A stretch of DNA of 64,000 nt from Kineococcus aurantiacus (GCF_013409345.1 NZ_JACCBB010000001.1:4650001-4714000), one strand, 5' to 3'; positions 1-64,000 are shown, counted from the stretch's first letter. Program-made: numbers and translations. Notes: generated by a model from the letters alone, not told the origin.

Positions 1-926
1 CCCAGCGGGCCGGTGCGCCGGCGCCGATGCTCGTCCTGGACATGTCCACCTCCGGGCAGGTCTCCTGGGTGTCCTCCCTGCTGGCCGGGCCCGAGCAGGC
101 TGCGGCCGTGGAGGCGCTGCGGGTCCTGGACCAGGACTCGATCAAGGCCGCGATCCTGCGCAAGGCGTGCCGCACCTTGAAGGAGGCCTCCGAGTCCGCC
201 TTCCGGCTCGGGGAAACCCTGAACACGATGGTGGTCTTCGACGAGGCGTGGCGCTACGCCCCGCCGCTGCACCTGGCCGGCGACGAGGAGGTCAAGGCCC
301 TGTCGGCGGACATCGCCGGCTACTTCCGCGACACCCGGAAGTTCGGCATCGGCTGGACGCTGATCAGCCAGTCGCCCCGCAGCGTGAACGCGGACTGCTT
401 CGACCAGATGGCGGTGCGCGTCATGGGCTACGGCCTCGGTGGCGCGGACCTGGCCAAGGTCGCCGAGCAGATGGACGACGCGGAGCACCTGAAGCTCTAC
501 CGGGCGTTCGCGCCGCCGGACGCCACCAGGCCCAAGGTGTACCCCTTCATGGTGACCGGTCCCGTCTCACCGCTGTCCTTCACCAAGGCTCCGGTGTTCC
601 TGGCCGCCTACACCGACTTCGAGGTCTTCCGCGCCGACAACCACCCCTGGATCAGCCAGGCCCGCCGCAGTCAGGGCCTGCCGGTCCTGTCCGGCGTTCC
701 CCGGCTGCGCGGCGCCGGACCGGTGGTGGCCGCCCAGGTCCCGCGGTCCACCGCCCCGGCCGGCGCCGGGAAGCGTGCCGGGGGGACGAAGGAGGCGCTG
801 GAGCGCGTCCGCGAGAACGCCGCCACCGGGGGGATCGCCGCGGGGGCCTTCGCCGGGCTGGCCGGCGACGCCGGGTTCAGCGGGGGACTGGGCAGCATCG
901 ACGACGACGACCCGCCGCCGTTCTGA
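1..926 (+). CDS. HerA/FtsK-superfamily ATPase, C-terminal part (5' end outside window)
   Basis: The reading frame is open from base 3 with no start, so the gene begins upstream; about 308 codons are visible. A Walker B-like segment, VVFDEAWRYAP (around base 232), is followed by YFRDTRKFGIGWTLISQSP. This order of an acidic strand, an arginine-rich segment and a sensor-like Q/S strand is typical of HerA/VirB4-type hexameric pumps; Walker A must lie upstream. The tail is Gly/Ala-rich and ends in an acidic, proline-rich stretch. HerA proteins are DNA translocases that act with NurA or Mre11-Rad50 in end resection. The Mre11- and Rad50-type genes directly downstream on the same strand support that role. 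A conjugation-type (VirB4/TraC) ATPase is the main alternative, but no conjugation genes are nearby. Confidence 0.72.
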   Translation, partial: QRAGAPAPMLVLDMSTSGQVSWVSSLLAGPEQAAAVEALRVLDQDSIKAAILRKACRTLKEASESAFRLGETLNTMVVFDEAWRYAPPLHLAGDEEVKALSADIAGYFRDTRKFGIGWTLISQSPRSVNADCFDQMAVRVMGYGLGGADLAKVAEQMDDAEHLKLYRAFAPPDATRPKVYPFMVTGPVSPLSFTKAPVFLAAYTDFEVFRADNHPWISQARRSQGLPVLSGVPRLRGAGPVVAAQVPRSTAPAGAGKRAGGTKEALERVRENAATGGIAAGAFAGLAGDAGFSGGLGSIDDDDPPPF

Positions 927-1037
927 CCGCCCCGGGACGGGGGCCCGGGCGCGCGGCGCCCGGTGAGAACATCGTGTCCGACGGTGCCCCTACGGTGTCG
1001 GCGCAGCGAGTGATCACGGTTGAAGGAGCCAGTGCAG

Positions 1038-2507
1038 GTGAGTGAGCCCGTCTACGAGGTCGGCTTCGTGGCCGATGCCCACCTCGGGTACGCCGCCCGG
1101 TGCGGCTCCCACCCCGCGTCAGGGCTGAACCACCGGGTCCGCGACGGCTACCTGAGCTACCGCGCGGTCGTGCGGGACATGATCGCCAAGGAGGTGGACC
1201 TGGTCATCGACGGCGGGGACACCTTCCACCAGTCCCACCCCAGCATCGGGGCCATCGTCTGGGCCCGCCGGCAGATGGAGTCCCTCGCCGCCGCGGGCAT
1301 CCCGGTCATCGGCAACACCGGCAACCACGACGCCTCGGCGGACCGCAGCAAGTCCCCGGCCACCGCGGCCATCGACGACCCCGCCCGCGGCATCGCCTAC
1401 GTCACCGAGCCCTACAAGGTCTTCGAGCCCCTGGACGGGCTGGCCGTCCACGTGATCAGCCACTACGGGCTGGCGCAGAGCGAGCGCCTGCTGCCCGAGC
1501 CGATCGACGGGGTCGTCAACCTGCTCTCCGCGCACGGGGCGGCGATGCTGCCCGGGCACGAGGTGTTCCGCTCGGTGGACTCCCCCGGGGAGGTGCCGAT
1601 CGGGTTGGACATCCTGGCCGACGACCGGTTCGCGTTCAAGGCGCTCGGCCACTACCACGGCATGGGGGAGATCCTGCCGAACGTCTGGTACGCCGGGTCG
1701 CTGGTGCGGCGCGGGTTCGCCGACCCCGCGGGAGGTCGCGGCTGGTTGCTGTGCAAGGTGTTCTCCGACGGCCAGGTCGTGGTCGAGCCGCAGTACATCG
1801 ACCAGCGACCGCAGTTCGACCTGCCGCGCATCGACGCGAAGGGGAAGACCGGGGCGCAGGTCGAGGAGGAGATCCGCGCCAACCTGGACAGCGTCGACGT
1901 CGCCGGCGCGATCATCCGGCAGGTCGTGGTCAACTGCTCGACCAGCACGCGCCGGGGCATCGACCAGCCGGCCCTGGCCGCGCTGACGGAGTCGGCGCTG
2001 ATGTGGATGCCGGACTTCGTGCGCCCCCTGGCCGTCGACGAGGCGGCCGACCGGGCCGACGGGCAGGGCGTCGACCCGGCCGGTGACGACGCCGCGGGAG
2101 CGGTCACCGTGAGGACCGCCGACAGCGTCGCGGCGTCGCTGACGACCGCCGGGTCGGCCGATCTGCCCAAGGTGTACGGCTCGTGGGTCGAGGACTACGC
2201 GACCGCCGTGGGGCTGGCGGCGGAGGTGAAGCCGATCGTGGTCACCGAGGGGGTCCGGCACCTGAAGGCCGCGTCCCAGTTCGCCGAGACCGGTGACTTC
2301 GCGGTCCCGGACGCCCCGGCCGAGCGCACCGGGCAGGAGCAGGCCGCCGCCGAGCAGGCACGACGTCTCCGGGCTGCGGCGCTGCGCTCCCCCTCGCGGA
2401 CGGTGGCCGGTGCGGACGCGCCGGGCACCGGTCCGGGCACGGACCCGGGCACGGAGCCAGCACCCGGGGTCCCCGCGGACGCCGGTGCCGGGGAGGAGCT
2501 CTTCTGA
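1038..2507 (+). CDS. Mre11/SbcD-like metallophosphoesterase nuclease
   Basis: A calcineurin-like phosphoesterase of the Mre11/SbcD type, expected to be the Mn-dependent nuclease partner of the downstream Rad50-like ATPase. The metal-binding motifs appear in order near the N-terminus: VADAHLGY (D-x-H), DGGDTFH, GNTGNHDAS, an LSAHGA histidine, and ALGHYHG (G-H-x-H), so catalysis looks intact. The last roughly 80 residues are Ala/Pro/Gly-rich and low in complexity. The frame also opens at a TTG at 1020, but AAGGAG at 1023-1028 sits 9 bases before GTG 1038, which I take as the start (489 aa). The stop overlaps the next ATG by one base (TGATG), indicating translational coupling. Confidence 0.86.
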   Translation: MSEPVYEVGFVADAHLGYAARCGSHPASGLNHRVRDGYLSYRAVVRDMIAKEVDLVIDGGDTFHQSHPSIGAIVWARRQMESLAAAGIPVIGNTGNHDASADRSKSPATAAIDDPARGIAYVTEPYKVFEPLDGLAVHVISHYGLAQSERLLPEPIDGVVNLLSAHGAAMLPGHEVFRSVDSPGEVPIGLDILADDRFAFKALGHYHGMGEILPNVWYAGSLVRRGFADPAGGRGWLLCKVFSDGQVVVEPQYIDQRPQFDLPRIDAKGKTGAQVEEEIRANLDSVDVAGAIIRQVVVNCSTSTRRGIDQPALAALTESALMWMPDFVRPLAVDEAADRADGQGVDPAGDDAAGAVTVRTADSVAASLTTAGSADLPKVYGSWVEDYATAVGLAAEVKPIVVTEGVRHLKAASQFAETGDFAVPDAPAERTGQEQAAAEQARRLRAAALRSPSRTVAGADAPGTGPGTDPGTEPAPGVPADAGAGEELF

Positions 2508-4996
2508 TGATCACCATCGAGTCGGTGGAACTGGTCAACGTCCGCAGCATCGGTCGGGCAGTCGTCGAGCCGCTCACCGACGGGGGAGTGACCGCGCTGA
2601 ACGGCCCCCGCGGGGTGGGCAAGTCCACGGTCCTGATCGGGTTGCTGTACGCCCTGTTCGGCACGACGCCCGACGGCGTACCGGCTCAGGCGCTGCGCCG
2701 GCAGGGCAGCGAGGGTGAGGTCAAGGTCGTCGTCACGTTCGTCCACGGCGGTCAGCGCGTCGTGCTCGAGCGCGGGCTGAAGGGCAGGAACGACACCCCG
2801 TACGCCAAGGTCACCCTCGACGGGGTCGAGCAGACCGTCGGCAAGATCAGAGCCGCGAACGAGTGGGTGGTCCGCCGCTTCGGCGACCTGGACGCCACCG
2901 GGTTCCTGGCCGCCTTCGTGGTGCGGCAGAAGGAGCTGGACGCCCTGGTCAAGGCCCGCGCCGCGGACCGGCGCGCGCTGTTCGAGCGGCTGGCGGGCAT
3001 CGACCGGATGAGCGACGCGGTCAAGGCCGCCCGCGCGGAGGAGGCCGCCGCCCGGACCACGCTGGAGCACCTGCCCGGCTCCGCCGAGGAGGTCGACGCC
3101 GCCCGCGCCGACCTGCAGCGCGCTCAGGAGCACGCCGCCAGGGCCTGGGAGGAGTTCGAGACCGCCAGCGCCGCCGTGGGAGCCGAGGACGAGGCCCTCG
3201 CGCTGGCCAGGGAGCGGTTCGAGGACGTCACGGCCCGGGTCCGCGTCCACCAGGAAGCCGCCCAGGCCGCTCAGCGCGCCGAGCACCACCGGCTCCTGAC
3301 CGCCGAGCGCGCCGAGCACGCCACCCGCGAGGTCGACCGGCTCACGGCCGCCTCCGCCGGCGGCAGCGCCGAAGCCGTCCACGCCGCCCGCGCCGCGCTG
3401 ACCCGGGCCCAGCAGGCCGTCGCTGAGAACCAGGCCGCGCGTGCGGCGGCCCGCACGGCCACCGCCGCCGCCACCGCCGACGCGCGGCGCGCCCAGCAGG
3501 CCCAGGCGGCGTCGGCACGGTCGCAGACGGCGCTCACCGCCGCGCGCGCCGAGGCCGACGAGCAGGCCCGGCTGGCCGCCGCCGTCCCGGCGGACCTGCC
3601 CGAGCAGGTCCAGGCCGCCACCGCCCGGGCCGCCGAGCTGCAGGAGCAGCGCGGGGTCCTGCGCGGGGAGTACCAGCGCCTCGAGGGATCCATCAAGGCC
3701 CTCAGCGCCACGGTGGACCCCACCTGCCCGACCTGCTCGACGCCACTGGCCGACCCGCACGAGCTGCTGCAGACCCTGCGCACGGCCCTGGACCGCGTCC
3801 GCGAGCAGGGGCTCACGGCCAAGGCCGAGCAGGAGCAGGCCGACGGGCGGGCGCAGGCGCTGACCGGGCAGATCGCCCGGGCCCAGCAGCTGCAGCAGGC
3901 AGCCGGGTTCGCCCGGCAGCGGCACGAGGCGGCGCTCGCGGCCGCGCAGGAGGCCGAGGCCGTCGCGGCCGCGCTGCAGGCCGAAGCTGCCGCGAGTGCC
4001 CAGGACGCGCAGCAGGCGCAGGCGCGCGCCGAGGAGGCGGCGGCTGCCGAGGGTGAGGTCCAGGCCGCGTTCGAGGCGGCCTCGGCCAGGCTGCGCCAGG
4101 CCGAGTCGGCCGCCGAGGCCGCCGCGGCGCTGGGGCGGGCCACGACCTCGGCGCAGGAGGCGCAGACCGCGGCGGCCGCCGCGGTGACCGCTGCCGAGCA
4201 GGCCGCCGCGCTGGCCGCGGCCGCCGCCGTGCCCGACACCGAGCGGGTCCAGGCGCAGGCGGCGTTGACGGAGGCCGGCCAGCGCGTGCAGGACCTCCGC
4301 TCGGCGATGCAGACCGCGCAGGCCGAGCACCGGCTGGCGGAGCAGCAGGTCAAGCACAGCGGGACGGCGCGGGACCAGGCGGAGCGGCGGCTGAAGGACC
4401 GGGCCGCCGCCGCGGCGGAGTACGAGCGCCGGACCGCGGTGCGCGAGGCGCTGGACACCTTCCGCAAGGACCGGATCGCGCGGTTGGCCCCGGAGGTCTC
4501 GGAGGTGGCCACCGACCTGATCGCGCGGATGACCAGCGGCCGGTACGTCTCGATCGAGCTGGACGAGGAGTTCACCGCGGTGGTCACCGACGACACCGGC
4601 CAGACGCGCCCCGTCACCTGGTTGTCCGGGGGTGAGGAGTCCGTGGTGGCGTTCGCGTTGCGGGTGGCGCTCGGTGAGCTGTGGGCCGGTCAGCGCGGGG
4701 GGCTGTTGTTCCTCGACGAGCCGTTCACCGCGCAGGACGTCGCCAGCCGCACCGCGATGATGGCCGCCATCCGGGACCTGCCGAACCGGCAGGTCATCCT
4801 CATCAACCACGCCTCCGAGGCCACCGACATGGTGGACCTGGTGCTCGACGTCGTCCCCGACGAGGAGACCGGCGCGCGGATCGAAGCAGCCTCGGCGTTC
4901 ACCGAGGCGCCCGACGCGGTGCTGGCCGGCATCGACGAGGAGGGTTTCGTGCCGGGGCCGACCACTCCGGACGATCGTCTGGCGAGCACCGCGTGA
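2507..4996 (+). CDS. Rad50/SbcC-like SMC-family ATPase with zinc hook
   Basis: 829 aa. The N-terminus carries the Walker A GPRGVGKST (residues about 35-43). Two long Ala/Glu/Arg/Gln-rich coiled-coil arms flank a CPTC zinc hook near residue 405, which should dimerise complexes through zinc. The C-terminal ATPase half has the signature LSGGEES and the Walker B LLFLDEPF. Together these define Rad50/SbcC, which tethers DNA ends and gates the Mre11 nuclease. A GGGAGGAG ribosome site precedes the ATG. It is shorter than typical SbcC (about 1000 aa), nearer compact archaeal Rad50 in length. The extreme alanine content of the coils gives long antisense open frames that are shadows. Confidence 0.9.
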   Translation: MITIESVELVNVRSIGRAVVEPLTDGGVTALNGPRGVGKSTVLIGLLYALFGTTPDGVPAQALRRQGSEGEVKVVVTFVHGGQRVVLERGLKGRNDTPYAKVTLDGVEQTVGKIRAANEWVVRRFGDLDATGFLAAFVVRQKELDALVKARAADRRALFERLAGIDRMSDAVKAARAEEAAARTTLEHLPGSAEEVDAARADLQRAQEHAARAWEEFETASAAVGAEDEALALARERFEDVTARVRVHQEAAQAAQRAEHHRLLTAERAEHATREVDRLTAASAGGSAEAVHAARAALTRAQQAVAENQAARAAARTATAAATADARRAQQAQAASARSQTALTAARAEADEQARLAAAVPADLPEQVQAATARAAELQEQRGVLRGEYQRLEGSIKALSATVDPTCPTCSTPLADPHELLQTLRTALDRVREQGLTAKAEQEQADGRAQALTGQIARAQQLQQAAGFARQRHEAALAAAQEAEAVAAALQAEAAASAQDAQQAQARAEEAAAAEGEVQAAFEAASARLRQAESAAEAAAALGRATTSAQEAQTAAAAAVTAAEQAAALAAAAAVPDTERVQAQAALTEAGQRVQDLRSAMQTAQAEHRLAEQQVKHSGTARDQAERRLKDRAAAAAEYERRTAVREALDTFRKDRIARLAPEVSEVATDLIARMTSGRYVSIELDEEFTAVVTDDTGQTRPVTWLSGGEESVVAFALRVALGELWAGQRGGLLFLDEPFTAQDVASRTAMMAAIRDLPNRQVILINHASEATDMVDLVLDVVPDEETGARIEAASAFTEAPDAVLAGIDEEGFVPGPTTPDDRLASTA

Positions 4997-5077
4997 CGTC
5001 GCCCGGGTCGGGACGGCCGTGACCGGTTCCGGGTGTCGCGTCCGCCGCCTCGTGCGAATGCGCTGCCGTGGCGACGG

Positions 5078-6022
5078 TCAACGACCGCTGAGGGCGAGGT
5101 AGGCCCGGGGGGAACTCCCCAGCACCCGTTTGAACGCCGTGCTCAGCGCGCTCTCCGACCCGTACCCGACCGCGGTGGCGATGGACGCCAGCGTCCGGTC
5201 ACCCGCCTGCAGCTGCTGCGCGGCCAGGGCGATGCGCCACTGCGTCAGGTACTCCAGTGGCCCCTGACCCAGCGAGCGGGAGAAGCGGGCCGCCAGGGTG
5301 GAGCGGGAAACCCCCACCGAGGCGGCGAGGTCTGCGACCGTCCACGACCGTGCGGGGTGGGTGTGCAGCGCGCGCAGCGCAGCCGCCACGACCGGGTCGG
5401 ACAGCCCGGCCAGCAACCCGGGTCCCGCTCCACCGGTGGTCGGGGCTTGGGCACGAGTTCGGGCCAGGTGCAGGCGCAGGACGTGGATGAGCATGACGGT
5501 GGCCAGGTGCTCGGCGACCAGCCCGGCCCCCAGCGGCTGGGTGCGGACCTCGTGCTCGATCTGCGCGAGAGCCCAGTCGAGGGTGTGCGCGGCGGGGGAG
5601 GTGGCGGGCACGACGATGACCGGGGGCAGGGCGTCCAGCAGCAGCGCGTGCGCGCGCTCGCCGAAGTCGAAGCTGCCGCCGAGGACGAACACGTCCTCGC
5701 CCGTGCCCGTCCGCGCCAGGCCGTCACCGGCCGTGCTCCTGGCCTGCGCGAAGGCGGTGCGGGCGTCGGCAGCCGGCAGTGACAGGTCGCTGGCCAGGGT
5801 GAACCGGGCCCGGCGGGTGAGCAGGCAGCAGTCCCCCGCGGTGAGGGGGTGGTGCTGGTCGCTGCCCTGCACGGCGAGGTGGCAGGACCCGGCGCGGACG
5901 GCGACGAACTTCACCCCCGCCGGGGGCGGGAAGCTCATCGCCCAGTCCCCGCCGGCGACCAGTCCCGCCGAGACCGAGCTCCGCACCCCGACCAGGGCGA
6001 GGACGTCCTCCAGCGGATCCAC
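5078..6022 (-). CDS. AraC-family transcriptional regulator (cupin plus AraC helix-turn-helix)
   Basis: 314 aa. The N-terminal two-thirds is a beta-rich, cupin_6-like sensing domain. The C-terminus has the double helix-turn-helix of AraC proteins (WTVADLAASVGVSRSTLAARF, then SIATAVGYGSESALSTAFKR). An open frame extends to a GTG at 6049, but GAGGAGG at 6034-6028 sits five bases before GTG 6022, which I chose. It is divergent from the SDR gene at 6124, and an 8-bp inverted repeat lies between them, so it probably controls that gene and itself. Regulators of this subgroup often sit beside oxidoreductases; the inducer is not predictable. Confidence 0.9.
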   Translation of the reverse strand: MDPLEDVLALVGVRSSVSAGLVAGGDWAMSFPPPAGVKFVAVRAGSCHLAVQGSDQHHPLTAGDCCLLTRRARFTLASDLSLPAADARTAFAQARSTAGDGLARTGTGEDVFVLGGSFDFGERAHALLLDALPPVIVVPATSPAAHTLDWALAQIEHEVRTQPLGAGLVAEHLATVMLIHVLRLHLARTRAQAPTTGGAGPGLLAGLSDPVVAAALRALHTHPARSWTVADLAASVGVSRSTLAARFSRSLGQGPLEYLTQWRIALAAQQLQAGDRTLASIATAVGYGSESALSTAFKRVLGSSPRAYLALSGR

Positions 6023-6071
6023 GGGTCCCTCCTCGCAGGGGTCTGACACGTCTTGGACGATGGCAAAAGTA

Positions 6072-6110
6072 GTCCGGTGGCCTGATCATAGACCGTCCAG
6101 CTCACCGGAC
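6072..6110. promoter_or_regulatory. Inverted repeat in the AraC/SDR divergent promoter region
   Basis: GTCCGGTG at 6072-6079 is repeated in perfect inversion as CACCGGAC at 6103-6110. The centres are 31 bases apart, about three helical turns, in the only spacer between the two divergent genes. This is a plausible binding site for the adjacent AraC protein. No clear -35/-10 pair was identified here. Confidence 0.4.
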
Positions 6111-6123
6111 CTACGGTCGAGTC

Positions 6124-7053
6124 ATGACTCGCCTCACCACTCCCTTCGGCCCCCGGGCGAGCGCGGACGACGTGCTCGCCGGGGTCGACCTCACCGGCCG
6201 GCGCTACCTGGTCACCGGTGGCGCTTCGGGCATCGGCGCCGAGACCGTCCGCGCCCTGGCCCGCGCCGGCGCGCAGGTCGTCGTCGCCACCCGCGCCCCG
6301 GGCGCTGCGGAAACCCTCGTCGAGGAGTTCCCGCAGGTCAGCGCCGTGGCCCTCGACCTGGCCGACCCGGCCTCCGTGCACGCCCTCACCGCCGCCTGGA
6401 CCGGCCGCCTCGACGCCGTGGTCGCCAACGCCGGCGTCATGGCCCTGCCCACCCGGCAGCTGAGCGCGCAGGGCTGGGAACTGCAGCTGGCCACGAACTT
6501 CCTCGGCCACCTCCAGCTCGTCACCGGTCTGCACGCGCCGCTGGCGGCCAGCGGTGGGCGGATCGTGACGGTGAGCTCGGGGGCTCAGCGCGTCAACGGT
6601 GTCGACCTGGACGACCTGCAGTTCGCCCGCCGCCCCTACGACCCGTGGACGGCGTACGCGCAGTCCAAGACGGCCACCGCCCTGCTGGCCGTCGCCGTGA
6701 GCCGCCGCTGGGCCGCGGACGGCATCACCGCCAACTCCCTGGAGCCGGGTTTCATCCACACCAACCTGCAGCGCCACCTCGACGCCGACGCGATGCGCTC
6801 CTTCGGGGCGATGGACGAGGCCGGGGAACTGGTGACGCCGGAGTACTACAAGACCCCTGCGCAGGGGGCGGCGACGTCGGTCCTGCTGGCCGCCTCGCCC
6901 CTGGTGGAGGGGGTCAGCGGCCGCTACTTCCAGGACAACCAGGAAGCGGAGGTCGTCGACGGCGGGGCCGGCACCACCAGCGGTGTCGCCCGGTGGGCGG
7001 TCGACCCCGACGTGGCGGACCGGTTGTGGGACACCGCTCAGCAGGTGGGGTGA
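6124..7053 (+). CDS. SDR-family NAD(P)-dependent oxidoreductase
   Basis: 309 aa. A classical/extended short-chain dehydrogenase of the retinol-dehydrogenase/protochlorophyllide-reductase-like type. The nucleotide-binding motif TGGASGIG lies near residues 32-39, NAG near residue 105, the catalytic serine in VTVSSGA, and the active-site YAQSK near residue 178. An N-terminal extension of about 20 residues precedes the Rossmann fold. The conserved TSVLLAASP segment is typical of the subgroup that reduces small aldehydes or ketones. It is divergent from the AraC regulator, its likely controller. Substrate unknown. Only four bases separate its stop from the converging hydrolase gene. Confidence 0.88.
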   Translation: MTRLTTPFGPRASADDVLAGVDLTGRRYLVTGGASGIGAETVRALARAGAQVVVATRAPGAAETLVEEFPQVSAVALDLADPASVHALTAAWTGRLDAVVANAGVMALPTRQLSAQGWELQLATNFLGHLQLVTGLHAPLAASGGRIVTVSSGAQRVNGVDLDDLQFARRPYDPWTAYAQSKTATALLAVAVSRRWAADGITANSLEPGFIHTNLQRHLDADAMRSFGAMDEAGELVTPEYYKTPAQGAATSVLLAASPLVEGVSGRYFQDNQEAEVVDGGAGTTSGVARWAVDPDVADRLWDTAQQVG

Positions 7054-7057
7054 GCGC

Positions 7058-7813
7058 TCACCCCGGCGTGCGGCGGGGAACCGCCGGAGCGCGGGTCGCC
7101 CTCGACCCGCCCGGACCGGCACCCGGCTCGGCGCGGTCGACGTACCCGGCGAGGAGGTCGGCCAGTTCCTCGGGCCGGCTCAGGGCTGCGCAGTGCCCTG
7201 CGTCGATCTCGTCCGGCCCGGTGATGCCGAGGCGTTCGGAGGCGACCCGACGCTGCACAGCGGGAGGGATGAACCGGTCACGAGTCGCGACGACGTACCT
7301 CGCCGCGATCCCCGGCAGCGCGTGCGAGGGCCACGCCGCCTCACCGAGCCCTCCACCGGTCGGCCGCTGCCTCGCCAGGGCTTCGCCGGCCAGTGCCGGC
7401 GGCACGTCGTGGTAGAAGGCGATCAAGGGGTCGGGATTGCCCGTCAGGCCGCCGTCCGCCGCCGCCAGCTCAGCCACCGCTCGTTCCCACCCGACGTCGG
7501 CGAACCACTCGATGCCGCTCTCACCCGGGCGCGGCACCATCGCGGTCAGGAAGACCTGCAGCGAGGCGTCCAGCCGCTCCGCCACCAGCGGGACGAGGAA
7601 CCCCCCGGAGGAGTGGCCGACCACCACGAGGTCCTCGGCCCCTGCGGCAGCGGCTGCGAACACGTCGACGCAGTCGTCCCACGTCGCCCCGTCCCGGTCG
7701 GTGGGCAGGTCCGGTGCCAGTGCCTCGTGGCCGCGCTCACGCAGCGCGCGTCGCACCAGGTGCCAGGCCCAGCCGCCGTCACCGGAACCGTGGATCAACG
7801 CGAACATCGTCAT
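7058..7813 (-). CDS. Alpha/beta-fold hydrolase
   Basis: 251 aa. An AB-hydrolase_6/esterase-type protein of the salicylic-acid-binding/hydroxynitrile-lyase-like branch. It has the oxyanion-side motif LIHGSGDGGWAW at residues 6-17, the nucleophile elbow VGHSSGG near residue 70, an acid in ATRDRFIPP, and the catalytic histidine in DAGHCAALS near residue 205. No signal peptide is visible, so it is cytosolic. The tail is Pro/Arg-rich and poorly conserved. Start ATG 7813 has an alternative in-frame ATG two codons later. It converges on the SDR gene at 6124-7053. The substrate cannot be inferred; the family covers esterases, lyases and epoxide hydrolases. Confidence 0.85.
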   Translation of the reverse strand: MTMFALIHGSGDGGWAWHLVRRALRERGHEALAPDLPTDRDGATWDDCVDVFAAAAAGAEDLVVVGHSSGGFLVPLVAERLDASLQVFLTAMVPRPGESGIEWFADVGWERAVAELAAADGGLTGNPDPLIAFYHDVPPALAGEALARQRPTGGGLGEAAWPSHALPGIAARYVVATRDRFIPPAVQRRVASERLGITGPDEIDAGHCAALSRPEELADLLAGYVDRAEPGAGPGGSRATRAPAVPRRTPG

Positions 7814-7938
7814 CCACTCCAGACCCGCGGACCGGCGGGAACTGACCGGTCACCCCTGAGGAGAACAGTCCGGGACCACGACCGGCTCGACCGGCGGCGG
7901 TCGCGCCCCTTGACCTCCAGCGCGCTGCAGCTCTTGGC

Positions 7939-8286
7939 GTGACCGGCACGACCATCGACGGGTCGGACCTGAGCGCTGCCGATGAGGAGGCCGTCCGCGA
8001 CCTCATCGCCCGCGCCGACGCCGCTCGAGCTGAACCGGCGGCCCTGCCGGCGCTGCACGCACCCGGGGCGGTCGTGGTCGACCTCGCCGTTCGGCGGGTG
8101 CTGGGGCGCGATCCCCTGGCCGTCGCCCCGGAGGAGGCGATGGCGTCACCGCTGCGCGACGGCGCTGACCCCCGTGCGCTGCGGTGCACGGGGGCTCCCA
8201 CCCACGTGGTGGCGCGCTCGGAGCAGGGCTGGCGGATCGTGCTGGCGCAGACGACTCCGCTGGCCGGGCCGTCGGCGACCGGGTGA
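7939..8286 (+). CDS. SgcJ/EcaC-like (NTF2/SnoaL-fold) protein, internally shortened
   Basis: 115 aa. The N-terminus (DEEAVRDLIARADAARAEP, then ALHAPGAVVVDL) and C-terminus (GWRIVLAQTTPLA) resemble the SgcJ/EcaC/DUF4440 group of NTF2-fold proteins. These are usually 125-145 aa. Between ASPLRD and HVVARSEQGWRI the roughly 25 residues that normally form the central strands are missing, and a short unrelated stretch (GADPRALRCTGAPT) is present. I therefore suspect an in-frame internal deletion, and the fold may not close. The start is GTG 7939 without an obvious ribosome site. It sits between the hydrolase and a TetR gene. Function unknown; it may be a decaying gene. Confidence 0.6.
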   Translation: MTGTTIDGSDLSAADEEAVRDLIARADAARAEPAALPALHAPGAVVVDLAVRRVLGRDPLAVAPEEAMASPLRDGADPRALRCTGAPTHVVARSEQGWRIVLAQTTPLAGPSATG

Positions 8287-8318
8287 CGGTGCGGGCCGGG
8301 CCAGGTCGGCGGGTTCGA

Positions 8319-8939
8319 TCAGCGCGGCCGTGGGCTGGTGGGCCCGGCGAGGCTGGCGCGGAGCGCCGGGGCCAGGTCGTGGATCAGCTGCTCGCGCGAC
8401 ATCCCGGCCGAGGGCTGCAGTCGCAGCACGTAGCGGGTGAAGACCACGCCGGCCAGCGTGCTCACCGCGGCGCCGGCCCGGGCGGTGGCCCGCCGCCCGC
8501 CGATCTGCTCGGCGAGGCGCGCGATCACCTCCTGCTCGAAGAATTCAACGACAGCGCGCAGCACGGCGGGTTCCTCCAGGGCCATGACGACCAGGGCGCG
8601 CAACGCCGGGCCGCTGTCGGGGTCCTCCCACGCCGCGGTCAACGCGGCCAGCAACCGCTCCGGCAGTCGCGCCGGGTCTCCGGCCAGGGCGCTGGTCAGC
8701 ACCTGCGGCGGGCTGAGGGTCAAACGCATCACGGCGCTGAAAAGGCCCTGCTTGGAACCGAAGTAGTAGCTGATCAGCGAGGCGTCCACCCCCGCGTCCG
8801 CGGCCACCGCGCGCAGGGTCGTCCCCGTGTAACCGCGGCTCAGCAGTCGTCGGCGCGCCGCCAGAAGGATCCGCTCCCGGGTTCCCGGAGCGCCTGCCCG
8901 GCTCGGATCGACAGGTGGCCGTCCGCGCTTGGTGTTCAT
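8319..8939 (-). CDS. TetR-family transcriptional regulator
   Basis: 206 aa from ATG 8939 (MNTKRGRPPVDPS); the frame also opens at 8987, but the basic GRPP start is typical of the family. The N-terminal helix-turn-helix reads TRERILLAARRRLLSRGYTG, then LRAVAADAGVDASLISYYFG, matching TetR_N. The C-terminal domain has the WEDPDSGPALRALVV and ARLAEQIGG features of the TetR_C_17 type. It is divergent from the conserved hypothetical gene at 8980, with only about 40 bp between the starts, so that gene is the probable target. Ligand unknown. Confidence 0.9.
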   Translation of the reverse strand: MNTKRGRPPVDPSRAGAPGTRERILLAARRRLLSRGYTGTTLRAVAADAGVDASLISYYFGSKQGLFSAVMRLTLSPPQVLTSALAGDPARLPERLLAALTAAWEDPDSGPALRALVVMALEEPAVLRAVVEFFEQEVIARLAEQIGGRRATARAGAAVSTLAGVVFTRYVLRLQPSAGMSREQLIHDLAPALRASLAGPTSPRPR

Positions 8940-8979
8940 CACCGTTGAAGCTAGCGGGTGCGGGGCGGAACGTTCCCCC

Positions 8980-9825
8980 ATGTCCACTCACCCGCACCTC
9001 GCCCGTCTCCCGCGAACCGGTGGCCCCGTGCTCCGCCGCAGCGCTCGACACCCACAGCCGGAGCGCGGCCAGAGGCAGCGCTGGACCCGCGTGCGGTTGA
9101 TCGAGCCCTCCGGCGCCGGTTACCTCTTCATCGGTGCCAGTTCCGGGCCCTGGCCGCTGCCGGTGGCTCTGCCTCGGGCTCGCCGGCGCGCCCTGCTCAG
9201 CCTGCTGCACGCCGGCGCGGAGCAGCTGCGCTCCCCGGCGGGGCGGGAAGCCGGTGTCGAGCGTGCCGACGTCTTCCGCGCCGTGCTGCGCCCACCGGGC
9301 CGGGGACGCCCGTTCGCGCGGCGGACCGCCGATCGTGCCGGCGACGCCGGGGGCGGTGACCTCCTCGACGCCGTGCTGCTGGTGCAGACCCGGGACCCGT
9401 CCACCGCCGCCGCCCGACTGCGCAGCGACGCGATCGGCGATCTGCGCCGGCGTCTGGAAGCCGCCGGCGCCGCCACCGTGGTCTTCACCGGCAGCAACGT
9501 GCGCCGCATCGGTGACGTCGAGCACGACCGCCGAGGGATCTTCCTGTTCAACTACTTCAGCGCCGAGGACACCGAGGAGAACCTGCACGCCTGGCAGTAC
9601 ACCGCGGGCTGGTTCCAGGAGCAGACCGGCCTGGACAACTCCACCGTCCTGCAGCCGGCGGGGCCTGCGGGTGGCTACAGCCTCATCAACCACTGCCGCT
9701 GGGAGCACCTGCGCGACGTCCTGCCCGCACTGGTCCTCGAACCCAGTTTCCGCCGCTTCGTGCTGCGCACGTTCGCCGACCACAGGACCGCCGCGAACCC
9801 GGTCCTGTACCGCTTGGACGGGTGA
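8980..9825 (+). CDS. Conserved hypothetical protein, unknown function
   Basis: 281 aa from ATG 8980. No signal peptide or membrane segment is seen. The C-terminal half is strongly protein-like and rich in aromatic residues: FLFNYFSAEDTEENLHAWQY, AGWFQEQTGLDNSTVL, SLINHCRWEHLRDVLPAL and VLRTFADHRTAANPVLY. This looks like a conserved small alpha/beta domain, distantly like dimeric alpha-beta-barrel (antibiotic monooxygenase-type) modules, though I cannot assign it. The N-terminal third is Arg/Pro-rich. It is divergent from a TetR regulator, which suggests inducible expression. The frame also opens upstream at 8929, but that would overlap the regulator start. Confidence 0.65.
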   Translation: MSTHPHLARLPRTGGPVLRRSARHPQPERGQRQRWTRVRLIEPSGAGYLFIGASSGPWPLPVALPRARRRALLSLLHAGAEQLRSPAGREAGVERADVFRAVLRPPGRGRPFARRTADRAGDAGGGDLLDAVLLVQTRDPSTAAARLRSDAIGDLRRRLEAAGAATVVFTGSNVRRIGDVEHDRRGIFLFNYFSAEDTEENLHAWQYTAGWFQEQTGLDNSTVLQPAGPAGGYSLINHCRWEHLRDVLPALVLEPSFRRFVLRTFADHRTAANPVLYRLDG

Positions 9826-10102
9826 GGAGGTGGTTGCGGGGACCGCGCGAGCGGACGCGGCGTGCACCGCGCGCGGCCGGGGGACCGCCGTCGAGCCCGG
9901 CAGGCGCGGTGGTCCGGAGCGGTGGGGTGGAGGAGCCTGCTGCGGCCCAGGAGGCCGACGACCGGTCAGGCGGACACCCACGAGAGTTTTCGACCGAGCC
10001 GGGCACCGGTACGGACGTGGCGTCGTGCTGGTCCACGGCAGAGCTGCTGAGAGGAGATCGCCGTCCTGTCCCCGGGTGGTACCAGCGCCCGGCGCGGTGA
10101 CC

Positions 10103-10990
10103 TCAGCGGCGTGGGCCGGGCGGTGCTCCGACGGACGCCAGCTCCACCCAGAACTCCTCCGGCACCCAGGTACCGGCCGACCTCGCCACCGCCCGCACCG
10201 CCTTCTCGTCGGCGACCCGGAGCACGGTGGTCGTCGTGGCGAGGTCGCGCAGGTGCGACTGCAGCAGCGCAGTGCGCGGGTCGATGCCGAACTCGGCGCA
10301 CACGGCGCGCAGGCGCGCGGACGGCAGGGCGGCGCTGCCCAGGTCGCCGGAGGCCCTGGACCGCCGGAGCGGTACCCGTACGGCCTCGAGCCCGGCGGTG
10401 GCGTTCCCCCTCACCGGCCCGGTGCGGGTCGTGCGTGCGAGGCGGTCGTCGTGGTCGAGCACCAGTGCGGGCAGCCCTCGCTCCAGGCACGCCTCGAGCG
10501 CGGCTGCGGCACCGCTCAGCGCCACCAGGCGCACCGCTCCCTCGTCACGGGCCCGTGCCAGTTCCTCCGCCAGCACGCTCGCGCTGCCCGCGGCTGTGCG
10601 CGGGCCCGGCGCCCCGTCCCTGTCGTCCAGGAGCAGGACGTCGGGGCCGTGGCGTCCGAGCCGGGCGCCGAACGTGGCCAGACGGTGTCGCCACCTCGAC
10701 GGTGGCGCCCCGTCGCGCAGGGGCATCGTCGTCGCCACGGTGATCGAGGAGGGGTCCTCCACCCGGTCGAAGGCGGGACGCACCTCCTGCTGGACCTGCC
10801 GGTCCGTCAGGTCCGACAGGTCCAGGAAGGTGAACGGCCCGTCCAGCACACCGGCCAGGACCGCACCGCCGAGCCGCGGTCCCGTGCCCGGCCGGGCCGC
10901 GAGACGCAGACCCACCGCGGGCAGTTCCACGCAGCCCCGCGTCGGCCGGAACCAGGGGATGTGCGGGGGCAGCACGTCGGCCCAGCTCAC
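10103..10990 (-). CDS. Aldo/keto reductase-like TIM-barrel protein lacking the catalytic tetrad
   Basis: 295 aa. The layout follows D-threo-aldose-1-dehydrogenase-type aldo/keto reductases: ARLGRHGPDVLLLDDRDG at the 'DLLLLHDPD' position, LARARDEGAVRLVALSG at the 'GKVRAVGVS' position, and a C-terminal STVVVGAR-like segment followed by WVPEEFWVELASV. The usual catalytic residues are not recognisable: the FDTAxxYG tyrosine position reads FTFLDLSD, VATK reads VATTMP, and the LLHD histidine is D. It may be a pseudoenzyme, a regulatory subunit or a highly diverged oxidoreductase. It lies 64 bases downstream of the E2 gene on the same strand and is probably co-transcribed with E1 and E2. Start GTG 10990 is weakly supported. 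Confidence 0.55.
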   Translation of the reverse strand: MSWADVLPPHIPWFRPTRGCVELPAVGLRLAARPGTGPRLGGAVLAGVLDGPFTFLDLSDLTDRQVQQEVRPAFDRVEDPSSITVATTMPLRDGAPPSRWRHRLATFGARLGRHGPDVLLLDDRDGAPGPRTAAGSASVLAEELARARDEGAVRLVALSGAAAALEACLERGLPALVLDHDDRLARTTRTGPVRGNATAGLEAVRVPLRRSRASGDLGSAALPSARLRAVCAEFGIDPRTALLQSHLRDLATTTTVLRVADEKAVRAVARSAGTWVPEEFWVELASVGAPPGPRR

Positions 10991-11054
10991 GGCGCCCCGT
11001 GGCCCGGGCGCAGGTGTCGCGTCGCGCCGCTGCCGTCACCGTGGGCAGGAGCGC

Positions 11055-12584
11055 TCACGTGGCCAGCGTGATCAGCGGCCGCTGGAGGGTGTCGGTGAAG
11101 ACGCGCAACCACCGGGCGGCCAGCGCGCCGTCCACGGCGCGGTGGTCGACCGACAGGACGACGTTCATCACGGTGGCGACGGCGAGGCCGCCGTCCTCGT
11201 CCACCACGGGGCGGCGCTGCCCGGCGCCCACCGCGAGGATCGCGGCGTGCGGGGGGTTGATGATGGCGCTGAACTCCTCCACGCCGTGCATCCCCAGGTT
11301 GGTCACCGCGATGGTGCCGCCCTCCAGTTCCCGCTGCACCAGCTTGCCCGCATCGGCCCGGGCGGCCAGGTCCCGCACCTGAGCGGCGATCCGGGTGATC
11401 GGCGTGGTGTCCACCGAGCGCAGCACCGGAGTCACCAGTCCCCGCGAGGAGGCGATCGCGACACCGACGTCGACGCTGTCGAAGCGGTTCAGCGCCTCCT
11501 CGCCCCAGGTGACGTTCACGTCGCTCACCTGCGCGGAGGCCAGGGCGACGGCCTTGAGCACGAAGTCGTTGACCGAGACCCGCACCGGCGCGACCTCGTT
11601 GACCCGGGCCCGCAGGGCCAGGAGGTCGTCGAGGTGGACCGAGGCCTTGAGGTAGAAGTGCGGGGCCTGCTGCTTGCTCTGGACCAGCCGGGCGGCGATG
11701 GCCTTGCGCAGCCGGCTGTGCGGCACCGCGCCGGCCGCCGACCCCGGCGCCGCCGGCGGCTGCACCGGCAGCGAGGTTCCCGGTGCACCCGCCGGGGTGC
11801 CGCTGCGGTCCGCGTCGGCACCGGCGACCGGTGGCGTGGCTGGGGCGTGCACGGGGTGTTCGGTCTGCGCCTCGGGCGGCGTCTGGGCCAGGCTGGTGGA
11901 GGCCAGGTCGGCGGTCCCGTCCGGCTGCTCCCCCGCCTCCGGGGGGTTCTGCGGCGCTCGCCGGTCCGCTGCGGGCCGGGAACCGTCCGCGGGGGAGGTG
12001 GCGAGCGCCTGCTCGACGTCACGGCGCACGATCCGCCCGCCCGGCCCGGTCCCGGTGACGTCGTCCAGCGCGATGCCTGCGTCCTTGATCATCTTGCGGG
12101 CCAGCGGGCTGGCGAAGACCCGCTGCTGCCCGGACCGCGGGTGCTCCGGGGGCGCCGCGGTGGGCCGTCCCTCGGGTTCCTCGGTGGGTCGGGGGACGGA
12201 TTCGGCCGCGGGAGCGGGGAGGGTGACGACGGGCTCGTCCCGGTGCTGAGGGTCGGCCGGCGCCACCGGCGGCTCGGCGCCGGCGCCCGCGCTGGTCACC
12301 CCCAGTTCGGCCAGGAGCGCGTCGAGGTCGGCGATCTCCTCCTCGGGAGCCAGCAGCAGCGCCACCGGGGCCCCGACGTCGACGGTCGCTCCCGCCGGGG
12401 CCAGCACGCGTGCCAAGGTCGCGGCCTCCTCGGCCTCGATCTCGACGACGGCCTTGTCGGTCTCGATGCTGACGAGCGCCTCGCCGGGGCGGACGCTGGA
12501 GTTCTCGGCCACGAGCCACTCCGAGACGACGGCCTCGGTGGCGCCGGTGGACACCTCGGGCATGTTCAGCAGTTTGGGCACCAC
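11055..12584 (-). CDS. Dihydrolipoamide acyltransferase (E2) of a 2-oxo acid dehydrogenase complex
   Basis: 509 aa. It has an N-terminal lipoyl domain with the lipoylated lysine in SIETDKAVVEIEA (about residue 45) and an Ala/Pro linker. A peripheral-subunit-binding domain follows (VFASPLARKMIKDAGIALDD, then GTGPGGRIVRRDVE), then a second linker and the acyltransferase core ending with the active-site motif DHRAVDG near residue 485. It accepts the acyl group made by E1 and passes it to CoA. An AAGGAGG site lies just before two GTG codons (12584 and 12581); either could start translation. It follows the fused E1 gene by about 30 bases. No E3 (dihydrolipoamide dehydrogenase) lies in the window, so E3 must be borrowed from elsewhere. 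Confidence 0.92.
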   Translation of the reverse strand: MVPKLLNMPEVSTGATEAVVSEWLVAENSSVRPGEALVSIETDKAVVEIEAEEAATLARVLAPAGATVDVGAPVALLLAPEEEIADLDALLAELGVTSAGAGAEPPVAPADPQHRDEPVVTLPAPAAESVPRPTEEPEGRPTAAPPEHPRSGQQRVFASPLARKMIKDAGIALDDVTGTGPGGRIVRRDVEQALATSPADGSRPAADRRAPQNPPEAGEQPDGTADLASTSLAQTPPEAQTEHPVHAPATPPVAGADADRSGTPAGAPGTSLPVQPPAAPGSAAGAVPHSRLRKAIAARLVQSKQQAPHFYLKASVHLDDLLALRARVNEVAPVRVSVNDFVLKAVALASAQVSDVNVTWGEEALNRFDSVDVGVAIASSRGLVTPVLRSVDTTPITRIAAQVRDLAARADAGKLVQRELEGGTIAVTNLGMHGVEEFSAIINPPHAAILAVGAGQRRPVVDEDGGLAVATVMNVVLSVDHRAVDGALAARWLRVFTDTLQRPLITLAT

Positions 12585-12614
12585 TCCTCCTTCCGGACTG
12601 CGTCGTGGGGCCGG

Positions 12615-14792
12615 TCAGGCCGGCCGGATCTGCTCGAGCGCGGCGACGATCTCCTCGACGCCGGCGATGGCGGCGCGTTCGAGGACCTTGCTGATGCTGG
12701 GGGAGGCCTCGGCGCCGGTGACGCGCTGGACCGGCTGGTCGAGCCAGTCGAACAGCCGCCGCTGGATCTCGTCGGCCAGCCAGCCGCCGTAGGAGGTGCC
12801 GATGGCGCCCTCCTCGACGATGAGCACGTTGTTGGTCTTCTTGATGCTCGTCTCGAGGGTTTCCCAGTCGAGGCTGGCCCGGTCCAGCCAGCGCAGGTCG
12901 ACGACGTCGGCGTCGACGCCGGTGGTCTCGACGGCCTGCAGGCACTTGGCGACCATCCCCAGGTAGGAGACGACCGTCAGTTCGCTCCCCTCGCGGCGCA
13001 GCGCGGCGCGGCCCACGGGCAGGACGTGGTCGAGGTCGTCGGCGGGCGCGGTACCCCTCGTCGCGTACAGCTCGACGCTCTCCAGCACCACCACCGGGTC
13101 CTGGCACAGCAGGGCAGCGTTCATCAGCCCGACGTAGTCGAAGGGGTCGCTGGGGGCCACGACCCGCAGACCGGCGGAGGTGGTGAGGATCCCCGCGGGG
13201 TCCATGGAGTGCTGCGAACCGTAGCCGGTGCCGGCGGCCAGCTTGCTGCGCAGGACGAAGGGCACCGCGCTGTGACCGCCGAACATGTGCCGGGCCCGGG
13301 CGACCTGGTTGAACAACTGGTCGGCGGCCACCCACATGAAGTCGGCGTACATGAACTCCACGACGGGTTTGTACCGCCCGTCGAGCGCGATGCCGCACCC
13401 CAGACCGGTGAAGGCGTTCTCGCTGATGGGGGTGCCCAGCACCCGTCCGGGGTGGTGGGCGGCCAGGTCCCGCGTCGCGCCGTTGGTGCCGCCCTTGAGC
13501 TTGTGCACGTCCTCGCCGAGCACGACGATCGACTCGTCGGTGCTCATGCGCCGGTCCATGACCGCCGCGACGGCGTCGATGAAGCGCCACTCCCGGGTCG
13601 GGCCCGTGAAGGTCGCCAGTTCCTCGTGCCGCGTTCCGTCGAACTCGCTGAGGTCGCCGCGGATCCCCACGTCGACGAAGTCGCGGTCGGGCCACTCCGA
13701 GGCCTTGATGCGGCGGGCGGAGGGTTTGCCGTCGGGGTCCGGTTCGAGCAGGTCGGCCTCGATCTGGCCCATCACGGTCTCGACGTCGGCCAGGGCCCGG
13801 TCGATCTCCTCGGCCGAGGCCAGGCCGCGGCGCTCGACGTGCCGGCGCACCGCGAGCAGGGGGTCGCGCTCACGCCAGGCGCGCTCCTCGTCCTTGCCGC
13901 GATAACCGAATGCGCTGCCTGGGTAGGGACCGTTCTGGTGGAAGAAGCGGTACACGTCGGCCTCGATGAGCGTGGGACCCCCGCCACCGCGCATGAACTC
14001 CAGCGCCTGCTGCATCGCCAGGTGCACCGCGAGGGGGTCCATGCCGTCCACCCGCCAGCTGGGGATGCCGAAACCCGGACCCCGCGCCGAGAGCCGGGGC
14101 TCGCCGGTGGCCTCGCTGACGTGGGTGGAGACCGCGTACTGGTTGTTCTCGATGAAGAAGCAGATGGGCAGCTTCCACGCCGCGGCCAGGTTGAACGTCT
14201 CCAGCACCGAACCGATGTTCACCGCTCCGTCGCCGAAGTAGGTGACCGAGACCGCGTCCGTCCCGGCCTGACGGTCGGCCCAGGCGAAACCGGCCGCCTG
14301 CGGGACCCCGCCGCCGACGATGGCGTTGGTGCCCATCGCCCCGGCTTCGCGCCACTGCAGGTGCATGGAACCGCCGCGCCCGCGGCAGTACCCGCGCGCC
14401 AGGCCGCAGATCTCGGCCAGCGTCCGCTCCAGCACGGTCCGCACGTCGGGGGTGATCTCCGGCAGCGACCCCGGGGAGGCCTTCGCGACGTGACCGAAGG
14501 CCTTGGCCAGGAACTGGTGGTGACCGCGGTGCGAACCGGTGATCTGGTCGTCGCTGCGCAGGCCGAGGATGGAACCGACCGCGCCGCCCTCCTGGCCGAT
14601 GCTGGAGTGCGCCGGGCCGTGCACCAGTCCCTGGCCGGCCAGGTCCAGGACGTGCTGCTCGAACGTGCGGATCCAGATCAGCTGGCCCAGCGCCTGCAGC
14701 AGGACGTCGCCGTCGGCGCGGTCCCAGTCCTCTTCGGTGGTGCTCAGCTCCACCCAGGGCGCGGACGCGTCGAGCGGTCGGGACGTGGCCAT
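12615..14792 (-). CDS. 2-oxo acid dehydrogenase E1, alpha and beta subunits fused
   Basis: 725 aa, combining an E1-alpha half and an E1-beta half. The alpha half has the thiamine diphosphate motif GDGAVNIGSVLETFNLAAAW ending in FFIENN (near residues 184-212), GGSMH and GPAHSSIGQEG. The beta half begins near residue 395 (FIDAVAAVMDRRM) with VVLGEDV, EFMYADF and a transketolase C-domain (NNVLIVEEG). It decarboxylates a 2-oxo acid, or an acetoin-like ketone in the AcoAB branch, and acylates E2 lipoyl groups. Fused E1 proteins are known but less common than split ones. GAGGAGGAG just before ATG 14792 fixes the start. It is divergent from the VOC gene, with a candidate GntR operator between them. 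Confidence 0.92.
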   Translation of the reverse strand: MATSRPLDASAPWVELSTTEEDWDRADGDVLLQALGQLIWIRTFEQHVLDLAGQGLVHGPAHSSIGQEGGAVGSILGLRSDDQITGSHRGHHQFLAKAFGHVAKASPGSLPEITPDVRTVLERTLAEICGLARGYCRGRGGSMHLQWREAGAMGTNAIVGGGVPQAAGFAWADRQAGTDAVSVTYFGDGAVNIGSVLETFNLAAAWKLPICFFIENNQYAVSTHVSEATGEPRLSARGPGFGIPSWRVDGMDPLAVHLAMQQALEFMRGGGGPTLIEADVYRFFHQNGPYPGSAFGYRGKDEERAWRERDPLLAVRRHVERRGLASAEEIDRALADVETVMGQIEADLLEPDPDGKPSARRIKASEWPDRDFVDVGIRGDLSEFDGTRHEELATFTGPTREWRFIDAVAAVMDRRMSTDESIVVLGEDVHKLKGGTNGATRDLAAHHPGRVLGTPISENAFTGLGCGIALDGRYKPVVEFMYADFMWVAADQLFNQVARARHMFGGHSAVPFVLRSKLAAGTGYGSQHSMDPAGILTTSAGLRVVAPSDPFDYVGLMNAALLCQDPVVVLESVELYATRGTAPADDLDHVLPVGRAALRREGSELTVVSYLGMVAKCLQAVETTGVDADVVDLRWLDRASLDWETLETSIKKTNNVLIVEEGAIGTSYGGWLADEIQRRLFDWLDQPVQRVTGAEASPSISKVLERAAIAGVEEIVAALEQIRPA

Positions 14793-14836
14793 GGCTCCTC
14801 CTCGAACGGCCTCGTGGATGTGAGCACTCTGGCACT

Positions 14837-14898
14837 GATCGGATCCAACGGCAAGACTATGCTGGACAATGACCAACGATCAGCATTCGATCGGATCC
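14837..14898. repeat. Two direct GATCGGATCC repeats in the E1/VOC divergent promoter region
   Basis: GATCGGATCC occurs at 14837-14846 and again at 14889-14898, 52 bases apart in the same orientation. They bracket the motif at 14858-14869 in the spacer between two divergent genes. A related GATC lies between them (14878). Such paired identical decamers beside a regulator gene suggest protein binding sites. Confidence 0.45.
14858..14869 (+). promoter_or_regulatory. Candidate GntR operator or promoter element (TATGCTGGACAA)
   Basis: TATGCTGGACAA reads TTGTCCAGCATA on the other strand. Closely related words occur at 17403-17414 (CATACTGGACAG) and 27285-27294 (TGCCAGCATA), each overlapping the -10 area of a promoter in this locus. 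The only GntR regulator of the locus starts 640 bases away. TATGCT could itself act as a -10 element with a poor -35. Confidence 0.4.
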
Positions 14899-14911
14899 GA
14901 AGGAGGATGCG

Positions 14912-15445
14912 ATGGCTACCCACCGAACCCTGCCGGGCCTGCAGCGCCTGGACCACGTCGGCTTCACCGTCCCCGACCTGCGACAGGCCCGCGACTTCCT
15001 GGTCGACGTCCTGGGGTGCGAGTACCTGTACTCCCTGGGGCCCTTCGCCCACGAGGACGACTGGATGCGCACGCACCTGAACGTCGCTCCGGACACCGTC
15101 ATGCGCCAGCTGCACTTCTTCCGCTGCGGACCGGCCGCGGTCTTCGAGGTGTTCGAGTACGACGCTGCCGACCAGCGGTCGGACCCGCCGCGCAACAGCG
15201 ACGTCGGTGGGCACCACGTCGCGCTGTACGTCGAGGACCTCGACGCCGCCGTGGACTACCTGCGGACCCAGCCCGGGGTCACCGTGCTCGGCGAGCCCAC
15301 CAGCAGCCGCGGGCCGAGCGAGGGGCAGCGCTGGATCTACTTCCTGTCCCCCTGGGGCATGCAGTTCGAGCTGGTGTCCTACCCCCTCGGCAAGGCCTTC
15401 GACCGGGCGGCGACTGGTCCGGCCGGGCCGCGGTCGGACCGCTGA
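14912..15445 (+). CDS. VOC-family (glyoxalase/dioxygenase-fold) protein
   Basis: 177 aa. A single vicinal-oxygen-chelate protein with two beta-alpha-beta-beta-beta modules. The first opens with RLDHVGFTVPDLRQARDFLV (histidine ligand) and ends with AAVFEVFEY. The second opens GGHHVALYVEDLDAAVDYL and ends MQFELVSYP, with glutamates in metal-ligand positions. Members are glyoxalases, epimerases or ring-cleavage enzymes that use a divalent metal to bind vicinal oxygens. AAGGAGG five bases before ATG 14912 supports the start. It is divergent from the E1/E2 operon and precedes the GntR regulator by about 60 bases, so it probably acts in the same pathway, on a hydroxy-keto intermediate. Confidence 0.87.
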   Translation: MATHRTLPGLQRLDHVGFTVPDLRQARDFLVDVLGCEYLYSLGPFAHEDDWMRTHLNVAPDTVMRQLHFFRCGPAAVFEVFEYDAADQRSDPPRNSDVGGHHVALYVEDLDAAVDYLRTQPGVTVLGEPTSSRGPSEGQRWIYFLSPWGMQFELVSYPLGKAFDRAATGPAGPRSDR

Positions 15446-15503
15446 CCGTCCCCGTAGATTGGGTCCCGCCTCCGGACGGCCCGGGCGGCGGGAGGGAGGA
15501 GCC

Positions 15504-16163
15504 GTGGCGACGCCGGAGCGCGCGGGCGTGGTGAGCCGGCGCATCGCCGACCGGATCCGGGAACTGATCCTGGACGGTCACCTGCAGCCCGGCCAGCGCA
15601 TCGTGCAGGACGAGCTGGCCGCCGAGTTCGGCACCAGCCGTCTGCCGGTCCGCGAGGCGCTGCGCATGCTGGAGAGCACCGGTCTGGTGCGGTTGCGCTC
15701 CAGCAGCGGGGCCTGGGTGACGAGCATGGACCCCGGCGACCTCGACATCGCCTACAAGATCCGCGAGCGCATCGAACCCCTGGCCCTGGCCGAGAGCGTC
15801 CCGCACCTGACCGACGCCGACGTGGCGCGGCTGGAGGAACTGCAGGAGCAGATCGAGCGCAACCAGGACGTGGAGGTCTTCCTCGCGCTGGACCGCGAAC
15901 TGCACTGGCTCACCTACAGCCGCACCACGTCCACCGAGCTGACGTTGCTCGCCGAGCGGTACTGGGACACCACCCAGTCCTACCGTCGCGCCTTCGCCCG
16001 GTTGGCGGGGGAGGAGCGCCGGTGGGTGATCAACGCCGAGCACCGGCTGCTCATCGACGCCGTGCGTCGCCGCGACGCCGACTCGGCCGAACACGTCCTG
16101 GCCGGGCACATCAAGCGGACCCGCATCGAGCTGCAGCGCCACCCCGACCTCTTCACCGGCTGA
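15504..16163 (+). CDS. GntR-family transcriptional regulator, FCD (FadR) subfamily
   Basis: 219 aa from GTG 15504, preceded by GGAGGGAGGAG. The winged helix-turn-helix is clear: VSRRIADRIRELILDGHLQP, then GTSRLPVREALRMLESTGLV. The C-terminal all-helical FCD ligand domain carries the metal-binding pattern D-x-x-x-H (LDRELHWLTY) with later histidines (AEHRLLI, LAGHIKRT). FCD regulators usually bind organic acids or sugar acids with a divalent metal and derepress catabolic operons. It lies directly downstream of the VOC gene. A shared motif at three promoters of the locus may be its operator. A longer open frame starts at 15207 but overlaps the VOC gene and is not coding. Confidence 0.92.
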   Translation: MATPERAGVVSRRIADRIRELILDGHLQPGQRIVQDELAAEFGTSRLPVREALRMLESTGLVRLRSSSGAWVTSMDPGDLDIAYKIRERIEPLALAESVPHLTDADVARLEELQEQIERNQDVEVFLALDRELHWLTYSRTTSTELTLLAERYWDTTQSYRRAFARLAGEERRWVINAEHRLLIDAVRRRDADSAEHVLAGHIKRTRIELQRHPDLFTG

Positions 16164-16177
16164 GCGACGCGGGAGCT

Positions 16178-16203
16178 CCGTCGCGGCGCCGAGATCGCGA
16201 CGG
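16178..16203. terminator. Hairpin between convergent GntR and reductase genes
   Basis: CCGTCGCG (16178-16185) pairs with CGCGACGG (16196-16203) across a 10-base loop. It lies in the 46-base space between two converging genes. There is no T-tract, as usual in this GC-rich genome. Confidence 0.45.
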
Positions 16204-16209
16204 GCCGCG

Positions 16210-17283
16210 TCAGGGGATGAGCCGCTCGCGGCGGTAGCGCTCGAACTGCGCCGTGAAGGAGTCCCAGGAGGAGCGGTGGACGGTGAACCCGGCGGCCCGG
16301 CTGCGGGCCATGTCCGTGACCACCTCCATCGGACGTCCCAGGTCGCTGTCGGAGTGCCACCAGCTGGCCAGCCGGTCCACGTCGGCCTCCGCCAGCCCGT
16401 GGCGCTCGGCGATCGCGCTCCACTGCTGCGCCGCGCCGGCCATCTGCTGCTCGAAGGGGCGGTCCTGCCCGTCCCAGCCCTCCCACGCGACGCCGAACCA
16501 GTCCGCGATGCGCGGCCACATCCACCGCCAGCGGAAGACGTCGCCGTTCACCACGTTGAACGCCTGGTCGGCGGCCGCCGGGGTCGAGGCGGCCCACACC
16601 ATCTGCTCGCCGAGCACGTCGGCGTCGGTCACGTCCGTCAGCCCGTTCCACTGCTGCTGGGAACCGGGGAAGACCAGTGGGCGGTCGGTCTCGCGGGCGA
16701 TCGAGGCGGCCACGGCGATGGTCAGGGCCATGTTCATGGCGTTGCCGACCGCGTGCCCGATGACGGTGTGCGAGCGGTGCACGCTCCAGGTGAACCCGTA
16801 CCGGGCGGCCGCCTCGAACAGGGCGTCCTCCTGGGCGTAGTAGAAGTTCGGCGCGTCCAGGCGAGGTTCGTCCTCGTGGAAGGGTGTGTCCGGCACCGCG
16901 CCCTGCGCGTAGGCCTCGAACGGGCCGAGGTAGTGCTTCAGCCCCGTCATCAGCGCCACGTGCCGCACGCTGCCGCCCGGGCCCACCGCGTCCAGTGCGC
17001 GGCGCACGATCGCCGAGTTCACCTCGATGTTCTCCGCCTCGGTGGGCCGGCGGACCCAGGTCGTGATGTGCACGGTGTCCGGCCGCAACGGCGACAGGGC
17101 GGCCTGGACCGAGCCGTCGTCCAGCAGGTCGGCCGGCACGTGCTGCACGCCCTCTTGATGCGGTGTGCGACGGGAGACGCCCCACACCTCGGAGCCCACC
17201 GCGCGCGAGGCACGGGCCACCGCCGCTCCGGAGATGCCGGTGGCACCCAGGACCAGGGTGGCGGCGGGAGTTCGATCGGCCAT
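16210..17283 (-). CDS. PRISE-type (progesterone 5-beta-reductase/VEP1-like) SDR reductase
   Basis: 357 aa from ATG 17283, preceded by GGAGGT. This atypical SDR has an N-terminal Rossmann motif VLGATGISGAAVARA and the signature segments MTGLKHYLGPFEAY and NFYYAQED, which contain the catalytic lysine and tyrosine of the progesterone-5-beta-reductase/iridoid-synthase-like (PRISE) family. Members reduce activated C=C bonds of enones, or small ketones, using NADPH. Bacterial copies occur in catabolic clusters. It is divergent from the binding lipoprotein at 17555 and shares its promoter region. It could supply an enone- or ketone-reduction step; substrate unknown. Confidence 0.85.
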   Translation of the reverse strand: MADRTPAATLVLGATGISGAAVARASRAVGSEVWGVSRRTPHQEGVQHVPADLLDDGSVQAALSPLRPDTVHITTWVRRPTEAENIEVNSAIVRRALDAVGPGGSVRHVALMTGLKHYLGPFEAYAQGAVPDTPFHEDEPRLDAPNFYYAQEDALFEAAARYGFTWSVHRSHTVIGHAVGNAMNMALTIAVAASIARETDRPLVFPGSQQQWNGLTDVTDADVLGEQMVWAASTPAAADQAFNVVNGDVFRWRWMWPRIADWFGVAWEGWDGQDRPFEQQMAGAAQQWSAIAERHGLAEADVDRLASWWHSDSDLGRPMEVVTDMARSRAAGFTVHRSSWDSFTAQFERYRRERLIP

Positions 17284-17379
17284 GTGACCTCCAGGGGACG
17301 GGCCGGACCTCGGGCCCGGCGGCGCAGCCCGGCCGGCGGGACCGGCCGGGGTGGGCTTCAGGACGTCGTGGGGCGGACC

Positions 17380-17408
17380 TTGCCACCCCACGGGTGTTCA
17401 ACCATACT
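17380..17408 (+). promoter_or_regulatory. Predicted promoter of the first binding-lipoprotein gene
   Basis: -35 TTGCCA (17380-17385), a 17-base spacer and -10 CATACT (17403-17408). The -10 overlaps CATACTGGACAG, one of the three candidate GntR-operator copies. The leader to the ATG at 17555 is about 140 bases. Confidence 0.5.
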
Positions 17409-17554
17409 GGACAGGCGCAGCGACGCGCGCTGAACAGGTCCGCGGACCTGCTCCCTCACGCCGCGAGACGTCCGCCACCGACGACCACCCGGTGCGCCGC
17501 TCGCATCCACCGCCCGCCGCCCCGTCCCGGGGCAGGCCGTCGAAGGGACTGCTC

Positions 17555-18691
17555 ATGAACCGCAAGGACCCCCGCACCACCTCACGGCGCCGGCTGTCCG
17601 CGCTGGCCGGCGCTCTCGTCGTCGGCCTCGCCGCCTGCGGCTCCACCGGCAGCGGTGGGACCGCCGGCGGGCAGGAAGAAGCCTCCGCGCAGGGCACGCC
17701 GCTGGCCGGGGCCCCCTCCTGGTGCGGCAGCAAGGAGATCACCCTGGCGCTGGCCGACGGGTTCGGCGGGAACAACTGGCGGCAGGTGACGGCCGCCGAG
17801 GCCCGCGACGAAGCCTCCAAGTGCCCCAGCGTCACCGAGTTCTCCTACGCCGACGGCCAGGGCAACACCCAGAAGGCGATCTCCGACGTCCAGGGTTTCG
17901 TGGCCAAGGGGGTCGACGCGATGGTCGTCTTCCCCGACGCCGGGCAGGCGATGCTGCCGGCCCTGCGCAGCGCCCACGACGCCGGTGTGGTGACCGTCCC
18001 CTACCGCGTGGACCCCGGCGGTCAGCCCGGTCGCGACTACGACGCCTTCATCAGCACCGACTTCAGCCAGGCCGGGGAGTTGTGGGCGAACTTCCTCGTC
18101 AAGGCCCTGCCGCAGGGCGGGACCGTCCTCAACCTCGGCGGCCCGGCGGCGAACTCCCAGAGCCAGGCCGAGTACGAGGGCATGCAGCGGGTGCTCAAGG
18201 ACCACCCGAACATCGAGTTCATCGGTCAGACCCCGTACGAGGTGACCAACTGGGACCCCGCGCAGACCCAGCGCGTCGTCACCGCCGCCCTGGCGACGAA
18301 CCCGAGGATCGACGCCGTCACCACCGACTTCGGCTCCGCCCTGGCCAGCGCCTTCGGCGCCTTCGAGCAGGCCGGCCGGCCCATCCCCGCCATCGCCACC
18401 GAGGACTCCAACCAACTGGCCTGCGCGTGGCGCGACCAGCAGGCGGCCGGCACCGGTTTCGACCTGTTCACCGTCGACTCCCAGAACGCGATGGGACGAC
18501 TGGCCGTGCAGTACGCCGTGGCCAAGGCGTCCGGCGGGGTGCTGCCGGACTCCACCGAGTACCCGCAGACCGCGTTCGAGGACTCCCTGAGCGGTCAGCC
18601 CCACCCGGTGACGTGCGACGACCAGCTCCCTCCGGACGCCTTCGTGTCCAGCACCCTGAGCAAGGAGCAGCAGATCGCCGCGCTGGAGTGA
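17555..18691 (+). CDS. Sugar-type ABC transporter substrate-binding lipoprotein (paralogue 1)
   Basis: 378 aa from ATG 17555 with GAAGGGA upstream. It has a basic n-region, a hydrophobic stretch and a lipobox ending LAAC near residue 28, followed by a Gly/Ser/Thr linker, so it should be anchored to the outer face of the membrane. The body is a periplasmic-binding-protein type I fold (Peripla_BP_4): ISDVQGFVAKGVDAMVVFPD, a GPAANSQSQAEYEG segment and AIATEDSN. It closely resembles the protein at 35121 across almost the whole length. No transporter subunits adjoin it, so it probably feeds the permeases at 30534-34240. It is divergent from the PRISE reductase. Confidence 0.93.
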   Translation: MNRKDPRTTSRRRLSALAGALVVGLAACGSTGSGGTAGGQEEASAQGTPLAGAPSWCGSKEITLALADGFGGNNWRQVTAAEARDEASKCPSVTEFSYADGQGNTQKAISDVQGFVAKGVDAMVVFPDAGQAMLPALRSAHDAGVVTVPYRVDPGGQPGRDYDAFISTDFSQAGELWANFLVKALPQGGTVLNLGGPAANSQSQAEYEGMQRVLKDHPNIEFIGQTPYEVTNWDPAQTQRVVTAALATNPRIDAVTTDFGSALASAFGAFEQAGRPIPAIATEDSNQLACAWRDQQAAGTGFDLFTVDSQNAMGRLAVQYAVAKASGGVLPDSTEYPQTAFEDSLSGQPHPVTCDDQLPPDAFVSSTLSKEQQIAALE

Positions 18692-18697
18692 GGTGAG

Positions 18698-18738
18698 CGT
18701 GTGGAGGGGCCGGCCCACCGGACCGGCCCCTCCACACG
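18698..18738. terminator. Strong bidirectional terminator hairpin
   Basis: A 16-bp perfect stem, CGTGTGGAGGGGCCGG (18698-18713) with its complement at 18723-18738, and a 9-base loop. It lies between the converging lipoprotein gene and XRE-cupin regulator gene and can serve both. Confidence 0.85.
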
Positions 18739-18758
18739 TCCTGCCGGCCCTGCGGCCC

Positions 18759-19472
18759 TCAGCGGTCGGTGGACAGGCCCAGGGCCTGCAGCGCTGCCGG
18801 TGGCAGTCCGCCCGGCCGGCGCCCGAGCACGAACCACACGCCCCGGGCGGGGCGGTCGCTCTCGTTGCGGTACAGGTGCGGGCGCGAGGAGTCGAACGAC
18901 AGCGAGTCCCCGGGGCGCAGCACGTGCCGGGTGAACTCCAGCTGCAGGCTCAACGTCCCCTCCAGCAGGTAGGCGTACTCCACCCCGGTGTGCTGGGTGA
19001 GCTTGCCGCTGGAGGAGGAGCTGCCGCCGGGCTGGTACGTGACCAGCAGGCAGTCCACCAGCGCGTCGGCCGAATCGGTCAGCTTCTCCCACACGACGCC
19101 CGACTCCAGCTCCAGCGTCGGGCGCGTGCCCGGGCGCATGACGGTGTCCCAGTGCGGGCGGTCGTCGGCGTCCAGTTCGGCGGCGACCTGCGTGAAGTCG
19201 GCCCCGACGACGCTGAGCCCACCGGCAGCCGCCACAGGTTGCTGGGCTTCCTCGTGCCCGGCGGGGTTGGCCGGGGCGTCGACGAGGACCTCGTCCAGGG
19301 ACAGGCCCAGGACGTTGACCAGGGCGTACAGGGTGTTCACCGACGGCTGCGACTTGCCGGTCTCGATCTGCGAGAGCAGGCTCGCCGACACCCCGGCGCG
19401 GGTGCCCAGTTCGCGCAGGCTCCAGCCCATGCTCGTGCGCCGGGCCTTGATGGCCTCAGCGATGCGGTCCAT
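18759..19472 (-). CDS. XRE-cupin transcriptional regulator
   Basis: 237 aa from ATG 19472; GAGGAG lies six bases upstream, favouring this ATG over the GTG at 19478. The N-terminal lambda-repressor-type helix-turn-helix reads LRELGTRAGVSASLLSQIET, with GKSQPSVNTLYALVNVLG after it. A C-terminal cupin_2 barrel holds the HTGVEYAYLLEG and LRPGDSLSFDSSRPH motifs. The family binds small metabolites in the cupin and regulates adjacent catabolic or efflux genes. It follows the ketopantoate-reductase-like gene by about 30 bases on the same strand, probably as an operon. A serine run (SSSSSG) lies before the cupin. Confidence 0.92.
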   Translation of the reverse strand: MDRIAEAIKARRTSMGWSLRELGTRAGVSASLLSQIETGKSQPSVNTLYALVNVLGLSLDEVLVDAPANPAGHEEAQQPVAAAGGLSVVGADFTQVAAELDADDRPHWDTVMRPGTRPTLELESGVVWEKLTDSADALVDCLLVTYQPGGSSSSSGKLTQHTGVEYAYLLEGTLSLQLEFTRHVLRPGDSLSFDSSRPHLYRNESDRPARGVWFVLGRRPGGLPPAALQALGLSTDR

Positions 19473-19504
19473 GGTCACTCCTCACCGACCGGGCTCATCG
19501 AGGT

Positions 19505-20563
19505 TCACCGGGACACCGTCCGCCGGTCCGGGCCGACCCCGGCCGAGTCCAGCAGCGGTCGCAGGTTGTGCAGTCCGCGGTGCGCGGTGCCGGACTCGAC
19601 CGCGTGGGCCAGTCGCACGACGGCCTCGTTCACCGGTGCGGGCGCGCCGTGGGCACGCAGCGTCGCGACGACACGGCCGTTGATCTCGTCCACCTCGCAA
19701 CGGCGTCCGCGCCGCCAGTCCTGCAGCACCGTCGACAGGGTGGTGGGACGGACGTAGTCCGTCAGCAGCTTGTCCACCAGGTCCCGCACGTAGTCCTCCG
19801 GTCGAGCGTCGTCGACGTCGTCCAGACCGAAGATACCGACCAGCCGGGACCCCTCGGCGCGGCACGCGGCGACCGCCTCCAGGCCGGCGCGCGTCATGAG
19901 CTCGGCCATGCCCGGCTGGTGGGCGGCCTCCGCGATGGACAGGTCCAGCAGGGCGGAAGGCACCAGTTCGGCGGCGTTGAGGACGAGTTTCATCCACTTC
20001 GCCGACAGGATCTCGCGGGAGACCTCGACGGTGCCGCAGTGCCGCAGCACCCCGGCGACCTCCTCCTCCCGTCCGCGGGTGGCGCCGTCGACGGACCCCA
20101 CGGCGAACCACGACCGCTCCCGCGGGGAGTGACGCTCGACGACGCCGGGGGTGAACAGGGTCGAGGAGATCTCCAGGACGGCTCCCAGCGTGCGGTGCGT
20201 CCCCACGACGTCGGCCACGTCGGCGGTGGTCATGCCGTTCTGCAGGGCCACCACCACGCCGTCCCGGGCCACGACGCTCTTGACCAGCTCCGCTCCCCAG
20301 CGCGTGTCGTACGCCTTGAGCACCAGCAGCACGACGTCGAAGCGGGTGCGCATCGACGCGACGTCGCACAGGTGGTGGGCGCGGACGGGCACGGTGATCG
20401 AGCCGTGCTCGGACTCGACCGTCAGCCCGTCGCGCCGCATCACCTCCACGTGCTCGGGCCACTGGTCGATCAGCGTCACGTCGAGCCCGGCCCGGACCAG
20501 GTCGGCCGCGACCGCGGCGCCGTTGGCGCCCGTGCCCAGGACGGCGATCCTGGTCCTGCCCAC
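19505..20563 (-). CDS. Ketopantoate reductase (ApbA/PanE)-family oxidoreductase
   Basis: 352 aa from GTG 20563, with GAGGGGG upstream. It has a Rossmann motif VLGTGANGAAVAADLVRAG at the N-terminus, the family segment VVVALQNGMTT, and a catalytic lysine in AKWMKLVLNAAEL. The helical C-terminal domain carries PTTLSTVLQDWRRGRRCEVD and EINGRVV, all typical of the ApbA/PanE fold. The true PanE reaction is NADPH reduction of 2-dehydropantoate. Within this locus a related 2-oxo or beta-keto substrate is more likely, because the proteins around it are catabolic. It is divergent from the SDR operon at 20781, with about 215 bases between. Confidence 0.88.
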   Translation of the reverse strand: MGRTRIAVLGTGANGAAVAADLVRAGLDVTLIDQWPEHVEVMRRDGLTVESEHGSITVPVRAHHLCDVASMRTRFDVVLLVLKAYDTRWGAELVKSVVARDGVVVALQNGMTTADVADVVGTHRTLGAVLEISSTLFTPGVVERHSPRERSWFAVGSVDGATRGREEEVAGVLRHCGTVEVSREILSAKWMKLVLNAAELVPSALLDLSIAEAAHQPGMAELMTRAGLEAVAACRAEGSRLVGIFGLDDVDDARPEDYVRDLVDKLLTDYVRPTTLSTVLQDWRRGRRCEVDEINGRVVATLRAHGAPAPVNEAVVRLAHAVESGTAHRGLHNLRPLLDSAGVGPDRRTVSR

Positions 20564-20691
20564 TGCGACCCCCTCGTCTCGGTGGTGCTGCGCGGCACCG
20601 CGAACTCGGGACCACGCTAAACCCCCGGAGGACGTCTTGTCGCGTACCGGTGAACGATCGGGGCCGCGGCGCGCCTGAACCGGCCGTCCCC

Positions 20692-20720
20692 TTGACATCG
20701 AATCCCCAACGGCGTTCAGT
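20692..20720 (+). promoter_or_regulatory. Predicted housekeeping-type promoter of the SDR/ADH/M24 operon
   Basis: A perfect -35 TTGACA (20692-20697), a 17-base spacer and -10 TTCAGT (20715-20720), with a short leader to GTG 20781. No copy of the TGTCCAG-type motif is seen here, so this promoter may be controlled by the divergently transcribed XRE-cupin operon. Confidence 0.6.
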
Positions 20721-20780
20721 GACAGCGAACACCAGGGCTGGGCGACGATGCCGGCCGGGACTCGACGCGGAGGAGACGGT

Positions 20781-21638
20781 GTGAGCCAGCACGTGAGCGA
20801 GCACGGGACTCAGCTCGGGACCCCGCCTGGGACCCGGCCCGGTGACGAGCGCCCGGACGAGTCCTGGACCCGAGGGCACGTCGCCCTCGTGACCGGGGCA
20901 GCGGGCGGCATCGGCCGCGCCACCGCTGAACGCTTCGCCGCCGCCGGGGTCGACCTCGTCCTGGCCGACGTGAGCGAGTCGGTGCACGCGGTGGCCGAGG
21001 ACCTGCGCTCGCGCACCGGAGCACGTGTCAGCGACCACCGGCTGGACCTGGGCGACCCCACCCGGGTGCGTGAGCTGGCCGCCGCGGTCGCAGGTGACTT
21101 CGGGCGCCTGGACTCCCTGCTGCTGGTCGCCGGCACCGTGCAGACCGCGGCCGGCATCGCCGACCTGGAGCCGGGCGAGTGGAACCGCGTGCTGCGCGAC
21201 GACCTGACCGCGCCCTACCTGCTCGCCCACGCCTTCGCTCCGTTGCTGGCCGCTGGTGGCGGCGGATCGCTGACCGCGGTGTCCTCCTGGTGGGGACGCT
21301 CCGGGCACGCCTACTTCGCGGCCTACTGCGCCGCCAAGGCGGGGCTGATCGTCCTGGTGCAGTCCCTGGCCGCCGAGCTCGCTCCCGCGGTGCGCTGCAA
21401 CACCGTCTGCCCGGGGAACATCGACACCGCCATGCACCGGGCCGCGCTGGCCTCCGAGGCGAGTGCCCGGGGCGTGGAGGTCGAGCAGGTCCGGGCCGAG
21501 GAGTGGGCGAAGATCCCCCTGCGGGTGGCCGGGCCGCCGCAGGCGATCGCCGACGCCCTGTTCTTCCTGTCCTCCCCGCAGGCCGGGTACGTCACCGGCG
21601 CCTCCCTCGACGTCAACGGCGGCGTCGTCTTCCACTGA
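20781..21638 (+). CDS. SDR-family oxidoreductase (paralogue 1)
   Basis: 285 aa from GTG 20781, with GGAGGAG five bases upstream. A classical SDR: TGAAGGIG nucleotide motif near residue 37, a catalytic serine in AVSSWWGRSGHAYF, tyrosine/lysine in YCAAKAG, and the C-terminal GASLDVNGGVVFH. A distinctive WxRSGHAYFxAYC block and CPGNIDT are shared with the SDR at 34237, suggesting a gene duplication. The N-terminus carries about 25 extra low-complexity residues. It is the first gene of the operon running through to 27226. It probably oxidises a secondary alcohol of the transported compound; substrate unknown. Confidence 0.9.
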   Translation: MSQHVSEHGTQLGTPPGTRPGDERPDESWTRGHVALVTGAAGGIGRATAERFAAAGVDLVLADVSESVHAVAEDLRSRTGARVSDHRLDLGDPTRVRELAAAVAGDFGRLDSLLLVAGTVQTAAGIADLEPGEWNRVLRDDLTAPYLLAHAFAPLLAAGGGGSLTAVSSWWGRSGHAYFAAYCAAKAGLIVLVQSLAAELAPAVRCNTVCPGNIDTAMHRAALASEASARGVEVEQVRAEEWAKIPLRVAGPPQAIADALFFLSSPQAGYVTGASLDVNGGVVFH

Positions 21639-21683
21639 CCACCCGGGCCGGGACCGGCCCGGCCCACACCACGGAGCCTGACG

Positions 21684-22520
21684 ATGAGCCAGCCGGCGCA
21701 CGCCTCGCCGCACACCACGACGGACGACACGACGATCGGGGAGCCCGCCCTCCACGGCCGGGCCGCGATCGTGACCGGCGCCGGCAGCGGTCTGGGCCGG
21801 GCCACCGCGCTCGCGCTGCGCGCCGCCGGGGCCGACGTGCTCGCCGTGGACGTCGACGGGGACGCCGCGCGCCGGACGGCGGCGCAGTCGCCGGACACCG
21901 CCGGGGCGGGCCGTGCCGACGCCTTCGCCGCCGACGTCACCGACCCCGCTCAGGTGGACGCCTACGTCGCGCGCGTGCAGGAGGTCTTCGGCACGCCGAC
22001 CCTGTTCTTCAACAACGCCGGGGTCGAGGGCGCGCACACCACGCTGGCCGACACGACGCTGGAGTCCTGGTTCTCGGTCGTGAACGTCAACCTGCACGGG
22101 GTCTTCCTGGGCCTGCGGGCGGTGCTGCCGGTGATGGCCGCCGCCGGCGGCGGGGCCATCGTCAACACCGGCTCCCTGCTCAGCCTGAAGGGCGCTCCGG
22201 CCCGGGCCGACTACGTCGCGACCAAGCACGCCGTGCTCGGGCTGACCCGGGTGGCGGCGGCCGAGGGCGCCGCGGCCGGGGTGCGGGTGAACTGCATCTG
22301 CCCCGGCCCGGTCGACACCCCGTTGATGAGCCGCTCCGAGCACCTGGTGAACCCCGACGACCCGCAGTTCGAGCGGCGCCGGTTCATCGCGGGAACCCCG
22401 CTGGGCCGTTACGGGACGCCGCAGGAGATCGCGCACCTGGTGCGCTTCCTGCTGTCCCCGGGTGTCGACTACCTCACCGGCGCCGCCGTCTCCGTCGACG
22501 GCGGCATCACCGCCGTGTGA
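21684..22520 (+). CDS. SDR-family oxidoreductase
   Basis: 278 aa. A classical SDR with TGAGSGLG near residue 32, a FNNAG motif, serine in VNTGSLLSL, the catalytic YVATK, CPGPVDTPLM and a C-terminal DYLTGAAVSVDGG. An N-terminal extension of about 25 residues precedes the Rossmann fold. It is only moderately similar to its SDR neighbours, so it probably handles a different step. It sits 45 bases after the preceding SDR and 75 before a zinc alcohol dehydrogenase, in one same-strand operon. Confidence 0.9.
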   Translation: MSQPAHASPHTTTDDTTIGEPALHGRAAIVTGAGSGLGRATALALRAAGADVLAVDVDGDAARRTAAQSPDTAGAGRADAFAADVTDPAQVDAYVARVQEVFGTPTLFFNNAGVEGAHTTLADTTLESWFSVVNVNLHGVFLGLRAVLPVMAAAGGGAIVNTGSLLSLKGAPARADYVATKHAVLGLTRVAAAEGAAAGVRVNCICPGPVDTPLMSRSEHLVNPDDPQFERRRFIAGTPLGRYGTPQEIAHLVRFLLSPGVDYLTGAAVSVDGGITAV

Positions 22521-22595
22521 ACAGCCGCCCGCCACGCGAACCCGCACCGACCGCAGCACCGAGCCCAGCACTGAGCCCAGCACTGAGGAGAGACC

Positions 22596-23663
22596 GTGAA
22601 GGCCGCCGTTTTCCACGCCGCCCGTGACCTGCGCGTGCAGGACGTCCCCGAACCGGGGGCCCTGGGCCCGACGGCGGTGCGCCTGCGGCCGGTCGTCTGC
22701 GGCATCTGCGGCACCGACCTGCACGAGTTCGCGGCCGGTCCCATCGTCACCCCCGCCGCACCGCACCCCCTCAACGGCTCGGTGCTGCCGCAGGTGATGG
22801 GCCACGAGTTCTCCGCGCAGGTACTGGAGACCGGCCCGGAGGTGACCTCGGTCGCGGTCGGGGACCGGGTGGTCGTCATGCCCCTGGTGACGTGCGGCAA
22901 GTGCTACTTCTGCCGCCGCGCGCTGAACCACCTGTGCGTGGTGATGGCCTGCGTGGGGCTGAGCCACGACGGTGGCGGCCTGGCCGAGCAGGTCGTCGTG
23001 GAGGAGCAGCTCCTGACCCGGCTGCCCGATGAGGTCAGCGACGTCCAGGGCGCCCTCGTCGAGCCCGCCGCCGTGGCGGCCTACGGCGTCGACCGGGCCG
23101 GTACACGCCCGGGCGACACCGTGCTCGTCACCGGCGCCGGGCCCATCGGGGCGCTGGCGGCGCTGTACGCCCACGCCGCCGGGGCCGCGCGCGTCATCGT
23201 CTCCGAGCCCAACGCCCGCCGCCGCGCGCTGGCCGAAGCGTTCGGCGTCGTCGAGGTCGTCGACCCCGCCGCCGTCGACCTCGCGGACTTCGTGCGTGAG
23301 CGCACCGAGGGCGTCGGCGCCGACGTGGCCGTGGAGTGCTCCGGCAGTGAGCCGGGCCTGCGCAGCGCCCTGGCGGCGGTGCGGGCTGCCGGGACCGTCG
23401 CCCAGACCGGGCTGCACACCCGGCCGGCCAGCATCGACCCGATGGACCTGTCCAACCGCGACCTGACCCTGGTCGGCACGTGGTGCTACCCCGTGAACGA
23501 CTTCGGCCGCGTCCTGCGGCTCATCGCCGGGGGCGCCTTCCCCGTCGAGAAGGTCCTCTCGGACGTCATCGACATCGACGACGTCGTCTCCCGGGGGTTC
23601 GAGCGCCTGCTGGACCCCACGTCGGACGCGCAGAAGGTCCTGGTGCGGGTTCCCGCCAGCTGA
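22596..23663 (+). CDS. Zinc-dependent alcohol dehydrogenase, 2,3-butanediol dehydrogenase-like
   Basis: 355 aa. A medium-chain dehydrogenase with the catalytic zinc site ICGTD and GHEF. The structural zinc loop has four cysteines (CGKCYFCRRALNHLC), and the nucleotide motif is VTGAGPIGALAAL. The LHEFAAGP segment and insert pattern resemble (R,R)-butanediol and L-threonine 3-dehydrogenases, which oxidise vicinal diols or hydroxy ketones. The start is ATG with GAGGAGAG upstream (SD-like). It is in the operon between an SDR and the M24 hydrolase. With the E1/E2 pair at the left, a diol-to-acyl-CoA route is possible, but this is inference. Confidence 0.92.
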   Translation: MKAAVFHAARDLRVQDVPEPGALGPTAVRLRPVVCGICGTDLHEFAAGPIVTPAAPHPLNGSVLPQVMGHEFSAQVLETGPEVTSVAVGDRVVVMPLVTCGKCYFCRRALNHLCVVMACVGLSHDGGGLAEQVVVEEQLLTRLPDEVSDVQGALVEPAAVAAYGVDRAGTRPGDTVLVTGAGPIGALAALYAHAAGAARVIVSEPNARRRALAEAFGVVEVVDPAAVDLADFVRERTEGVGADVAVECSGSEPGLRSALAAVRAAGTVAQTGLHTRPASIDPMDLSNRDLTLVGTWCYPVNDFGRVLRLIAGGAFPVEKVLSDVIDIDDVVSRGFERLLDPTSDAQKVLVRVPAS

Positions 23664-23705
23664 CCGTCCCGTCCGGCACCACCTCACCGCTGAGAAGGAG
23701 CACGC

Positions 23706-25145
23706 ATGGCCATCGCCACGTACGGTCAGTCGGCCGTCGACTGGGAGCAGCGCCTGGACCTCGATCGTCTGCGCACGCAGCGACTGGACCGGTTGCGGGC
23801 TGAGCTCGAACGCTCCGACCTGGGCGCCGTCCTGGCGTTCGACTTCACCAACATCCGGTACATGACGGCCACCCACATCGGCACCTGGGCCGTCGACAAG
23901 CTCATCCGGTTCTCGCTGCTGACCCGCCGGGGGGAACCGGTCGTGTGGGACTTCGGTTCCGCCGCCCGCCACCACCAGATGTACAGCCCGTGGCTGGACT
24001 CCCCGGCCGTGGGCAGCGACGACCCGCACGCCCCCCACCACGGCGCGAGGCCGAGCACGGCGACCGGAGCCGCTGCGGGCAGCGCGCCGGGCACGGTCAG
24101 CCGCTCGCGCGCCGGGATCTCCACCCTGCGTGGGGCCATCGCTCCCGAGGCCGGCATCGCGCAGGAGGTGGCCCGCAAGGTCCGCGAGGAGCTCGACGCC
24201 GCCGGCGTGCTCGGTGAGCCGCTGGGCGTCGACGTCGTCGAGATGCCGGTGCTGCTCGCGCTGCAGGCCGTCGGGATCGAGGTGGTGGACGGCCAGCAGG
24301 TGTTCCTGGAGGCCCGCCGCCTCAAGACCCGCGACGAGATCGGCCTGCTGACCCAGGCCGCCTCCATGGTCGACGCGGCCTACGACGACCTGTACCGGTT
24401 CCTGCGTCCGGGAGTGCGGGAGAACGAGTGCGTGGGCCTGGTGAGCAAGACGCTGTACGACCTGGGATCGGAGTTCGTCGAAGGGGTGAACGCCATCTCC
24501 GGCGAGCGCTGCTCCCCGCACCCGCACGTCTACTCCGACCGGCTGATCCGCCCCGGTGATCCTGCGTTCTTCGACATCCTGCACTCCTACATGGGTTACC
24601 GGACCTGCTACTACCGCACCTTCGCGGTGGGCAGCGCTTCCCGCGCCCAGCAGGACGCCTACGTGCGGGCTCGGGAGTACATGGACCACTCGATCTCCCT
24701 GGTGCGCCCCGGCGCCACGACGGCCGACGTGGTGAGCGTGTGGCCGACCGCCCAGGAGTTCGGGTTCCCCGACGAGGAGGCCGCTTTCGCGCTGCAGTAC
24801 GGCCACGGGGTCGGGCTGTCGATCTGGGAGAAGCCCATCTTCAGCCGGCTGGTCTCCCTGGAGCACCCCGAGGTCCTGCAGGAGGGCATGGTCTTCGCGC
24901 TGGAGACGTACTGGCCCTCGGCCGACGGGCTGGGCGCGGCGCGCATCGAGGAGGAGGTCGTCGTCACCGCTGACGGGTGCGAGGTCATCACCAAGTTCCC
25001 GGCCGAGGAGCTGCTGGTGGCCGGACCCCGCTACCACACCGTCAGCGGCACGCTGCCCACCCGCCGTGAACCGCAGTCGCACCTGAACACCGCCGCCGGC
25101 TCGGGGCGTGCCCGCGACGGCGCCGTCGCCACCCCCGCGGGCTGA
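23706..25145 (+). CDS. M24-family (aminopeptidase P/creatinase fold) hydrolase with an altered metal site
   Basis: 479 aa. An N-terminal creatinase-N-like domain (VLAFDFTNIRYMT) is followed by a pita-bread catalytic domain. First metal Asp: PAFFDILHSYMGY. The second-Asp position reads YRTCYYRTF, where canonical enzymes have SDxTRTF, so one metal ligand appears to be replaced by cysteine. The His is in GHGVGLS (about residue 365) and the glutamates in FALETYWP and IEEEVVV. This pattern points to a non-peptidase member, like creatinase or DMSP lyase, cleaving C-N or C-S bonds or amides, though a one-metal peptidase cannot be excluded. It lies inside a carbohydrate-type catabolic operon, AGAAGGAG before the ATG. 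A low-complexity insert lies at residues about 105-140. Confidence 0.87.
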   Translation: MAIATYGQSAVDWEQRLDLDRLRTQRLDRLRAELERSDLGAVLAFDFTNIRYMTATHIGTWAVDKLIRFSLLTRRGEPVVWDFGSAARHHQMYSPWLDSPAVGSDDPHAPHHGARPSTATGAAAGSAPGTVSRSRAGISTLRGAIAPEAGIAQEVARKVREELDAAGVLGEPLGVDVVEMPVLLALQAVGIEVVDGQQVFLEARRLKTRDEIGLLTQAASMVDAAYDDLYRFLRPGVRENECVGLVSKTLYDLGSEFVEGVNAISGERCSPHPHVYSDRLIRPGDPAFFDILHSYMGYRTCYYRTFAVGSASRAQQDAYVRAREYMDHSISLVRPGATTADVVSVWPTAQEFGFPDEEAAFALQYGHGVGLSIWEKPIFSRLVSLEHPEVLQEGMVFALETYWPSADGLGAARIEEEVVVTADGCEVITKFPAEELLVAGPRYHTVSGTLPTRREPQSHLNTAAGSGRARDGAVATPAG

Positions 25146-25200
25146 ACCGTGCCGGACACGAGCACCGCGACTCGCACACCACGACCTGAGAGGAGTCCTC

Positions 25201-26409
25201 GTGCAGCTTCCCGACGCGCTGGGTGACCTGACCTACTCCACCCTGGTCCACCCCGGTGACACCTGGCCGGAGATGCGCCACAGCCTGGAGACGTTCGTCC
25301 CGCAGGTGAAGGCCCGCGTCAACCCCGACGGGCCCTTCGGGGTCTCCCTGCGGCTGTCGGGGGAGTCGGCGCGGACCCTGGCCGGGGACGAGGACGAGCG
25401 TCACCGGTTGCGCGACTGGCTGGCCGAGCAGGACCTGTACGTCTACACCGTCAACGCCTTCCCGCAGGGGGCGTTCAAGAACCGGGTCGTCATGGAGGAC
25501 GTGTACGAACCGGACTGGTCCACGGCCGCCCGCGCCGACTACACCCGGCAGGTCGCCGACGTGCTGGCCGACATCACCCCCGAGGGTGTCAGCCCCAGCA
25601 TCCAGACGATGCCGCTGGCCTTCAAACCCAAGGCCGGCTCGGCCGGGTACGTGGAGGCGTTCACCGGGCACGTCCTCGACGTCGCGGCCCACCTGGTGGG
25701 TCTGGAGCAGCGGACCGGGCGGCGGGTGGTGCTGGCGATCGAGCCCGAACCCTTCTGCTACCTGGAGACCGTCGCCGAGACGGTCGAGTACTTCGACACC
25801 CACCTTTTCAGCGGGAGCGCCTCGCAGGAGCTGGCCCGCCGGGCCGGGATCCCCCTGTCCGAGGCGCCGGCGGCGCTGCGCCGGCACCTGGGGATCGTCC
25901 TGGACATGGGCCACCAGTGCGTGGAGTTCGACGACCTGACCGTCTCCTTGCAGCTGCTGGCCGACCACGGCGTGCCGATCTTCAAGCTCCAGGCCGCGGC
26001 CGCGCTCTGGGTGCCGCAGGTGGGGGAGGAGGAGGTGGCCGAGCTGGAAGGGTTCACCGACACGATCTACCTGAGCCAGACCACCGAACGGGGACCGGAC
26101 GGCCGGCTGCGCCGCTTCCTGAACCTGTCGGAGGCCATCGCAGCCTGGCGTGCCGACCCGCGAGCGGACGTGGAGTGGCGCACGCACTTCCACGTCCCGG
26201 TGTTCATGGACCGCATCGGCCCGTTCCGCACGACGCGCCCGATGATCGAGGACGCGCTGCGCGCCCACGTCGCCGCGCGGCAGTCGGCGCACCTGGAGAT
26301 CGAGACCTACACGTGGGACGTCCTGCCCGCGCACCTGAAGACCGGCGACATCGTGGACTACGTCAGCCGCGAGCTGGAGTTCGTGCGCGACGTCCTGACC
26401 CGCGCGTGA
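25201..26409 (+). CDS. EboE-like TIM-barrel protein (xylose-isomerase/AP-endonuclease-2 fold)
   Basis: 402 aa from GTG 25201, with GAGAGGAG upstream; an open frame extends to 25108 but that overlaps the M24 gene. The opening (LTYSTLVHPGDTWPEMRHSL), the PFGVSLRLS segment, VYTVNAFPQGAFKNRV and LAIEPEPFCYLETV match the protein family called EboE. EboE was named from the ebo gene cluster of algae and bacteria, where it is linked to export or processing of a metabolite. The metal-type residues E, D (VLDMGHQCVEFD), H and E typical of sugar isomerases are present. Standing alone here without the other ebo genes, it probably acts as an isomerase or epimerase on the pathway substrate. Confidence 0.82.
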   Translation: MQLPDALGDLTYSTLVHPGDTWPEMRHSLETFVPQVKARVNPDGPFGVSLRLSGESARTLAGDEDERHRLRDWLAEQDLYVYTVNAFPQGAFKNRVVMEDVYEPDWSTAARADYTRQVADVLADITPEGVSPSIQTMPLAFKPKAGSAGYVEAFTGHVLDVAAHLVGLEQRTGRRVVLAIEPEPFCYLETVAETVEYFDTHLFSGSASQELARRAGIPLSEAPAALRRHLGIVLDMGHQCVEFDDLTVSLQLLADHGVPIFKLQAAAALWVPQVGEEEVAELEGFTDTIYLSQTTERGPDGRLRRFLNLSEAIAAWRADPRADVEWRTHFHVPVFMDRIGPFRTTRPMIEDALRAHVAARQSAHLEIETYTWDVLPAHLKTGDIVDYVSRELEFVRDVLTRA

Positions 26410-26437
26410 GGACGACACCGACCGAGGAGGTACGCAC

Positions 26438-27226
26438 GTGACCGGACGGCTGGAGGGCAAGGTCATCGCCATCACCGGGGCGGGCAGCGGCATGGGCCGC
26501 GCGTTCGCCGTGGCCCTGGCCCGCGAGGGCGCCGCCGTCGGTGTCCTGGACGTCGACGAAGCCGCCGCGCGGGGAACCGTGGAGGCGGTGGCGGCCGCCG
26601 GCGGGCGAGCGTTGGCCGCGAGTGCCGACGTCAGTCGGCGCGAGCAGGTGAGCGCGGCTCTGGAACAGGTGACCGGCGAACTGGGCGACCTGGACGTGAT
26701 GTTCAACAACGCCGGGTTCAACCGGCCGATGCACCTGCTGGACGTCACCGAGGAGAACTGGCGCTCGATCATGGAGGTCAACGCGCTGGGCTGTCTCATC
26801 GGCATCCAGGAGGCGGCCAAGCTCATGATCGCTGCTGGGCACGGCGGGAAGATCGTCAACACCGCCTCCATCGCCGGACGGCAGGGGTACCCGAACTTCG
26901 CCCCCTACAGCGCGAGCAAGGCCGCGGTCATCTCGCTGACCCAGGCCGCGGCCCGCGGGCTGGCCGAGCACGGCATCACCTGCAACGCCTTCGCCCCCGG
27001 CGTCGTCGGGACCCCGTTGTGGGACCGGCTGGACGAGGACCTGCTCGCGATGGGCGTCTCGCAACGTCCCGGGCAGGCGATGGCCGACTTCGGCTCCGAC
27101 ATCCTGCGGGGCCGGGTCGCCACCCCGCAGGACATCGCCGGTACCGCCCTGTACCTGGCCTCGGACGATTCGGACTACCTGACTGGTCAGGTCGTCATGA
27201 TCGACGGGGGGATGGTCCTGGTGTGA
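26438..27226 (+). CDS. SDR-family oxidoreductase, acetoin/sorbitol dehydrogenase-like
   Basis: 262 aa. A classical SDR with TGAGSGMGR near residue 15, FNNAGFN, serine in VNTASIAGRQG, the catalytic YSASK, FAPGVVGTPLW and a terminal YLTGQVVMIDGG. The layout resembles bacterial acetoin reductases and sorbitol dehydrogenases, which act on polyols or hydroxy ketones with NAD(H). GAGGAGG precedes the start. It is the last gene of the operon starting at 20781; about 200 bases holding a new promoter follow. Confidence 0.9.
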   Translation: MTGRLEGKVIAITGAGSGMGRAFAVALAREGAAVGVLDVDEAAARGTVEAVAAAGGRALAASADVSRREQVSAALEQVTGELGDLDVMFNNAGFNRPMHLLDVTEENWRSIMEVNALGCLIGIQEAAKLMIAAGHGGKIVNTASIAGRQGYPNFAPYSASKAAVISLTQAAARGLAEHGITCNAFAPGVVGTPLWDRLDEDLLAMGVSQRPGQAMADFGSDILRGRVATPQDIAGTALYLASDDSDYLTGQVVMIDGGMVLV

Positions 27227-27269
27227 GGCCGCTGGAAGGCGAGGTGTTCAGCTTCGCACCTCGACCGCA

Positions 27270-27298
27270 TTGACCTGTGTTCAATGCCAGCATACAGT
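27270..27298 (+). promoter_or_regulatory. Predicted promoter of the ADH/ABC transporter operon
   Basis: -35 TTGACC (27270-27275), a 17-base spacer and -10 TACAGT (27293-27298). The spacer and -10 contain TGCCAGCATA, the third copy of the candidate GntR-operator word. TTCA half-sites flank it (GTTCAATG, CAGTTCAG). The leader to GTG 27427 is about 120 bases. Confidence 0.55.
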
Positions 27299-27343
27299 TC
27301 AGGACGTTCCTCGTTGCTGAACGTCGTCATCGCAGCCGACACC

Positions 27344-27399
27344 GAGCCGACACCCGGCGACACGAGCCGACGTCGAGTCGGCCTCGAGCCGACACCCGG
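27344..27399 (+). repeat. Repeat-rich leader of the transporter operon
   Basis: GAGCCGACACCCGG occurs at 27344-27357 and again at 27386-27399. Between them GCCGAC (27366-27371) and GTCGGC (27377-27382) form an inverted repeat with a 5-base loop. All lie in the untranslated leader before GTG 27427. They could be operator half-sites or an RNA structure. Confidence 0.5.
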
Positions 27400-27426
27400 A
27401 AGGCCCGTGGACGCGGAGGAGAAACC

Positions 27427-28404
27427 GTGAAAGCCCTGCAGTTCACCGGCGGCACCGACCGACGTGTCGCCGACCTCGAGATCCCCGAACCCGCAGCCGA
27501 CGAGGTCCTCGTCGCCTCCCGGTCGGTCGGCATCTGCCACTCCGACATCGAGCTGCTCGAGGGCCGGTACATCATCCCGTTCCAGTACCCGGTCATCCCC
27601 GGGCACGAGTGGTCCGGTGAGGTCGTCGCCCGCGGCGGCGACGTCACCGAGTTCGCCGTCGGCGACCGCGTCATCGGCGAGTGCGTCATCGGCACCGACC
27701 ACTTCGGCTTCAGCATCAGCGGCGCCGCGGCGGAGTTCTTCATCGCCAAACCCTCCTGGCTGCACCGCATCCCCGATTCGATGACCAGCACGCAGGCCGC
27801 CCTGGTCGAGCCGTTCAGCTGCGGCTACTACGCGATCACCCAGGCCGGTGACGTGGACGCCGCCGACACCGCCGTCGTCCTGGGTGCCGGACCGATCGGT
27901 CTGGGAGTGGTCGCGGCCGCCGCCGGCCGCGGCGCCCGGGTCGTCGTCGTGGACCGCAACCCCGACCGGCTGGAACTGGCCGGCAAGCTCGGCGCCCACC
28001 ACACCCTCGAACCCGGCGACGGACTGCAGGACGCGATCGGCTCCCTGACCGCCGGTCGAGGCGCAGACGTCGTGGTGGAGGCCAGCGGCTCCACCGCCGC
28101 GATGGCCTCGGCGCTGGAGATCGCCGGGTTCCGCGCCCGGCTGGTCAACGTCGGCATCGACGTCGGCGGCAGCGCCCCGGCCAAGCTCGGGCTCATCCAG
28201 TCCAAGGAACTCACCGTCCGCGGCACCATCGGCTCACCGGGCGTCTGGGAACGGACGCTGCGGTTCCTGGAAGGCACCGGCACCGACCTGTCGCCGCTGG
28301 TGACCGCCAGCTTCCCCCTCAGCCGCGCCGACGAAGCCGTCGACCTCGTCCACCGCGGCACCGGCCAGGTCAAGGTGCACCTCACGAGCGAGGCGACGCT
28401 GTGA
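27427..28404 (+). CDS. Medium-chain alcohol dehydrogenase lacking the structural zinc loop
   Basis: 325 aa from GTG 27427, with GGAGGA upstream. The catalytic zinc ligands are present (VGICHSDIE; PGHEWSGE). The nucleotide motif is VLGAGPIGLGVVAAA. Where most family members carry four cysteines, this protein reads IGECVIGTDHFGFSISGAAA, so no structural zinc is expected, as in vertebrate sorbitol dehydrogenase and some bacterial sugar dehydrogenases. It probably oxidises a polyol or sugar-like alcohol. Its stop overlaps the next start by four bases (GTGA), the first of several such overlaps in this operon. Confidence 0.9.
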   Translation: MKALQFTGGTDRRVADLEIPEPAADEVLVASRSVGICHSDIELLEGRYIIPFQYPVIPGHEWSGEVVARGGDVTEFAVGDRVIGECVIGTDHFGFSISGAAAEFFIAKPSWLHRIPDSMTSTQAALVEPFSCGYYAITQAGDVDAADTAVVLGAGPIGLGVVAAAAGRGARVVVVDRNPDRLELAGKLGAHHTLEPGDGLQDAIGSLTAGRGADVVVEASGSTAAMASALEIAGFRARLVNVGIDVGGSAPAKLGLIQSKELTVRGTIGSPGVWERTLRFLEGTGTDLSPLVTASFPLSRADEAVDLVHRGTGQVKVHLTSEATL

Positions 28405-29519
28405 GCGCCACGACGACACCCCTGTCCACCACCGTGCCGGACGATTCCGGGAGCGCGCAGCGGATGCGCGCCGCGGTCATGCACGGCCGCGGCGACGTGC
28501 GCATCGAAGAACGCCCCGTGCCCACCCCCGGGTCGGGGGAGGTGCTGCTGCGCGTCACCCGCGCCGGCATCTGCGGCACCGACGCCGGGGAGTTCACCCA
28601 CGGCCCGTCGATGTTCCCCGTCGAGCGCGCCCACCCGGTCACCGGCCACCACGGCCCCATGGTCATCGGCCACGAGTTCATCGGCGACGCCGTCGCCGCC
28701 GGGCCCGGCGCCGAGGAGTTCACCGGCCGCCGCTTCGCCAGCGGCGCCGGGGTGTGGTGCGGGCAGTGCCCCTGGTGCCGAGCTGGGCGCATCAACTTGT
28801 GCGAGCGCTACTGGACCGCGGGCCTGAGCGCCGACGGTGGCCTGGCCGGGTTCGTCACCGTCCCGGCCACGACCCTGGTCGAGATCCCCGACGCCTCCCA
28901 CGACGACGCCATGGGCCTGGCCCAGCCCCTCGCGGTGGGCCTGCACGCCGCACGGCGCTCCGGCGCCGGGCCGGGGGACGTCGTCGTCCTCGTCGGCGCC
29001 GGTGCCATCGGCTCCTTCATCCTGTGCGGACTGGCCGGCAGCGGCGCCGAGCGCATCATCGCCCTCGACGTCGACCCCCACCGGCTCGCCACCGCCGGCG
29101 AGCTCGGCGCCACCGAGACGCACGACGTGTCCGACCGCGACCCTGTCGCCCTCGTGCACGAGCTGACCGACGGAGTCGGAGCCTCCATCACCATCGAGGC
29201 CACCGGCCGCGACGGCTCGGCTCAGCGCGCGCTGGACACGACCCGCCGCGGCGGCCGCGTCCTGTTCGTCGGCCTGCCCCACGCCCCCCAGCCGCTCGAC
29301 CTCGCTCCCACGATCCTGCGCGAGGTCGAGATGACCACCACGCTGGCCCACGTCTGCACCCAGGACCTGCCCGAGGCGGTCGAGCTCCTGCGCGACGGAC
29401 GCATCGCCGACCTGCTGCTCGGGGAGGTCATCGGCCTGGACGACCTGGTCACCCGAGGCCTGCAGCCGCTGTCGGCCGGCACCGCCCCGGGCAAGGTCCT
29501 GGTGGACCCGTGGCGGTGA
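28401..29519 (+). CDS. Zinc-dependent alcohol dehydrogenase
   Basis: 372 aa. A medium-chain dehydrogenase with catalytic zinc motifs ICGTDAGEF and GHEFIG, a structural zinc loop (WCGQCPWCRAGRINLC), and the Rossmann motif VGAGAIGSFIL. An N-terminal extension of about 20 residues precedes the usual start. The third alcohol dehydrogenase of the locus, it is similar in domain plan to the one at 22596 but clearly not identical, implying a separate oxidation step or a different stereoisomer. The GTG start overlaps the upstream stop by four bases. Confidence 0.91.
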   Translation: MSATTTPLSTTVPDDSGSAQRMRAAVMHGRGDVRIEERPVPTPGSGEVLLRVTRAGICGTDAGEFTHGPSMFPVERAHPVTGHHGPMVIGHEFIGDAVAAGPGAEEFTGRRFASGAGVWCGQCPWCRAGRINLCERYWTAGLSADGGLAGFVTVPATTLVEIPDASHDDAMGLAQPLAVGLHAARRSGAGPGDVVVLVGAGAIGSFILCGLAGSGAERIIALDVDPHRLATAGELGATETHDVSDRDPVALVHELTDGVGASITIEATGRDGSAQRALDTTRRGGRVLFVGLPHAPQPLDLAPTILREVEMTTTLAHVCTQDLPEAVELLRDGRIADLLLGEVIGLDDLVTRGLQPLSAGTAPGKVLVDPWR

Positions 29520-30445
29520 ACAAGGTCGCGGTCCTGGGCCTGGGCCGCATGGGAGCGGCGGTGGCCGCCGCGCTGAGCGCCGCCGGCCGCGAGGTGCTGG
29601 TCTGGAACCGCAGCGAGCAGGGCCACCACCGCCTGGCCGCGGAAGCGGCTCTGCGTGAAGCGCTGATCGAGCGCGCCCCGACCCCGGCGCGCGCCGCCGC
29701 CGGCGCCGACCTCGTCCTGACGTCCCTGGCCGACGCCGCGGCGCTGCGCGAGGTCCTCACCGGCCCCGACGGAGCGCTGTCGGGAGCACGACCGGGAACG
29801 GTCGTGGCCGACACCTCCACCATCGGCGTCGCCGCCGCCCACGACCTGGCCGCCGCCGCCGGGGCCGCGGACGCCGTCTACTGCGACGCCCCGGTCTCCG
29901 GCAGCGTGGCCAGCGTCCGCTCCGCGACGCTGCTGGTGATGGCCGGCGGGCCCGACGACGCGGTGGGACGGCTGGCCGAGGTCGCGCCGGCGTTCTCCGC
30001 CGGCGTCGTGCACACCGGTGCCGTCGGCAGCGGCCAGGCCGCCAAGCTCGCCGTGAACTCGATCGTCTACAGCCTCAACGCCGCGGTGGCCGAGGCCCTC
30101 GTCCTCGCCGAGCGCGGCGGAGTCGCGCGGGCGACGGCGTTGCAGGTGTTCACCTCCAGCGCCGTGGCCGCCCCCCTGGTGCGCTACAAGGCCGCCGCCT
30201 TCGCCGACCTGGACGCCGAGCCGGTGGCCATGTCGGTCGACCTCATGCGCAAGGACCTGCGCCTGATCGCCGATCAGGCCCAGCTGACCGGGACGGCGCT
30301 GCCGCTGGCCGAGCAGGTCACCGCACTCGCCGACGCGGTCTCGGCCGCCGGCAGGGGAAGCGCCGACATGGCCGCACTGGCCGTGCACCTGCGCGAGCTG
30401 GCCACCAGCTGGCCAGGTCAGCTCAGCCACCCCACTCACCCCTGA
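29516..30445 (+). CDS. 3-Hydroxyisobutyrate/6-phosphogluconate dehydrogenase-family protein
   Basis: 309 aa from GTG 29516, which overlaps the upstream stop as GTGA; a GTG at 29510 is also in frame. A beta-hydroxyacid dehydrogenase with Rossmann motif VLGLGRMGAAVAAAL, the substrate motif DAPVSGSVASVRSATL, and the catalytic lysine in GSGQAAKLAVNSI. The C-terminal half is helical. Members oxidise 3-hydroxyisobutyrate, tartronate semialdehyde or related 3-hydroxy acids. In this locus it could act on the hydroxy acid produced by the alcohol dehydrogenases. Confidence 0.9.
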   Translation: MNKVAVLGLGRMGAAVAAALSAAGREVLVWNRSEQGHHRLAAEAALREALIERAPTPARAAAGADLVLTSLADAAALREVLTGPDGALSGARPGTVVADTSTIGVAAAHDLAAAAGAADAVYCDAPVSGSVASVRSATLLVMAGGPDDAVGRLAEVAPAFSAGVVHTGAVGSGQAAKLAVNSIVYSLNAAVAEALVLAERGGVARATALQVFTSSAVAAPLVRYKAAAFADLDAEPVAMSVDLMRKDLRLIADQAQLTGTALPLAEQVTALADAVSAAGRGSADMAALAVHLRELATSWPGQLSHPTHP

Positions 30446-30533
30446 ACGCTGCCGCCACCGCGCCGGGTCACTCCGGTCACCTCGGCGCGGTGGCGCCGCA
30501 GCAGACGCAGCAGAACCCACGAAGGAGTCGGTC

Positions 30534-31655
30534 GTGCGAGAAACCGAGCGGGGAACGCCGCAGGAGCACCCCGGTGCGCCCGCGGGCCTGACCACCATCG
30601 AGGTCCCCACCGACCCGCTCCCACGCACCGCCAGCGCCCGCCGGGGCCTGCGGGGTCCCGGGGGTCTCGGGGGGCGGCCTTCGCGCGGCCTGCTGACCAT
30701 CCTGGCCGGCACCGTCCTGCTGCTGCTCGTCAGCGCCGTCGCCGCCCCCGAGAGCCTGGGCAGCAGCTCGGTGCGGGGCATGCTCCCCTTCGCCGCGGTC
30801 CTGGCCGTCCTGGCCCTGGGGCAGACGCTGGTGGTGCAGCAAGGCGGCATCGACCTGTCGGTCCCCGGTTTCGTCTCGGTCACCGTCGTGGTGGTGACCC
30901 ACCTGCCCGACGGCGACGACAGCCGGTTGCTGCCGGCCGTCGCGGCCGCCTACGGCATCTGCCTGCTCGCCGGCCTGCTCAACGGCCTGGTCGTGGCCCG
31001 GCTGGGGATGTCGGCCATCGTCACCTCGCTCGGCACCAACGCCCTGCTGTACGCGGTGGTCCTGGGCATCTCCGGGGGCTCACCGCGCAACACCACCGGG
31101 GCTCTGCGCCGCGCCGTGGCCGGCAGCACCCTGGGCGTGCCGCACTCGGTCGTGGCGGCCGTCGTGCTCACCGCCGTGGTGGCGGTGCTGGTCAAGAAGA
31201 GCGTGCCCGGCCGCCGCTTCGAGGCCGTCGGGGACAACCCGCTGGCCGCCCGGCTGGCCGGGCTGCGGGTCCACCGGCACCGCACCGCCGCCTACGTGCT
31301 GGCCGCGCTGCTCTACTGCACCGCCGGTGTCCTGCTGGCCGGGATCGTCACCACCCCCAGCGCCTTCCAGGGCGACTCCCTGCTGCTGCCCTCGGTGGCC
31401 GCGGTCGTGCTGGGCGGGACCTCGCTGCTGGGCGGCAAGGGCAGCGCCGTGGCCAGCGCCGTCGCCGCGCTCTTCCTCAGCCAGCTCGACCAGTTCGTCC
31501 TGACCCTGGGCGTCAGCACCGCGGTGCAGAACATCGTGCAGGCCGTCGCGCTGGCCGTCGGGGTCGCGGTGTACAGCGTGAACTGGGCCGGTGCCCTGGC
31601 GCGCCTGCCCGTGGGCGGTGGGCGAGGCGCACCCCGAGCGGCCGGTGCCTCGTGA
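30534..31655 (+). CDS. Ribose-type (RbsC-like) ABC transporter permease
   Basis: 373 aa. A cytoplasmic N-terminal tail of about 55 residues precedes eight to ten hydrophobic segments. Family hallmarks are ALGQTLVVQQGGIDLSVP (near residue 100), VTSLGTNALLYA, PGRRFEAVGDNPLAARLAG (the coupling loop) and SVAAVVLGGTSLLGGKGS. It belongs to BPD_transp_2, which imports monosaccharides or similar small polar molecules. The next gene is a fused ATPase-permease, so the two membrane domains probably form a heterodimer. Start GTG with a GAAGGAG site; its stop overlaps the following GTG by four bases. Confidence 0.93.
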   Translation: MRETERGTPQEHPGAPAGLTTIEVPTDPLPRTASARRGLRGPGGLGGRPSRGLLTILAGTVLLLLVSAVAAPESLGSSSVRGMLPFAAVLAVLALGQTLVVQQGGIDLSVPGFVSVTVVVVTHLPDGDDSRLLPAVAAAYGICLLAGLLNGLVVARLGMSAIVTSLGTNALLYAVVLGISGGSPRNTTGALRRAVAGSTLGVPHSVVAAVVLTAVVAVLVKKSVPGRRFEAVGDNPLAARLAGLRVHRHRTAAYVLAALLYCTAGVLLAGIVTTPSAFQGDSLLLPSVAAVVLGGTSLLGGKGSAVASAVAALFLSQLDQFVLTLGVSTAVQNIVQAVALAVGVAVYSVNWAGALARLPVGGGRGAPRAAGAS

Positions 31656-34240
31656 GCAGCGCCAGCGGCCCCCGCGAGCGGCCCGACCCCTCCGACCACC
31701 CCGTCCCGGACCCAGGAGCCGACGTGTCCACTCCCACCACCGCCCGCACCGGAACACGCCCGGTCCTCGAACTGCGCGGGGTGTCCAAGCGCTACGGCGC
31801 CGTGCAGGCCCTGTCCGACGTCCACCTGCGCGTCGAACCCGGCCGCGTGCACGCCCTGCTGGGGGAGAACGGCGCCGGCAAGTCCACCCTCATGGGCGTC
31901 GCCACCGGCGTCACCCGCCCCGACACCGGCGAGATCGTCGTCCAGGGCGAACCCGTGGGGACCCTGACCCCCGACGTCGCCAGCCGCCGGGGCATCGCCA
32001 TCGTCCACCAGCACCCCGCGGTCCTGCCCGACCTCACCGTCGCCGAGAACCTGCGCGCCGCCCTGCCCGGCGGCGGCCGGGGCCGGGACCTGCGCGCGGT
32101 GCTGGACCGGGTCGGCGCCGACCTGGACCTGCAGGACCGCGTCGACGACCTGAGCGTGGCGCAGAAGCACGTGCTCGAGATCGCCAAGGCCATCGCCCTC
32201 GAACCGGCCGTCCTCATCCTCGACGAACCGACCGCCCCCCTGGGCGGTGACCAGGTCGACGACCTGTTCGCGCAGGTCCGCGCCGCCGTCGACCGCGGAA
32301 CAGCCGTCGTCTACATCACCCACCGCCTCGCCGAGGTCCGCGAGATCGCCCACGAGGTGACCGTCCTGCGCGACGGGAAGGTGACCGGCCACGCCCAGGT
32401 CGAGGACCTGACCGACGAGCAGATGCTGCGCATGATCATCGGCCGGGAACTGACGTCGACGTTCCCCGACAAACTCGGTCCCAGTGCCGAGCGCTCCGTC
32501 GTCCTGTCCGTCGAGGGACTGTCCGGCAACGGTTTCCGCGACGTCGCCCTGCGCGCCCACCGCGGGGAGATCGTCGGGCTGGCCGGCATCGTCGGCAACG
32601 GCCAGAGCGAGTTCCTGCGCGCCCTCGGTGGCCTGTCCCCGGTGACGGGGGGAACCGTGCAGCTGGACGGCACCGCCCACCACGGCCGGTCCCTGGTCGC
32701 CCGCACCGCCTACATGCCCGCCGACCGGCACCGCGAGGGCGTGATGCCCAACCTGTCGGTGCGGGAGAACGCCGCCGTGGCCTCCCTGCGCTCGCTGGCC
32801 CGCCACGGCTTCGTCGACGGCCGCCGTGAACGGCAGGTCGTGGGCACCGAGTCGGGCAAGCTCGCGCTGAAGACCGCTTCGCTGGAGTCCGGCATCATGT
32901 CGCTGTCGGGGGGCAACCAGCAGAAGGTCGTCATGACCCGGGCGCTGCTGTCCAAACCCCGGTTGCTGCTGTCGGACGAACCGACGCAGGGCGTCGACGT
33001 GGGCGCCCGCTCGGAGATCTACACCCTGATGCGCGCCGTGGCCGCCGAGGGTGTCCCCGTCGTGGTGGTCTCCTCCGACGCCAAGGAGCTGGAGGGGCTG
33101 TGCGACCGCGTGGTCGTCATGTCTCGCGGCCACGTCGTCGCCGAGCTGACCGGTGCGCAGGTCACCGAGGAGGCGATCACCGGGGCTGTCGTCGGCGCCG
33201 ACCACCGGACCGCGTCCACCGCCGGTGCGACGTCGGCGCGCAGCGCAGCCGGAGCGGCGCCGGGGCGGGGGAGTGGCCGTTGGGCGCACTTCCTGCGCGG
33301 CGACTACGCCCCGGCGCTCATCCTCGCCGCCGTCATCGTCGGGTTCGGCGCCTACGTCTACAGCCAGAACAGCCGGTACCTGGCGACGTTCAACATCTCC
33401 TCGGTCCTCATCCTGCTGACGGCGCTGGCGTTCATCAGCCTGGGGCAGGCGATCGTCATCATGACCGGCGGCATCGACCTCTCGCTGGGGCCGCTGGCCG
33501 GGTTGCTCGTCGTCATCGCCTCGTTCTTCGTCAACGACAACAGACCGTACGCCGTCGTCTACCTCGCCTTCGGGATCATGCTGGTCGTGGCGATCGCCTC
33601 AGGACTGCTCAACGGGACCCTGGTGCGGTACGCCGGGTTCACCCCGGTGGCGGCCTCGCTGACCCTCTACATCGCTCTACAGGGCGTTTCGCTGCTGCTG
33701 CGCCCCTTCCAGGGCGGTTTCATCTCGGTCGCCGTCAGCGACGCCCTCACCACGACGGTCGGCCCGGTCCCGGTGGCCTTCCTCGCGGTGGTCCTGGTCG
33801 CCGTCGGGCTCGAGGTCGCGTTGCGCCGCACCGCGTGGGGCCGGTCCCTGCGGGCGGTCGGCTCCAGCGAGGAGTCCGCCCGCCGGCTCGCGGTGAAGGT
33901 CAACCGCACCCACGTGCTGGCCTACGTCGGCGCCGCCGTCATGACGTTCTGCGGTGCCCTGCTGCTGATGGCCCAGATCGGCGTCGGGGACCCGACCCAG
34001 GGCGTCACCTACACCCTGTCCAGCATCACCGCGGTCGTGCTGGGCGGAGCCAGCCTGCTCGGGGGGCGGGGATCGTTCATCGGCACGCTGCTGGGCGCTG
34101 TGCTCATCCAGCAGATCCTCAACGCCACCACCTTCCTCAACCTCACCCAGACCTACCAGTACGTCTTCCAGGGAGTGCTGATCCTCATCGCCGCCGCCAT
34201 CTACACCCGGGCCCGCAGCACGCGGCGGACCGTCGCGTGA
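31652..34240 (+). CDS. Fused ribose-type ABC ATPase (RbsA-like) and permease (RbsC-like)
   Basis: 862 aa. Residues about 40-520 form a double ATPase: the first domain has Walker A GENGAGKST and Walker B LILDEPTAPLG. The second has a degenerate Walker A (GIVGNGQSE), the signature LSGGNQQKVVMT and LLSDEPTQGVDVGARS. An Ala/Gly linker leads to a complete permease of about 330 residues with several membrane segments, including ALGQ-like SLGQAIVIMTGGIDLSLGP and AVVLGGASLLGGRGS. ATPase and permease are normally separate subunits. A separate permease precedes it, so the importer may pair one free and one tethered permease. GTGA overlaps link it to both neighbours. Confidence 0.93.
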   Translation: MSSASGPRERPDPSDHPVPDPGADVSTPTTARTGTRPVLELRGVSKRYGAVQALSDVHLRVEPGRVHALLGENGAGKSTLMGVATGVTRPDTGEIVVQGEPVGTLTPDVASRRGIAIVHQHPAVLPDLTVAENLRAALPGGGRGRDLRAVLDRVGADLDLQDRVDDLSVAQKHVLEIAKAIALEPAVLILDEPTAPLGGDQVDDLFAQVRAAVDRGTAVVYITHRLAEVREIAHEVTVLRDGKVTGHAQVEDLTDEQMLRMIIGRELTSTFPDKLGPSAERSVVLSVEGLSGNGFRDVALRAHRGEIVGLAGIVGNGQSEFLRALGGLSPVTGGTVQLDGTAHHGRSLVARTAYMPADRHREGVMPNLSVRENAAVASLRSLARHGFVDGRRERQVVGTESGKLALKTASLESGIMSLSGGNQQKVVMTRALLSKPRLLLSDEPTQGVDVGARSEIYTLMRAVAAEGVPVVVVSSDAKELEGLCDRVVVMSRGHVVAELTGAQVTEEAITGAVVGADHRTASTAGATSARSAAGAAPGRGSGRWAHFLRGDYAPALILAAVIVGFGAYVYSQNSRYLATFNISSVLILLTALAFISLGQAIVIMTGGIDLSLGPLAGLLVVIASFFVNDNRPYAVVYLAFGIMLVVAIASGLLNGTLVRYAGFTPVAASLTLYIALQGVSLLLRPFQGGFISVAVSDALTTTVGPVPVAFLAVVLVAVGLEVALRRTAWGRSLRAVGSSEESARRLAVKVNRTHVLAYVGAAVMTFCGALLLMAQIGVGDPTQGVTYTLSSITAVVLGGASLLGGRGSFIGTLLGAVLIQQILNATTFLNLTQTYQYVFQGVLILIAAAIYTRARSTRRTVA

Positions 34241-35031
34241 GCGCCGCGCCCGTCACCACCGCACCCGTCAGCACCGCGCCCGTCGTCCTGGTCACCGGCG
34301 CTGCCGGGGGCATCGGCCGGGCCGTGGTGACCGCCTTCGTCGAAGCCGGGTACGACGTCGCCGCCGTCGACGTCCGCCGCGACGAGTCCCTCACCGCCCT
34401 CGGCACGGGATCCCGCCAGGTCGTCCCGTACGCCGTCGACGTCACCGACGACCCCGCCGTCGCGGCTCTGGCCACCGACGTCGAACGCGACTTCGGGCGG
34501 CTGGACAGCCTGGCCCTGGTCGCCGGGATCAACCAGGGCGCCGCCCCGGTGGAGCAGATGGTCCCGGAGGACTTCCGCCGGGTGCTCGACGTCAACCTCG
34601 TCGGCCCGTACCTGCTGTGCCACCACCTCGTGCCGCTGCTGCGCCGCGACGGCGGGGGCACCATCGGGGCGGTCTCCTCCTTCTGGGCCCGCTCCGGGCA
34701 CGCCTACTTCGGCGCCTACTGCGCCTCCAAGGCCGGGCTGCTGCTGTACGTGCAGTCCCTGGCCGACGAGCTGGCCCCCGACATCCGGGTCAACTCGGTG
34801 TGCCCGGGGAACATCGACACCCGCATGCACCGCGACGCGCTGGAGTCCGAGGCCGCCGAGCGGGGCATCAGCGTCCAGGAGATGCAGGACATCGAGTGGG
34901 GCAAGATCCCCCTCGCGGCGGCCGGAGCCCCGTCGGTCATCGCCGACGCCCTGGTGTTCCTCGCCTCCGAGCGTGCCTCCTACATCACCGGGGCCTCCCT
35001 CGACGTCAACGGCGGCGTCGTCTTCCACTGA
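34237..35031 (+). CDS. SDR-family oxidoreductase (paralogue 2)
   Basis: 264 aa from GTG 34237, overlapping the transporter stop by four bases. It has TGAAGGIGRA near residue 21, a catalytic serine in AVSSFWARSGHAYFGAY, the Y/K pair in YCASKAG, CPGNIDTRMH and a terminal GASLDVNGGVVFH. It is closely related to the SDR at 20781, including the unusual WxRSGHAYF block, but lacks that protein's N-terminal extension. Co-expression with the importer implies that it works on the imported molecule or its first product. A longer same-frame opening from 33100 is antisense-like noise over the transporter. Confidence 0.9.
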   Translation: MSAAPVTTAPVSTAPVVLVTGAAGGIGRAVVTAFVEAGYDVAAVDVRRDESLTALGTGSRQVVPYAVDVTDDPAVAALATDVERDFGRLDSLALVAGINQGAAPVEQMVPEDFRRVLDVNLVGPYLLCHHLVPLLRRDGGGTIGAVSSFWARSGHAYFGAYCASKAGLLLYVQSLADELAPDIRVNSVCPGNIDTRMHRDALESEAAERGISVQEMQDIEWGKIPLAAAGAPSVIADALVFLASERASYITGASLDVNGGVVFH

Positions 35032-35120
35032 TCCGCCCACCGACAGCCGCTCACCGACGACGTTCCCCAGCGTTCGCGCCGCTCCAGCGGCTGGACGCCG
35101 ACCCACGAGGAAAGGCAGCC

Positions 35121-36254
35121 ATGTCTCGACGACGCGCACGGCTCGCACGCTCAGCTGCTCTGGCGGCCACCGCCCTGCTCACCGCAGGATGCGGTTCGAC
35201 CGGCACGGGCAGCTCCGGCGGTGGCGCCACCGATGCCACTCCTGGCCAAGGCACGGCGCTGGCGGGCGCGCCCTCCTGGTGCGGGGAGAAGAAGATCACC
35301 ATGGCCCTGGCCGACGGCTTCGGAGCCAACAACTGGCAGCGGGTCACCCGCGCCGAAGCGGCCGACGAGGTCTCCAAGTGCCCCAGCGTGACGTCCTTCG
35401 ACTACAGCGACGGGCAGAACAACACCCAGAAGGGCATCTCCGACATCCAGGGCTTCGTGGCCAAGGGCGTCGACGCCCTGGTCGTGTTCCCCCACCAGGG
35501 CAAAGCGATGCTGCCGGCCATCCGCAGCGCCTACAAGGCCGGCGTCGTCACCGTGCCCTACCGCGTCAGCCCCGAAGGAAACGCCGGGCAGGACTACGAC
35601 GTCTACGTCGACACCGACTTCGCCGAAGCCGGCGAGCTGTGGGGCGACTTCCTCGTCCAGGCCTTGCCGCAAGGCGGCAAGGTGCTCCAGTTGGGTGGTC
35701 CGGCCGCGAACTCCCAGAGCCTGGCCGAGCACGAGGGCATGATGGAGGTCCTCTCGCAGCACCCGAACATCGAGGTCATCGGACAGCAGCCCTACGAGGT
35801 GACCGATTGGGACCCGGCCAAGACGCAGCAGGTCGTGACCGCGGCCCTGGCCCGCTACCCGCAGATCGACGCCATCGCCACCGACTTCGGCTCCGCCTTG
35901 GCCAGCGCCTTCCCCGCCTTCGAGCAGGCCGGCCGGCAGATCCCCATCATCGCCACCGAGGACTCCAACCAGCTCGCCTGCGACTGGCGGGACGCCGAGG
36001 CTGCAGGCAAGGAGTTCGGCTTGTTCACCGTCGACTCCCAGAACGGCATGGTCCGTCTGGCCGTCCAGCAGGCCGTGGCCCGGGCCACCGGGGGTGTCGT
36101 GCCCGATTCGGCCACGTACCCGCAGGCGGCGTGGGAGAACTCCCTCACCGGATCGCCCAACCCGGTGCTGTGCGACGAGTCGCTGCCGCCGGACGCGTTC
36201 ACCTCCGCCGGGCAGACGTTGACCACCGAGCAGCAGATCGCCGCGCTGAAGTGA
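35121..36254 (+). CDS. Sugar-type ABC transporter substrate-binding lipoprotein (paralogue 2)
   Basis: 377 aa from ATG 35121 with a GAGGAAAGG site. The signal peptide is basic, then hydrophobic, with lipobox LTAGC near residue 24, and a Gly/Ser/Thr linker. The body is the type I binding fold: ISDIQGFVAKGVDALVVFPH, a GPAANSQSLAEHEG segment, and IIATEDSNQLACDWRD. It is strongly similar to the lipoprotein at 17555, including conserved cysteines (SWCG, SKCPSV, LAC, C near the end) that could form disulfides. It is the natural partner of the importer genes just upstream. Confidence 0.93.
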   Translation: MSRRRARLARSAALAATALLTAGCGSTGTGSSGGGATDATPGQGTALAGAPSWCGEKKITMALADGFGANNWQRVTRAEAADEVSKCPSVTSFDYSDGQNNTQKGISDIQGFVAKGVDALVVFPHQGKAMLPAIRSAYKAGVVTVPYRVSPEGNAGQDYDVYVDTDFAEAGELWGDFLVQALPQGGKVLQLGGPAANSQSLAEHEGMMEVLSQHPNIEVIGQQPYEVTDWDPAKTQQVVTAALARYPQIDAIATDFGSALASAFPAFEQAGRQIPIIATEDSNQLACDWRDAEAAGKEFGLFTVDSQNGMVRLAVQQAVARATGGVVPDSATYPQAAWENSLTGSPNPVLCDESLPPDAFTSAGQTLTTEQQIAALK

Positions 36255-36279
36255 ACGGTCTGTCGCCCGGTGGGTCGTC

Positions 36280-36855
36280 GTGCTGAACCCGGCTGACGAG
36301 CCACGGTTGCCGGTACCGGCGCAGCGGTTGCCGCTCTGGGTGCCCGTCGCGGCAAGTGGGACGTCGGCGCTGACGGGACTCCTCGGGGGCTCGTTGGCGA
36401 TGGTGGGACTGGGGTTCTTCCTGCTGGGACGACTGGCGACCTCGCTCCCACCTCGTGCACTTCGCCGGAGCACCGTGGTCACCGCACTGGCCTGCGGCGG
36501 CTGCTTCTTCGTCGGCCTCACCCGGTCGATGACCGGGTGGGTGCCCGGGTGGGCCGCGTCCTCGGAGTTGTCCATCCCCTGGACGGTCGCCGTGTGCGTG
36601 CTGACCGTCATCGGGCTGGACTCCACCGGCACGGGGGCCGGAGGACCCGGGCGCCGCACGGGCAGTGTGCTGGTCCTGAGCGCGTGCGCGGTGACCGTCC
36701 TCAGCGCGGTCGTGGTCCAGCTCCAGGGCTGGGGGCGGGCCGACGCCGCCGCCGGCGTCTGCCTGGGCGCTCTGGGCGTGTGGCTGGCCGGTCGTGGGGA
36801 GCGGCCCGCTCGACCCGACTCGTCGCGGAGACCTCCTTCCTCTCCGTGGGGGTGA
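36280..36855 (+). CDS. Small multi-span membrane protein, unknown function
   Basis: 191 aa. Hydrophobic segments lie at about residues 22-50, 67-83, 98-115, 128-146 and 155-172, separated by short Arg/Pro-rich loops, consistent with four or five membrane spans and an Arg/Pro-rich tail inside the cell. No known family recognised. It starts with a GTG 25 bases after the binding-lipoprotein gene and could be co-transcribed, but no strong ribosome site is visible, so function and start are uncertain. Confidence 0.5.
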   Translation: MLNPADEPRLPVPAQRLPLWVPVAASGTSALTGLLGGSLAMVGLGFFLLGRLATSLPPRALRRSTVVTALACGGCFFVGLTRSMTGWVPGWAASSELSIPWTVAVCVLTVIGLDSTGTGAGGPGRRTGSVLVLSACAVTVLSAVVVQLQGWGRADAAAGVCLGALGVWLAGRGERPARPDSSRRPPSSPWG

Positions 36856-36881
36856 AGCGCCACCCACCCTCACCTCCGCGG

Positions 36882-36897
36882 CCGGCCCCGCGGCCGG
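36882..36897. terminator. Short hairpin between convergent genes
   Basis: CCGGCC (36882-36887) pairs with GGCCGG (36892-36897) over a 4-base loop, in the 50-base space between the converging membrane-protein and EthD-like genes. It is a weak but well-placed candidate. Confidence 0.3.
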
Positions 36898-36905
36898 GAC
36901 CGGTG

Positions 36906-37901
36906 TCAGGGGTGGAAGAGGCGCTCGACCCGTCCGTCGAGCTGGTTGACCGCGGCGAGGGCGGTGATGAGTTCGGCGGTGCGGCTGCCGCGCAGACCGG
37001 CGGTGGTCAGCCGCCCGTCGCGGACGAAGGTGTAGACGCCGCTGACCGCGAAGGCGGTGGCGTGGGTGGCCGACCCGGCGAGCACGCGCAGCGCCCGCCG
37101 CACAGCGGGCCCCTCCAGGGCGCGTCGTCGGGTGAGGGCGTCCGGGAAGGCGATCTCGGCGACGACCAGCTCCCGGCGCTGCGGGGCCGCGTGGTGGTCC
37201 ACGTCCGGGGCGGGCGGCTGCTCGGCGTCACCGTCGCGGGCGGTGGGCAGGTGCAGGCGCAGTTTGACCAGGCCGGGGTCGGCCAGCAGGGCCGGGGCCA
37301 GGTCCTGCTGCACGCCGGCGGCCAGGTCGGCCAGCGCGCCGGGACGGGCGTGCAGGTGCACGTGCAGCCGGTCACCGGGCTCGGCCCGGTTGGGGGTGGG
37401 GTCGGGGTCGGTGTCGCGCAGGGTCTGCGAACCGTGGGGCAGGTCGTAGGCCAGGGTCTGGGCGAACACGTTCTGCTCGTCGCTGAACAGCAGGGGGCTG
37501 GCGTCCTGGAAGACGGCCTGGTCGTCGGGTGAGGCGAAACCGATCTCCACGGCACCGTCCAGGACGTGGTGCGGCAGCGGCGGCAGGTCGTCGTGGCCGG
37601 GCCACAGGTGGGCGTCGTGGGTGCGGCTGAAGTGGTGCTGCACGTAGAGACCCAGGCCCGGCAGGCGGGAGCACAACGGGCCGTGGGCGTCGCGCCAGTA
37701 CGCGGTGAAGTCCTCGTGGGCCAGGTGGTGGCGGCGCACGACGGTGGTGTAGGTGTTCACCCCGATCGAGGCGTCACGCGCGCTGTGGTCGGGCGGGGTG
37801 CGATCCCCCGGGGCGTCAGCGCGGGGGCGGTCTTCGGGGTCGGTCGGCACCGCAGCAGTGCACCGCACGGCCGGTGCGGCCGCACCTCGGCCCCTCGCCA
37901 C
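36906..37901 (-). CDS. EthD-domain-like (dimeric alpha-beta barrel) protein
   Basis: The conserved region begins NTYTTVVRRHHLAHEDFTAY, followed by WRDAHGPLCSRLPGL, the EthD signature in which a histidine lies in the HGPL turn. A second similar barrel module appears in the C-terminal half (LVVAEIAFPDALTRRRAL). The first 45 residues from GTG 37901 are low-complexity, and an in-frame GTG at 37760 gives a compact 284-residue protein, so the true start is uncertain. EthD-like proteins accompany degradation of ethers, polyketide cyclisation or dye-like substrates. No partner oxygenase is nearby. Function unknown. Confidence 0.65.
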   Translation of the reverse strand: MARGRGAAAPAVRCTAAVPTDPEDRPRADAPGDRTPPDHSARDASIGVNTYTTVVRRHHLAHEDFTAYWRDAHGPLCSRLPGLGLYVQHHFSRTHDAHLWPGHDDLPPLPHHVLDGAVEIGFASPDDQAVFQDASPLLFSDEQNVFAQTLAYDLPHGSQTLRDTDPDPTPNRAEPGDRLHVHLHARPGALADLAAGVQQDLAPALLADPGLVKLRLHLPTARDGDAEQPPAPDVDHHAAPQRRELVVAEIAFPDALTRRRALEGPAVRRALRVLAGSATHATAFAVSGVYTFVRDGRLTTAGLRGSRTAELITALAAVNQLDGRVERLFHP

Positions 37902-37974
37902 CCCCCGGCCGGGGTTCCGAGCCCCGCAGGGTGCCGCGACCGTGACGTCGGCCGGCGCGGGCGGGTGACGAGGA

Positions 37975-38820
37975 TCAGCTGCCGGTCAGCGACCCCGAGA
38001 CGACCATGCGCAGCAGTTCGAGGGACTCGGCGTCGCGGGAGCCGGGGACGGCGGTGTAGAGGACCAGTTGCTGGTCCCGGTCCGGCAGCAGCAGGGTGTC
38101 GCAGTCGACGGTGATCGAGCCGACCCCCGGGTGCCGGAACGTCTTGGTGATGACGGGCCGGGCCTGCACGTCGTGACGCTCCCACAGACGGGCGAAGTCC
38201 GCGCTGCCCGCCCGCAGTTCGGCGACGAGGTCCTGGACCAGCGGGTCGGTGGGGTAGCGCACCGCCGCCGTGCGCAGCTGGGCGACCACGTGGTGGCGGA
38301 ACTCCGTCATGTCGGCGACCTCCGCGCCGGTCCTGCGCGCCACCTCGGGCAGGAAGGCGCGGCGGGCGAGGTTGCGCTCGGCCGGGGTCGCCGCCGCCAG
38401 GTCCCCCAGGACCGCCGTGGCCAGGCTGTTCCACGCCAGCACCTCGAAGGCTGCGGACAGGACGAAACCCACGGCGCCGGGCAGGCGCTCGATCAACGCG
38501 GTCATGCTGGCCCGCACCGTGCGGTCGTGCACCGCGTCCTTCTTCCGCGCGGTGCCGGCGAGCTCGTGCAGGTGGGCGCTCTCGGCCTCGGTCAGCAGCA
38601 GCGCGTCGCTGATGCCGGCCAGGACCTCGCTGGAGGGCCGGGGCGCCCGTCCCTGCTCCAGACGCGTGTAGTACTCGATCGAGATGTGCGCGAGGACAGC
38701 CACCTCCTCGCGGCGCAGGCCCGGCGTGCGGCGACGGGCGCCGCTGGGCAGGCCCACGTCGACGGGCTGCAGCCGTTCCCGCCGGTTGCGCAGGAAGTCC
38801 CCCAGTTCCTTCTTGTCCAC
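37975..38820 (-). CDS. XRE helix-turn-helix regulator with MmyB-like ligand-binding domain
   Basis: 281 aa. The N-terminus is the typical MmyB-like opening: GDFLRNRRERLQP, then RRTPGLRREEVAVLAHISIE and YYTRLEQGRAPRPS, an XRE helix-turn-helix. The remainder is the MmyB-like PAS-related domain, with segments LAWNSLATAVLGD and RNLARRAFLPE and a final FRHPGVGSITVDCD. Family members typically repress an adjacent oxidoreductase operon and respond to small ligands. It is divergent from the monooxygenase-fold/SDR pair, with a near-perfect palindrome in the promoter region. GTG 38820 start. Confidence 0.93.
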   Translation of the reverse strand: MDKKELGDFLRNRRERLQPVDVGLPSGARRRTPGLRREEVAVLAHISIEYYTRLEQGRAPRPSSEVLAGISDALLLTEAESAHLHELAGTARKKDAVHDRTVRASMTALIERLPGAVGFVLSAAFEVLAWNSLATAVLGDLAAATPAERNLARRAFLPEVARRTGAEVADMTEFRHHVVAQLRTAAVRYPTDPLVQDLVAELRAGSADFARLWERHDVQARPVITKTFRHPGVGSITVDCDTLLLPDRDQQLVLYTAVPGSRDAESLELLRMVVSGSLTGS

Positions 38821-38859
38821 GACCCCATCCTGCGCCGCCCACCACCCGCGTCGTGGGCG

Positions 38860-38890
38860 GCCAGGCAGGTACAGGTTGTGCCTGCCTGGC
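38860..38890. promoter_or_regulatory. Palindromic operator between MmyB-like regulator and its target genes
   Basis: A perfect 10-bp inverted repeat, GCCAGGCAGG (38860-38869) and CCTGCCTGGC (38881-38890), with an 11-base centre TACAGGTTGTG. It lies midway in the 98-base divergent spacer, so one bound dimer could control both directions. Confidence 0.7.
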
Positions 38891-38918
38891 GCGCGCGGGA
38901 CCGGCGAAGCTCACCCCC

Positions 38919-39281
38919 ATGACCGAGACCACCCCGAACGCGACCACGTCCACGTCCACGACCGCGACCACCGGCGGGTACGTCACCGTCCTCTGGGACG
39001 CCAGGGCGAAGGCCGGCCGTGAAGCCGAGCTCAAGGCCTTCATCACCGCCGCGGTCACGCCCTCGCGCCACGACGACGGAAACATCGACTACGAGGCCCA
39101 CGAGGTCGAGGGACAGCCCGGCGCCTTCGTCGTCCTCGAGCGCTGGGAGTCCCGCGCTCACCTCGAGGCCCACCTCGCGGCACCCCGGATGAGCGAACTC
39201 GTCCCCGCGGTGCTCGAGCTGATCGAGGGCTCGGTCGAGGACGGCATCCGCCTGCTCCGGCCGTTCCGTCCCGCGCACTGA
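38919..39281 (+). CDS. Antibiotic-biosynthesis-monooxygenase-fold (ABM) protein
   Basis: 120 aa from ATG 38919. After a Thr-rich N-terminus of about 20 residues, the ABM ferredoxin-like fold is clear: VTVLWDARAKAGREAELKAF, then NIDYEAHEVEGQPGAFVVLE and RWESRAHLEAHLAAPRM, the classic YEVW/ERW-then-histidine pattern. Small ABM proteins act as quinol monooxygenases, heme oxygenases or stress proteins without cofactor. It is divergent from the MmyB-like regulator and 46 bases upstream of an SDR gene. Together they look like a quinone- or aldehyde-stress operon. Confidence 0.85.
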   Translation: MTETTPNATTSTSTTATTGGYVTVLWDARAKAGREAELKAFITAAVTPSRHDDGNIDYEAHEVEGQPGAFVVLERWESRAHLEAHLAAPRMSELVPAVLELIEGSVEDGIRLLRPFRPAH

Positions 39282-39327
39282 CGCCCGCACCCCTCGACCC
39301 GACGACCGCACCAGCACAGGAGACACC

Positions 39328-40038
39328 GTGACGACCACGAGGACCGGCACCACCACCCTGATCACCGGCGGCAACCGCGGTCTCGGTCGCGAGACCGCCC
39401 GCCGCCTCGTCGAGGCAGGCCAGACGGTCTGGATCGGCGCCCGCGATGAGCAGAGCGGTCGCCGTGCCGCGCAGGCCCTCGGCGCCCGCTTCGTCCAGCT
39501 CGACGTGACCGACGACGACTCCGTCGGAGCCGCGGTCGAGACGCTGCGGACCGAGGTCGGTCACCTCGACGTCCTCATCAACAACGCGGGCGTCCTCGGG
39601 GAGGTGACCCCGACCGAGGAGATGACCGCCGACCAGGTCCGGTCCGTGTACGAGACCAACGTCTTCGGGCTGGTCCGCGTCACCCGCGCCTTCCTGCCCC
39701 TGCTGCGGGCCGGCACCAACCCCTCGGTCGTCAACGTCACCAGCGGCCTGGGCTCCTTCACCCTCACCTCGGACCCGCAGCGGGTGGAGTCGCAGTACCC
39801 GCTGGCCGCCTACGGATCCTCCAAGAGCGCCGTGACGATGCTGACGGTGCAGTACGCCCGCACGGTCACCGACGTGCGGTTCAACGCGGTGGACCCGGGG
39901 CAGACCGCGACCGACTTCACCGGTCACCTCGGCGCCGGGGTCGAGGAGGGCGCGGAGGCCGCCGTGCGGATGGCTCTCCTCGGGGACGAAACCCCCACGG
40001 GTACCGTCACCGACCGCGTCGGGGTCCTGCCGTGGTGA
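39328..40038 (+). CDS. SDR-family oxidoreductase
   Basis: 236 aa. A classical SDR: TGGNRGLGRETARRL near residue 12, LINNAGVLG, serine in NVTSGLG, the catalytic YGSSK near residue 160, and DPGQTATDFTG. The family resembles carbonyl-reductase-like enzymes (human CBR1-type) widespread in actinobacteria beside MmyB-type regulators. It follows the ABM gene and presumably shares its promoter and operator. GTG start with AGGAGA upstream. It probably detoxifies reactive carbonyls; substrate not predictable. Confidence 0.91.
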   Translation: MTTTRTGTTTLITGGNRGLGRETARRLVEAGQTVWIGARDEQSGRRAAQALGARFVQLDVTDDDSVGAAVETLRTEVGHLDVLINNAGVLGEVTPTEEMTADQVRSVYETNVFGLVRVTRAFLPLLRAGTNPSVVNVTSGLGSFTLTSDPQRVESQYPLAAYGSSKSAVTMLTVQYARTVTDVRFNAVDPGQTATDFTGHLGAGVEEGAEAAVRMALLGDETPTGTVTDRVGVLPW

Positions 40039-40061
40039 ACCGCGCCCACGGGCGACGCGGT

Positions 40062-40079
40062 ACGGGCGCGAGCGCCCGT
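40062..40079. terminator. Compact hairpin between convergent genes
   Basis: ACGGGCGC (40062-40069) pairs perfectly with GCGCCCGT (40072-40079), leaving GA as the apex, so the true loop is likely four or six bases. It sits in the 48-base gap between converging genes. Confidence 0.5.
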
Positions 40080-40086
40080 CGCGGCC

Positions 40087-40704
40087 TCACGGCCACAGCG
40101 GCCGAGCTCGCTCGGCGGCCTGTCGCAGCAGATCGGCGTCCAGCTCGTGGGACGTCAGCTCGATGCCCTGCTCCAGCCACTGGCACACCACCCGCAACCG
40201 CCCGGCCGGTGGCAGCGGCCACAACCAGTGGTCCCGGTTGGCCGAGCGGCGGGAGGCGTCACCGCCGCCCCCGGTCAGCAGCGGGCGCGAGGGCTGCCAG
40301 GTGTCGTCCGGGGCGCCGTCGGGACCGGTGGGCTGCTCACCCCAGGGGCCGGGGTCGAGGTTGGTGACCCGCTGACCGTCGGCCAGCTCGAAACCCCACT
40401 TCAGCCGCCCGCGCTGCCAGGCGGCGTCCTGGACGTGCTCGTAGGGGCCGTCGAAGACCTCGCTGTTGAGGTCCCGGCGTCCCAGGGGCCCGCGGACCCG
40501 CACACCGAGGACCATGCCCAGCCCGGTGGGGAAGGCGCGCAACCCGCTGAGGGTGAGCACCGTGCTGTCCGAGCGGCCCAGGACGAGCTCCACGGGCACC
40601 ACCCCGGCCAGGACGTCGTCCGGTGGGCCCGACCACGCCGGGCGTGCGGGCTCGTCGAGTTCGTCGCGCTGAGCGGGCTGGGGCGGGTCGGGGAAGAAGT
40701 CCAC
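40087..40704 (-). CDS. Hypothetical cytosolic protein
   Basis: 205 aa from GTG 40704, fixed by AGGAGG six bases upstream; the frame opens farther upstream, but that part is not protein-like. The sequence is mixed alpha/beta with many Trp and Pro residues: ELVLGRSDSTVLTLSGLRAF, GLGMVLGVRVRGP, RLKWGFELADG and WLWPLPPAGRLRVVCQWLEQ. The repeated beta-strand and WPLPP segments resemble a widespread actinobacterial hypothetical of unknown role. No signal or membrane segment. It converges on the SDR gene. Function unknown. Confidence 0.72.
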   Translation of the reverse strand: MDFFPDPPQPAQRDELDEPARPAWSGPPDDVLAGVVPVELVLGRSDSTVLTLSGLRAFPTGLGMVLGVRVRGPLGRRDLNSEVFDGPYEHVQDAAWQRGRLKWGFELADGQRVTNLDPGPWGEQPTGPDGAPDDTWQPSRPLLTGGGGDASRRSANRDHWLWPLPPAGRLRVVCQWLEQGIELTSHELDADLLRQAAERARPLWP

Positions 40705-41145
40705 GGTGATCCTCCTGCCGGGGTGGTCGGCTGGGACCAGCATGCCCGGTCCGGGCGGCGCACGTACCGGTTCCCGGAGGGCACCGACGCGCGCGGACCG
40801 CGCCGTGACCGGGTGCGCGGGCGGCCGGGACCGCACACCACGGCGAAGGGCCACGGGGTTGCCGGGCGCACGCTACGGTCAGGGGACCGGTACCGACGGC
40901 CGGGGACGGTGGAGGTGACCACCCTCGACGACGAGGAGACGACTGGTGAGAACTCAGTCCCGGGTGGCCTCGCCCCCCTCCTCCGCGTGCCCCCACGTCA
41001 CCGGTACCTCCACCACCGGCGGGTCGACGGTCAGCGGCGCCGGACCGGAGAACTCCGGCTCCCCGTTCGGCTCCCCCCGGGTGGGGCAGGCGCTGGACCA
41101 CGGGTGGCCGCCCCCGTTGCGCGACCACCGGGGAGCAGGCGCACG
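40705..41145. other. Spacer with an ambiguous small open frame
   Basis: No convincing gene in these 440 bases. A 67-codon frame (40946-41149, plus strand) has a weak GAGGAG site, and its stop overlaps the next GTG as GTGA, but its composition is Gly/Ser/Pro-rich. The minus strand in the same third-base phase reads a more protein-like tail (VDPPVVEVPVTW) ending at 40954. Neither can be chosen by eye. Confidence 0.4.
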
Positions 41146-41964
41146 GTGAACAGCACGCACAGCGCGCGGGCCGCCCGGCGAGGTTCCCTCACCGCTCTCG
41201 CCGCAGCGGTCACCGTCCTGGTCCTGTCCTCCCCGGCGGCGGCGACCCCCGAGCCGACCATCCCCCACGACGTCCGGGACCTGCTGGCCGACGAGGCCCT
41301 GCGCCAGGTCCGGAGCAACCTCGCGCACTTCGCCGCCCAGCCCGCCACCGGTGGTGACGTCCTGCAGGTCCCGGACGTGTCCGCACCGCTCCGGGCCGGC
41401 CGGGTCCACCAGGTCTACACCTTCACCAGCGCCTGGGTGGGGGGCGAGCAGGGCGCCGACCCGGCCGCACCGACACCGCAGTGGCTGGCTCCCGTCCTGC
41501 GTGGCTCCGACGTCCTGGGCACCGTTCGGGTCTGGAAGCCGGACGGTGCTGCCGCCGAAGTCGCCGGTTTCAACGGTGACGTCCAGCTCGGCCAGGCGCT
41601 GCAAGGTTTCGCAGACCTGCCGGTGGTGGAGGACGCCTCGGTCGGTGAGTTCTTCGCCCTCGACGGTGACGCGGTGCTGCCCGTGAACGAGGCGTCGAAG
41701 CGGGAGCTGCCCGGCGAGGCGACGGTCGACGACCTGCAGCCGGTGGTCGCTGCCCGGGTGGCGGCCGGCGTCGAGGCAGCCGCCGGGGCACCCGACGCCG
41801 TCGGCGGTGGGGGACCGGTGGACCAGGTGCCCACCGCCCGCACCGTGAGCCGCGGCGACCGGGTGCTCCTGGGCGGTGGGCTGCTCCTGGTGGCGGGTGG
41901 CGCCGCCGCCGCCGTCGTCGTCGCCCGCGGGCGGCGCGCCTCCCGGCGGACGCACTCGTCCTGA
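41146..41964 (+). CDS. Exported protein with C-terminal membrane anchor, unknown function
   Basis: 272 aa from GTG 41146. It has a Sec-type signal peptide at residues about 1-30 (LTALAAAVTVLVLSSPAAA, then TPEPT), and an extracytoplasmic domain of about 190 residues. A C-terminal membrane helix (VLLGGGLLLVAGGAAAAVVV) is followed by a basic stop-transfer tail (RGRRASRR). This gives an N-out/C-in, wall-facing topology. The domain contains VYTFTSAWVGGEQG and SVGEFFALDGDAVLPV, which I cannot assign to a family. It is upstream of the secreted beta-helix gene by about 200 bases but has its own spacing. Confidence 0.7.
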   Translation: MNSTHSARAARRGSLTALAAAVTVLVLSSPAAATPEPTIPHDVRDLLADEALRQVRSNLAHFAAQPATGGDVLQVPDVSAPLRAGRVHQVYTFTSAWVGGEQGADPAAPTPQWLAPVLRGSDVLGTVRVWKPDGAAAEVAGFNGDVQLGQALQGFADLPVVEDASVGEFFALDGDAVLPVNEASKRELPGEATVDDLQPVVAARVAAGVEAAAGAPDAVGGGGPVDQVPTARTVSRGDRVLLGGGLLLVAGGAAAAVVVARGRRASRRTHSS

Positions 41965-42129
41965 TCGCGCCCGACCCGCCGCCGAGCTCGGGGCTGACCG
42001 CCGTGCGGGCGGTTCCCGGGGACCGCGGACCCCGCGGCTGTCCGTGGTGGTGGAACGGGCTGCGGGGGAGGCTGAGTCGCTCGCCGGCCCGCGTCGGGTG
42101 GTGGGCCGCGCCCGCGGCCGGGGCAGGGC

Positions 42130-42158
42130 TTGACGCGACGCGCTCGGCGCCGATTACT
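42130..42158 (+). promoter_or_regulatory. Predicted promoter of the secreted beta-helix gene
   Basis: -35 TTGACG (42130-42135), a 17-base spacer and -10 ATTACT (42153-42158; TTACTG one base later is equally good). A palindrome follows immediately at 42169-42190, where a repressor would block the start of transcription. Confidence 0.5.
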
Positions 42159-42168
42159 GTGGACGGGC

Positions 42169-42190
42169 GGTGGTGACACGAGTCACCACC
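42169..42190. promoter_or_regulatory. Palindrome at the transcription start: operator or leader hairpin
   Basis: GGTGGTGAC (42169-42177) and GTCACCACC (42182-42190) are perfect inverted repeats around ACGA. They sit directly after the predicted -10 and before the ribosome site at 42205-42211. A LacI-family gene lies at the other end of the beta-helix gene, so this may be its operator. Confidence 0.55.
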
Positions 42191-42217
42191 GTGATGACCT
42201 CGACGAGGAGGCTGACC

Positions 42218-44137
42218 TTGCCTGCACTCCCCACCCCCCGTTCCCCTCGCCATCCCCGGTGGCGGCTGCCCCGTGCGGCGCAGGTCGCCGCGGCCGGCGC
42301 CGCCTTGATCGCCGCCGTCGGTGGCGGCGCCGCCGTCGCCGCCCCCGTGCCTGCCGCGCCCGCGACCGGAGCCGCCGCCCTCGGCACCACCACGACGGTG
42401 TTCACCCCCGACACCCCCCTCGCCGAGATCCAGGCGAAGGTCGACGAGGTCTACCGCCAGCAGGTGAACAACCAGTTCGGAACCCAGCGGTACGCGCTGC
42501 TGTTCGCGCCCGGCACCTACGGCACCGACGCGCACCCGCTGCAGATCAAGGTCGGTTACTACACCGAGGTCGCCGGACTGGGCGCCTCGCCGGACGACGT
42601 CACGATCAACGGCAAGGTCGAGGTCTACAACCGCTGCCTCAGCACCGCCGACGGCGAGCCGAACTGCATCGCGCTGGACAACTTCTGGAGGTCGGTGTCG
42701 AACTTCCACCTCGCCGTCAACGGCAAGGGCCAGGCCGACTGCCGGGCCTCGGCGAACTTCTTCGCCGTCTCCCAGGCCTCCCCGATGCGCCGGGTCCACG
42801 TCACCGGCGGGAACCTGTCGCTGATGGACTACTGCACCGAGGGCCCGCAGTACGCCAGCGGCGGTTTCATCGCCGACTCCCAGGCCGACACGATCGTCAA
42901 CGGGTCCCAGCAGCAGTGGCTGACCCGCAACAGCAGCATCGGCAGCTGGAGCAACGGCGTGTGGAACCAGGTCTTCTCCGGCGTGGAGGGCGCCCCGAGC
43001 GCAGCCACCTTCCCGAGCCCGCCGTACACCACGCTGGAGACCACCCCGGTCAGCCGCGAGAAGCCGTACCTGTTCACCGACTCCTCCGGCGCCTACCAGG
43101 TGCAGGTACCGGCCGCGCACACCGCGACCCGCGGCACCTCGTGGCTGCAGGACCGGACCCAGGGCCGCACCATCCCGCTCAGCGACTTCTTCACCGCCAC
43201 CCCCGCGACGCCGGTGCAGCAGATCAACAACGCCCTGGCCCGCGGGGAGAACCTGCTGCTGACCCCGGGCGTCTACGACGTCGACAAGGCCATCGCCGTC
43301 AAGCGGGCCGGCACCGTGGTCCTCGGCCTGGGCCTGGCCACGATCACCGCCACCGGCGGCACCGCGGCGATGACGGTCGCCGACGTCCCCGGTGTCGTCG
43401 TCGCCGGGGTCACGATCGACGCGGGCACCCGGACGTCCCCGGTGCTGCTCCAGGTCGGTACGAAGAACGGCAACCACGGGCAGGGCAAGGTCGACCCGGC
43501 GAACCCGACGACCCTGTCCGACGTGTTCTTCCGCGTCGGCGGCCCGCACGTCGGCAAGGCCGACACCGCCCTGGAGATCAACACCGACCGCGTCCTCGTC
43601 GACCACGCCTGGGTCTGGCGGGCGGACCACGGCGAGGAGGGTTTCACCGCCGGCGTCGAGGGCGACACCGACCGCTGGAACACCAACACCGGGCGCGACG
43701 GGGTCGTCGTCAACGGCGACGACGTGACGGCGACCGGTCTGTTCGTCGAGCACTTCCAGCGCTACAACACCACCTGGAACGGCGAGCGCGGGACCACCGT
43801 GCTGTACCAGAACGAACTGCCGTACGACCCGCCCACGCAGGCCGACTGGACCCGCCCCGACGGAACGCTCGGCTACCCCGGTTACGTGGTGGCCCCCGGG
43901 GTGAAGACCCACCACCTCCAGGGTGGCGGCTCCTACGTCTACAACCGCAACAACCCCTCGATCGTCACCGAGAACGGGTTCGAGGCCCCCACCACCCCGG
44001 GCGTGCAGCTGCAGCACGTGCTGACCGTCAACCTCGGGGCGGGCACCACCCGGCACGTCGTGAACGGCGTGGGCGGGCAGGTGGACAACAGCAACACCGG
44101 GACCCCGCAGTACGTGGTCGCCTACCCGGCCGGCTGA
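42218..44137 (+). CDS. Secreted right-handed beta-helix protein (carbohydrate-active type)
   Basis: 639 aa from TTG 42218, chosen because GAGGAGG (42205-42211) lies six bases upstream; ATG 42194 and GTG 42170 are in frame but fall in or next to a palindrome without a ribosome site. It has a Sec signal peptide: basic PRHPRWRLPR, a hydrophobic stretch and AVAAP. Two halves show pectate-lyase-like beta-helix repeats: ALLFAPGTYGTDAHPLQI near the start, then LLLTPGVYDVDKAIAVKRAG, VAGVTIDAGT and RDGVVVNGDDVTATGLFVEH. The architecture resembles GH55/GH87-like or pectate-lyase-superfamily proteins, suggesting an extracellular polysaccharide target. The LacI gene downstream is a likely regulator. Exact activity unknown. 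Confidence 0.8.
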   Translation: MPALPTPRSPRHPRWRLPRAAQVAAAGAALIAAVGGGAAVAAPVPAAPATGAAALGTTTTVFTPDTPLAEIQAKVDEVYRQQVNNQFGTQRYALLFAPGTYGTDAHPLQIKVGYYTEVAGLGASPDDVTINGKVEVYNRCLSTADGEPNCIALDNFWRSVSNFHLAVNGKGQADCRASANFFAVSQASPMRRVHVTGGNLSLMDYCTEGPQYASGGFIADSQADTIVNGSQQQWLTRNSSIGSWSNGVWNQVFSGVEGAPSAATFPSPPYTTLETTPVSREKPYLFTDSSGAYQVQVPAAHTATRGTSWLQDRTQGRTIPLSDFFTATPATPVQQINNALARGENLLLTPGVYDVDKAIAVKRAGTVVLGLGLATITATGGTAAMTVADVPGVVVAGVTIDAGTRTSPVLLQVGTKNGNHGQGKVDPANPTTLSDVFFRVGGPHVGKADTALEINTDRVLVDHAWVWRADHGEEGFTAGVEGDTDRWNTNTGRDGVVVNGDDVTATGLFVEHFQRYNTTWNGERGTTVLYQNELPYDPPTQADWTRPDGTLGYPGYVVAPGVKTHHLQGGGSYVYNRNNPSIVTENGFEAPTTPGVQLQHVLTVNLGAGTTRHVVNGVGGQVDNSNTGTPQYVVAYPAG

Positions 44138-44154
44138 GCGGCCGGACACCGGAC

Positions 44155-44194
44155 GCGGCCCGGGAGGGCGGGGAACCCCACCCTCCCGGGCCGC
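44155..44194. terminator. Strong bidirectional terminator hairpin
   Basis: A 14-bp perfect stem, GCGGCCCGGGAGGG (44155-44168) with its complement at 44181-44194, extended inside by GGGG/CCCC. It fills the gap between the converging beta-helix and LacI genes. Confidence 0.88.
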
Positions 44195-44195
44195 C

Positions 44196-45164
44196 TCACG
44201 CCGACGCGCGCCGCACCAGGTGCACCACCTGCTCCGGGCGCGGGGGCGCCGCCTGCCCGTCCAGGGCAGCGATCACCTGCGCGGCGAGGTGGCGGGCCTG
44301 GACCTCGGCGGACTGGGAGACCGTGGTCAGCGGGGGGTCGGCGAGGCGACCCAGCGGGGTGTCGTCGACGCCGACGACCGCGACGTCGTCGGGCACGCGC
44401 AGCCCGTGGGCGCGCAGCCCGGCCAGCACCGCGAGCGCGACGTCGTCGTTGTAGGCGGCCACGCCGCTGACCGCGCCGTCCCCGTCGGAGTGCCAGGCGC
44501 GCACGGCGCGCGCGGCGGCGGTGGCGTCCAGGGCGACCTCGAGCGCCACCGGGTCCGGCAGGCCCAGCTCGGCGCACGCGGCCCGGGCCCCGGCGAGACG
44601 CTGCGCGGCGAAGGCGGCGACCCGGGCGTCGTCCGGTGCCGCGTAGCCGATCCGCCGGTGGCCGGTGGCCGCGAGGTGGTGCACCTGGAGCGCGCCGGTG
44701 CGCTCCTGCAGGGCCACGAGCCCGCTGTGCTCGCCGGTGGTGAGCACCTGGACCTCCGCCCGGGCCATCGCCCGCTCGTCCTCGGCCGAGAACGGCGTGA
44801 GGCCGACCACCACCCGTGGCTGCACGCTGCGCCACAGGTCGGCCAGCGGCCGGGGGTCGCGGCCGTGGTGCAGCAGCAGGAGCAGGCCCCGCGCGCACAA
44901 CTCCTCGGTGAGGTGCTCGATGAGGGCGTCGAGGACCGAGCCGATCGGCCAGTCCGGCAGGACGCACAGGACGAGGTCGCTGCGCCCCGACCGCAGGGCG
45001 CGCGCGGCCGCCGACGGGGCGTAGCCGAGGTCGCGGGCCGCGGCGAGGACGCGCTCGCGGGTGGAGGCGGAGATCGGCTTCGGGGCACCGTTGAGCACGT
45101 AGCTGACGGTGGTGCGCGACACACCGCTGGCGCGGGCCACGTCCGCGCTGGTCACCCGGGGCAC
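44196..45164 (-). CDS. LacI-family transcriptional regulator
   Basis: 322 aa from GTG 45164 (VPRVTSADVARASGVSR). The LacI headpiece (DVARASGVSRTTVSYVLNG, then ISASTRERVLAAARDLGYAP) and the hinge helix SAAARALRSG are clear. The C-terminal periplasmic-binding-like core contains AAYNDDVALAVLAGLRAHG and VVGVDDTPLGRLADPPLTTV. Members bind a sugar and release an operator. It is convergent with the secreted beta-helix gene, whose promoter carries a palindrome. This pairing suggests sugar-controlled secretion of a polysaccharide-active protein. A longer antisense-free opening to 45569 is not protein-like. Confidence 0.93.
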   Translation of the reverse strand: MPRVTSADVARASGVSRTTVSYVLNGAPKPISASTRERVLAAARDLGYAPSAAARALRSGRSDLVLCVLPDWPIGSVLDALIEHLTEELCARGLLLLLHHGRDPRPLADLWRSVQPRVVVGLTPFSAEDERAMARAEVQVLTTGEHSGLVALQERTGALQVHHLAATGHRRIGYAAPDDARVAAFAAQRLAGARAACAELGLPDPVALEVALDATAAARAVRAWHSDGDGAVSGVAAYNDDVALAVLAGLRAHGLRVPDDVAVVGVDDTPLGRLADPPLTTVSQSAEVQARHLAAQVIAALDGQAAPPRPEQVVHLVRRASA

Positions 45165-45299
45165 GACCCCATCCTGGCCCGCCGGGCGGGGCGGTGGGGC
45201 CGAACCCCCGCGTCGCGCGGGGTTCCACCCCGCGCGGGCCTCCCGCGCCGCCACCGAGCGGACGCCACCCGGGGAGCAGCCGGGCGCCGAGGAGACCCC

Positions 45300-45860
45300 A
45301 CCTGGTCGGGTGACGACCGCTCCCGCGAAGGGCTGCTGCTGGCGCCGGCCGTCGACGACTTCGGCTCGGGCCTGTTCCTGCCCCTGTCGCTGGTCCACGG
45401 CGTGCGAGTCGTCGGCCTCCCCGTCGGCCTGGCCGGGACGCTGCTGTTCTGCGGCACCCTCGTCGGCCTGGGCGCTCCCTGGGTGGTGGGTGCGGTGGTG
45501 GACCGCTCCGGGCCCCGCCGTGTGGTCATCACCCCCCAGCTCATCCAGGCCGCCGGGACGGTGCTGCACCTGCTGGCCGGCGTGACCGGCAGTGCGGGAC
45601 GGGGGCGCGCGAGGGCGGTGGGCCTGGCCGTCGGTGGGGCGTGGCAGCCGGTGTGGTTGCTGCCTCCACGGTGGTGCTGGCGCTGTCCGCGGGGCTCATC
45701 GGCGTGCGGGTGATGGCTGGCCCGTCGGCTGCCCGCTCACGCCGTCCGCGCTCCGGGGCTTCCCGGCACCGCCGAGGCCGGTTCCCCGGCACGGTGATCG
45801 GGCTCGTCGCGGGTGCGGTGGTCGCGGCGGTCCTGCCCCGGCGGTGCACCGCGGGGAGGC
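45300..45860 (+). pseudogene. Degraded MFS transporter
   Basis: A short stretch reads like the first three membrane spans of a major-facilitator transporter: APAVDDFGSGLFLPLSLVHG, VGLPVGLAGTLLFCGTLVGL, VVDRSGPRRVVITPQ (the loop 2-3 motif) and LIQAAGTVLHLLAG. After about base 45600 the frame becomes Arg/Trp-rich and stops at 45713. A different frame contains further hydrophobic segments (VAASTVVLALSAGLIGVRV; GTVIGLVAGAVVAAVL) up to about 45845. No start codon or ribosome site precedes it. I interpret this as a transporter gene reduced by deletion and frameshift. It sits between two regulator genes, LacI and TetR. Confidence 0.6.
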
Positions 45861-46457
45861 TCACTGCCGCAGGACGCGCCGCAGGTGGGTGGCCACCACG
45901 GCCAGCTGACGTTCGGGAGGCATCGCCTCCGGGAACAGCACGGCCTGCAGCGACGTGCCGTCGATGACGAGCTGGGTCTCGACGCCGAACGCCTCGACGT
46001 CGATCCCGTCGCGCGCGGAACCCGCCGCCTGGACGTCCCTGGCCATGGACTCCCACATCTCGACGGCCTGCAGGTGGCTGTCCAGCCGGATCGCGCGCAG
46101 TTCGGGGTCGTGGCGGGCGAACTCCCAGAACGCCACGTCGATGTTGGCCTCCAGCATGCGGCGGGCGTCGACGGGCACGGCCTCCTCGAGGGCGACGCGC
46201 AGCAACTCGACGGGGTCCCCGATCTCCGCCCGCTGCGCGGCGATCCGGTCGCGCACGGCGGCGAACGCCGTCTGGTGGGCGGTGACGAGGATCTGGGCCT
46301 TGTTCGTGAAGTAGTGGGCCAGCACGCTGCGGGACAGACCCGCCTCCTGGGCGATCTCGCGCACCGTCGCGCCGTCCAGGCCCAGCCTCTCGATGACGCG
46401 CATCGTGGCGGCGACGATCTCGGCCCGGCGTTCCTCGTGGTCCACGATCTTCGGCAC
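45861..46457 (-). CDS. TetR-family transcriptional regulator
   Basis: 198 aa from GTG 46457. The helix-turn-helix reads RRAEIVAATMRVIERLGLDG, then TVREIAQEAGLSRSVLAHYF and NKAQILVTAHQ. The C-terminal domain (TetR_C_6/BetI-like) contains DVAFWEFARHDPELRAI and VIDGTSLQAVLFPEAMPPE. BetI-like regulators control amine, amino acid or osmolyte genes, which agrees with the divergent APC permease and aminotransferase. An inverted repeat TGTAA/TTACA lies in the shared spacer. Confidence 0.93.
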   Translation of the reverse strand: MPKIVDHEERRAEIVAATMRVIERLGLDGATVREIAQEAGLSRSVLAHYFTNKAQILVTAHQTAFAAVRDRIAAQRAEIGDPVELLRVALEEAVPVDARRMLEANIDVAFWEFARHDPELRAIRLDSHLQAVEMWESMARDVQAAGSARDGIDVEAFGVETQLVIDGTSLQAVLFPEAMPPERQLAVVATHLRRVLRQ

Positions 46458-46487
46458 CGCCCCATCCTAGGTGGCCGGCAACACGCC

Positions 46488-46543
46488 TGTAACAGGAGGT
46501 TTACACCGGGGCGCTTTCGTCGGACAGGTGTCCCAAATAATCT
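46488..46543 (+). promoter_or_regulatory. TetR operator-like repeat and -10 element before the APC permease
   Basis: TGTAA (46488-46492) and TTACA (46501-46505) form an inverted repeat with an 8-base centre. TAATCT (46538-46543) is a good -10 with only a weak -35 about 17 bases upstream (TTTCGT). The region is the lowest-GC patch nearby. Confidence 0.45.
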
Positions 46544-46596
46544 CAGGGGGTCGGTGATCCGCTCGTCGCAGTCCCGAACCGCCCCCAGGAGGGCCC

Positions 46597-48007
46597 ATGT
46601 CCACGACCCCCGCGGAAGCCGGACTGAGTTCCGGGACCTCGCCCGGAGAACGCCCCGGCGCGCGCCTGACGTCCAGCCACCTCGTCCTGCTCGTCGTGGC
46701 CGCCGCCGCACCGCTCGGTTCGATGATCGGCAACGTCCCGCTGGGGATCCTGCTCGGCAACGGCGCCGGGCTGCCCAGCGCCTTCCTCGCCGCCGGAGCG
46801 GTCATCGCCTGCCTGGCCTGCGGGTACGTCGCGCTCAACACCGCCCTCGGTCGGGCCGGGGGTTTCGCGGTGTTCGTCGAAGCCGGCCTCGGGCGCTCGC
46901 TCGGGCTCGGCGCCGCCTACGCCACCGCGCTCGCCTACTGGGCCGGATCCCTGTCGGTGGCCGTCGCGACCGGCTACTTCGGGAACCTCATCCTGGCGTC
47001 CTTCGGGATCGACGTGCCCTGGTGGGCGCTGACGCTGGTCGGGATCGGGTTGACCTGGGTCCTCGGCCGGCGTGCCGCCGACCTCAGCGCCAAGGTGCTC
47101 GTCGGCCTCATGGTGGCCGAGTTCGTCATCCTGGTGGTCCTCGACATCGCGATCCTCGCCCGGCAGGGCCTGTCGGCGCTCCCGGCGACGAGCTTCTCGC
47201 CCTCGACGATCTCCTCCGGGAACCTCGGCCCCGCCCTGATGTGCGGTTTCACCTCGTTCATCGGGATCGAGAGCGCCATCCTCTACACCCGTGAAGCCCG
47301 CAACCCCGGACGCTCGGTGCCGCGGGCCACGTTCGTCTCGGTGGGCCTGATCAGCGCCTTCTACGTCCTGACTCATCATCGGCGGCATCGGAGCCGACCA
47401 GGTCCTGTCCGTCGCCGGTCAGACCCAGGGAGACCTGGTGTTCGTCCTGGGTGGGCAGTACGGCGGGGCGCCGCTGCGCATCGTCATGCAGGTGTTCTTC
47501 GTGACGAGCTGCCTCGCTTGCCTCATCGCGCTGCACAACGCGACGGCCCGCTACGTCCAGAAGCTCGCCGGCGACGGTGACCTGCCGCGCGGCCTGGGGC
47601 GCCTGCACCCCCGGCACGAGGCGCCGACCCGGGCCAGCGACCTGCTCGCGCTCGCCGCCGTCGTCATCCTCGGCGGCCTCGCCCTCACCGGCGCCGACCC
47701 CTACGTCGGCCTCGGGACCTCCCTCACCGGCCTGTTCACCGTCGGGATCTTCGGGGTCCAGGTGCTGGTGGCCGTGGCCGTCGTCGTGCACTTCCGGCGG
47801 ACCCGGGACGTGCGGTGGTGGACGACCCTCGTCGCCCCCGTCCTCGGCGGGATCGGGGTCCTCGTCGCCGTCGGCGCGATCGTCGCGAACTACCCGGTCC
47901 TGACCGGCACCGAGACGGGTGTCGCCAACGTCCTGCCCGTCCTCCTGCTGCTCGCCGTGCTCGCCGGACCGGTCCGCAACGCCTTGCGCCGCCGCGCATC
48001 CGTCTGA
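46597..48007 (+). pseudogene. APC-superfamily amino acid permease, frameshifted
   Basis: The gene starts at ATG 46597 (AGGAGG upstream) and encodes an APC-type permease: AAAPLGSMIGNVPLGILLGN, FVEAGLGRSLGLGAAYATAL, FTSFIGIESAILYTREARNP and SVPRATFVSVGLISAFYVLT. At about 47371-47375 the frame breaks. The remaining spans (IIGGIGADQVLSVAGQ, then LGGQYGGAPLRIVMQVFFVT and CLIALHNATARYVQKLAGD) continue in the next frame to 48007. There is one extra base, or two missing bases with some sequence lost, at the junction. Either the gene is inactivated or this is a sequencing error. In frame it would be about 470 aa with twelve spans, a plausible intact permease. It probably forms an operon with the aminotransferase. 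Confidence 0.85.
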
Positions 48008-48027
48008 ACCACCAGGGAGAGGAACCC

Positions 48028-49278
48028 GTGACCACCATCGACACCGGACGAACCCTCGTCGCCGACGGGGCCCTGCGCGCCCGCGCGGAGGCCGTCGTCC
48101 CCGGCGGCGTGTACGGCCACCTGCGGGTGACCGCCGACCGCGGGATGCCGCCGTCGTACCCCCAGTTCTTCGCCCGGGGTTCCGGAGCGCGGCTCTGGGA
48201 CGTCGACGGCAACGAGTACGTCGACCTGATGTGCGCGTTCGGCCCCATGGTCGCCGGGTACGCGAACCCCGTCGTCGACGCGGCGGCCCGGGCCCAGCTC
48301 GCCCTCGGCGACGCCCTCACGGGGCCGGGGGAGAAGTACGTCGAGTACGCCGAGAGGCTCGTGGGGACCGTGGCCCACGCCGACTGGGCGATGTTCGCCA
48401 AGAACGGCACGGACGCGACCTCGATGTCCGTCGTCATCGCCCGCGCCGCCACCGGCCGGACCAAGCTCCTCAAGGCCGAGAAGGCCTACCACGGCGCGAA
48501 CCCGTGGTTCACCCCCTCGACCGCCGGGGTGGTCGGCTCCGACCGCGCCGACATCGTCGAGTTCGACTACGACGACCTCGCCTCGCTCGAACGGGCCGCC
48601 GCGTCGGTCGAGGGGGACGTGGCGGCCATCGTCGTCACCCCGTTCCGGCACGACGGGTTCGTCGACCAGCACTTCCCCTCGGCGGAGTTCGCCCGTGGCG
48701 TCCGGGCCCTGGCCGACCGCACCGGCGCCGCCCTGATCCTCGACGAGGTGCGGACCACGTTCCGCGTCGACCTCGCCGGCGCCTGGGAACGGTTCGGCGT
48801 GCGCCCCGACCTGACCGCCATGAGCAAGGCGCTGGCCAACGGCCACGCCCTGTCCGCGGTCGTCGGCGTCGACTCCCTCCGCGAGGCGGCCGCGAGCATC
48901 TTCGTCACCGGGTCGTTCTGGATGGCCGGGGTCCCCTTCGCCGCCGCGATCGCCACCCTCGACTGGATGGTCCAGACCGACGGCCTGACCCGCATGCTCG
49001 ACGCGGGCCAGGTGCTGCGGGACGGGTTGCAGGCCCAGGCGTCCGCCCACGGCCTCGGCGTCGTGCAGACCGGTCCAACGTCCATGCCGTTCCTGCGCTT
49101 CGAGGACGAGCCGAGGCTCGAGACGGCCATCGCCTTCACCGACGCCGCCGCGCGCCGAGGGGTCCTGGTGCACCCCTGGCACAACATGTTCGTCTCCGCC
49201 GCGCACACGCCCGAGGACATCGCCACGGTCCTGGAACGGACCGACGAGGCGTTCGCCGAGGTCGCCCGCTCACGGTGA
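48028..49278 (+). CDS. Class III aminotransferase (glutamate-1-semialdehyde aminomutase-like)
   Basis: 416 aa from GTG 48028, preceded by GGGAGAGGA. A PLP enzyme: the N-terminal GGVYGHLR and GARLWDVDGNEYVDLMCAFG segments, the FAKNGTDATSMSVVIARAAT motif, LILDEVRTTFR (the PLP-binding Asp), and the Schiff-base lysine in MSKALANGHALSAVVG. The last resembles GSA aminomutase or omega-transaminases. Biosynthetic HemL is unlikely in this setting; catabolic transamination of the amine or amino acid carried by the adjacent permease is more plausible. It lies 20 bases after the permease. BetI-like regulator upstream. Substrate unknown. Confidence 0.9.
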   Translation: MTTIDTGRTLVADGALRARAEAVVPGGVYGHLRVTADRGMPPSYPQFFARGSGARLWDVDGNEYVDLMCAFGPMVAGYANPVVDAAARAQLALGDALTGPGEKYVEYAERLVGTVAHADWAMFAKNGTDATSMSVVIARAATGRTKLLKAEKAYHGANPWFTPSTAGVVGSDRADIVEFDYDDLASLERAAASVEGDVAAIVVTPFRHDGFVDQHFPSAEFARGVRALADRTGAALILDEVRTTFRVDLAGAWERFGVRPDLTAMSKALANGHALSAVVGVDSLREAAASIFVTGSFWMAGVPFAAAIATLDWMVQTDGLTRMLDAGQVLRDGLQAQASAHGLGVVQTGPTSMPFLRFEDEPRLETAIAFTDAAARRGVLVHPWHNMFVSAAHTPEDIATVLERTDEAFAEVARSR

Positions 49279-49289
49279 GCCTCGGCCCC

Positions 49290-49313
49290 GACCCGGGGCT
49301 GCCACCCCGGGTC
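49290..49313 (+). terminator. Terminator hairpin of the permease/aminotransferase operon
   Basis: GACCCGGGG (49290-49298) pairs with CCCCGGGTC (49305-49313) over a 6-base loop, 12 bases after the aminotransferase stop. Confidence 0.7.
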
Positions 49314-49346
49314 ACGGCCGGTGGAGGCGCACGCGGGGACACGGGA

Positions 49347-49390
49347 CCGGGGTCGTCGGTGCCGGGGTCGTCGGTGCCGACGTCGTCCGG
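49347..49390. repeat. Tandem 15-base repeat between convergent genes
   Basis: CCGGGGTCGTCGGTG occurs twice back to back (49347-49361 and 49362-49376), followed by a degenerate third copy (CCGACGTCGTCCGG, 49377-49390). It is non-coding, and its copy number may vary between strains. Confidence 0.7.
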
Positions 49391-49402
49391 GTGGGTGAGG
49401 GG

Positions 49403-50227
49403 TCAGCCTCGGCCGGCGAGACGGTCGAGGAAGGCGCCGGTGACGGTGCTCACCAGACGGCCGAGCACGCCGGACCGGTGATCGACGTAGACCCCCGGTG
49501 CCTGACCCAGCCCGTCGCGGGGGATGCGGACCGCCAGGCGCGGCAGGTCCGCACGCACCGCGGTGTGGTCGCGCAGGCGCGGCCCGTCCGGTTCCTCGAG
49601 GTCGTCGTAGGGGAAGGCGTCCAGTGCAGCCGGGTCCCCGCCGTGGCGGTCGTCGTGGACGGTGAGAGCCGCGAAGCCGAACGCCTCACCGACGCCTGCG
49701 CAGCCGGCGGGCAGGTCGGCCACGTCGGCCAGGGTGTCGGCGTCGGTGACCGCGGACTCGTAGACGCTGCGGCCGTGGGCGATGACGAAGGCGCGCCAGT
49801 CGGTGAACACGTCGTCGGAGGTGAAACCGCAGGCCATCTCCGCGGCCTGCCAGTGCCGCCAGGTGTACAGGCGGGCCGAGAGGTCCAGGTAGCGGTTCTG
49901 GTAGGCGGTGAGCGCGGTGTCGTCGAGGGAGGTGAGGCGCGCGGTGAGCAGCTCACCCGTGACCTCGGGGTCGCCGTGGGCGCGGGTGCGCACGTCGTCG
50001 ACGAGCTGCCAGAAGGACGCCTCGTCCAGCACCGGCTGCTCACCGCGGACCGGTGAGCTGGGCCCGTCCCCGGTCGAGCTGTCGCCCGGACCGGCGCTGG
50101 AGTCGGCGCCGGGCTCGGAGGGGGGCGGAGAAACGGTGGCGGCCGCGCCGGGTGCGCACCCGCTGACCAAGGCCGTCGCCAGCAGCAGTGACGCGAAGCG
50201 CCCGAGTCCGCCTCGCACACCGCTCAC
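49403..50227 (-). CDS. Lipoprotein with DUF4240-like domain
   Basis: 274 aa from GTG 50227. The signal peptide (LGRFASLLLATALVSGCAPG) has a lipobox ending SGC near residue 24, followed by a Pro/Ser/Gly linker of about 40 residues. The domain starts at about residue 70: SFWQLVDDVRTRAHGDPEV, then LTAYQNRYLDLSARLYTWRH and WRAFVIAHGRSVYESAV, which fits the DUF4240 pattern (FWxLVD, WxFLxAxG). DUF4240 has no established activity. The cell-surface location is unusual for this domain, which is usually cytosolic. It converges on the aminotransferase operon. Confidence 0.85.
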   Translation of the reverse strand: MSGVRGGLGRFASLLLATALVSGCAPGAAATVSPPPSEPGADSSAGPGDSSTGDGPSSPVRGEQPVLDEASFWQLVDDVRTRAHGDPEVTGELLTARLTSLDDTALTAYQNRYLDLSARLYTWRHWQAAEMACGFTSDDVFTDWRAFVIAHGRSVYESAVTDADTLADVADLPAGCAGVGEAFGFAALTVHDDRHGGDPAALDAFPYDDLEEPDGPRLRDHTAVRADLPRLAVRIPRDGLGQAPGVYVDHRSGVLGRLVSTVTGAFLDRLAGRG

Positions 50228-50766
50228 GGTAGAGGAGGCGGGGCGACGAGTCGGTCCTCCCGTCGAACTCCGCCCGTTCGGCTCAGCGCGTCCGGACCGT
50301 CGGCTCGTCGCTGGTGGAGGTGGAGCGCACGGACGCGCCGCGCTGGTGCGGGGGAAGCTGGAACGCCGCCTCGAACGGCAGGGGTGCGCTGCCGGCCGTC
50401 GTTCCGGCGACGGCCCTCAGCGCCCACCGCGGAGGGCTCACCGGCGTCCTGGGTGTGGCGCGGCGGTCACCCGTGTTCCGGGTACCTGGTGTTCGGCGCG
50501 GTCGTGGGTGTCACCCGCCGACTCGCTGGTGGTCAGACGTCGGCCGGTCTGAGCGTTCCGGTCGTGCACCGCTGGGGCTCACCCGTCGTCTCGGACTCGA
50601 CCCCCGGGTTCCCCGCGCGCTCGGAAGTCGCGGGAACACGTCCGTCGTGACCAGGACTGCTCCCCCGAGACAGGACAGCGGGTTTCGGTGGTCCTGAGCA
50701 GCCTCTCCCGTCTCGACGCGGGGGAGCGCCGTTCCCGGCGTTCGACGCGCGGCGCGACCACCGCGG
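50228..50766. other. Gene-poor spacer
   Basis: About 540 bases between two minus-strand genes. Several short frames exist on both strands, but all are Arg/Pro/Gly-rich, without ribosome sites or recognisable motifs. No promoter or repeat was identified apart from general GC-rich hairpins. Confidence 0.5.
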
Positions 50767-51987
50767 TCACGGGTGCTCGCGGTCCCCGCCGCGAGTCGCA
50801 CGTGCGGTACCGGTCAGCAGCGCCCCCGCCATCAGCGGCTCGAGGACCATCGCGCTCGCTCCCACGACTCCCGCCCGCGCTCCGGCACGACTGGCGACGA
50901 TGCGCAGGTGCCGCGTGGCGAGATCCGGTGGGCGGCGGTGGACGGTCTCCCGCACCCCGGTCAGCAGCGCGTCGCCGGCGGTGGCGAGGCTGCCGCCGAC
51001 GACGACGACGGAGGGGTTGACCAGGCTGACGCACCCCGCCAGGACGCGGCCGAGCGAACGACCGGCGTCACGCACCGCGGCCAGGGCCTCGGGCGCACCG
51101 GCCGATGCGAGGGCCGCGACGTCGGAGCCGGTGCGGGTGGGGAACCCGCTGGCGGCGAGCCTGGCGGCGATGGCCCGGCCGCCGGCCACCGCTTCGAGGC
51201 AGCCGCTGCCGCCGCAGCGGCACGGGACGTCGGGTCCGCCGGGGACGGCGACGTGGCCCAGGTCCCCGGCCGTGCCCTGGGCCCCTCGGACGAGGCGGCC
51301 ATCAGCGATGATCCCGCCGCCGATGCCGGTGCCGGCCTTCACGAACAGGAGGTGGTCGACGCGGGGGTCGGCGGTGACGTGCTCGCCCACGGCCATGGCG
51401 TTGACGTCGTCGTCGACGACGACGGGGACGTCCCCGAGCCGCGCCCGCAACCCACCCCGGACGTCGGCGTCGTGCCAGCCCGGCATGGACGGCGGGTCGG
51501 TGGGGCGGCCGGTGGTGTGGTCCACCGGGCCGGGCAGGCTCACGCCGATGCCGGCGACCTCGCCGGGCGCCCGGCCCGAGGACGTCAGCAACTGCTGCGC
51601 GACCCCGGCGACCAGGTCGAGCACCGCCCGCGGTCCCTCCGCGAGGGACACGGGACGGCACTCCTCGGTGAGCACGGTCGCGGCGAGGTCGGTGAGGGCC
51701 ACCCGGACGCGGGTCGTCCCGAGGTCGATCGCCAGCACCACGCACGCCGTGGGGTTGAAGGCGAAGGTCGCGGGTGGTCGCCCCCCGGTCGAGACCGCCC
51801 CTCCGACGGGGGACACCAGACGAGCGGCGACGAGCCGGTCGACGCGCTGGGAGACGGTCGACCGGGACTGGCCGGTGAGCCGTCCGAGTTCGGCCCGGGT
51901 GCGGGGGCGTCCGTCGCGCAGCAGTTGCAGGGTGGTGATGAGGCCGTCGACCTCGTTCTTGCCGCCGCCCCCACCGTTGCCGGACAT
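50767..51987 (-). CDS. ROK-family transcriptional repressor (NagC/XylR-like)
   Basis: 406 aa from ATG 51987. The N-terminal winged helix-turn-helix (TRAELGRLTGQSRSTVSQRV, then DRLVAARLV) leads into a ROK sugar-kinase fold: VLAIDLGTTRVRVAL (phosphate 1 motif), GIGVSLPGPVDHTTG, VDDDVNAMAVGEH and KAGTGIGGGIIADG. The zinc motif CRCGGSGCLEA is complete. It is divergent from the ribose-type ABC operon at 52092 and is its likely repressor, released by the sugar or a sugar phosphate. No ribosome site is seen before the ATG; a leaderless start is possible. An inverted repeat lies 18 bases from its start. Confidence 0.93.
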   Translation of the reverse strand: MSGNGGGGGKNEVDGLITTLQLLRDGRPRTRAELGRLTGQSRSTVSQRVDRLVAARLVSPVGGAVSTGGRPPATFAFNPTACVVLAIDLGTTRVRVALTDLAATVLTEECRPVSLAEGPRAVLDLVAGVAQQLLTSSGRAPGEVAGIGVSLPGPVDHTTGRPTDPPSMPGWHDADVRGGLRARLGDVPVVVDDDVNAMAVGEHVTADPRVDHLLFVKAGTGIGGGIIADGRLVRGAQGTAGDLGHVAVPGGPDVPCRCGGSGCLEAVAGGRAIAARLAASGFPTRTGSDVAALASAGAPEALAAVRDAGRSLGRVLAGCVSLVNPSVVVVGGSLATAGDALLTGVRETVHRRPPDLATRHLRIVASRAGARAGVVGASAMVLEPLMAGALLTGTARATRGGDREHP

Positions 51988-52004
51988 GGCCGACAGTGAA
52001 CCAC

Positions 52005-52020
52005 CGGTTCCGGCGAACCG
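52005..52020. promoter_or_regulatory. Inverted repeat in the ROK/ABC divergent region
   Basis: CGGTTC (52005-52010) and GAACCG (52015-52020) form a perfect inverted repeat around CGGC. GAACCG recurs at 52036-52041, and CCGTGAC is repeated at 52026-52032 and 52039-52045. These are candidate ROK operator elements. Confidence 0.45.
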
Positions 52021-52055
52021 ACGACCCGTGACGCCGAACCGTGACCGACTTCTGG

Positions 52056-52085
52056 TTGACGACCGGCACAAGGCGCTCCTAGTTT
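52056..52085 (+). promoter_or_regulatory. Predicted promoter giving a leaderless ABC operon transcript
   Basis: -35 TTGACG (52056-52061), an 18-base spacer and -10 TAGTTT (52080-52085). The ATG at 52092 is seven bases after the -10, where transcription would start, and there is no Shine-Dalgarno sequence. Confidence 0.65.
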
Positions 52086-52091
52086 CTTCCC

Positions 52092-53639
52092 ATGGTCGAC
52101 GCTGACCGCCCGGGAGACTCTGCGCTCCCCAGTTCCACCGCCCCGTTGCTCGCGGTCCGGGGCATCGTCAAGGAGTTCTCCGGCGTTCGCGCTCTCGACG
52201 GGGTGGACCTCGACGTGCGCCCGGGGGAGGTGCACTGCCTGCTGGGCCAGAACGGCGCCGGCAAGTCCACGCTCATCAAGGTCCTGGCCGGTGCGCACCG
52301 GCCGACGAGCGGAACCGTGGAGTGGCAGGGCCGCGAGGTGCGTCCCACGTCACCGGTCGACGCGCTGCGCAGCGGCATCGCCACGATGTACCAGGAACTG
52401 GACGTGGTCGGCGGTCTCACCGTGGCCGAGAACGTCTTCCTGGGCCACGAACTCTCCCGGGGCGGAGTCACCCGTCGCCGTGAGCTGCACCAGCGGACGC
52501 GGGAACTGCTCGACCGGCTCGGTCACAACCGCCTGTCGCCCGGCCGCGAGGTGGGTTCCCTGTCCGCCGCCGACCAGCAGATCGTCAGCCTGGCGCGGGC
52601 GCTGTCCCACGACGCCCGGCTCATCGTCATGGACGAACCCTCCGCGGTGCTGGACTCCGAGGAGGTCGGGAACCTGTTCCGGGTCGTCCGGCAGCTGACC
52701 GCCGACGGCGTGGCCGTCCTGTACATCTCGCACCGGCTGGAGGAGATCCGCCAGATCGGTGATCGCATCACCGTCCTCAAGGACGGCCGCACCGTCGCCA
52801 CCGGGCTGCCCGTCGCGGGGACGCAGACCGCCGACCTGATCCGGCTCATGACCGGGCGGACCCTGCACCGCGCGTTCCCCGCCCGGCCACCGGTGCCCTC
52901 CGACGCCGCCCCGTTGCTGGAGGTGCGCGACCTCGCCCTGCGCGGGGTGTTCTCCGACGTCTCCTTCACGGTCCGCGCCGGGGAGGTGGTGGGCCTGGCG
53001 GGGCTGGTCGGGTCGGGTCGCTCGGAAGTCCTGGAAACCGTCTACGGGGCCCGCCGGGCCACCGCGGGACAGGTGCTCGTCGGTGGCCGCCCGCTGCGCC
53101 CCGGCTCGGTCCCGGCGGCCGTGCGTGCCGGGATGGGACTGGCGCCGGAGGAGCGCAAGGCGCAGGGCCTGCTGCTCGACGAACCCGTCTACCGGAACAT
53201 CACCCTGTCGACGTTCGGGCGGTTCGCCCGCGGACCGGTGCTGGACGAGCGGTCCGAGCGCGCGGTCGCGCGCGAGCAGATCCAGGCCCTGGACCTGCGC
53301 CCGGTCGACCCGGACCGGCCCGTGCGGACCCTGTCCGGCGGCAACCAGCAGAAGGCGATGCTGGCCCGCTGGCTCGTCCACGGCTGCCGGGTCCTGCTGC
53401 TGGACGAACCCACGCGGGGCGTCGACGTGGGGGCCCGCGCCGAGATGTACGAGCTGGTGAACTCCCTCTCGCGCGCCGGGAACGCCGTCGTGGTCGTCTC
53501 CAGCGAGATCGAGGAGGTGCTCGGCCTGTCCGACCACGTCCTGGTCCTCGCGGAGGGCCGCGTCGTGCACAGCGGACCGGCCGCCCAGATCGACGAGCAC
53601 CGGGTGCTCGACCTCGTCATGGAAGGAAGTGCCGCGTGA
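52092..53639 (+). CDS. Ribose-type ABC transporter ATPase (RbsA-like)
   Basis: 515 aa, a double-cassette sugar importer ATPase. Cassette 1 has Walker A GQNGAGKST, a signature-like LSAADQQIVSLARALS, and Walker B LIVMDEPSAVLDSEEV. Cassette 2 has the degenerate Walker A GLVGSGRSE, LSGGNQQKAMLARWLV and VLLLDEPTRGVDVGA. It is normally paired with a permease dimer and a binding protein, and both follow here. The start is ATG 52092, apparently leaderless. The stop overlaps the next GTG by four bases. It is the first gene of the ROK-controlled operon. Confidence 0.95.
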   Translation: MVDADRPGDSALPSSTAPLLAVRGIVKEFSGVRALDGVDLDVRPGEVHCLLGQNGAGKSTLIKVLAGAHRPTSGTVEWQGREVRPTSPVDALRSGIATMYQELDVVGGLTVAENVFLGHELSRGGVTRRRELHQRTRELLDRLGHNRLSPGREVGSLSAADQQIVSLARALSHDARLIVMDEPSAVLDSEEVGNLFRVVRQLTADGVAVLYISHRLEEIRQIGDRITVLKDGRTVATGLPVAGTQTADLIRLMTGRTLHRAFPARPPVPSDAAPLLEVRDLALRGVFSDVSFTVRAGEVVGLAGLVGSGRSEVLETVYGARRATAGQVLVGGRPLRPGSVPAAVRAGMGLAPEERKAQGLLLDEPVYRNITLSTFGRFARGPVLDERSERAVAREQIQALDLRPVDPDRPVRTLSGGNQQKAMLARWLVHGCRVLLLDEPTRGVDVGARAEMYELVNSLSRAGNAVVVVSSEIEEVLGLSDHVLVLAEGRVVHSGPAAQIDEHRVLDLVMEGSAA

Positions 53640-54712
53640 GCGAGCAGCTGCCGCCGCTGTCCACCGCGGGCAGCGTGCCCCCCGACCCCGACCACCCCGC
53701 GCCGCTGCAGCGGACCGGGTCCCAGCCGGGTGGTCCGGCGGGGCGACGCCTGTCCGTCCCCGGCGGTGGCCTGGGACGCGACGTCGGCCTCGTCGTGGCG
53801 CTCGCCGCCCTGTGCGTCGTCGGCGTGGCGACCGCGGGGGACCGGTTCGCCAGCGTCGACAACGTGCTGACCATCCTCCGCCTGGCCGCCGTCTACGGGG
53901 TGCTGGCCATCGGCATGACGTTCGTCATCACCGGCGGCGGGATCGACCTGTCCGTCGGGTCGGTGCTGGGGCTGGCCTCGGTGTGGGCCTCCACGCTGGC
54001 GACGCAGACGATGGCCGAGGACACCCACTGGCTGGTCATGGTGAGCACGGCGCTGCTGGTCGGGACGGCCTGCGGGGTGGTGAACGGGGTGCTCATCGCC
54101 TACGGGAGGGTCGTCGCGTTCATCGCGACGCTGGCGATGCTCGTCGCCGCCCGCGGCCTCGCGGAGATCATCGCGAACCGGCGGACCCAGGTGGTGAACG
54201 TGCGCTCGTTCCTCGACGTGTTCCGGGGTGACGTGCTCGGCGTCCCCGTGCTCGTCTGGTTGTTCGCGCTCGTCGCGCTGGCCGGGTGGTTCCTGCTGAA
54301 CCACACGACGTTCGGCCGCCGCACCGTCGCCGTGGGCGGCAACCCGGAGGCCGCCCGGCTGGCCGGGATCAAGGTGCAGCGCCACACCACCTACCTGTAC
54401 GCCCTGTCCGGGCTCACGGCGGGCATCGCGGCGGTGATGATGCTGGCCCGCACCACCGCCGGGTCCTCGACGAACGGCCAGCTGTACGAGCTGGACGCCA
54501 TCGCCATGGTGGTGGTCGGGGGAACCCTGCTGGCCGGTGGGAAGGGCACCATCGTCGGCACGGTGTTCGGCGTGCTGATCTTCTCCACCCTGACGAACGT
54601 GTTCGTCCAGAACGACCTGTCCACCTCGGTGCAGGCCATCGCCAAGGGCGCCATCATCGTGGCGGCCGTGCTGCTGCAGCAGCGTCTCGCCGTCCGCTCC
54701 CGCAGTTCCTGA
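53636..54712 (+). CDS. Ribose-type ABC transporter permease (RbsC-like)
   Basis: 358 aa. A cytoplasmic N-terminal tail of about 45 Pro/Gly-rich residues precedes multiple membrane spans. Hallmarks: GMTFVITGGGIDLSVGSVLG, VAFIATLAMLVAARGLAEII, FGRRTVAVGGNPEAARLAGI (coupling loop) and IAMVVVGGTLLAGGKGTIVG. It is the membrane domain of the ROK-linked sugar importer. GTG start within the upstream stop (GTGA), so translation is coupled. Confidence 0.95.
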   Translation: MSEQLPPLSTAGSVPPDPDHPAPLQRTGSQPGGPAGRRLSVPGGGLGRDVGLVVALAALCVVGVATAGDRFASVDNVLTILRLAAVYGVLAIGMTFVITGGGIDLSVGSVLGLASVWASTLATQTMAEDTHWLVMVSTALLVGTACGVVNGVLIAYGRVVAFIATLAMLVAARGLAEIIANRRTQVVNVRSFLDVFRGDVLGVPVLVWLFALVALAGWFLLNHTTFGRRTVAVGGNPEAARLAGIKVQRHTTYLYALSGLTAGIAAVMMLARTTAGSSTNGQLYELDAIAMVVVGGTLLAGGKGTIVGTVFGVLIFSTLTNVFVQNDLSTSVQAIAKGAIIVAAVLLQQRLAVRSRSS

Positions 54713-54793
54713 GCGGCGATCGTCCCGAGAGACCACCTGAACCGCTCGTCCCGTCGCACCACCCGTGAGGACCGAGGAACCGAAGGAGCTTCC

Positions 54794-55849
54794 ATGTCCA
54801 CGCACCGCACCGGCCTGCGCCGCCGGCTCGTCGCCGCCGGCGCCGCCGCGGCCACCGTCACCCTGCTGGCGGCCTGCACGTCGAACACCCCCGAGGAACC
54901 CGAGGACACCTCGTCCGCTCCCGCCGCGGCGGCCGGCGCCAACGACGAACCCGGCGAGCCCGTCGTCATCGGGTTCTCCGCCCCGGCCGCCGACCACGGC
55001 TGGATGGGCGCCATCACCAAGGCCGCCCAGGCCGAGGCCGACCGGTACGAGGACGTGGAACTGCGCGTGGCCGAGGGCACCAACGACGTCAACCTGCAGA
55101 TCAGCCAGGTCGAGCAGTTCATCAACGACGGCGTCGACGCCATCGTCCTGCTGCCGTACGACGGGGCCGCGCTCACCGAGGTCGCCACCCGGGCCATGGA
55201 AGCGGGCATCCCCGTCGTCAACGTCGACCGGGAGTTCTCCAGCCGGTTCGCCGCCCGGACCACCGTCCTGGGGGACAACTACGGGATGGGCGTCTCCGCC
55301 GGCACCTACATCTGCGAGCAGGTCGGGAAGAACCCCGACGCCGTCGTCGCCGAGATCGCCGGCATCGACTCCCTGCCCCTGACGCAGGACCGCAGCCAGG
55401 GGTTCTCCGACGCCCTGTCCGACTGCGGCCTCGACGTGGACAACCGCGTCGCCGCGGACTTCACGGTCCAGGGCGGTCAGGCGGCCGCGGCCAACCTCCT
55501 GCAGGCCGCACCGAAGATCGACGCCCTGTGGAACCACGACGACGACCAGGGCGTCGGGGTCATGGCGGCGATCTCCGAGGCCGGTCGCGACGAGTTCGTC
55601 ATGGTCGGGGGCGCCGGGTCGGCCAACGTGATGCGCGACATCCAGGCCGGCAACTCGGTGCTCAAGGCCACCGTCATCTACCCGTCCACCCAGGCCGCCG
55701 ACGGCATCCGGCTGGCCCGGCTGATCCTGCAGGAGAAGGCCATGACCGACCTCGTCGAGGTGCAGGTGCCCCGGACCGTCCAGCTCTACGCCCCCGTGGT
55801 GACGGCCGAGAACGTCGAGGAGTACCTGCCGACCGCGTTCGAGTCCTGA
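54794..55849 (+). CDS. Sugar-binding lipoprotein of a ribose-type ABC importer
   Basis: 351 aa from ATG 54794, with GAAGGAG upstream. It has a signal peptide rich in Arg then Ala/Val and the lipobox TLLAAC near residue 28, then an acidic Pro/Ser/Ala linker. The body is the type I sugar-binding fold (Peripla_BP_4): IGFSAPAADHGWMGAITKAA, VEQFINDGVDAIVLLPYDG, NVDREFSSRFAART and LWNHDDDQGVGVMAAI, typical of ribose/xylose/galactose-like ligands. Ligand not predictable from sequence. It is the last gene of the operon; it differs clearly from the two lipoproteins at 17555 and 35121. Confidence 0.95.
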   Translation: MSTHRTGLRRRLVAAGAAAATVTLLAACTSNTPEEPEDTSSAPAAAAGANDEPGEPVVIGFSAPAADHGWMGAITKAAQAEADRYEDVELRVAEGTNDVNLQISQVEQFINDGVDAIVLLPYDGAALTEVATRAMEAGIPVVNVDREFSSRFAARTTVLGDNYGMGVSAGTYICEQVGKNPDAVVAEIAGIDSLPLTQDRSQGFSDALSDCGLDVDNRVAADFTVQGGQAAAANLLQAAPKIDALWNHDDDQGVGVMAAISEAGRDEFVMVGGAGSANVMRDIQAGNSVLKATVIYPSTQAADGIRLARLILQEKAMTDLVEVQVPRTVQLYAPVVTAENVEEYLPTAFES

Positions 55850-56019
55850 CCGGGCTCGCGGAGTCCGGGACCCCTCCACCGGGTGGTCGCCGACGCTGCG
55901 ACGCCCGAGGTCGTCGCGGCGGTGTGGCGCAACGACATCGAGCTCTCGGGTCGGGTAGGTTGCCTGTCCTGAACGGCAGGTTGCCACCCGGTGACACGCG
56001 TGGAGGGGAGGAGGACCCG

Positions 56020-56079
56020 ATGGCGAAGAAGAAGGACAAGAAGAAGGACAAGAAGGGCAAGAAGAACAAGAAGAAGTGA
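56020..56079 (+). CDS. 19-residue lysine-rich microprotein
   Basis: An ATG at 56020 with a near-ideal ribosome site (GGGAGGAGG, about 5 bases upstream) opens a 19-codon frame: Met-Ala, then only Lys, Asp, Gly and Asn, with 13 lysines arranged as KKK-D and KK-G/N blocks. All lysines are AAG, the GC-rich codon, which suggests coding use. A TAGGTT -10-like hexamer lies at 55956-55961. A 16-bp-stem terminator follows directly, so this looks like an independent transcription unit. Lysine-rich peptides can bind nucleic acid, polyphosphate or membranes. No homologue known to me. It could instead be a leader peptide or part of a small RNA. Confidence 0.6.
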   Translation: MAKKKDKKKDKKGKKNKKK

Positions 56080-56084
56080 CACCC

Positions 56085-56121
56085 ACCTGAGGCCGGCCCC
56101 GCACCGGGGCCGGCCTCAGGT
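56085..56121. terminator. Very strong terminator hairpin
   Basis: A perfect 16-bp stem, ACCTGAGGCCGGCCCC (56085-56100) with its complement at 56106-56121, and a 5-base loop, six bases after the microprotein stop. It also lies 77 bases beyond the end of the converging CYTH-CHAD gene. Confidence 0.9.
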
Positions 56122-56197
56122 CGTCGTGGTGTCCAGGGAACTCTGGCGGGCCACCACCTCAGCCCGCCGGTTCACCCCGCCGGTTCAACCCGCCGGT

Positions 56198-57886
56198 TCA
56201 GCGCAGCCAGCGGTGCAGCCGCTTGCTCTGCAACGACGCCCAGGTCTGCTCGAAGTCGGCTTCGCTGGCGGCGGCGTGAGCTTCCTCCTGGGCGTACAGC
56301 CGCCCGTAGGCGAAGGCCACCTCCGGCCGCGCGACCGCGGCCAGGTCGCGCAACTGCTGGCGGGTGACCACGGAGTCCTGGTGCTCACCCAGCACCTCCT
56401 GCGCATCGGTGACCGCGCGGGCGAACCGGGTGGCGTCCTTGCCGAACACCACGGCCACCGCTTCGGCGGCGTAGCGCACCTGCTTGGCGGCCTTGCGCGC
56501 CTCGTGCAGCAGCTCGTCGCGTTCGGCTCGGTGTTCGGCGCCGGCGTCGACGCGGTGGGCGCTCTCGACGAGGTCGGACAGCGTCTTGAACGTCTTGGCC
56601 ACTCGCCGGGGCAGGACCTCCTCGGCCCGCCGGCCGCCGCGGGCGGTGAACTGCGGACGCTCCACGAGGTCCTGCAGGGCGTCGAGCAGCAGCTGGTACC
56701 GCTCGGAGTCCAGCTCGGCCAGCACTTCGTCGTGCGCGCTGCGGTACGCCTGCCCCAGCTGGTCGGCGACCAGCGCCGGGACCGCGCCCGCCGCCGCGGG
56801 ATCGGCCGGCTGCGCCTCGGGAGCGACGTCGAGGCTGGCGACCGAGCGCACCAGCCGGTCGCGCAGCACCTCGGCGTCGCGGGCGGCGCCCAGTTCGGCG
56901 GCCAGCCAGCGCAGCTCGTCGCGCAGCGGTTTGGTGGGGGTGGCCAGGAGCGGGGCGAAGGTGCGCAGCGCGCTGCGCAGGCGGCGGGTGGCGACCCGCA
57001 TCTTGTGGATGCTGTCGGGTTCGTCGGCGCGGACCCGCGGGTCCTGGTCGAGGATCTGCTGCACCTGCTCGGCGAGGTGCAGCACCAGGACGTCCCCGGC
57101 CCGGGACCGGGCGCTGAGGTGCTTGCGGCGCGGGGCCGCGTGGTCGAGGACGCGCGCGGCGGGCCGACCCGCCGCGGGTCCCTGCCCTGCGGGCTCGTCC
57201 GTCGCGGGCGTTCGCGCCGCAGGTGCTCCGGGCGGGGTGGTGTCCCCGGACAGGACCCGCCCCAGCTTCGAGCTGCTCGCCGACACCTGCAGCCCCGCGG
57301 CGCGCAGGCCCGCGTCCACGGCCGTGAAGAGGTCGCGGTCGCCCTCGACGACTTCCAGCTCCACCTCGCGCCAGGTCTGCACCGCGCCGGTCGCCTGGCC
57401 CGAACCTTCCAGCGGGAGCAGCCGCCGGGCTTCGACGACGTCGTCGGCCAGTTCCAGCAGCCGGGTCCCGGCCGCGTCCAGCACCGTGCGGACGTGGCGA
57501 CGGGTGTTCACCCGGGCGACGGGGACGAGGGGCTGGCCGTCGGTGTGTGCTTCCACCAGCCGCCGCAGGGCGGCCGGGACCGTCTTGACGGCCCGTCCCA
57601 GCGGTACCCGCTGCTCCACGCGGGCCCCGTCCTCGCCGGGTGTCTTCAGGTGCCAGCCGGCGTCGGTGCCCCCGGTGCGCCGGCGCAGGGTGGCCCGCGC
57701 GGCGCTCAGGCGCAGGTCGGGGGTGTCGAAGTACGTGGCCTCGAGGTCGAACTCGCCGAGGTCGCCCTCGCGGTAGCCCCGCGCGGCGGCCTCGGGCAGG
57801 TCCGCCAGCAGCGCGGCGAGCCCGGGCAGGTCGGCGTCGGGGGCCAGGTCGTACTTGACTTCGATCTCCTCGTGGGTGCTGACCAT
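56198..57886 (-). CDS. CYTH and CHAD domain protein
   Basis: 562 aa from ATG 57886; the frame opens to 58042, but that part is Arg/Pro/Gly-rich. An N-terminal CYTH triphosphate-tunnel domain (EEIEVKYDL with the ExExK motif, EATYFDTPDLRL, TLRRRTGG, WHLKTPG) covers residues about 1-210. An Ala/Pro linker and a helical CHAD domain follow (DSIHKMRVATRRLRSALRTF, LRWLAAELGAARDAEV, LHEARKAAKQVRYAAEA, with the conserved histidines). Such fusions are linked to inorganic polyphosphate: CHAD binds polyphosphate and CYTH hydrolyses triphosphates. The lysine-rich microprotein lies just downstream on the other strand. The adjacent HD-domain gene is divergent. Confidence 0.92.
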   Translation of the reverse strand: MVSTHEEIEVKYDLAPDADLPGLAALLADLPEAAARGYREGDLGEFDLEATYFDTPDLRLSAARATLRRRTGGTDAGWHLKTPGEDGARVEQRVPLGRAVKTVPAALRRLVEAHTDGQPLVPVARVNTRRHVRTVLDAAGTRLLELADDVVEARRLLPLEGSGQATGAVQTWREVELEVVEGDRDLFTAVDAGLRAAGLQVSASSSKLGRVLSGDTTPPGAPAARTPATDEPAGQGPAAGRPAARVLDHAAPRRKHLSARSRAGDVLVLHLAEQVQQILDQDPRVRADEPDSIHKMRVATRRLRSALRTFAPLLATPTKPLRDELRWLAAELGAARDAEVLRDRLVRSVASLDVAPEAQPADPAAAGAVPALVADQLGQAYRSAHDEVLAELDSERYQLLLDALQDLVERPQFTARGGRRAEEVLPRRVAKTFKTLSDLVESAHRVDAGAEHRAERDELLHEARKAAKQVRYAAEAVAVVFGKDATRFARAVTDAQEVLGEHQDSVVTRQQLRDLAAVARPEVAFAYGRLYAQEEAHAAASEADFEQTWASLQSKRLHRWLR

Positions 57887-58055
57887 GGTCCGTTCTACCG
57901 CGGCCCCCCGCCGCACGCCCGCCGCACGACCACTGCCGCCGCCGGGGGGAAGGAGGGCCGAGGCCCGGGACGAGCAGCGCCCGGTGCGCCGGTCTTCCCG
58001 GGGCCCCTCACGCCCTGGTCGCCGGCCGTTCACCCGCGGCACCTACCCTGCCCCG

Positions 58056-58766
58056 ATGATCGAGGCAGCACGACTCCTCAGCGCCGATCACTCGAGCAGG
58101 AAGCGGTCACCGATGCCGCACGGGTCACCGGGACCTGGCGGGGCGGTGCCGGAGCCGCTGGTCGTGCACGGGCCGTTGGCCCAGGTCGCCGCGCGGGTCG
58201 CCGCCGACCTGCTGGCGCACGACGGCGCCCGGTTGCGCCACAGCGGTGCCGTGGCCGCGCGCGCCGGCGAGGCCGCAGTCGTCGTGCCCGCGCACCAGCG
58301 GGCGCTGCTGCTGGCCGCGGCGTGGTTGCACGACATCGGCTACGCCCCTGCCTTGCGCTCCAGTGGCTTCCACCCCCTCGACGGGGCCCGCTACCTGCGG
58401 GCGCACGGCTGGCCCGAACCGATCCCCACGCTGGTCGCGCACCACTCCGGAGCCCGCTTCGTGGCCCGCACCCGCCGGCTCGAGCACGACCTCGACGACT
58501 TCCCCCTCACCGGTCCCGCCCTCGGCCTGAGCGGCTCCGAGGTCCGCGCCTTGGCCGACGTCCTGACCTGGGCCGATCAGACCACCGGCCCGGACGGGCA
58601 GCCGGTCAGCCTGGACGAGCGCCTGGCCGACATGCTGCACCGTCACGGCCCGGACAGTCCCAACGCCCGCAGTCACCACGACCGGGAACCGGACCTGCGC
58701 GCAGCGGTGCGGCGGGTCGAGGACCGGCGGGAGGCGGTGCGCTCACCGCTGGGTGAGTGCTCCTGA
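58056..58766 (+). CDS. HD-domain phosphohydrolase-like protein
   Basis: 236 aa from ATG 58056; an in-frame ATG at 58113 with GGAAG upstream is an alternative. The HD core is seen as GARLRHSGAVAARA (first His), LLLAAAWLHDIGYAPAL (HD pair), FHPLDGARYLRAHG and LVAHHSGARF, with a later LADVLTWADQTTG (final Asp). This matches HD-family metal phosphohydrolases. The substrate may be a nucleotide or a signalling molecule. It is divergent from the CYTH-CHAD gene by 170 bases. No ribosome site precedes 58056, so a leaderless start is possible. Confidence 0.85.
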   Translation: MIEAARLLSADHSSRKRSPMPHGSPGPGGAVPEPLVVHGPLAQVAARVAADLLAHDGARLRHSGAVAARAGEAAVVVPAHQRALLLAAAWLHDIGYAPALRSSGFHPLDGARYLRAHGWPEPIPTLVAHHSGARFVARTRRLEHDLDDFPLTGPALGLSGSEVRALADVLTWADQTTGPDGQPVSLDERLADMLHRHGPDSPNARSHHDREPDLRAAVRRVEDRREAVRSPLGECS

Positions 58767-59067
58767 CGGGGCGGTCGGCGCAGCACCCGCCTGCGCGCTG
58801 GGGGTGGTCGGTCACCGGGGTCGGTGCCGGGACGGCGCGTGTCCGGGCAGGCTCCCGTTCACGTCGGTCCGCGCCCGAGGGGTCCACCGCCCCGCGCGGG
58901 ACGCGGTCCGGCCTCGCGCCGCGATCCCGTTCGGCGCCGAGCACCGTCCCCGTCGGCGCAGCCCTGGGCACCAGGGCGCGGAGGTGGGGCGGGCGGGTCT
59001 CTCAGCCGTCGAGACATGACGGTGAGCCACTCAGGGATTACCCAAAGTGATGTGAGAGTGTCGGAAG
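58767..59067. other. Spacer with a low-GC patch
   Basis: About 300 bases without a convincing gene. Most is GC-rich; 59029-59068 (GGGATTACCC, then AAAGTGATGTGAGAG) is much lower in GC and may hold a promoter for the following gene. No clear -35/-10 pair could be fixed. Confidence 0.4.
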
Positions 59068-59703
59068 ATGCTCCACCTGGCCATGGTCCGTTCGCTCGCG
59101 CTCCACCTGCTGCTCCACCTGGCGCCCCGACCCGCACGGCACCTCACCCGCCACGCCGCCCGCCACACCGCCTGCACCAGCTCCTGCCGCGGCGCGGAGC
59201 GCGAGTGGGGCTCTTCGCGCCACCGCCGGGTGCCTCAGCGGCTGTCCACCGCCGCGACCTCGACGTGCGAGGCGGCGACGTCCCCCCGGGTCCCCGCGAG
59301 CCGCGCCAACGGCAGGCCGACCACGGACAGGACCACCACCGCCCGGGTGGTCGCTCCCACCGCTGCTGTCGGACCGGCCGCTGGAGCCGAGGCCGGCGGT
59401 GAGGGGACGTCCACCCGGCAGGCTCCTCACCGACCGCCGGGCTCGGTCAGCCCTCAGCCCGGCGGCACGCAGGAGGCGTTGACCGCGGCCTGGTGGCGGC
59501 AGGTGGACGAGACGACCCGTCAGCGCCTGCTGGAGCTGGACGTGGACGACTTCCTGCCCCCGGACGTGGCGCTGGACCTGCAGATGGCCGGGGTGGCGGT
59601 GCTCGCGGTGGGGACGGTCGCCGTCCCCGAGGGCTACGACGCCCTGTACGAGCAACCCGGACCTCTCGTGCGGGTGCTGGAGGGCGAACGCCGCAGCGCC
59701 TGA
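59068..59703 (+). CDS. Hypothetical protein; C-terminal domain convincing, start uncertain
   Basis: The last roughly 80 residues read like a compact domain: LTAAWWRQVDETTRQRLLEL, DVDDFLPPDVALDLQMAGV and AVPEGYDALYEQPGPLVRVL. The first 120 residues from ATG 59068 are His/Arg/Thr/Ala-rich and may not be translated, but no well-placed internal start is seen, and the frame is open throughout. A strong hairpin follows the stop. The domain has the look of a widespread actinobacterial protein of unknown function; no catalytic motif is visible. Confidence 0.5.
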   Translation: MLHLAMVRSLALHLLLHLAPRPARHLTRHAARHTACTSSCRGAEREWGSSRHRRVPQRLSTAATSTCEAATSPRVPASRANGRPTTDRTTTARVVAPTAAVGPAAGAEAGGEGTSTRQAPHRPPGSVSPQPGGTQEALTAAWWRQVDETTRQRLLELDVDDFLPPDVALDLQMAGVAVLAVGTVAVPEGYDALYEQPGPLVRVLEGERRSA

Positions 59704-59748
59704 CCGTGCCGGGGTGGGCCGCCGTGGTGCGTCGCCGGCCGCCGGTGC

Positions 59749-59788
59749 CCCGGTGCGAACCGGTGAGGCACCGACGGTTCGCACCGGG
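59749..59788. terminator. Strong hairpin downstream of the hypothetical gene
   Basis: A perfect 14-bp stem, CCCGGTGCGAACCG (59749-59762) with its complement at 59775-59788, and a 12-base loop, 46 bases after the stop at 59703. Confidence 0.75.
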
Positions 59789-59940
59789 TCGGGTGAGGTG
59801 GGTGGACGGGCGGAGCAGGTGGAGGGCGTGGCGGGCAGAGGAGGGCCCCGACCTCTCTGCACAGGGCTGTCCCGAACAGCCGTGTCGGATCGGGCTGGTC
59901 ACCCGAACCCGGCCGGGCCGAGCCAGTCGAACGGCTCGGC

Positions 59941-59962
59941 CCGACCGGGTCCACCCGGTCGG
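59941..59962 (-). terminator. Terminator hairpin of the 5'-nucleotidase gene
   Basis: CCGACCGGG (59941-59949) pairs with CCCGGTCGG (59954-59962) over TCCA, 23 bases beyond the stop of the minus-strand gene. Confidence 0.65.
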
Positions 59963-59984
59963 CGCGTGGGACGACCGTCGCCGG

Positions 59985-61769
59985 TCAGCCCCGGGTGCTG
60001 ATGCGATCCAGGGCCGGTGCGCTGAGGGGAGAACGGGCGCCGAGGTAGGCCGTGAAGGCGTCCAGGTCGATGGGACCGGTCACCGCGTCGGTGGCGCCGG
60101 TCAGCACGCTGAAACCGTCCCCACCGCCGGCGAGGAAGTTGTTGACGGTGATGCGGTAGGTGGCTGCGTCGGTGACCGGCTGCCCGGCGATGGTGACCGT
60201 GTCGTCGACCACGCGGCTGCCGGTGCAGGGGTCCGCGCCGGTGGCGGCGGTCGTGCCGCCGCCGTCGACGGTGTAGTTCAGGGTGGCCGAGGGGTACAGG
60301 GTCCGCCCGACCTGGAACTGCTGCTCCAGCAGGCACTGCAGTTGCGCGCCGGTCACGTCGAGGGTGACGAGGTTGTTGGCGAAGGGCTGCACGGTGAAGG
60401 CCTCCTCGTAGGTCACCGGTCCCGCGGCGAGGTCCGCGCGCACCCCGCCGGGGTTCATGAGGGCGGCCACCGCGCCCTGCTCGTCGTCGGTGGCGGCCAA
60501 CTGCGCATCGGCGATCACGTTGCCCAGCGCCGATTCCCCGAGGGCGAAGACGGGGGCGCCGGTGGAGGAGGTGCCGGTGGGGAACAGCTGTTCCTGGGTG
60601 CGGGTGAGGTCCTGGGCGGCGGTGCCGACCTCGGCGGTGGCGATGGGGCCCAGCGCGGTGCGGTAGCGCTCGATCAGCGCGGTCTGCGCGCGGTCCTTCG
60701 GCACGTCGCGGGTGACGACGACGTTGTCGGCCGCCGCGGAGGTGACGTCACCGCTGCGCCGGTCGATGGCCAGGTCGATGTCGGTGACCAGCCGCCCGGC
60801 GGAGCTGGCGGAGGTGACCAGCTTGCCGTCGATCTCGCAGTTGTAGGCCTGGTGGGTGTGGCCGCTGACGACGACGTCGATGGCCTCGCTCATGCCCTCG
60901 GCGATGTCGACGATCGGTCCGGTCAGGCCGTGGCAGCCGTTGACGTCCCACGCCTGCGGACCGGTCTGCTGCCCGCCCTGGTGCAGCAGCACCACGATGG
61001 ACTCCACGCCCTGGGCCCGCAGCTCGTCGGCGTAGCGGTTGGCGGTGGCGATCTCGTCGGCGAAGTCGAGACCGGCCACACCCTGCTGGCTGACGATGTC
61101 CTCGGTGCCTTCCAGGGTCATGCCGATGAAGCCGACCTTCACGCCCTGCACCTGGTGGATCGCGTAGGGGGCCAGCAGCGGCTCACCCGTCTCGGTGACG
61201 AAGGCGTTGGCGGAGAGGTACTGGAAGTCCGCACCGGCGTAGGGGGTGCCGTCGGCGCAGCCGTCGACGGGGTGGCACCCGCCGTTCTGGATGCGCAGCA
61301 GCTCCGACGCTCCCTCGTCGAACTCGTGGTTCCCGACGCTGGCGTAGTCCAACCCCGCCAGGCCCAGGGCCTCGATGCTGGGCTCGTCGTGGAAGGCGGC
61401 CGACAGCAGCGGGGAGGCGCCGATGAGGTCACCGGCGGCCACGGTGATGGTGTTCTGCTTCTTCTGCTGCGCGGCGAGCTCCCGCAGCTGGGTGGCCAGG
61501 TACTCCACCCCACCGGCGTCGACGGTGACGGCGCTGCCGTCGGGGTTGACGCCGGTCTGGATGCGCCCGCCGGAACCGGAGGGAGCCTCCAGGTTGCCGT
61601 GGAAGTCGTTCAGCGCCAGCAGTTGCACCTGCACCGGCGGCGGCCCGGCAGGACCTCCCCGGTTGGCTCCGGCGCTGGTGCCGGTGGGGTGGGCCGCCGC
61701 GCTCAGCGCGCCGGCAACCAGCGTCGCGACGCCGACCAGGGCGAGGCGGCGCAGGGAAGAGGTCGTCAC
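59985..61769 (-). CDS. Secreted 5'-nucleotidase / 2',3'-cyclic phosphodiesterase-family protein
   Basis: 594 aa with a Sec signal peptide (LRRLALVGVATLVAGALSAA). The N-terminal metallophosphatase domain has LLALNDFHGNLE, AAGDLIGASPLLSA, YASVGNHEFDEG and VVVSGHTHQAYNCE, all metal ligands intact. The C-terminal 5'-nucleotidase domain has ALMNPGGVRADLAAG, EAFTVQPFANNLVTLDVTG and NNFLAGGGDGFSVL (the substrate-binding FxxxGGDG). It hydrolyses extracellular nucleotides or nucleotide sugars for phosphate and nucleoside salvage. Length is normal for the family. GTG 61769 start. The gene stands alone, flanked by spacers. Confidence 0.94.
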   Translation of the reverse strand: MTTSSLRRLALVGVATLVAGALSAAAHPTGTSAGANRGGPAGPPPVQVQLLALNDFHGNLEAPSGSGGRIQTGVNPDGSAVTVDAGGVEYLATQLRELAAQQKKQNTITVAAGDLIGASPLLSAAFHDEPSIEALGLAGLDYASVGNHEFDEGASELLRIQNGGCHPVDGCADGTPYAGADFQYLSANAFVTETGEPLLAPYAIHQVQGVKVGFIGMTLEGTEDIVSQQGVAGLDFADEIATANRYADELRAQGVESIVVLLHQGGQQTGPQAWDVNGCHGLTGPIVDIAEGMSEAIDVVVSGHTHQAYNCEIDGKLVTSASSAGRLVTDIDLAIDRRSGDVTSAAADNVVVTRDVPKDRAQTALIERYRTALGPIATAEVGTAAQDLTRTQEQLFPTGTSSTGAPVFALGESALGNVIADAQLAATDDEQGAVAALMNPGGVRADLAAGPVTYEEAFTVQPFANNLVTLDVTGAQLQCLLEQQFQVGRTLYPSATLNYTVDGGGTTAATGADPCTGSRVVDDTVTIAGQPVTDAATYRITVNNFLAGGGDGFSVLTGATDAVTGPIDLDAFTAYLGARSPLSAPALDRISTRG

Positions 61770-62675
61770 GGGTGCTCCTGGGCGAGTGAGGAGTAGGTGG
61801 CAGCGACCGGTGAGGAAGCTGTGAGGCCATCATCGCGCCGGGCGTGACCCGTTGATCGCCGACAGGTGAACGGGGCGCGATCAGCGGATGGACACTTCAC
61901 GACGCGCAGCTGGTCGGCGACGCCGGCTCGTCGCTGCTGTGGACCGAGGTCGTGGCCGACTCGGCCGACTCCTGCCGCCGCCTCGCGCTGGACCCGGTGG
62001 GCACGGGAGTGTCGGACGAGCTGCGCGGCGCGGGCGGTGAGCGCGACCACCTCGGCGAGCACGCCCGTCGACCAGGGCGACGGTGCCTGCTGGGTGAGGA
62101 TCGTCCGCTGTCGCCGGTGCACCCACCACCGTCGCCGAGCGGACGGTGCCGGACGGCACGGTCGAGGTACCGGTGAGCGCCGTCGTCGCGGCGAGCGTGT
62201 TCATCGCCGGCGTGCTCCTCCGGTTCGCGCGACAGCGCCGAACCGGGGCGTCACCGACGGCCGACGGGGGACCCACCGTCTCGTCGGTCACCGAGGAGGC
62301 GGTGCTCGGTCCCCGCCACCGCGAGGAGCCGCGTCACCCGGCGGACGAGGTCCCGGGCCGTGGCGCCGGTGGGCACCGGGCGCCGGACACCCGCCCGTCG
62401 GCCGGACCGCGGGTCGCCGACGTCCCGGCTCACGCCGCGACCGCACGTGTTCGCAGCAGGTCCTGGTGGGACGGTGGATCGAGGGAGCGGGTGCCGTGGA
62501 ACGAGGCAGCGGCTCACCGTCGGCACCGGTCCCGGTGCCGCCCCGGTGCCTGCCGTGGCGCTCGCAGTGGACGACCACCCCGTGCCGGGTCGGAGCGGGC
62601 GGTGTCCCGGGACGGCCCGTCGAGGACTGGTCGCTCCCCTCCGTCAGGAGGGTTTCGGATCGACGTCCCGGCGTC
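61770..62675. other. Gene-poor, possibly degraded region
   Basis: About 900 bases with no supportable gene. One plus-strand frame from about 61886 has a protein-like run (TLHDAQLVGDAGSSLLWTEV, ADSADSCRRLALDPVGTG) that then turns Arg-rich. Another near 62172 has a single hydrophobic helix (VSAVVAASVFIAGVLLRFA). These may be gene remnants, but no family was recognised. Confidence 0.45.
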
Positions 62676-62960
62676 TCAGGCGTTGGGGACGTGCTCGGCG
62701 GCGAACCCCTCCGTCGTCGGCGTGACCTGCCAGACACGCACGTCGCGGCCCCCGCCGTCGTCGCCCTGCTTCTCGTGAACCACTGCCTTCTCGTCCTCGA
62801 CCGTACCGACCCCGACGACGTCGTGCTGGTGAGTTCCGTAGGTGGCGCGGAAGGAGGTCTTGCCCTCGAAGTCCTCGAGCTCGGTGGCGGGGTGTCCGTG
62901 CACCTCGTCGACGGAGTACTCCCGGCCCGACACGACCGGTTCGTTGCGCAACTCGCCCAT
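62676..62960 (-). CDS. Small hypothetical protein
   Basis: 94 aa from ATG 62960 with GGGAGC about eight bases upstream. It is highly charged: EPVVSGREYSVDEVHGHPAT, LEDFEGKTSFRATYGTH, DVVGVGTVEDEKAVVHEKQG and VRVWQVTPTTEGFAAEHVP. The alternation of charged and aromatic residues suggests a small beta-rich fold. No family recognised. Its codon use and lack of low complexity make it the best gene candidate in this sparse region. A longer frame to 63050 is less protein-like. Confidence 0.55.
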   Translation of the reverse strand: MGELRNEPVVSGREYSVDEVHGHPATELEDFEGKTSFRATYGTHQHDVVGVGTVEDEKAVVHEKQGDDGGGRDVRVWQVTPTTEGFAAEHVPNA

Positions 62961-63494
62961 GGTCTTGAGCTCCCGAGGTGGGTGGGGACCTCCGGTGATC
63001 CGGCGGTCCTCCGTAGTGTGCCCTCCGGTGCCGCTGAACGGTACCCCCACGTGCTGCGGGCGTCGGGGAACCGGGACCGGGGCGGTGATCGGAGGAACAG
63101 CCGCCGGTCGAGGCGCTCTGCACCCCCTCTGTCAGCGTCGCTCTGGCACCGATCACCTGAGCCGCGTCGACCACGAGAGGTGCCGCGCCGCGGCGACGTC
63201 TGCGGCACGATCGAGTCACTCACCTGCCGCAGCTGTTGATCGGGAACCGCCGGCAGGTCCGGGCCCGGGCAGTGCGGGCCCGAGGCGATGGCCAGCTCGG
63301 TCCAGGGCGGGGTGCGTGAGCGCACGAGGTGCCGTGACCACCCGACGGGTACCCGGCGCCGGGGTCGAGGCCCGGGCTCCCTCGTGGCCTGCGGCCGGTG
63401 TTCGCGCCGCGGTCACCGTCCGGCCGTGGCGGCGCTCCACGGTCGGGGCCGGCGGATCGTCCAGGTCGTCCCACCGGGCCGGGACGACGGTGCG
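62961..63494. other. Gene-poor spacer
   Basis: About 530 bases with several Arg/Gly/Ala/Pro-rich open frames on both strands but no motif, ribosome site or signal peptide. I see no gene here. Confidence 0.45.
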
Positions 63495-64000
63495 GTGGAG
63501 GGTGGCGCGGACACGGCGGTCGACGGACGCGGCCGAGGACTCAACCGCAGGGGCGTGCTGGGTGTGGGCGCGGTGATCGCGACGGCTCCGGCCGCGGTGG
63601 CCCGGTCGAGCCCGCGGGGACGGCCTCGGCCCGCACACCGCTGCGGGGCGCGCCGGACGCGATGGGCCACCGGCAGCACGTCGTGAGCGCAGGGGAGCGG
63701 TACGTCCTGCGCACCGACCTCGGCGGTCCCGCCGCGCCGGCGCGCGCACGCCCCCCCCGGATGCTGGCCGCGTTCGTGCAGTCCACCGACATCCACGTCC
63801 AGGACACGCAGCCCCGGCGCGGTTCGAGTTGCTGGACCGCACCTCCGACTCCGCTTCGAGGGGATCGCGGACGGGCGACCCGGCACCTACGACCCCTCCC
63901 ACTGGCACCCGGGGAAACCCCGGCGGGCGCCACCGGCGGTACGGACGTCCACCGCGCCGCGGGTTTCCCCGTGGTCCCGGGCTTGCCGGCCGCCGCGATC
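63495..64000 (+). pseudogene. TIGR03767-like Tat-exported metallophosphoesterase, frameshifted and cut by window end
   Basis: A Tat-like signal (LNRRGVLGVGAVIATAPAAV) is in frame with a start near GTG 63495. The protein then continues in a second frame (GTASARTPLRGAPDAMGHRQ, then SAGERYVLRTDLGG and AAFVQSTDIHVQDTQPR). It moves to a third frame for RFELLDRTSD, and shifts again to give TYDPSHWHP and finally RAAGFPVVPGLPAAAI at the window edge. These pieces, in order, match the beginning of TIGR03767-type metallophosphoesterases (RTDLG, QxTDTHxxDxQ, DPSxWHP, YRAAGFPxVPG). At least three frame breaks imply a decayed gene or poor local sequence. The rest lies outside the window. Confidence 0.65.

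Follow-up and report, generated by a model that had tools for sequence, protein, structure and literature searches.

A nurA-herA-mre11-rad50 gene block in Kineococcus aurantiacus, probably for DNA-end resection, with plasmid kin and a class 3 intein in HerA

What does a run of herA-, mre11- and rad50-like genes, an arrangement familiar from archaea, do on the chromosome of an actinobacterium, and how did it come to be there? The genes open a 64,000-nucleotide stretch of the K. aurantiacus genome (5.03 Mb, two contigs), referred to here as the window (G000:C1:4650001-4714000). The original prediction, made from the sequence of the window, had named the three families and an actinobacterial host, which is Kineococcus, and had guessed that NurA might lie just upstream. 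Extension of the contig revealed both nurA and the front of herA at that place, the first gene of the window being the HerA C-terminal extein alone with its N-extein and an intein upstream, so the unit comprises four genes, nurA-herA-mre11-rad50, in a single order on a single strand (Table 1). The coupling of the last two genes by a TGATG overlap, also predicted, is present at 2505-2509, and all four genes are presumably co-transcribed. On the left the block adjoins a monooxygenase gene with a SAM riboswitch and on the right an AraC-type regulator, both on the minus strand. With a probability of roughly 0.6, we read the locus as a complete operon for DNA-end resection that is kin to actinobacterial plasmid sets and that some Kineococcus species carry, as a transplanted unit, on the chromosome.

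Table 1. Features of the nurA-herA-mre11-rad50 block and its borders. Plain numbers are window positions; position 15001 of the extended locus (L009) is window position 1, and G000:C1 positions equal L009 positions plus 4635000.
Feature	Position	Strand	Remarks
SAM riboswitch (of left neighbour gene)	L009 9712-9806	-	
Left limit of homology to K. radiotolerans	L009 10403		
nurA	L009 about 10581-11897	+	
herA N-extein	L009 12017-12583	+	GTG start at 12017; ends GMSGSGK
Class 3 intein in herA	L009 12584-14426	+	614 codons + 1 base
Intein extra base	L009 about 14075-14085		in or near GGGG run
herA C-terminal extein	1-926 (from L009 14427)	+	open frame from base 3 to stop at 926
mre11	1038-2507	+	likelier start GTG 1038 behind GAAGGAG; longest ORF 1020-2507 from TTG 1020
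rad50	2507-4996	+	zinc hook CPTC; start overlaps mre11 stop
Right limit of homology to K. radiotolerans block	5010 (L009 20010)		14 bases behind rad50

The identity of the first gene was examined with profiles. Here the intein splits the Walker A motif, which is intact in relatives, and Walker B (VVFDEA) is present. Intact K. radiotolerans HerA and Rhodococcus HerA score 28.3 and 31.8 bits against Pfam DUF87, above the cut-off of 23.2, and the best PDB match of the HerA family profile is Sulfolobus HerA (E 7e-16, 61 bits), compared with only 14 bits for TdpA. The NCBIfam HerA equivalog cut-offs were not reached (32 bits against 970 and 800), which indicates a distant HerA other than the equivalog modelled. 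VirB4/TraC was considered as an identity for this gene and rejected, as profile searches returned no VirB4/TraC match and HerA models scored best. The original prediction had proposed this HerA (DUF87) versus VirB4 comparison together with a neighbourhood survey; the gene is HerA/DUF87-like and its linkage to mre11-rad50 is conserved in relatives, so the assignment withstands both. By analogy with the archaeal and Deinococcus enzymes, this HerA would be a NurA-binding hexameric DNA translocase with a HAS domain.

Kineococcus NurA gives a marginal match below the Pfam NurA cut-off (12.4 bits against 21), and four of nine aligned NurA homologues match the same model at E<0.01 (best 6e-7). In addition, a structure predicted for the K. 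indalonis homologue with a pLDDT of 84 retrieved solved NurA structures as all ten of its best PDB matches in Foldseek (best E 6e-9), bearing out the guess about the upstream partner. Three acidic residues are invariant (D89, E148, D163), and in almost every locus covered at its two ends nurA adjoins herA.

The Mre11 metal set is complete, with DxH (19-21), GD..H (65-70), GNHD (101-104), H172 and GHxH (210-213). A sequence search of the PDB with Mre11 gave Mre11/SbcD matches, and Foldseek placed its predicted model, of low confidence at a mean pLDDT of 58, closest to solved Mre11 3av0 (E 9e-14); scores stay under the equivalog and subfamily cut-offs (Mre11_Halo 42 against 550 bits, sbcd 23.5 against 77.65 bits). 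Rad50 carries Walker A GPRGVGKS, LSGGEE, LLFLDEP, INH and a CxxC zinc hook (CPTC, 407-410) in the middle of the coiled coil. The pair resembles SbcCD in joining a nuclease to an ATPase in overlapping genes, but differs from it in that the Rad50 family profile matches solved archaeal Rad50 with 130 bits (E 1e-36) and E. coli SbcC with 40, and in that Mre11 falls below the sbcd cut-off. A canonical SbcCD elsewhere in this genome was sought and none was found above cut-off, the second match (C1:2290033) being a short phosphoesterase beside a PASTA kinase. Motifs, profiles and folds thus agree with the predicted identities, positions and strand of HerA, Mre11 and Rad50.

The most likely role of this set is the resection of double-strand breaks for recombination, with an origin related to plasmids. 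Going by the NurA-HerA enzymes of Sulfolobus, Pyrococcus and Deinococcus, Rad50-Mre11 would bind and trim the double-strand end, a HerA hexamer would then pump the DNA into a NurA dimer, and this dimer would degrade it to leave a 3' overhang for RecA. The resection products of archaeal NurA-HerA are in dispute (PMC4641729, PMC9960219), which makes the overhang step one of analogy. K. radiotolerans appears to be without Ku and has RecB and RecC (PMC2587704), so recombination is its likely route of break mending; in D. radiodurans, loss of nurA/herA reduces recombination and leaves radiation resistance unaffected (PMC5448004). Two points limit confidence in the resection role: HerA is missing from some plasmids, and it may be inactive in the analysed strain. 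Against it stand a HerA that is broken as assembled and the scores of HerA and Mre11 far under the NCBIfam equivalog cut-offs.

The interruption of herA by a frameshifted intein lay beyond the sight of the original prediction. The insert of 1843 nt separates the Walker A Lys and Thr codons (GMSGSGK|T), begins with ALALDTP and ends with IPTHN (IPTHN|T across the junction). Its block B contains DADHNW and its block F PVRC, and LAGLIDADG-type motifs are present. Class 3 inteins are defined by a Trp-Cys-Thr triplet and the lack of a nucleophile at position 1 (PMC6195587), and this one has Ala1 in place of a nucleophile, Trp in block B, Cys in block F, Thr in block G, a terminal His-Asn and a +1 Thr. 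It is kin to the class 3 inteins that other Kineococcus species carry in their DnaB P-loop, with identities of 40-65% depending on the segment; the strain's own DnaB bears a short class 3 intein, and herA is free of inteins in relatives. With the DnaB P-loop inteins of mycobacteria (PMC6195587) and other Kineococcus it shares the ALALDTP start, the Trp-Cys-Thr triplet, DxxH in block B and insertion between the P-loop Lys and Ser/Thr, whereas its host gene, its +1 Thr, about 200 extra residues before the endonuclease part and the frameshift set it apart. The open literature searched held no report of an intein in HerA, and the HerA P-loop appears to be an insertion site new to the searchable papers.

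The reading frame of the intein moves by one base after LAGLLDSDGTPAPQG. Joined, the two halves align to DnaB inteins around the joint without a gap, so that one base is in excess, and as the frame is lost before block F, HerA cannot be completed as assembled. Without the extra base, the intein would be expected to splice. In this strain HerA would work only after the intein had left the ATP-binding loop, a step that the frameshift would block as assembled. It is possible, if somewhat doubtful, that the locus of this particular strain is a decaying remnant in which HerA has been killed by the intein frameshift; this reading concerns the strain and does not conflict with the others, which concern the family. 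The assembly does contain the shift, and the intein showed no start codon preceded by a good ribosome site from which the downstream half of herA could be read; however, both mre11 and rad50 are intact, an assembly error of one base in the G run is equally possible, and the HerA exteins show no excess of amino-acid change on this branch (11 versus 12; 4 versus 2), which implies that the break is either of recent date or an artefact. Scanning the coding frame made about 4 frameshift calls per 100 kb here and no fewer in K. radiotolerans, several of them at gene overlaps, so mutation and assembly error are not separable by such a scan.

Relatives of HerA were detected by tblastn on C. crudilactis pCRULAC1, one Dietzia plasmid and three Rhodococcus plasmids, and every such plasmid examined (pCRULAC1, Dietzia, Rhodococcus) carries all four genes. 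The block lies beside dnaG on the Dietzia and Rhodococcus plasmids, while pCRULAC1 has dnaN, ssb, a RecG helicase, parA, two repA and a conjugal transfer gene elsewhere. A Prescottella contig has herA, mre11 and rad50. Twelve further actinobacterial plasmids have Mre11 and no detectable HerA, three of them examined and found to carry Rad50 too, so the four genes are not always together. In trees built without archaeal or Oceanithermus sequences, Kineococcus joins the actinobacterial plasmids for Mre11 (support 99/99) and for HerA (87/82, a moderate support where long branches meet), and the Rad50 tree gave no resolution. The block adjoins a RepA homologue in K. radiotolerans and an SSB in genome G004, and both of these neighbours have relatives on pCRULAC1. 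Further afield, megaplasmids of Pontibacillus and Priestia (Bacillaceae; 0.9 and 1.1 Mb) have the four genes in the same order, their HerA being very distant, nurA-herA and mre11-rad50 pairs face each other on a Bacteroidia contig, and the NurA-HerA pair alone is common in bacteria. A large plasmid was probably the source or original beneficiary of the block.

Mre11 is found in 4 of 11 Kineococcus genomes (the analysed one included), with only weak, partial matches outside the genus within the order, and HerA in 2 of 396 Actinomycetota genomes, of which the analysed genome is one. Homology to K. radiotolerans stops sharply at both ends of the block (Table 1) and the flanks are unshared; no syntenic counterpart of the 20 kb right flank (window 5001-24900) was found in K. 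radiotolerans, and when other Kineococcus genomes were searched for the flanks or for an unoccupied site, only scattered matches came up, one of which overlaps the SAM riboswitch. At fourfold sites, herA, mre11 and rad50 differ from K. radiotolerans by 0.20-0.26 and nurA by 0.33, compared with mostly 0.3-0.5 for core genes, the core-gene pairs near or under 0.1 being taken as antisense frames. The dN/dS values of all four genes against K. radiotolerans, about 0.1-0.27, indicate purifying selection. The sharp edges, patchiness, fourfold sites and dN/dS fit lateral transfer of a block under selection, with slower evolution of the block as an alternative. The suggestion that the genes might be a repair module proper to a radiation-tolerant lineage consequently gives way to that of a patchy, apparently mobile, plasmid-related block. 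A phage origin was also considered and set aside, as no HerA or Mre11 match was found in phage records and no Mre11 in IMG/VR, and a single NurA-HerA contig was seen.

Defence and DNA transfer are weaker readings than resection. A defence system had been offered in the original prediction; in a form directed against phages or plasmids, in which Rad50-Mre11 would sense foreign ends and HerA-NurA would degrade the invader, it is possible but unlikely, few observations pointing that way. PADLOC models for Rad50-like mad3 and LmuB match Rad50 with 113 and 90 bits, but an ordinary Rad50 model scores similarly (97 bits). PADLOC HerA defence models match weakly, and rank 11 of the NurA Foldseek matches lies in the TdpAB complex, which we take to be a defence complex, yet the HerA profile fits Sulfolobus HerA far better than TdpA. 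The patchy distribution would suit defence; however, the neighbours of rad50 read as nurA, herA, mre11, the AraC-type regulator and the monooxygenase, and none of these was recognised as a partner gene of Lamassu or MADS, the PADLOC scan having covered the three genes of the window. In addition, most plasmid neighbours that have names belong to replication and repair, a setting that fits resection better than defence.

More improbable still is a role in DNA transfer or plasmid maintenance, in which the NurA-HerA pump and Mre11-Rad50 would work on plasmid DNA during its transfer or replication, comparable with TdtA and a NurA-like protein in the transjugation of Thermus. The ATPase TdtA serves DNA donation (PMC5365140), a T. 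thermophilus mutant in a NurA-like protein is defective in transjugation (PMC5448004), and the kin of the block reside on large plasmids, of which one has conjugal transfer genes; the Kineococcus block, however, is chromosomal, has no recognised transfer genes adjoining it and is nevertheless under purifying selection. Finally, we give very little credence to the idea that the class 3 intein holds the motor of a plasmid-born resection machine inactive and that protein splicing would switch resection on, whether through redox chemistry of the block F Cys, as in the mycobacterial DnaB intein, or through a two-piece intein.

The locus presents the archaeal-style four-gene set as an apparently mobile unit in bacteria, carried by very large plasmids of two phyla as well as by Kineococcus chromosomes. 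The genus includes the radiation-resistant K. radiotolerans, of which the analysed species is a relative. Krad_2553/2554 were listed in 2008 as SbcC/SbcD of K. radiotolerans (PMC2587704) and were used with Deinococcus SbcCD in a 2008 test of radiation-linked positive selection (PMC2441631). As the SbcD model has a single match in K. radiotolerans at E<=0.001, the Mre11 of the block, these locus tags are probably the block genes; they would then probably be laterally acquired and non-orthologous to Deinococcus SbcCD.

Among related known systems, the sets on pCRULAC1, Rhodococcus sp. DN22 p1 and Dietzia sp. unnamed1 have the same four genes with HerA and Mre11 34-37% identical, but place two minus-strand genes between nurA and herA and other genes between herA and mre11, and replace one Mre11 metal-site His (SDYHT for GHYHG). 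The nurA/herA/mre11/rad50 locus of Sulfolobus and Pyrococcus, a clustering known in archaea since 2004 according to a citation in PMC9960219, shares the four linked families and catalytic motifs, and archaeal structures are the best matches of the NurA and Mre11 predicted models; the Kineococcus set differs in its distant sequences, mesophilic actinobacterial hosts, plasmid kin and the intein in HerA. Deinococcus and Thermus share the nurA-herA pair (PMC9960219, PMC5448004). In the open literature searched (subscription papers lay outside its scope), no report was found of the four-gene set in Actinobacteria or on megaplasmids, for which only Thermus papers were returned, and the sole bacterial precedent found was Oceanithermus profundus, with hepA (herA) followed downstream by sbcD and sbcC (PMC5448004). 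Together with the many bacterial nurA-herA pairs, that precedent makes the original description of the gene order as characteristic of archaea an overstatement. Oceanithermus shows the same four-gene architecture, and Kineococcus differs from it in carrying the genes as an actinobacterial block that appears mobile and has kin on plasmids.

The class 3 intein that splits herA (L009:12584-14426, in the upstream-extended locus) carries, at about residues 85-282, a stretch of roughly 200 residues preceding its LAGLIDADG part, and this stretch was absent from every Kineococcus DnaB intein compared. The DnaB P-loop class 3 inteins of the genus range from mini-inteins to full-length forms with an endonuclease. 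Besides the source genome, seven other Kineococcus genomes (G001, G003, G005, G006, G007, G009 and G011) contain one, and a search of K. radiotolerans returned no match. A coding-frame scan also marked a further possible frameshift at window position 47374 (C1:4697374), with no obvious gene overlap there.

Features located in this part of the analysis
Feature	Location	Strand	Remarks
DnaB P-loop class 3 intein	G000:C1:2607763-2608092		source genome
SAM riboswitch	L009:9712-9806	-	5' of monooxygenase gene; left neighbour of block, upstream of window
nurA-herA	L115 7065-10056		G186; pair alone within stretch read
nurA-herA-mre11-rad50, Kineococcus order	L119 5064-11673 and L122 4826-11631		Pontibacillus, Priestia megaplasmids

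DNA resembling the riboswitch region also occurs in K. radiotolerans (G008:C2:100793) and in G007 (C8:161702).

Among the 396 Actinomycetota sampled, the sole further carrier of HerA was G186, a genome of 1.8 Mb. Plasmids of R. pyridinivorans and Streptomyces anulatus (L116, L117 and L118) encode both Mre11 and Rad50, separated by intervening genes in two of the three loci, with no HerA nearby. In the loci L029, L030, L031 and L040, Mre11 reads SDYHT at the position of the Kineococcus GHYHG, placing an Asp where one metal-binding His would be. The HerA proteins of the Bacillaceae megaplasmid sets are very distant, and these four-gene sets were probably assembled separately.
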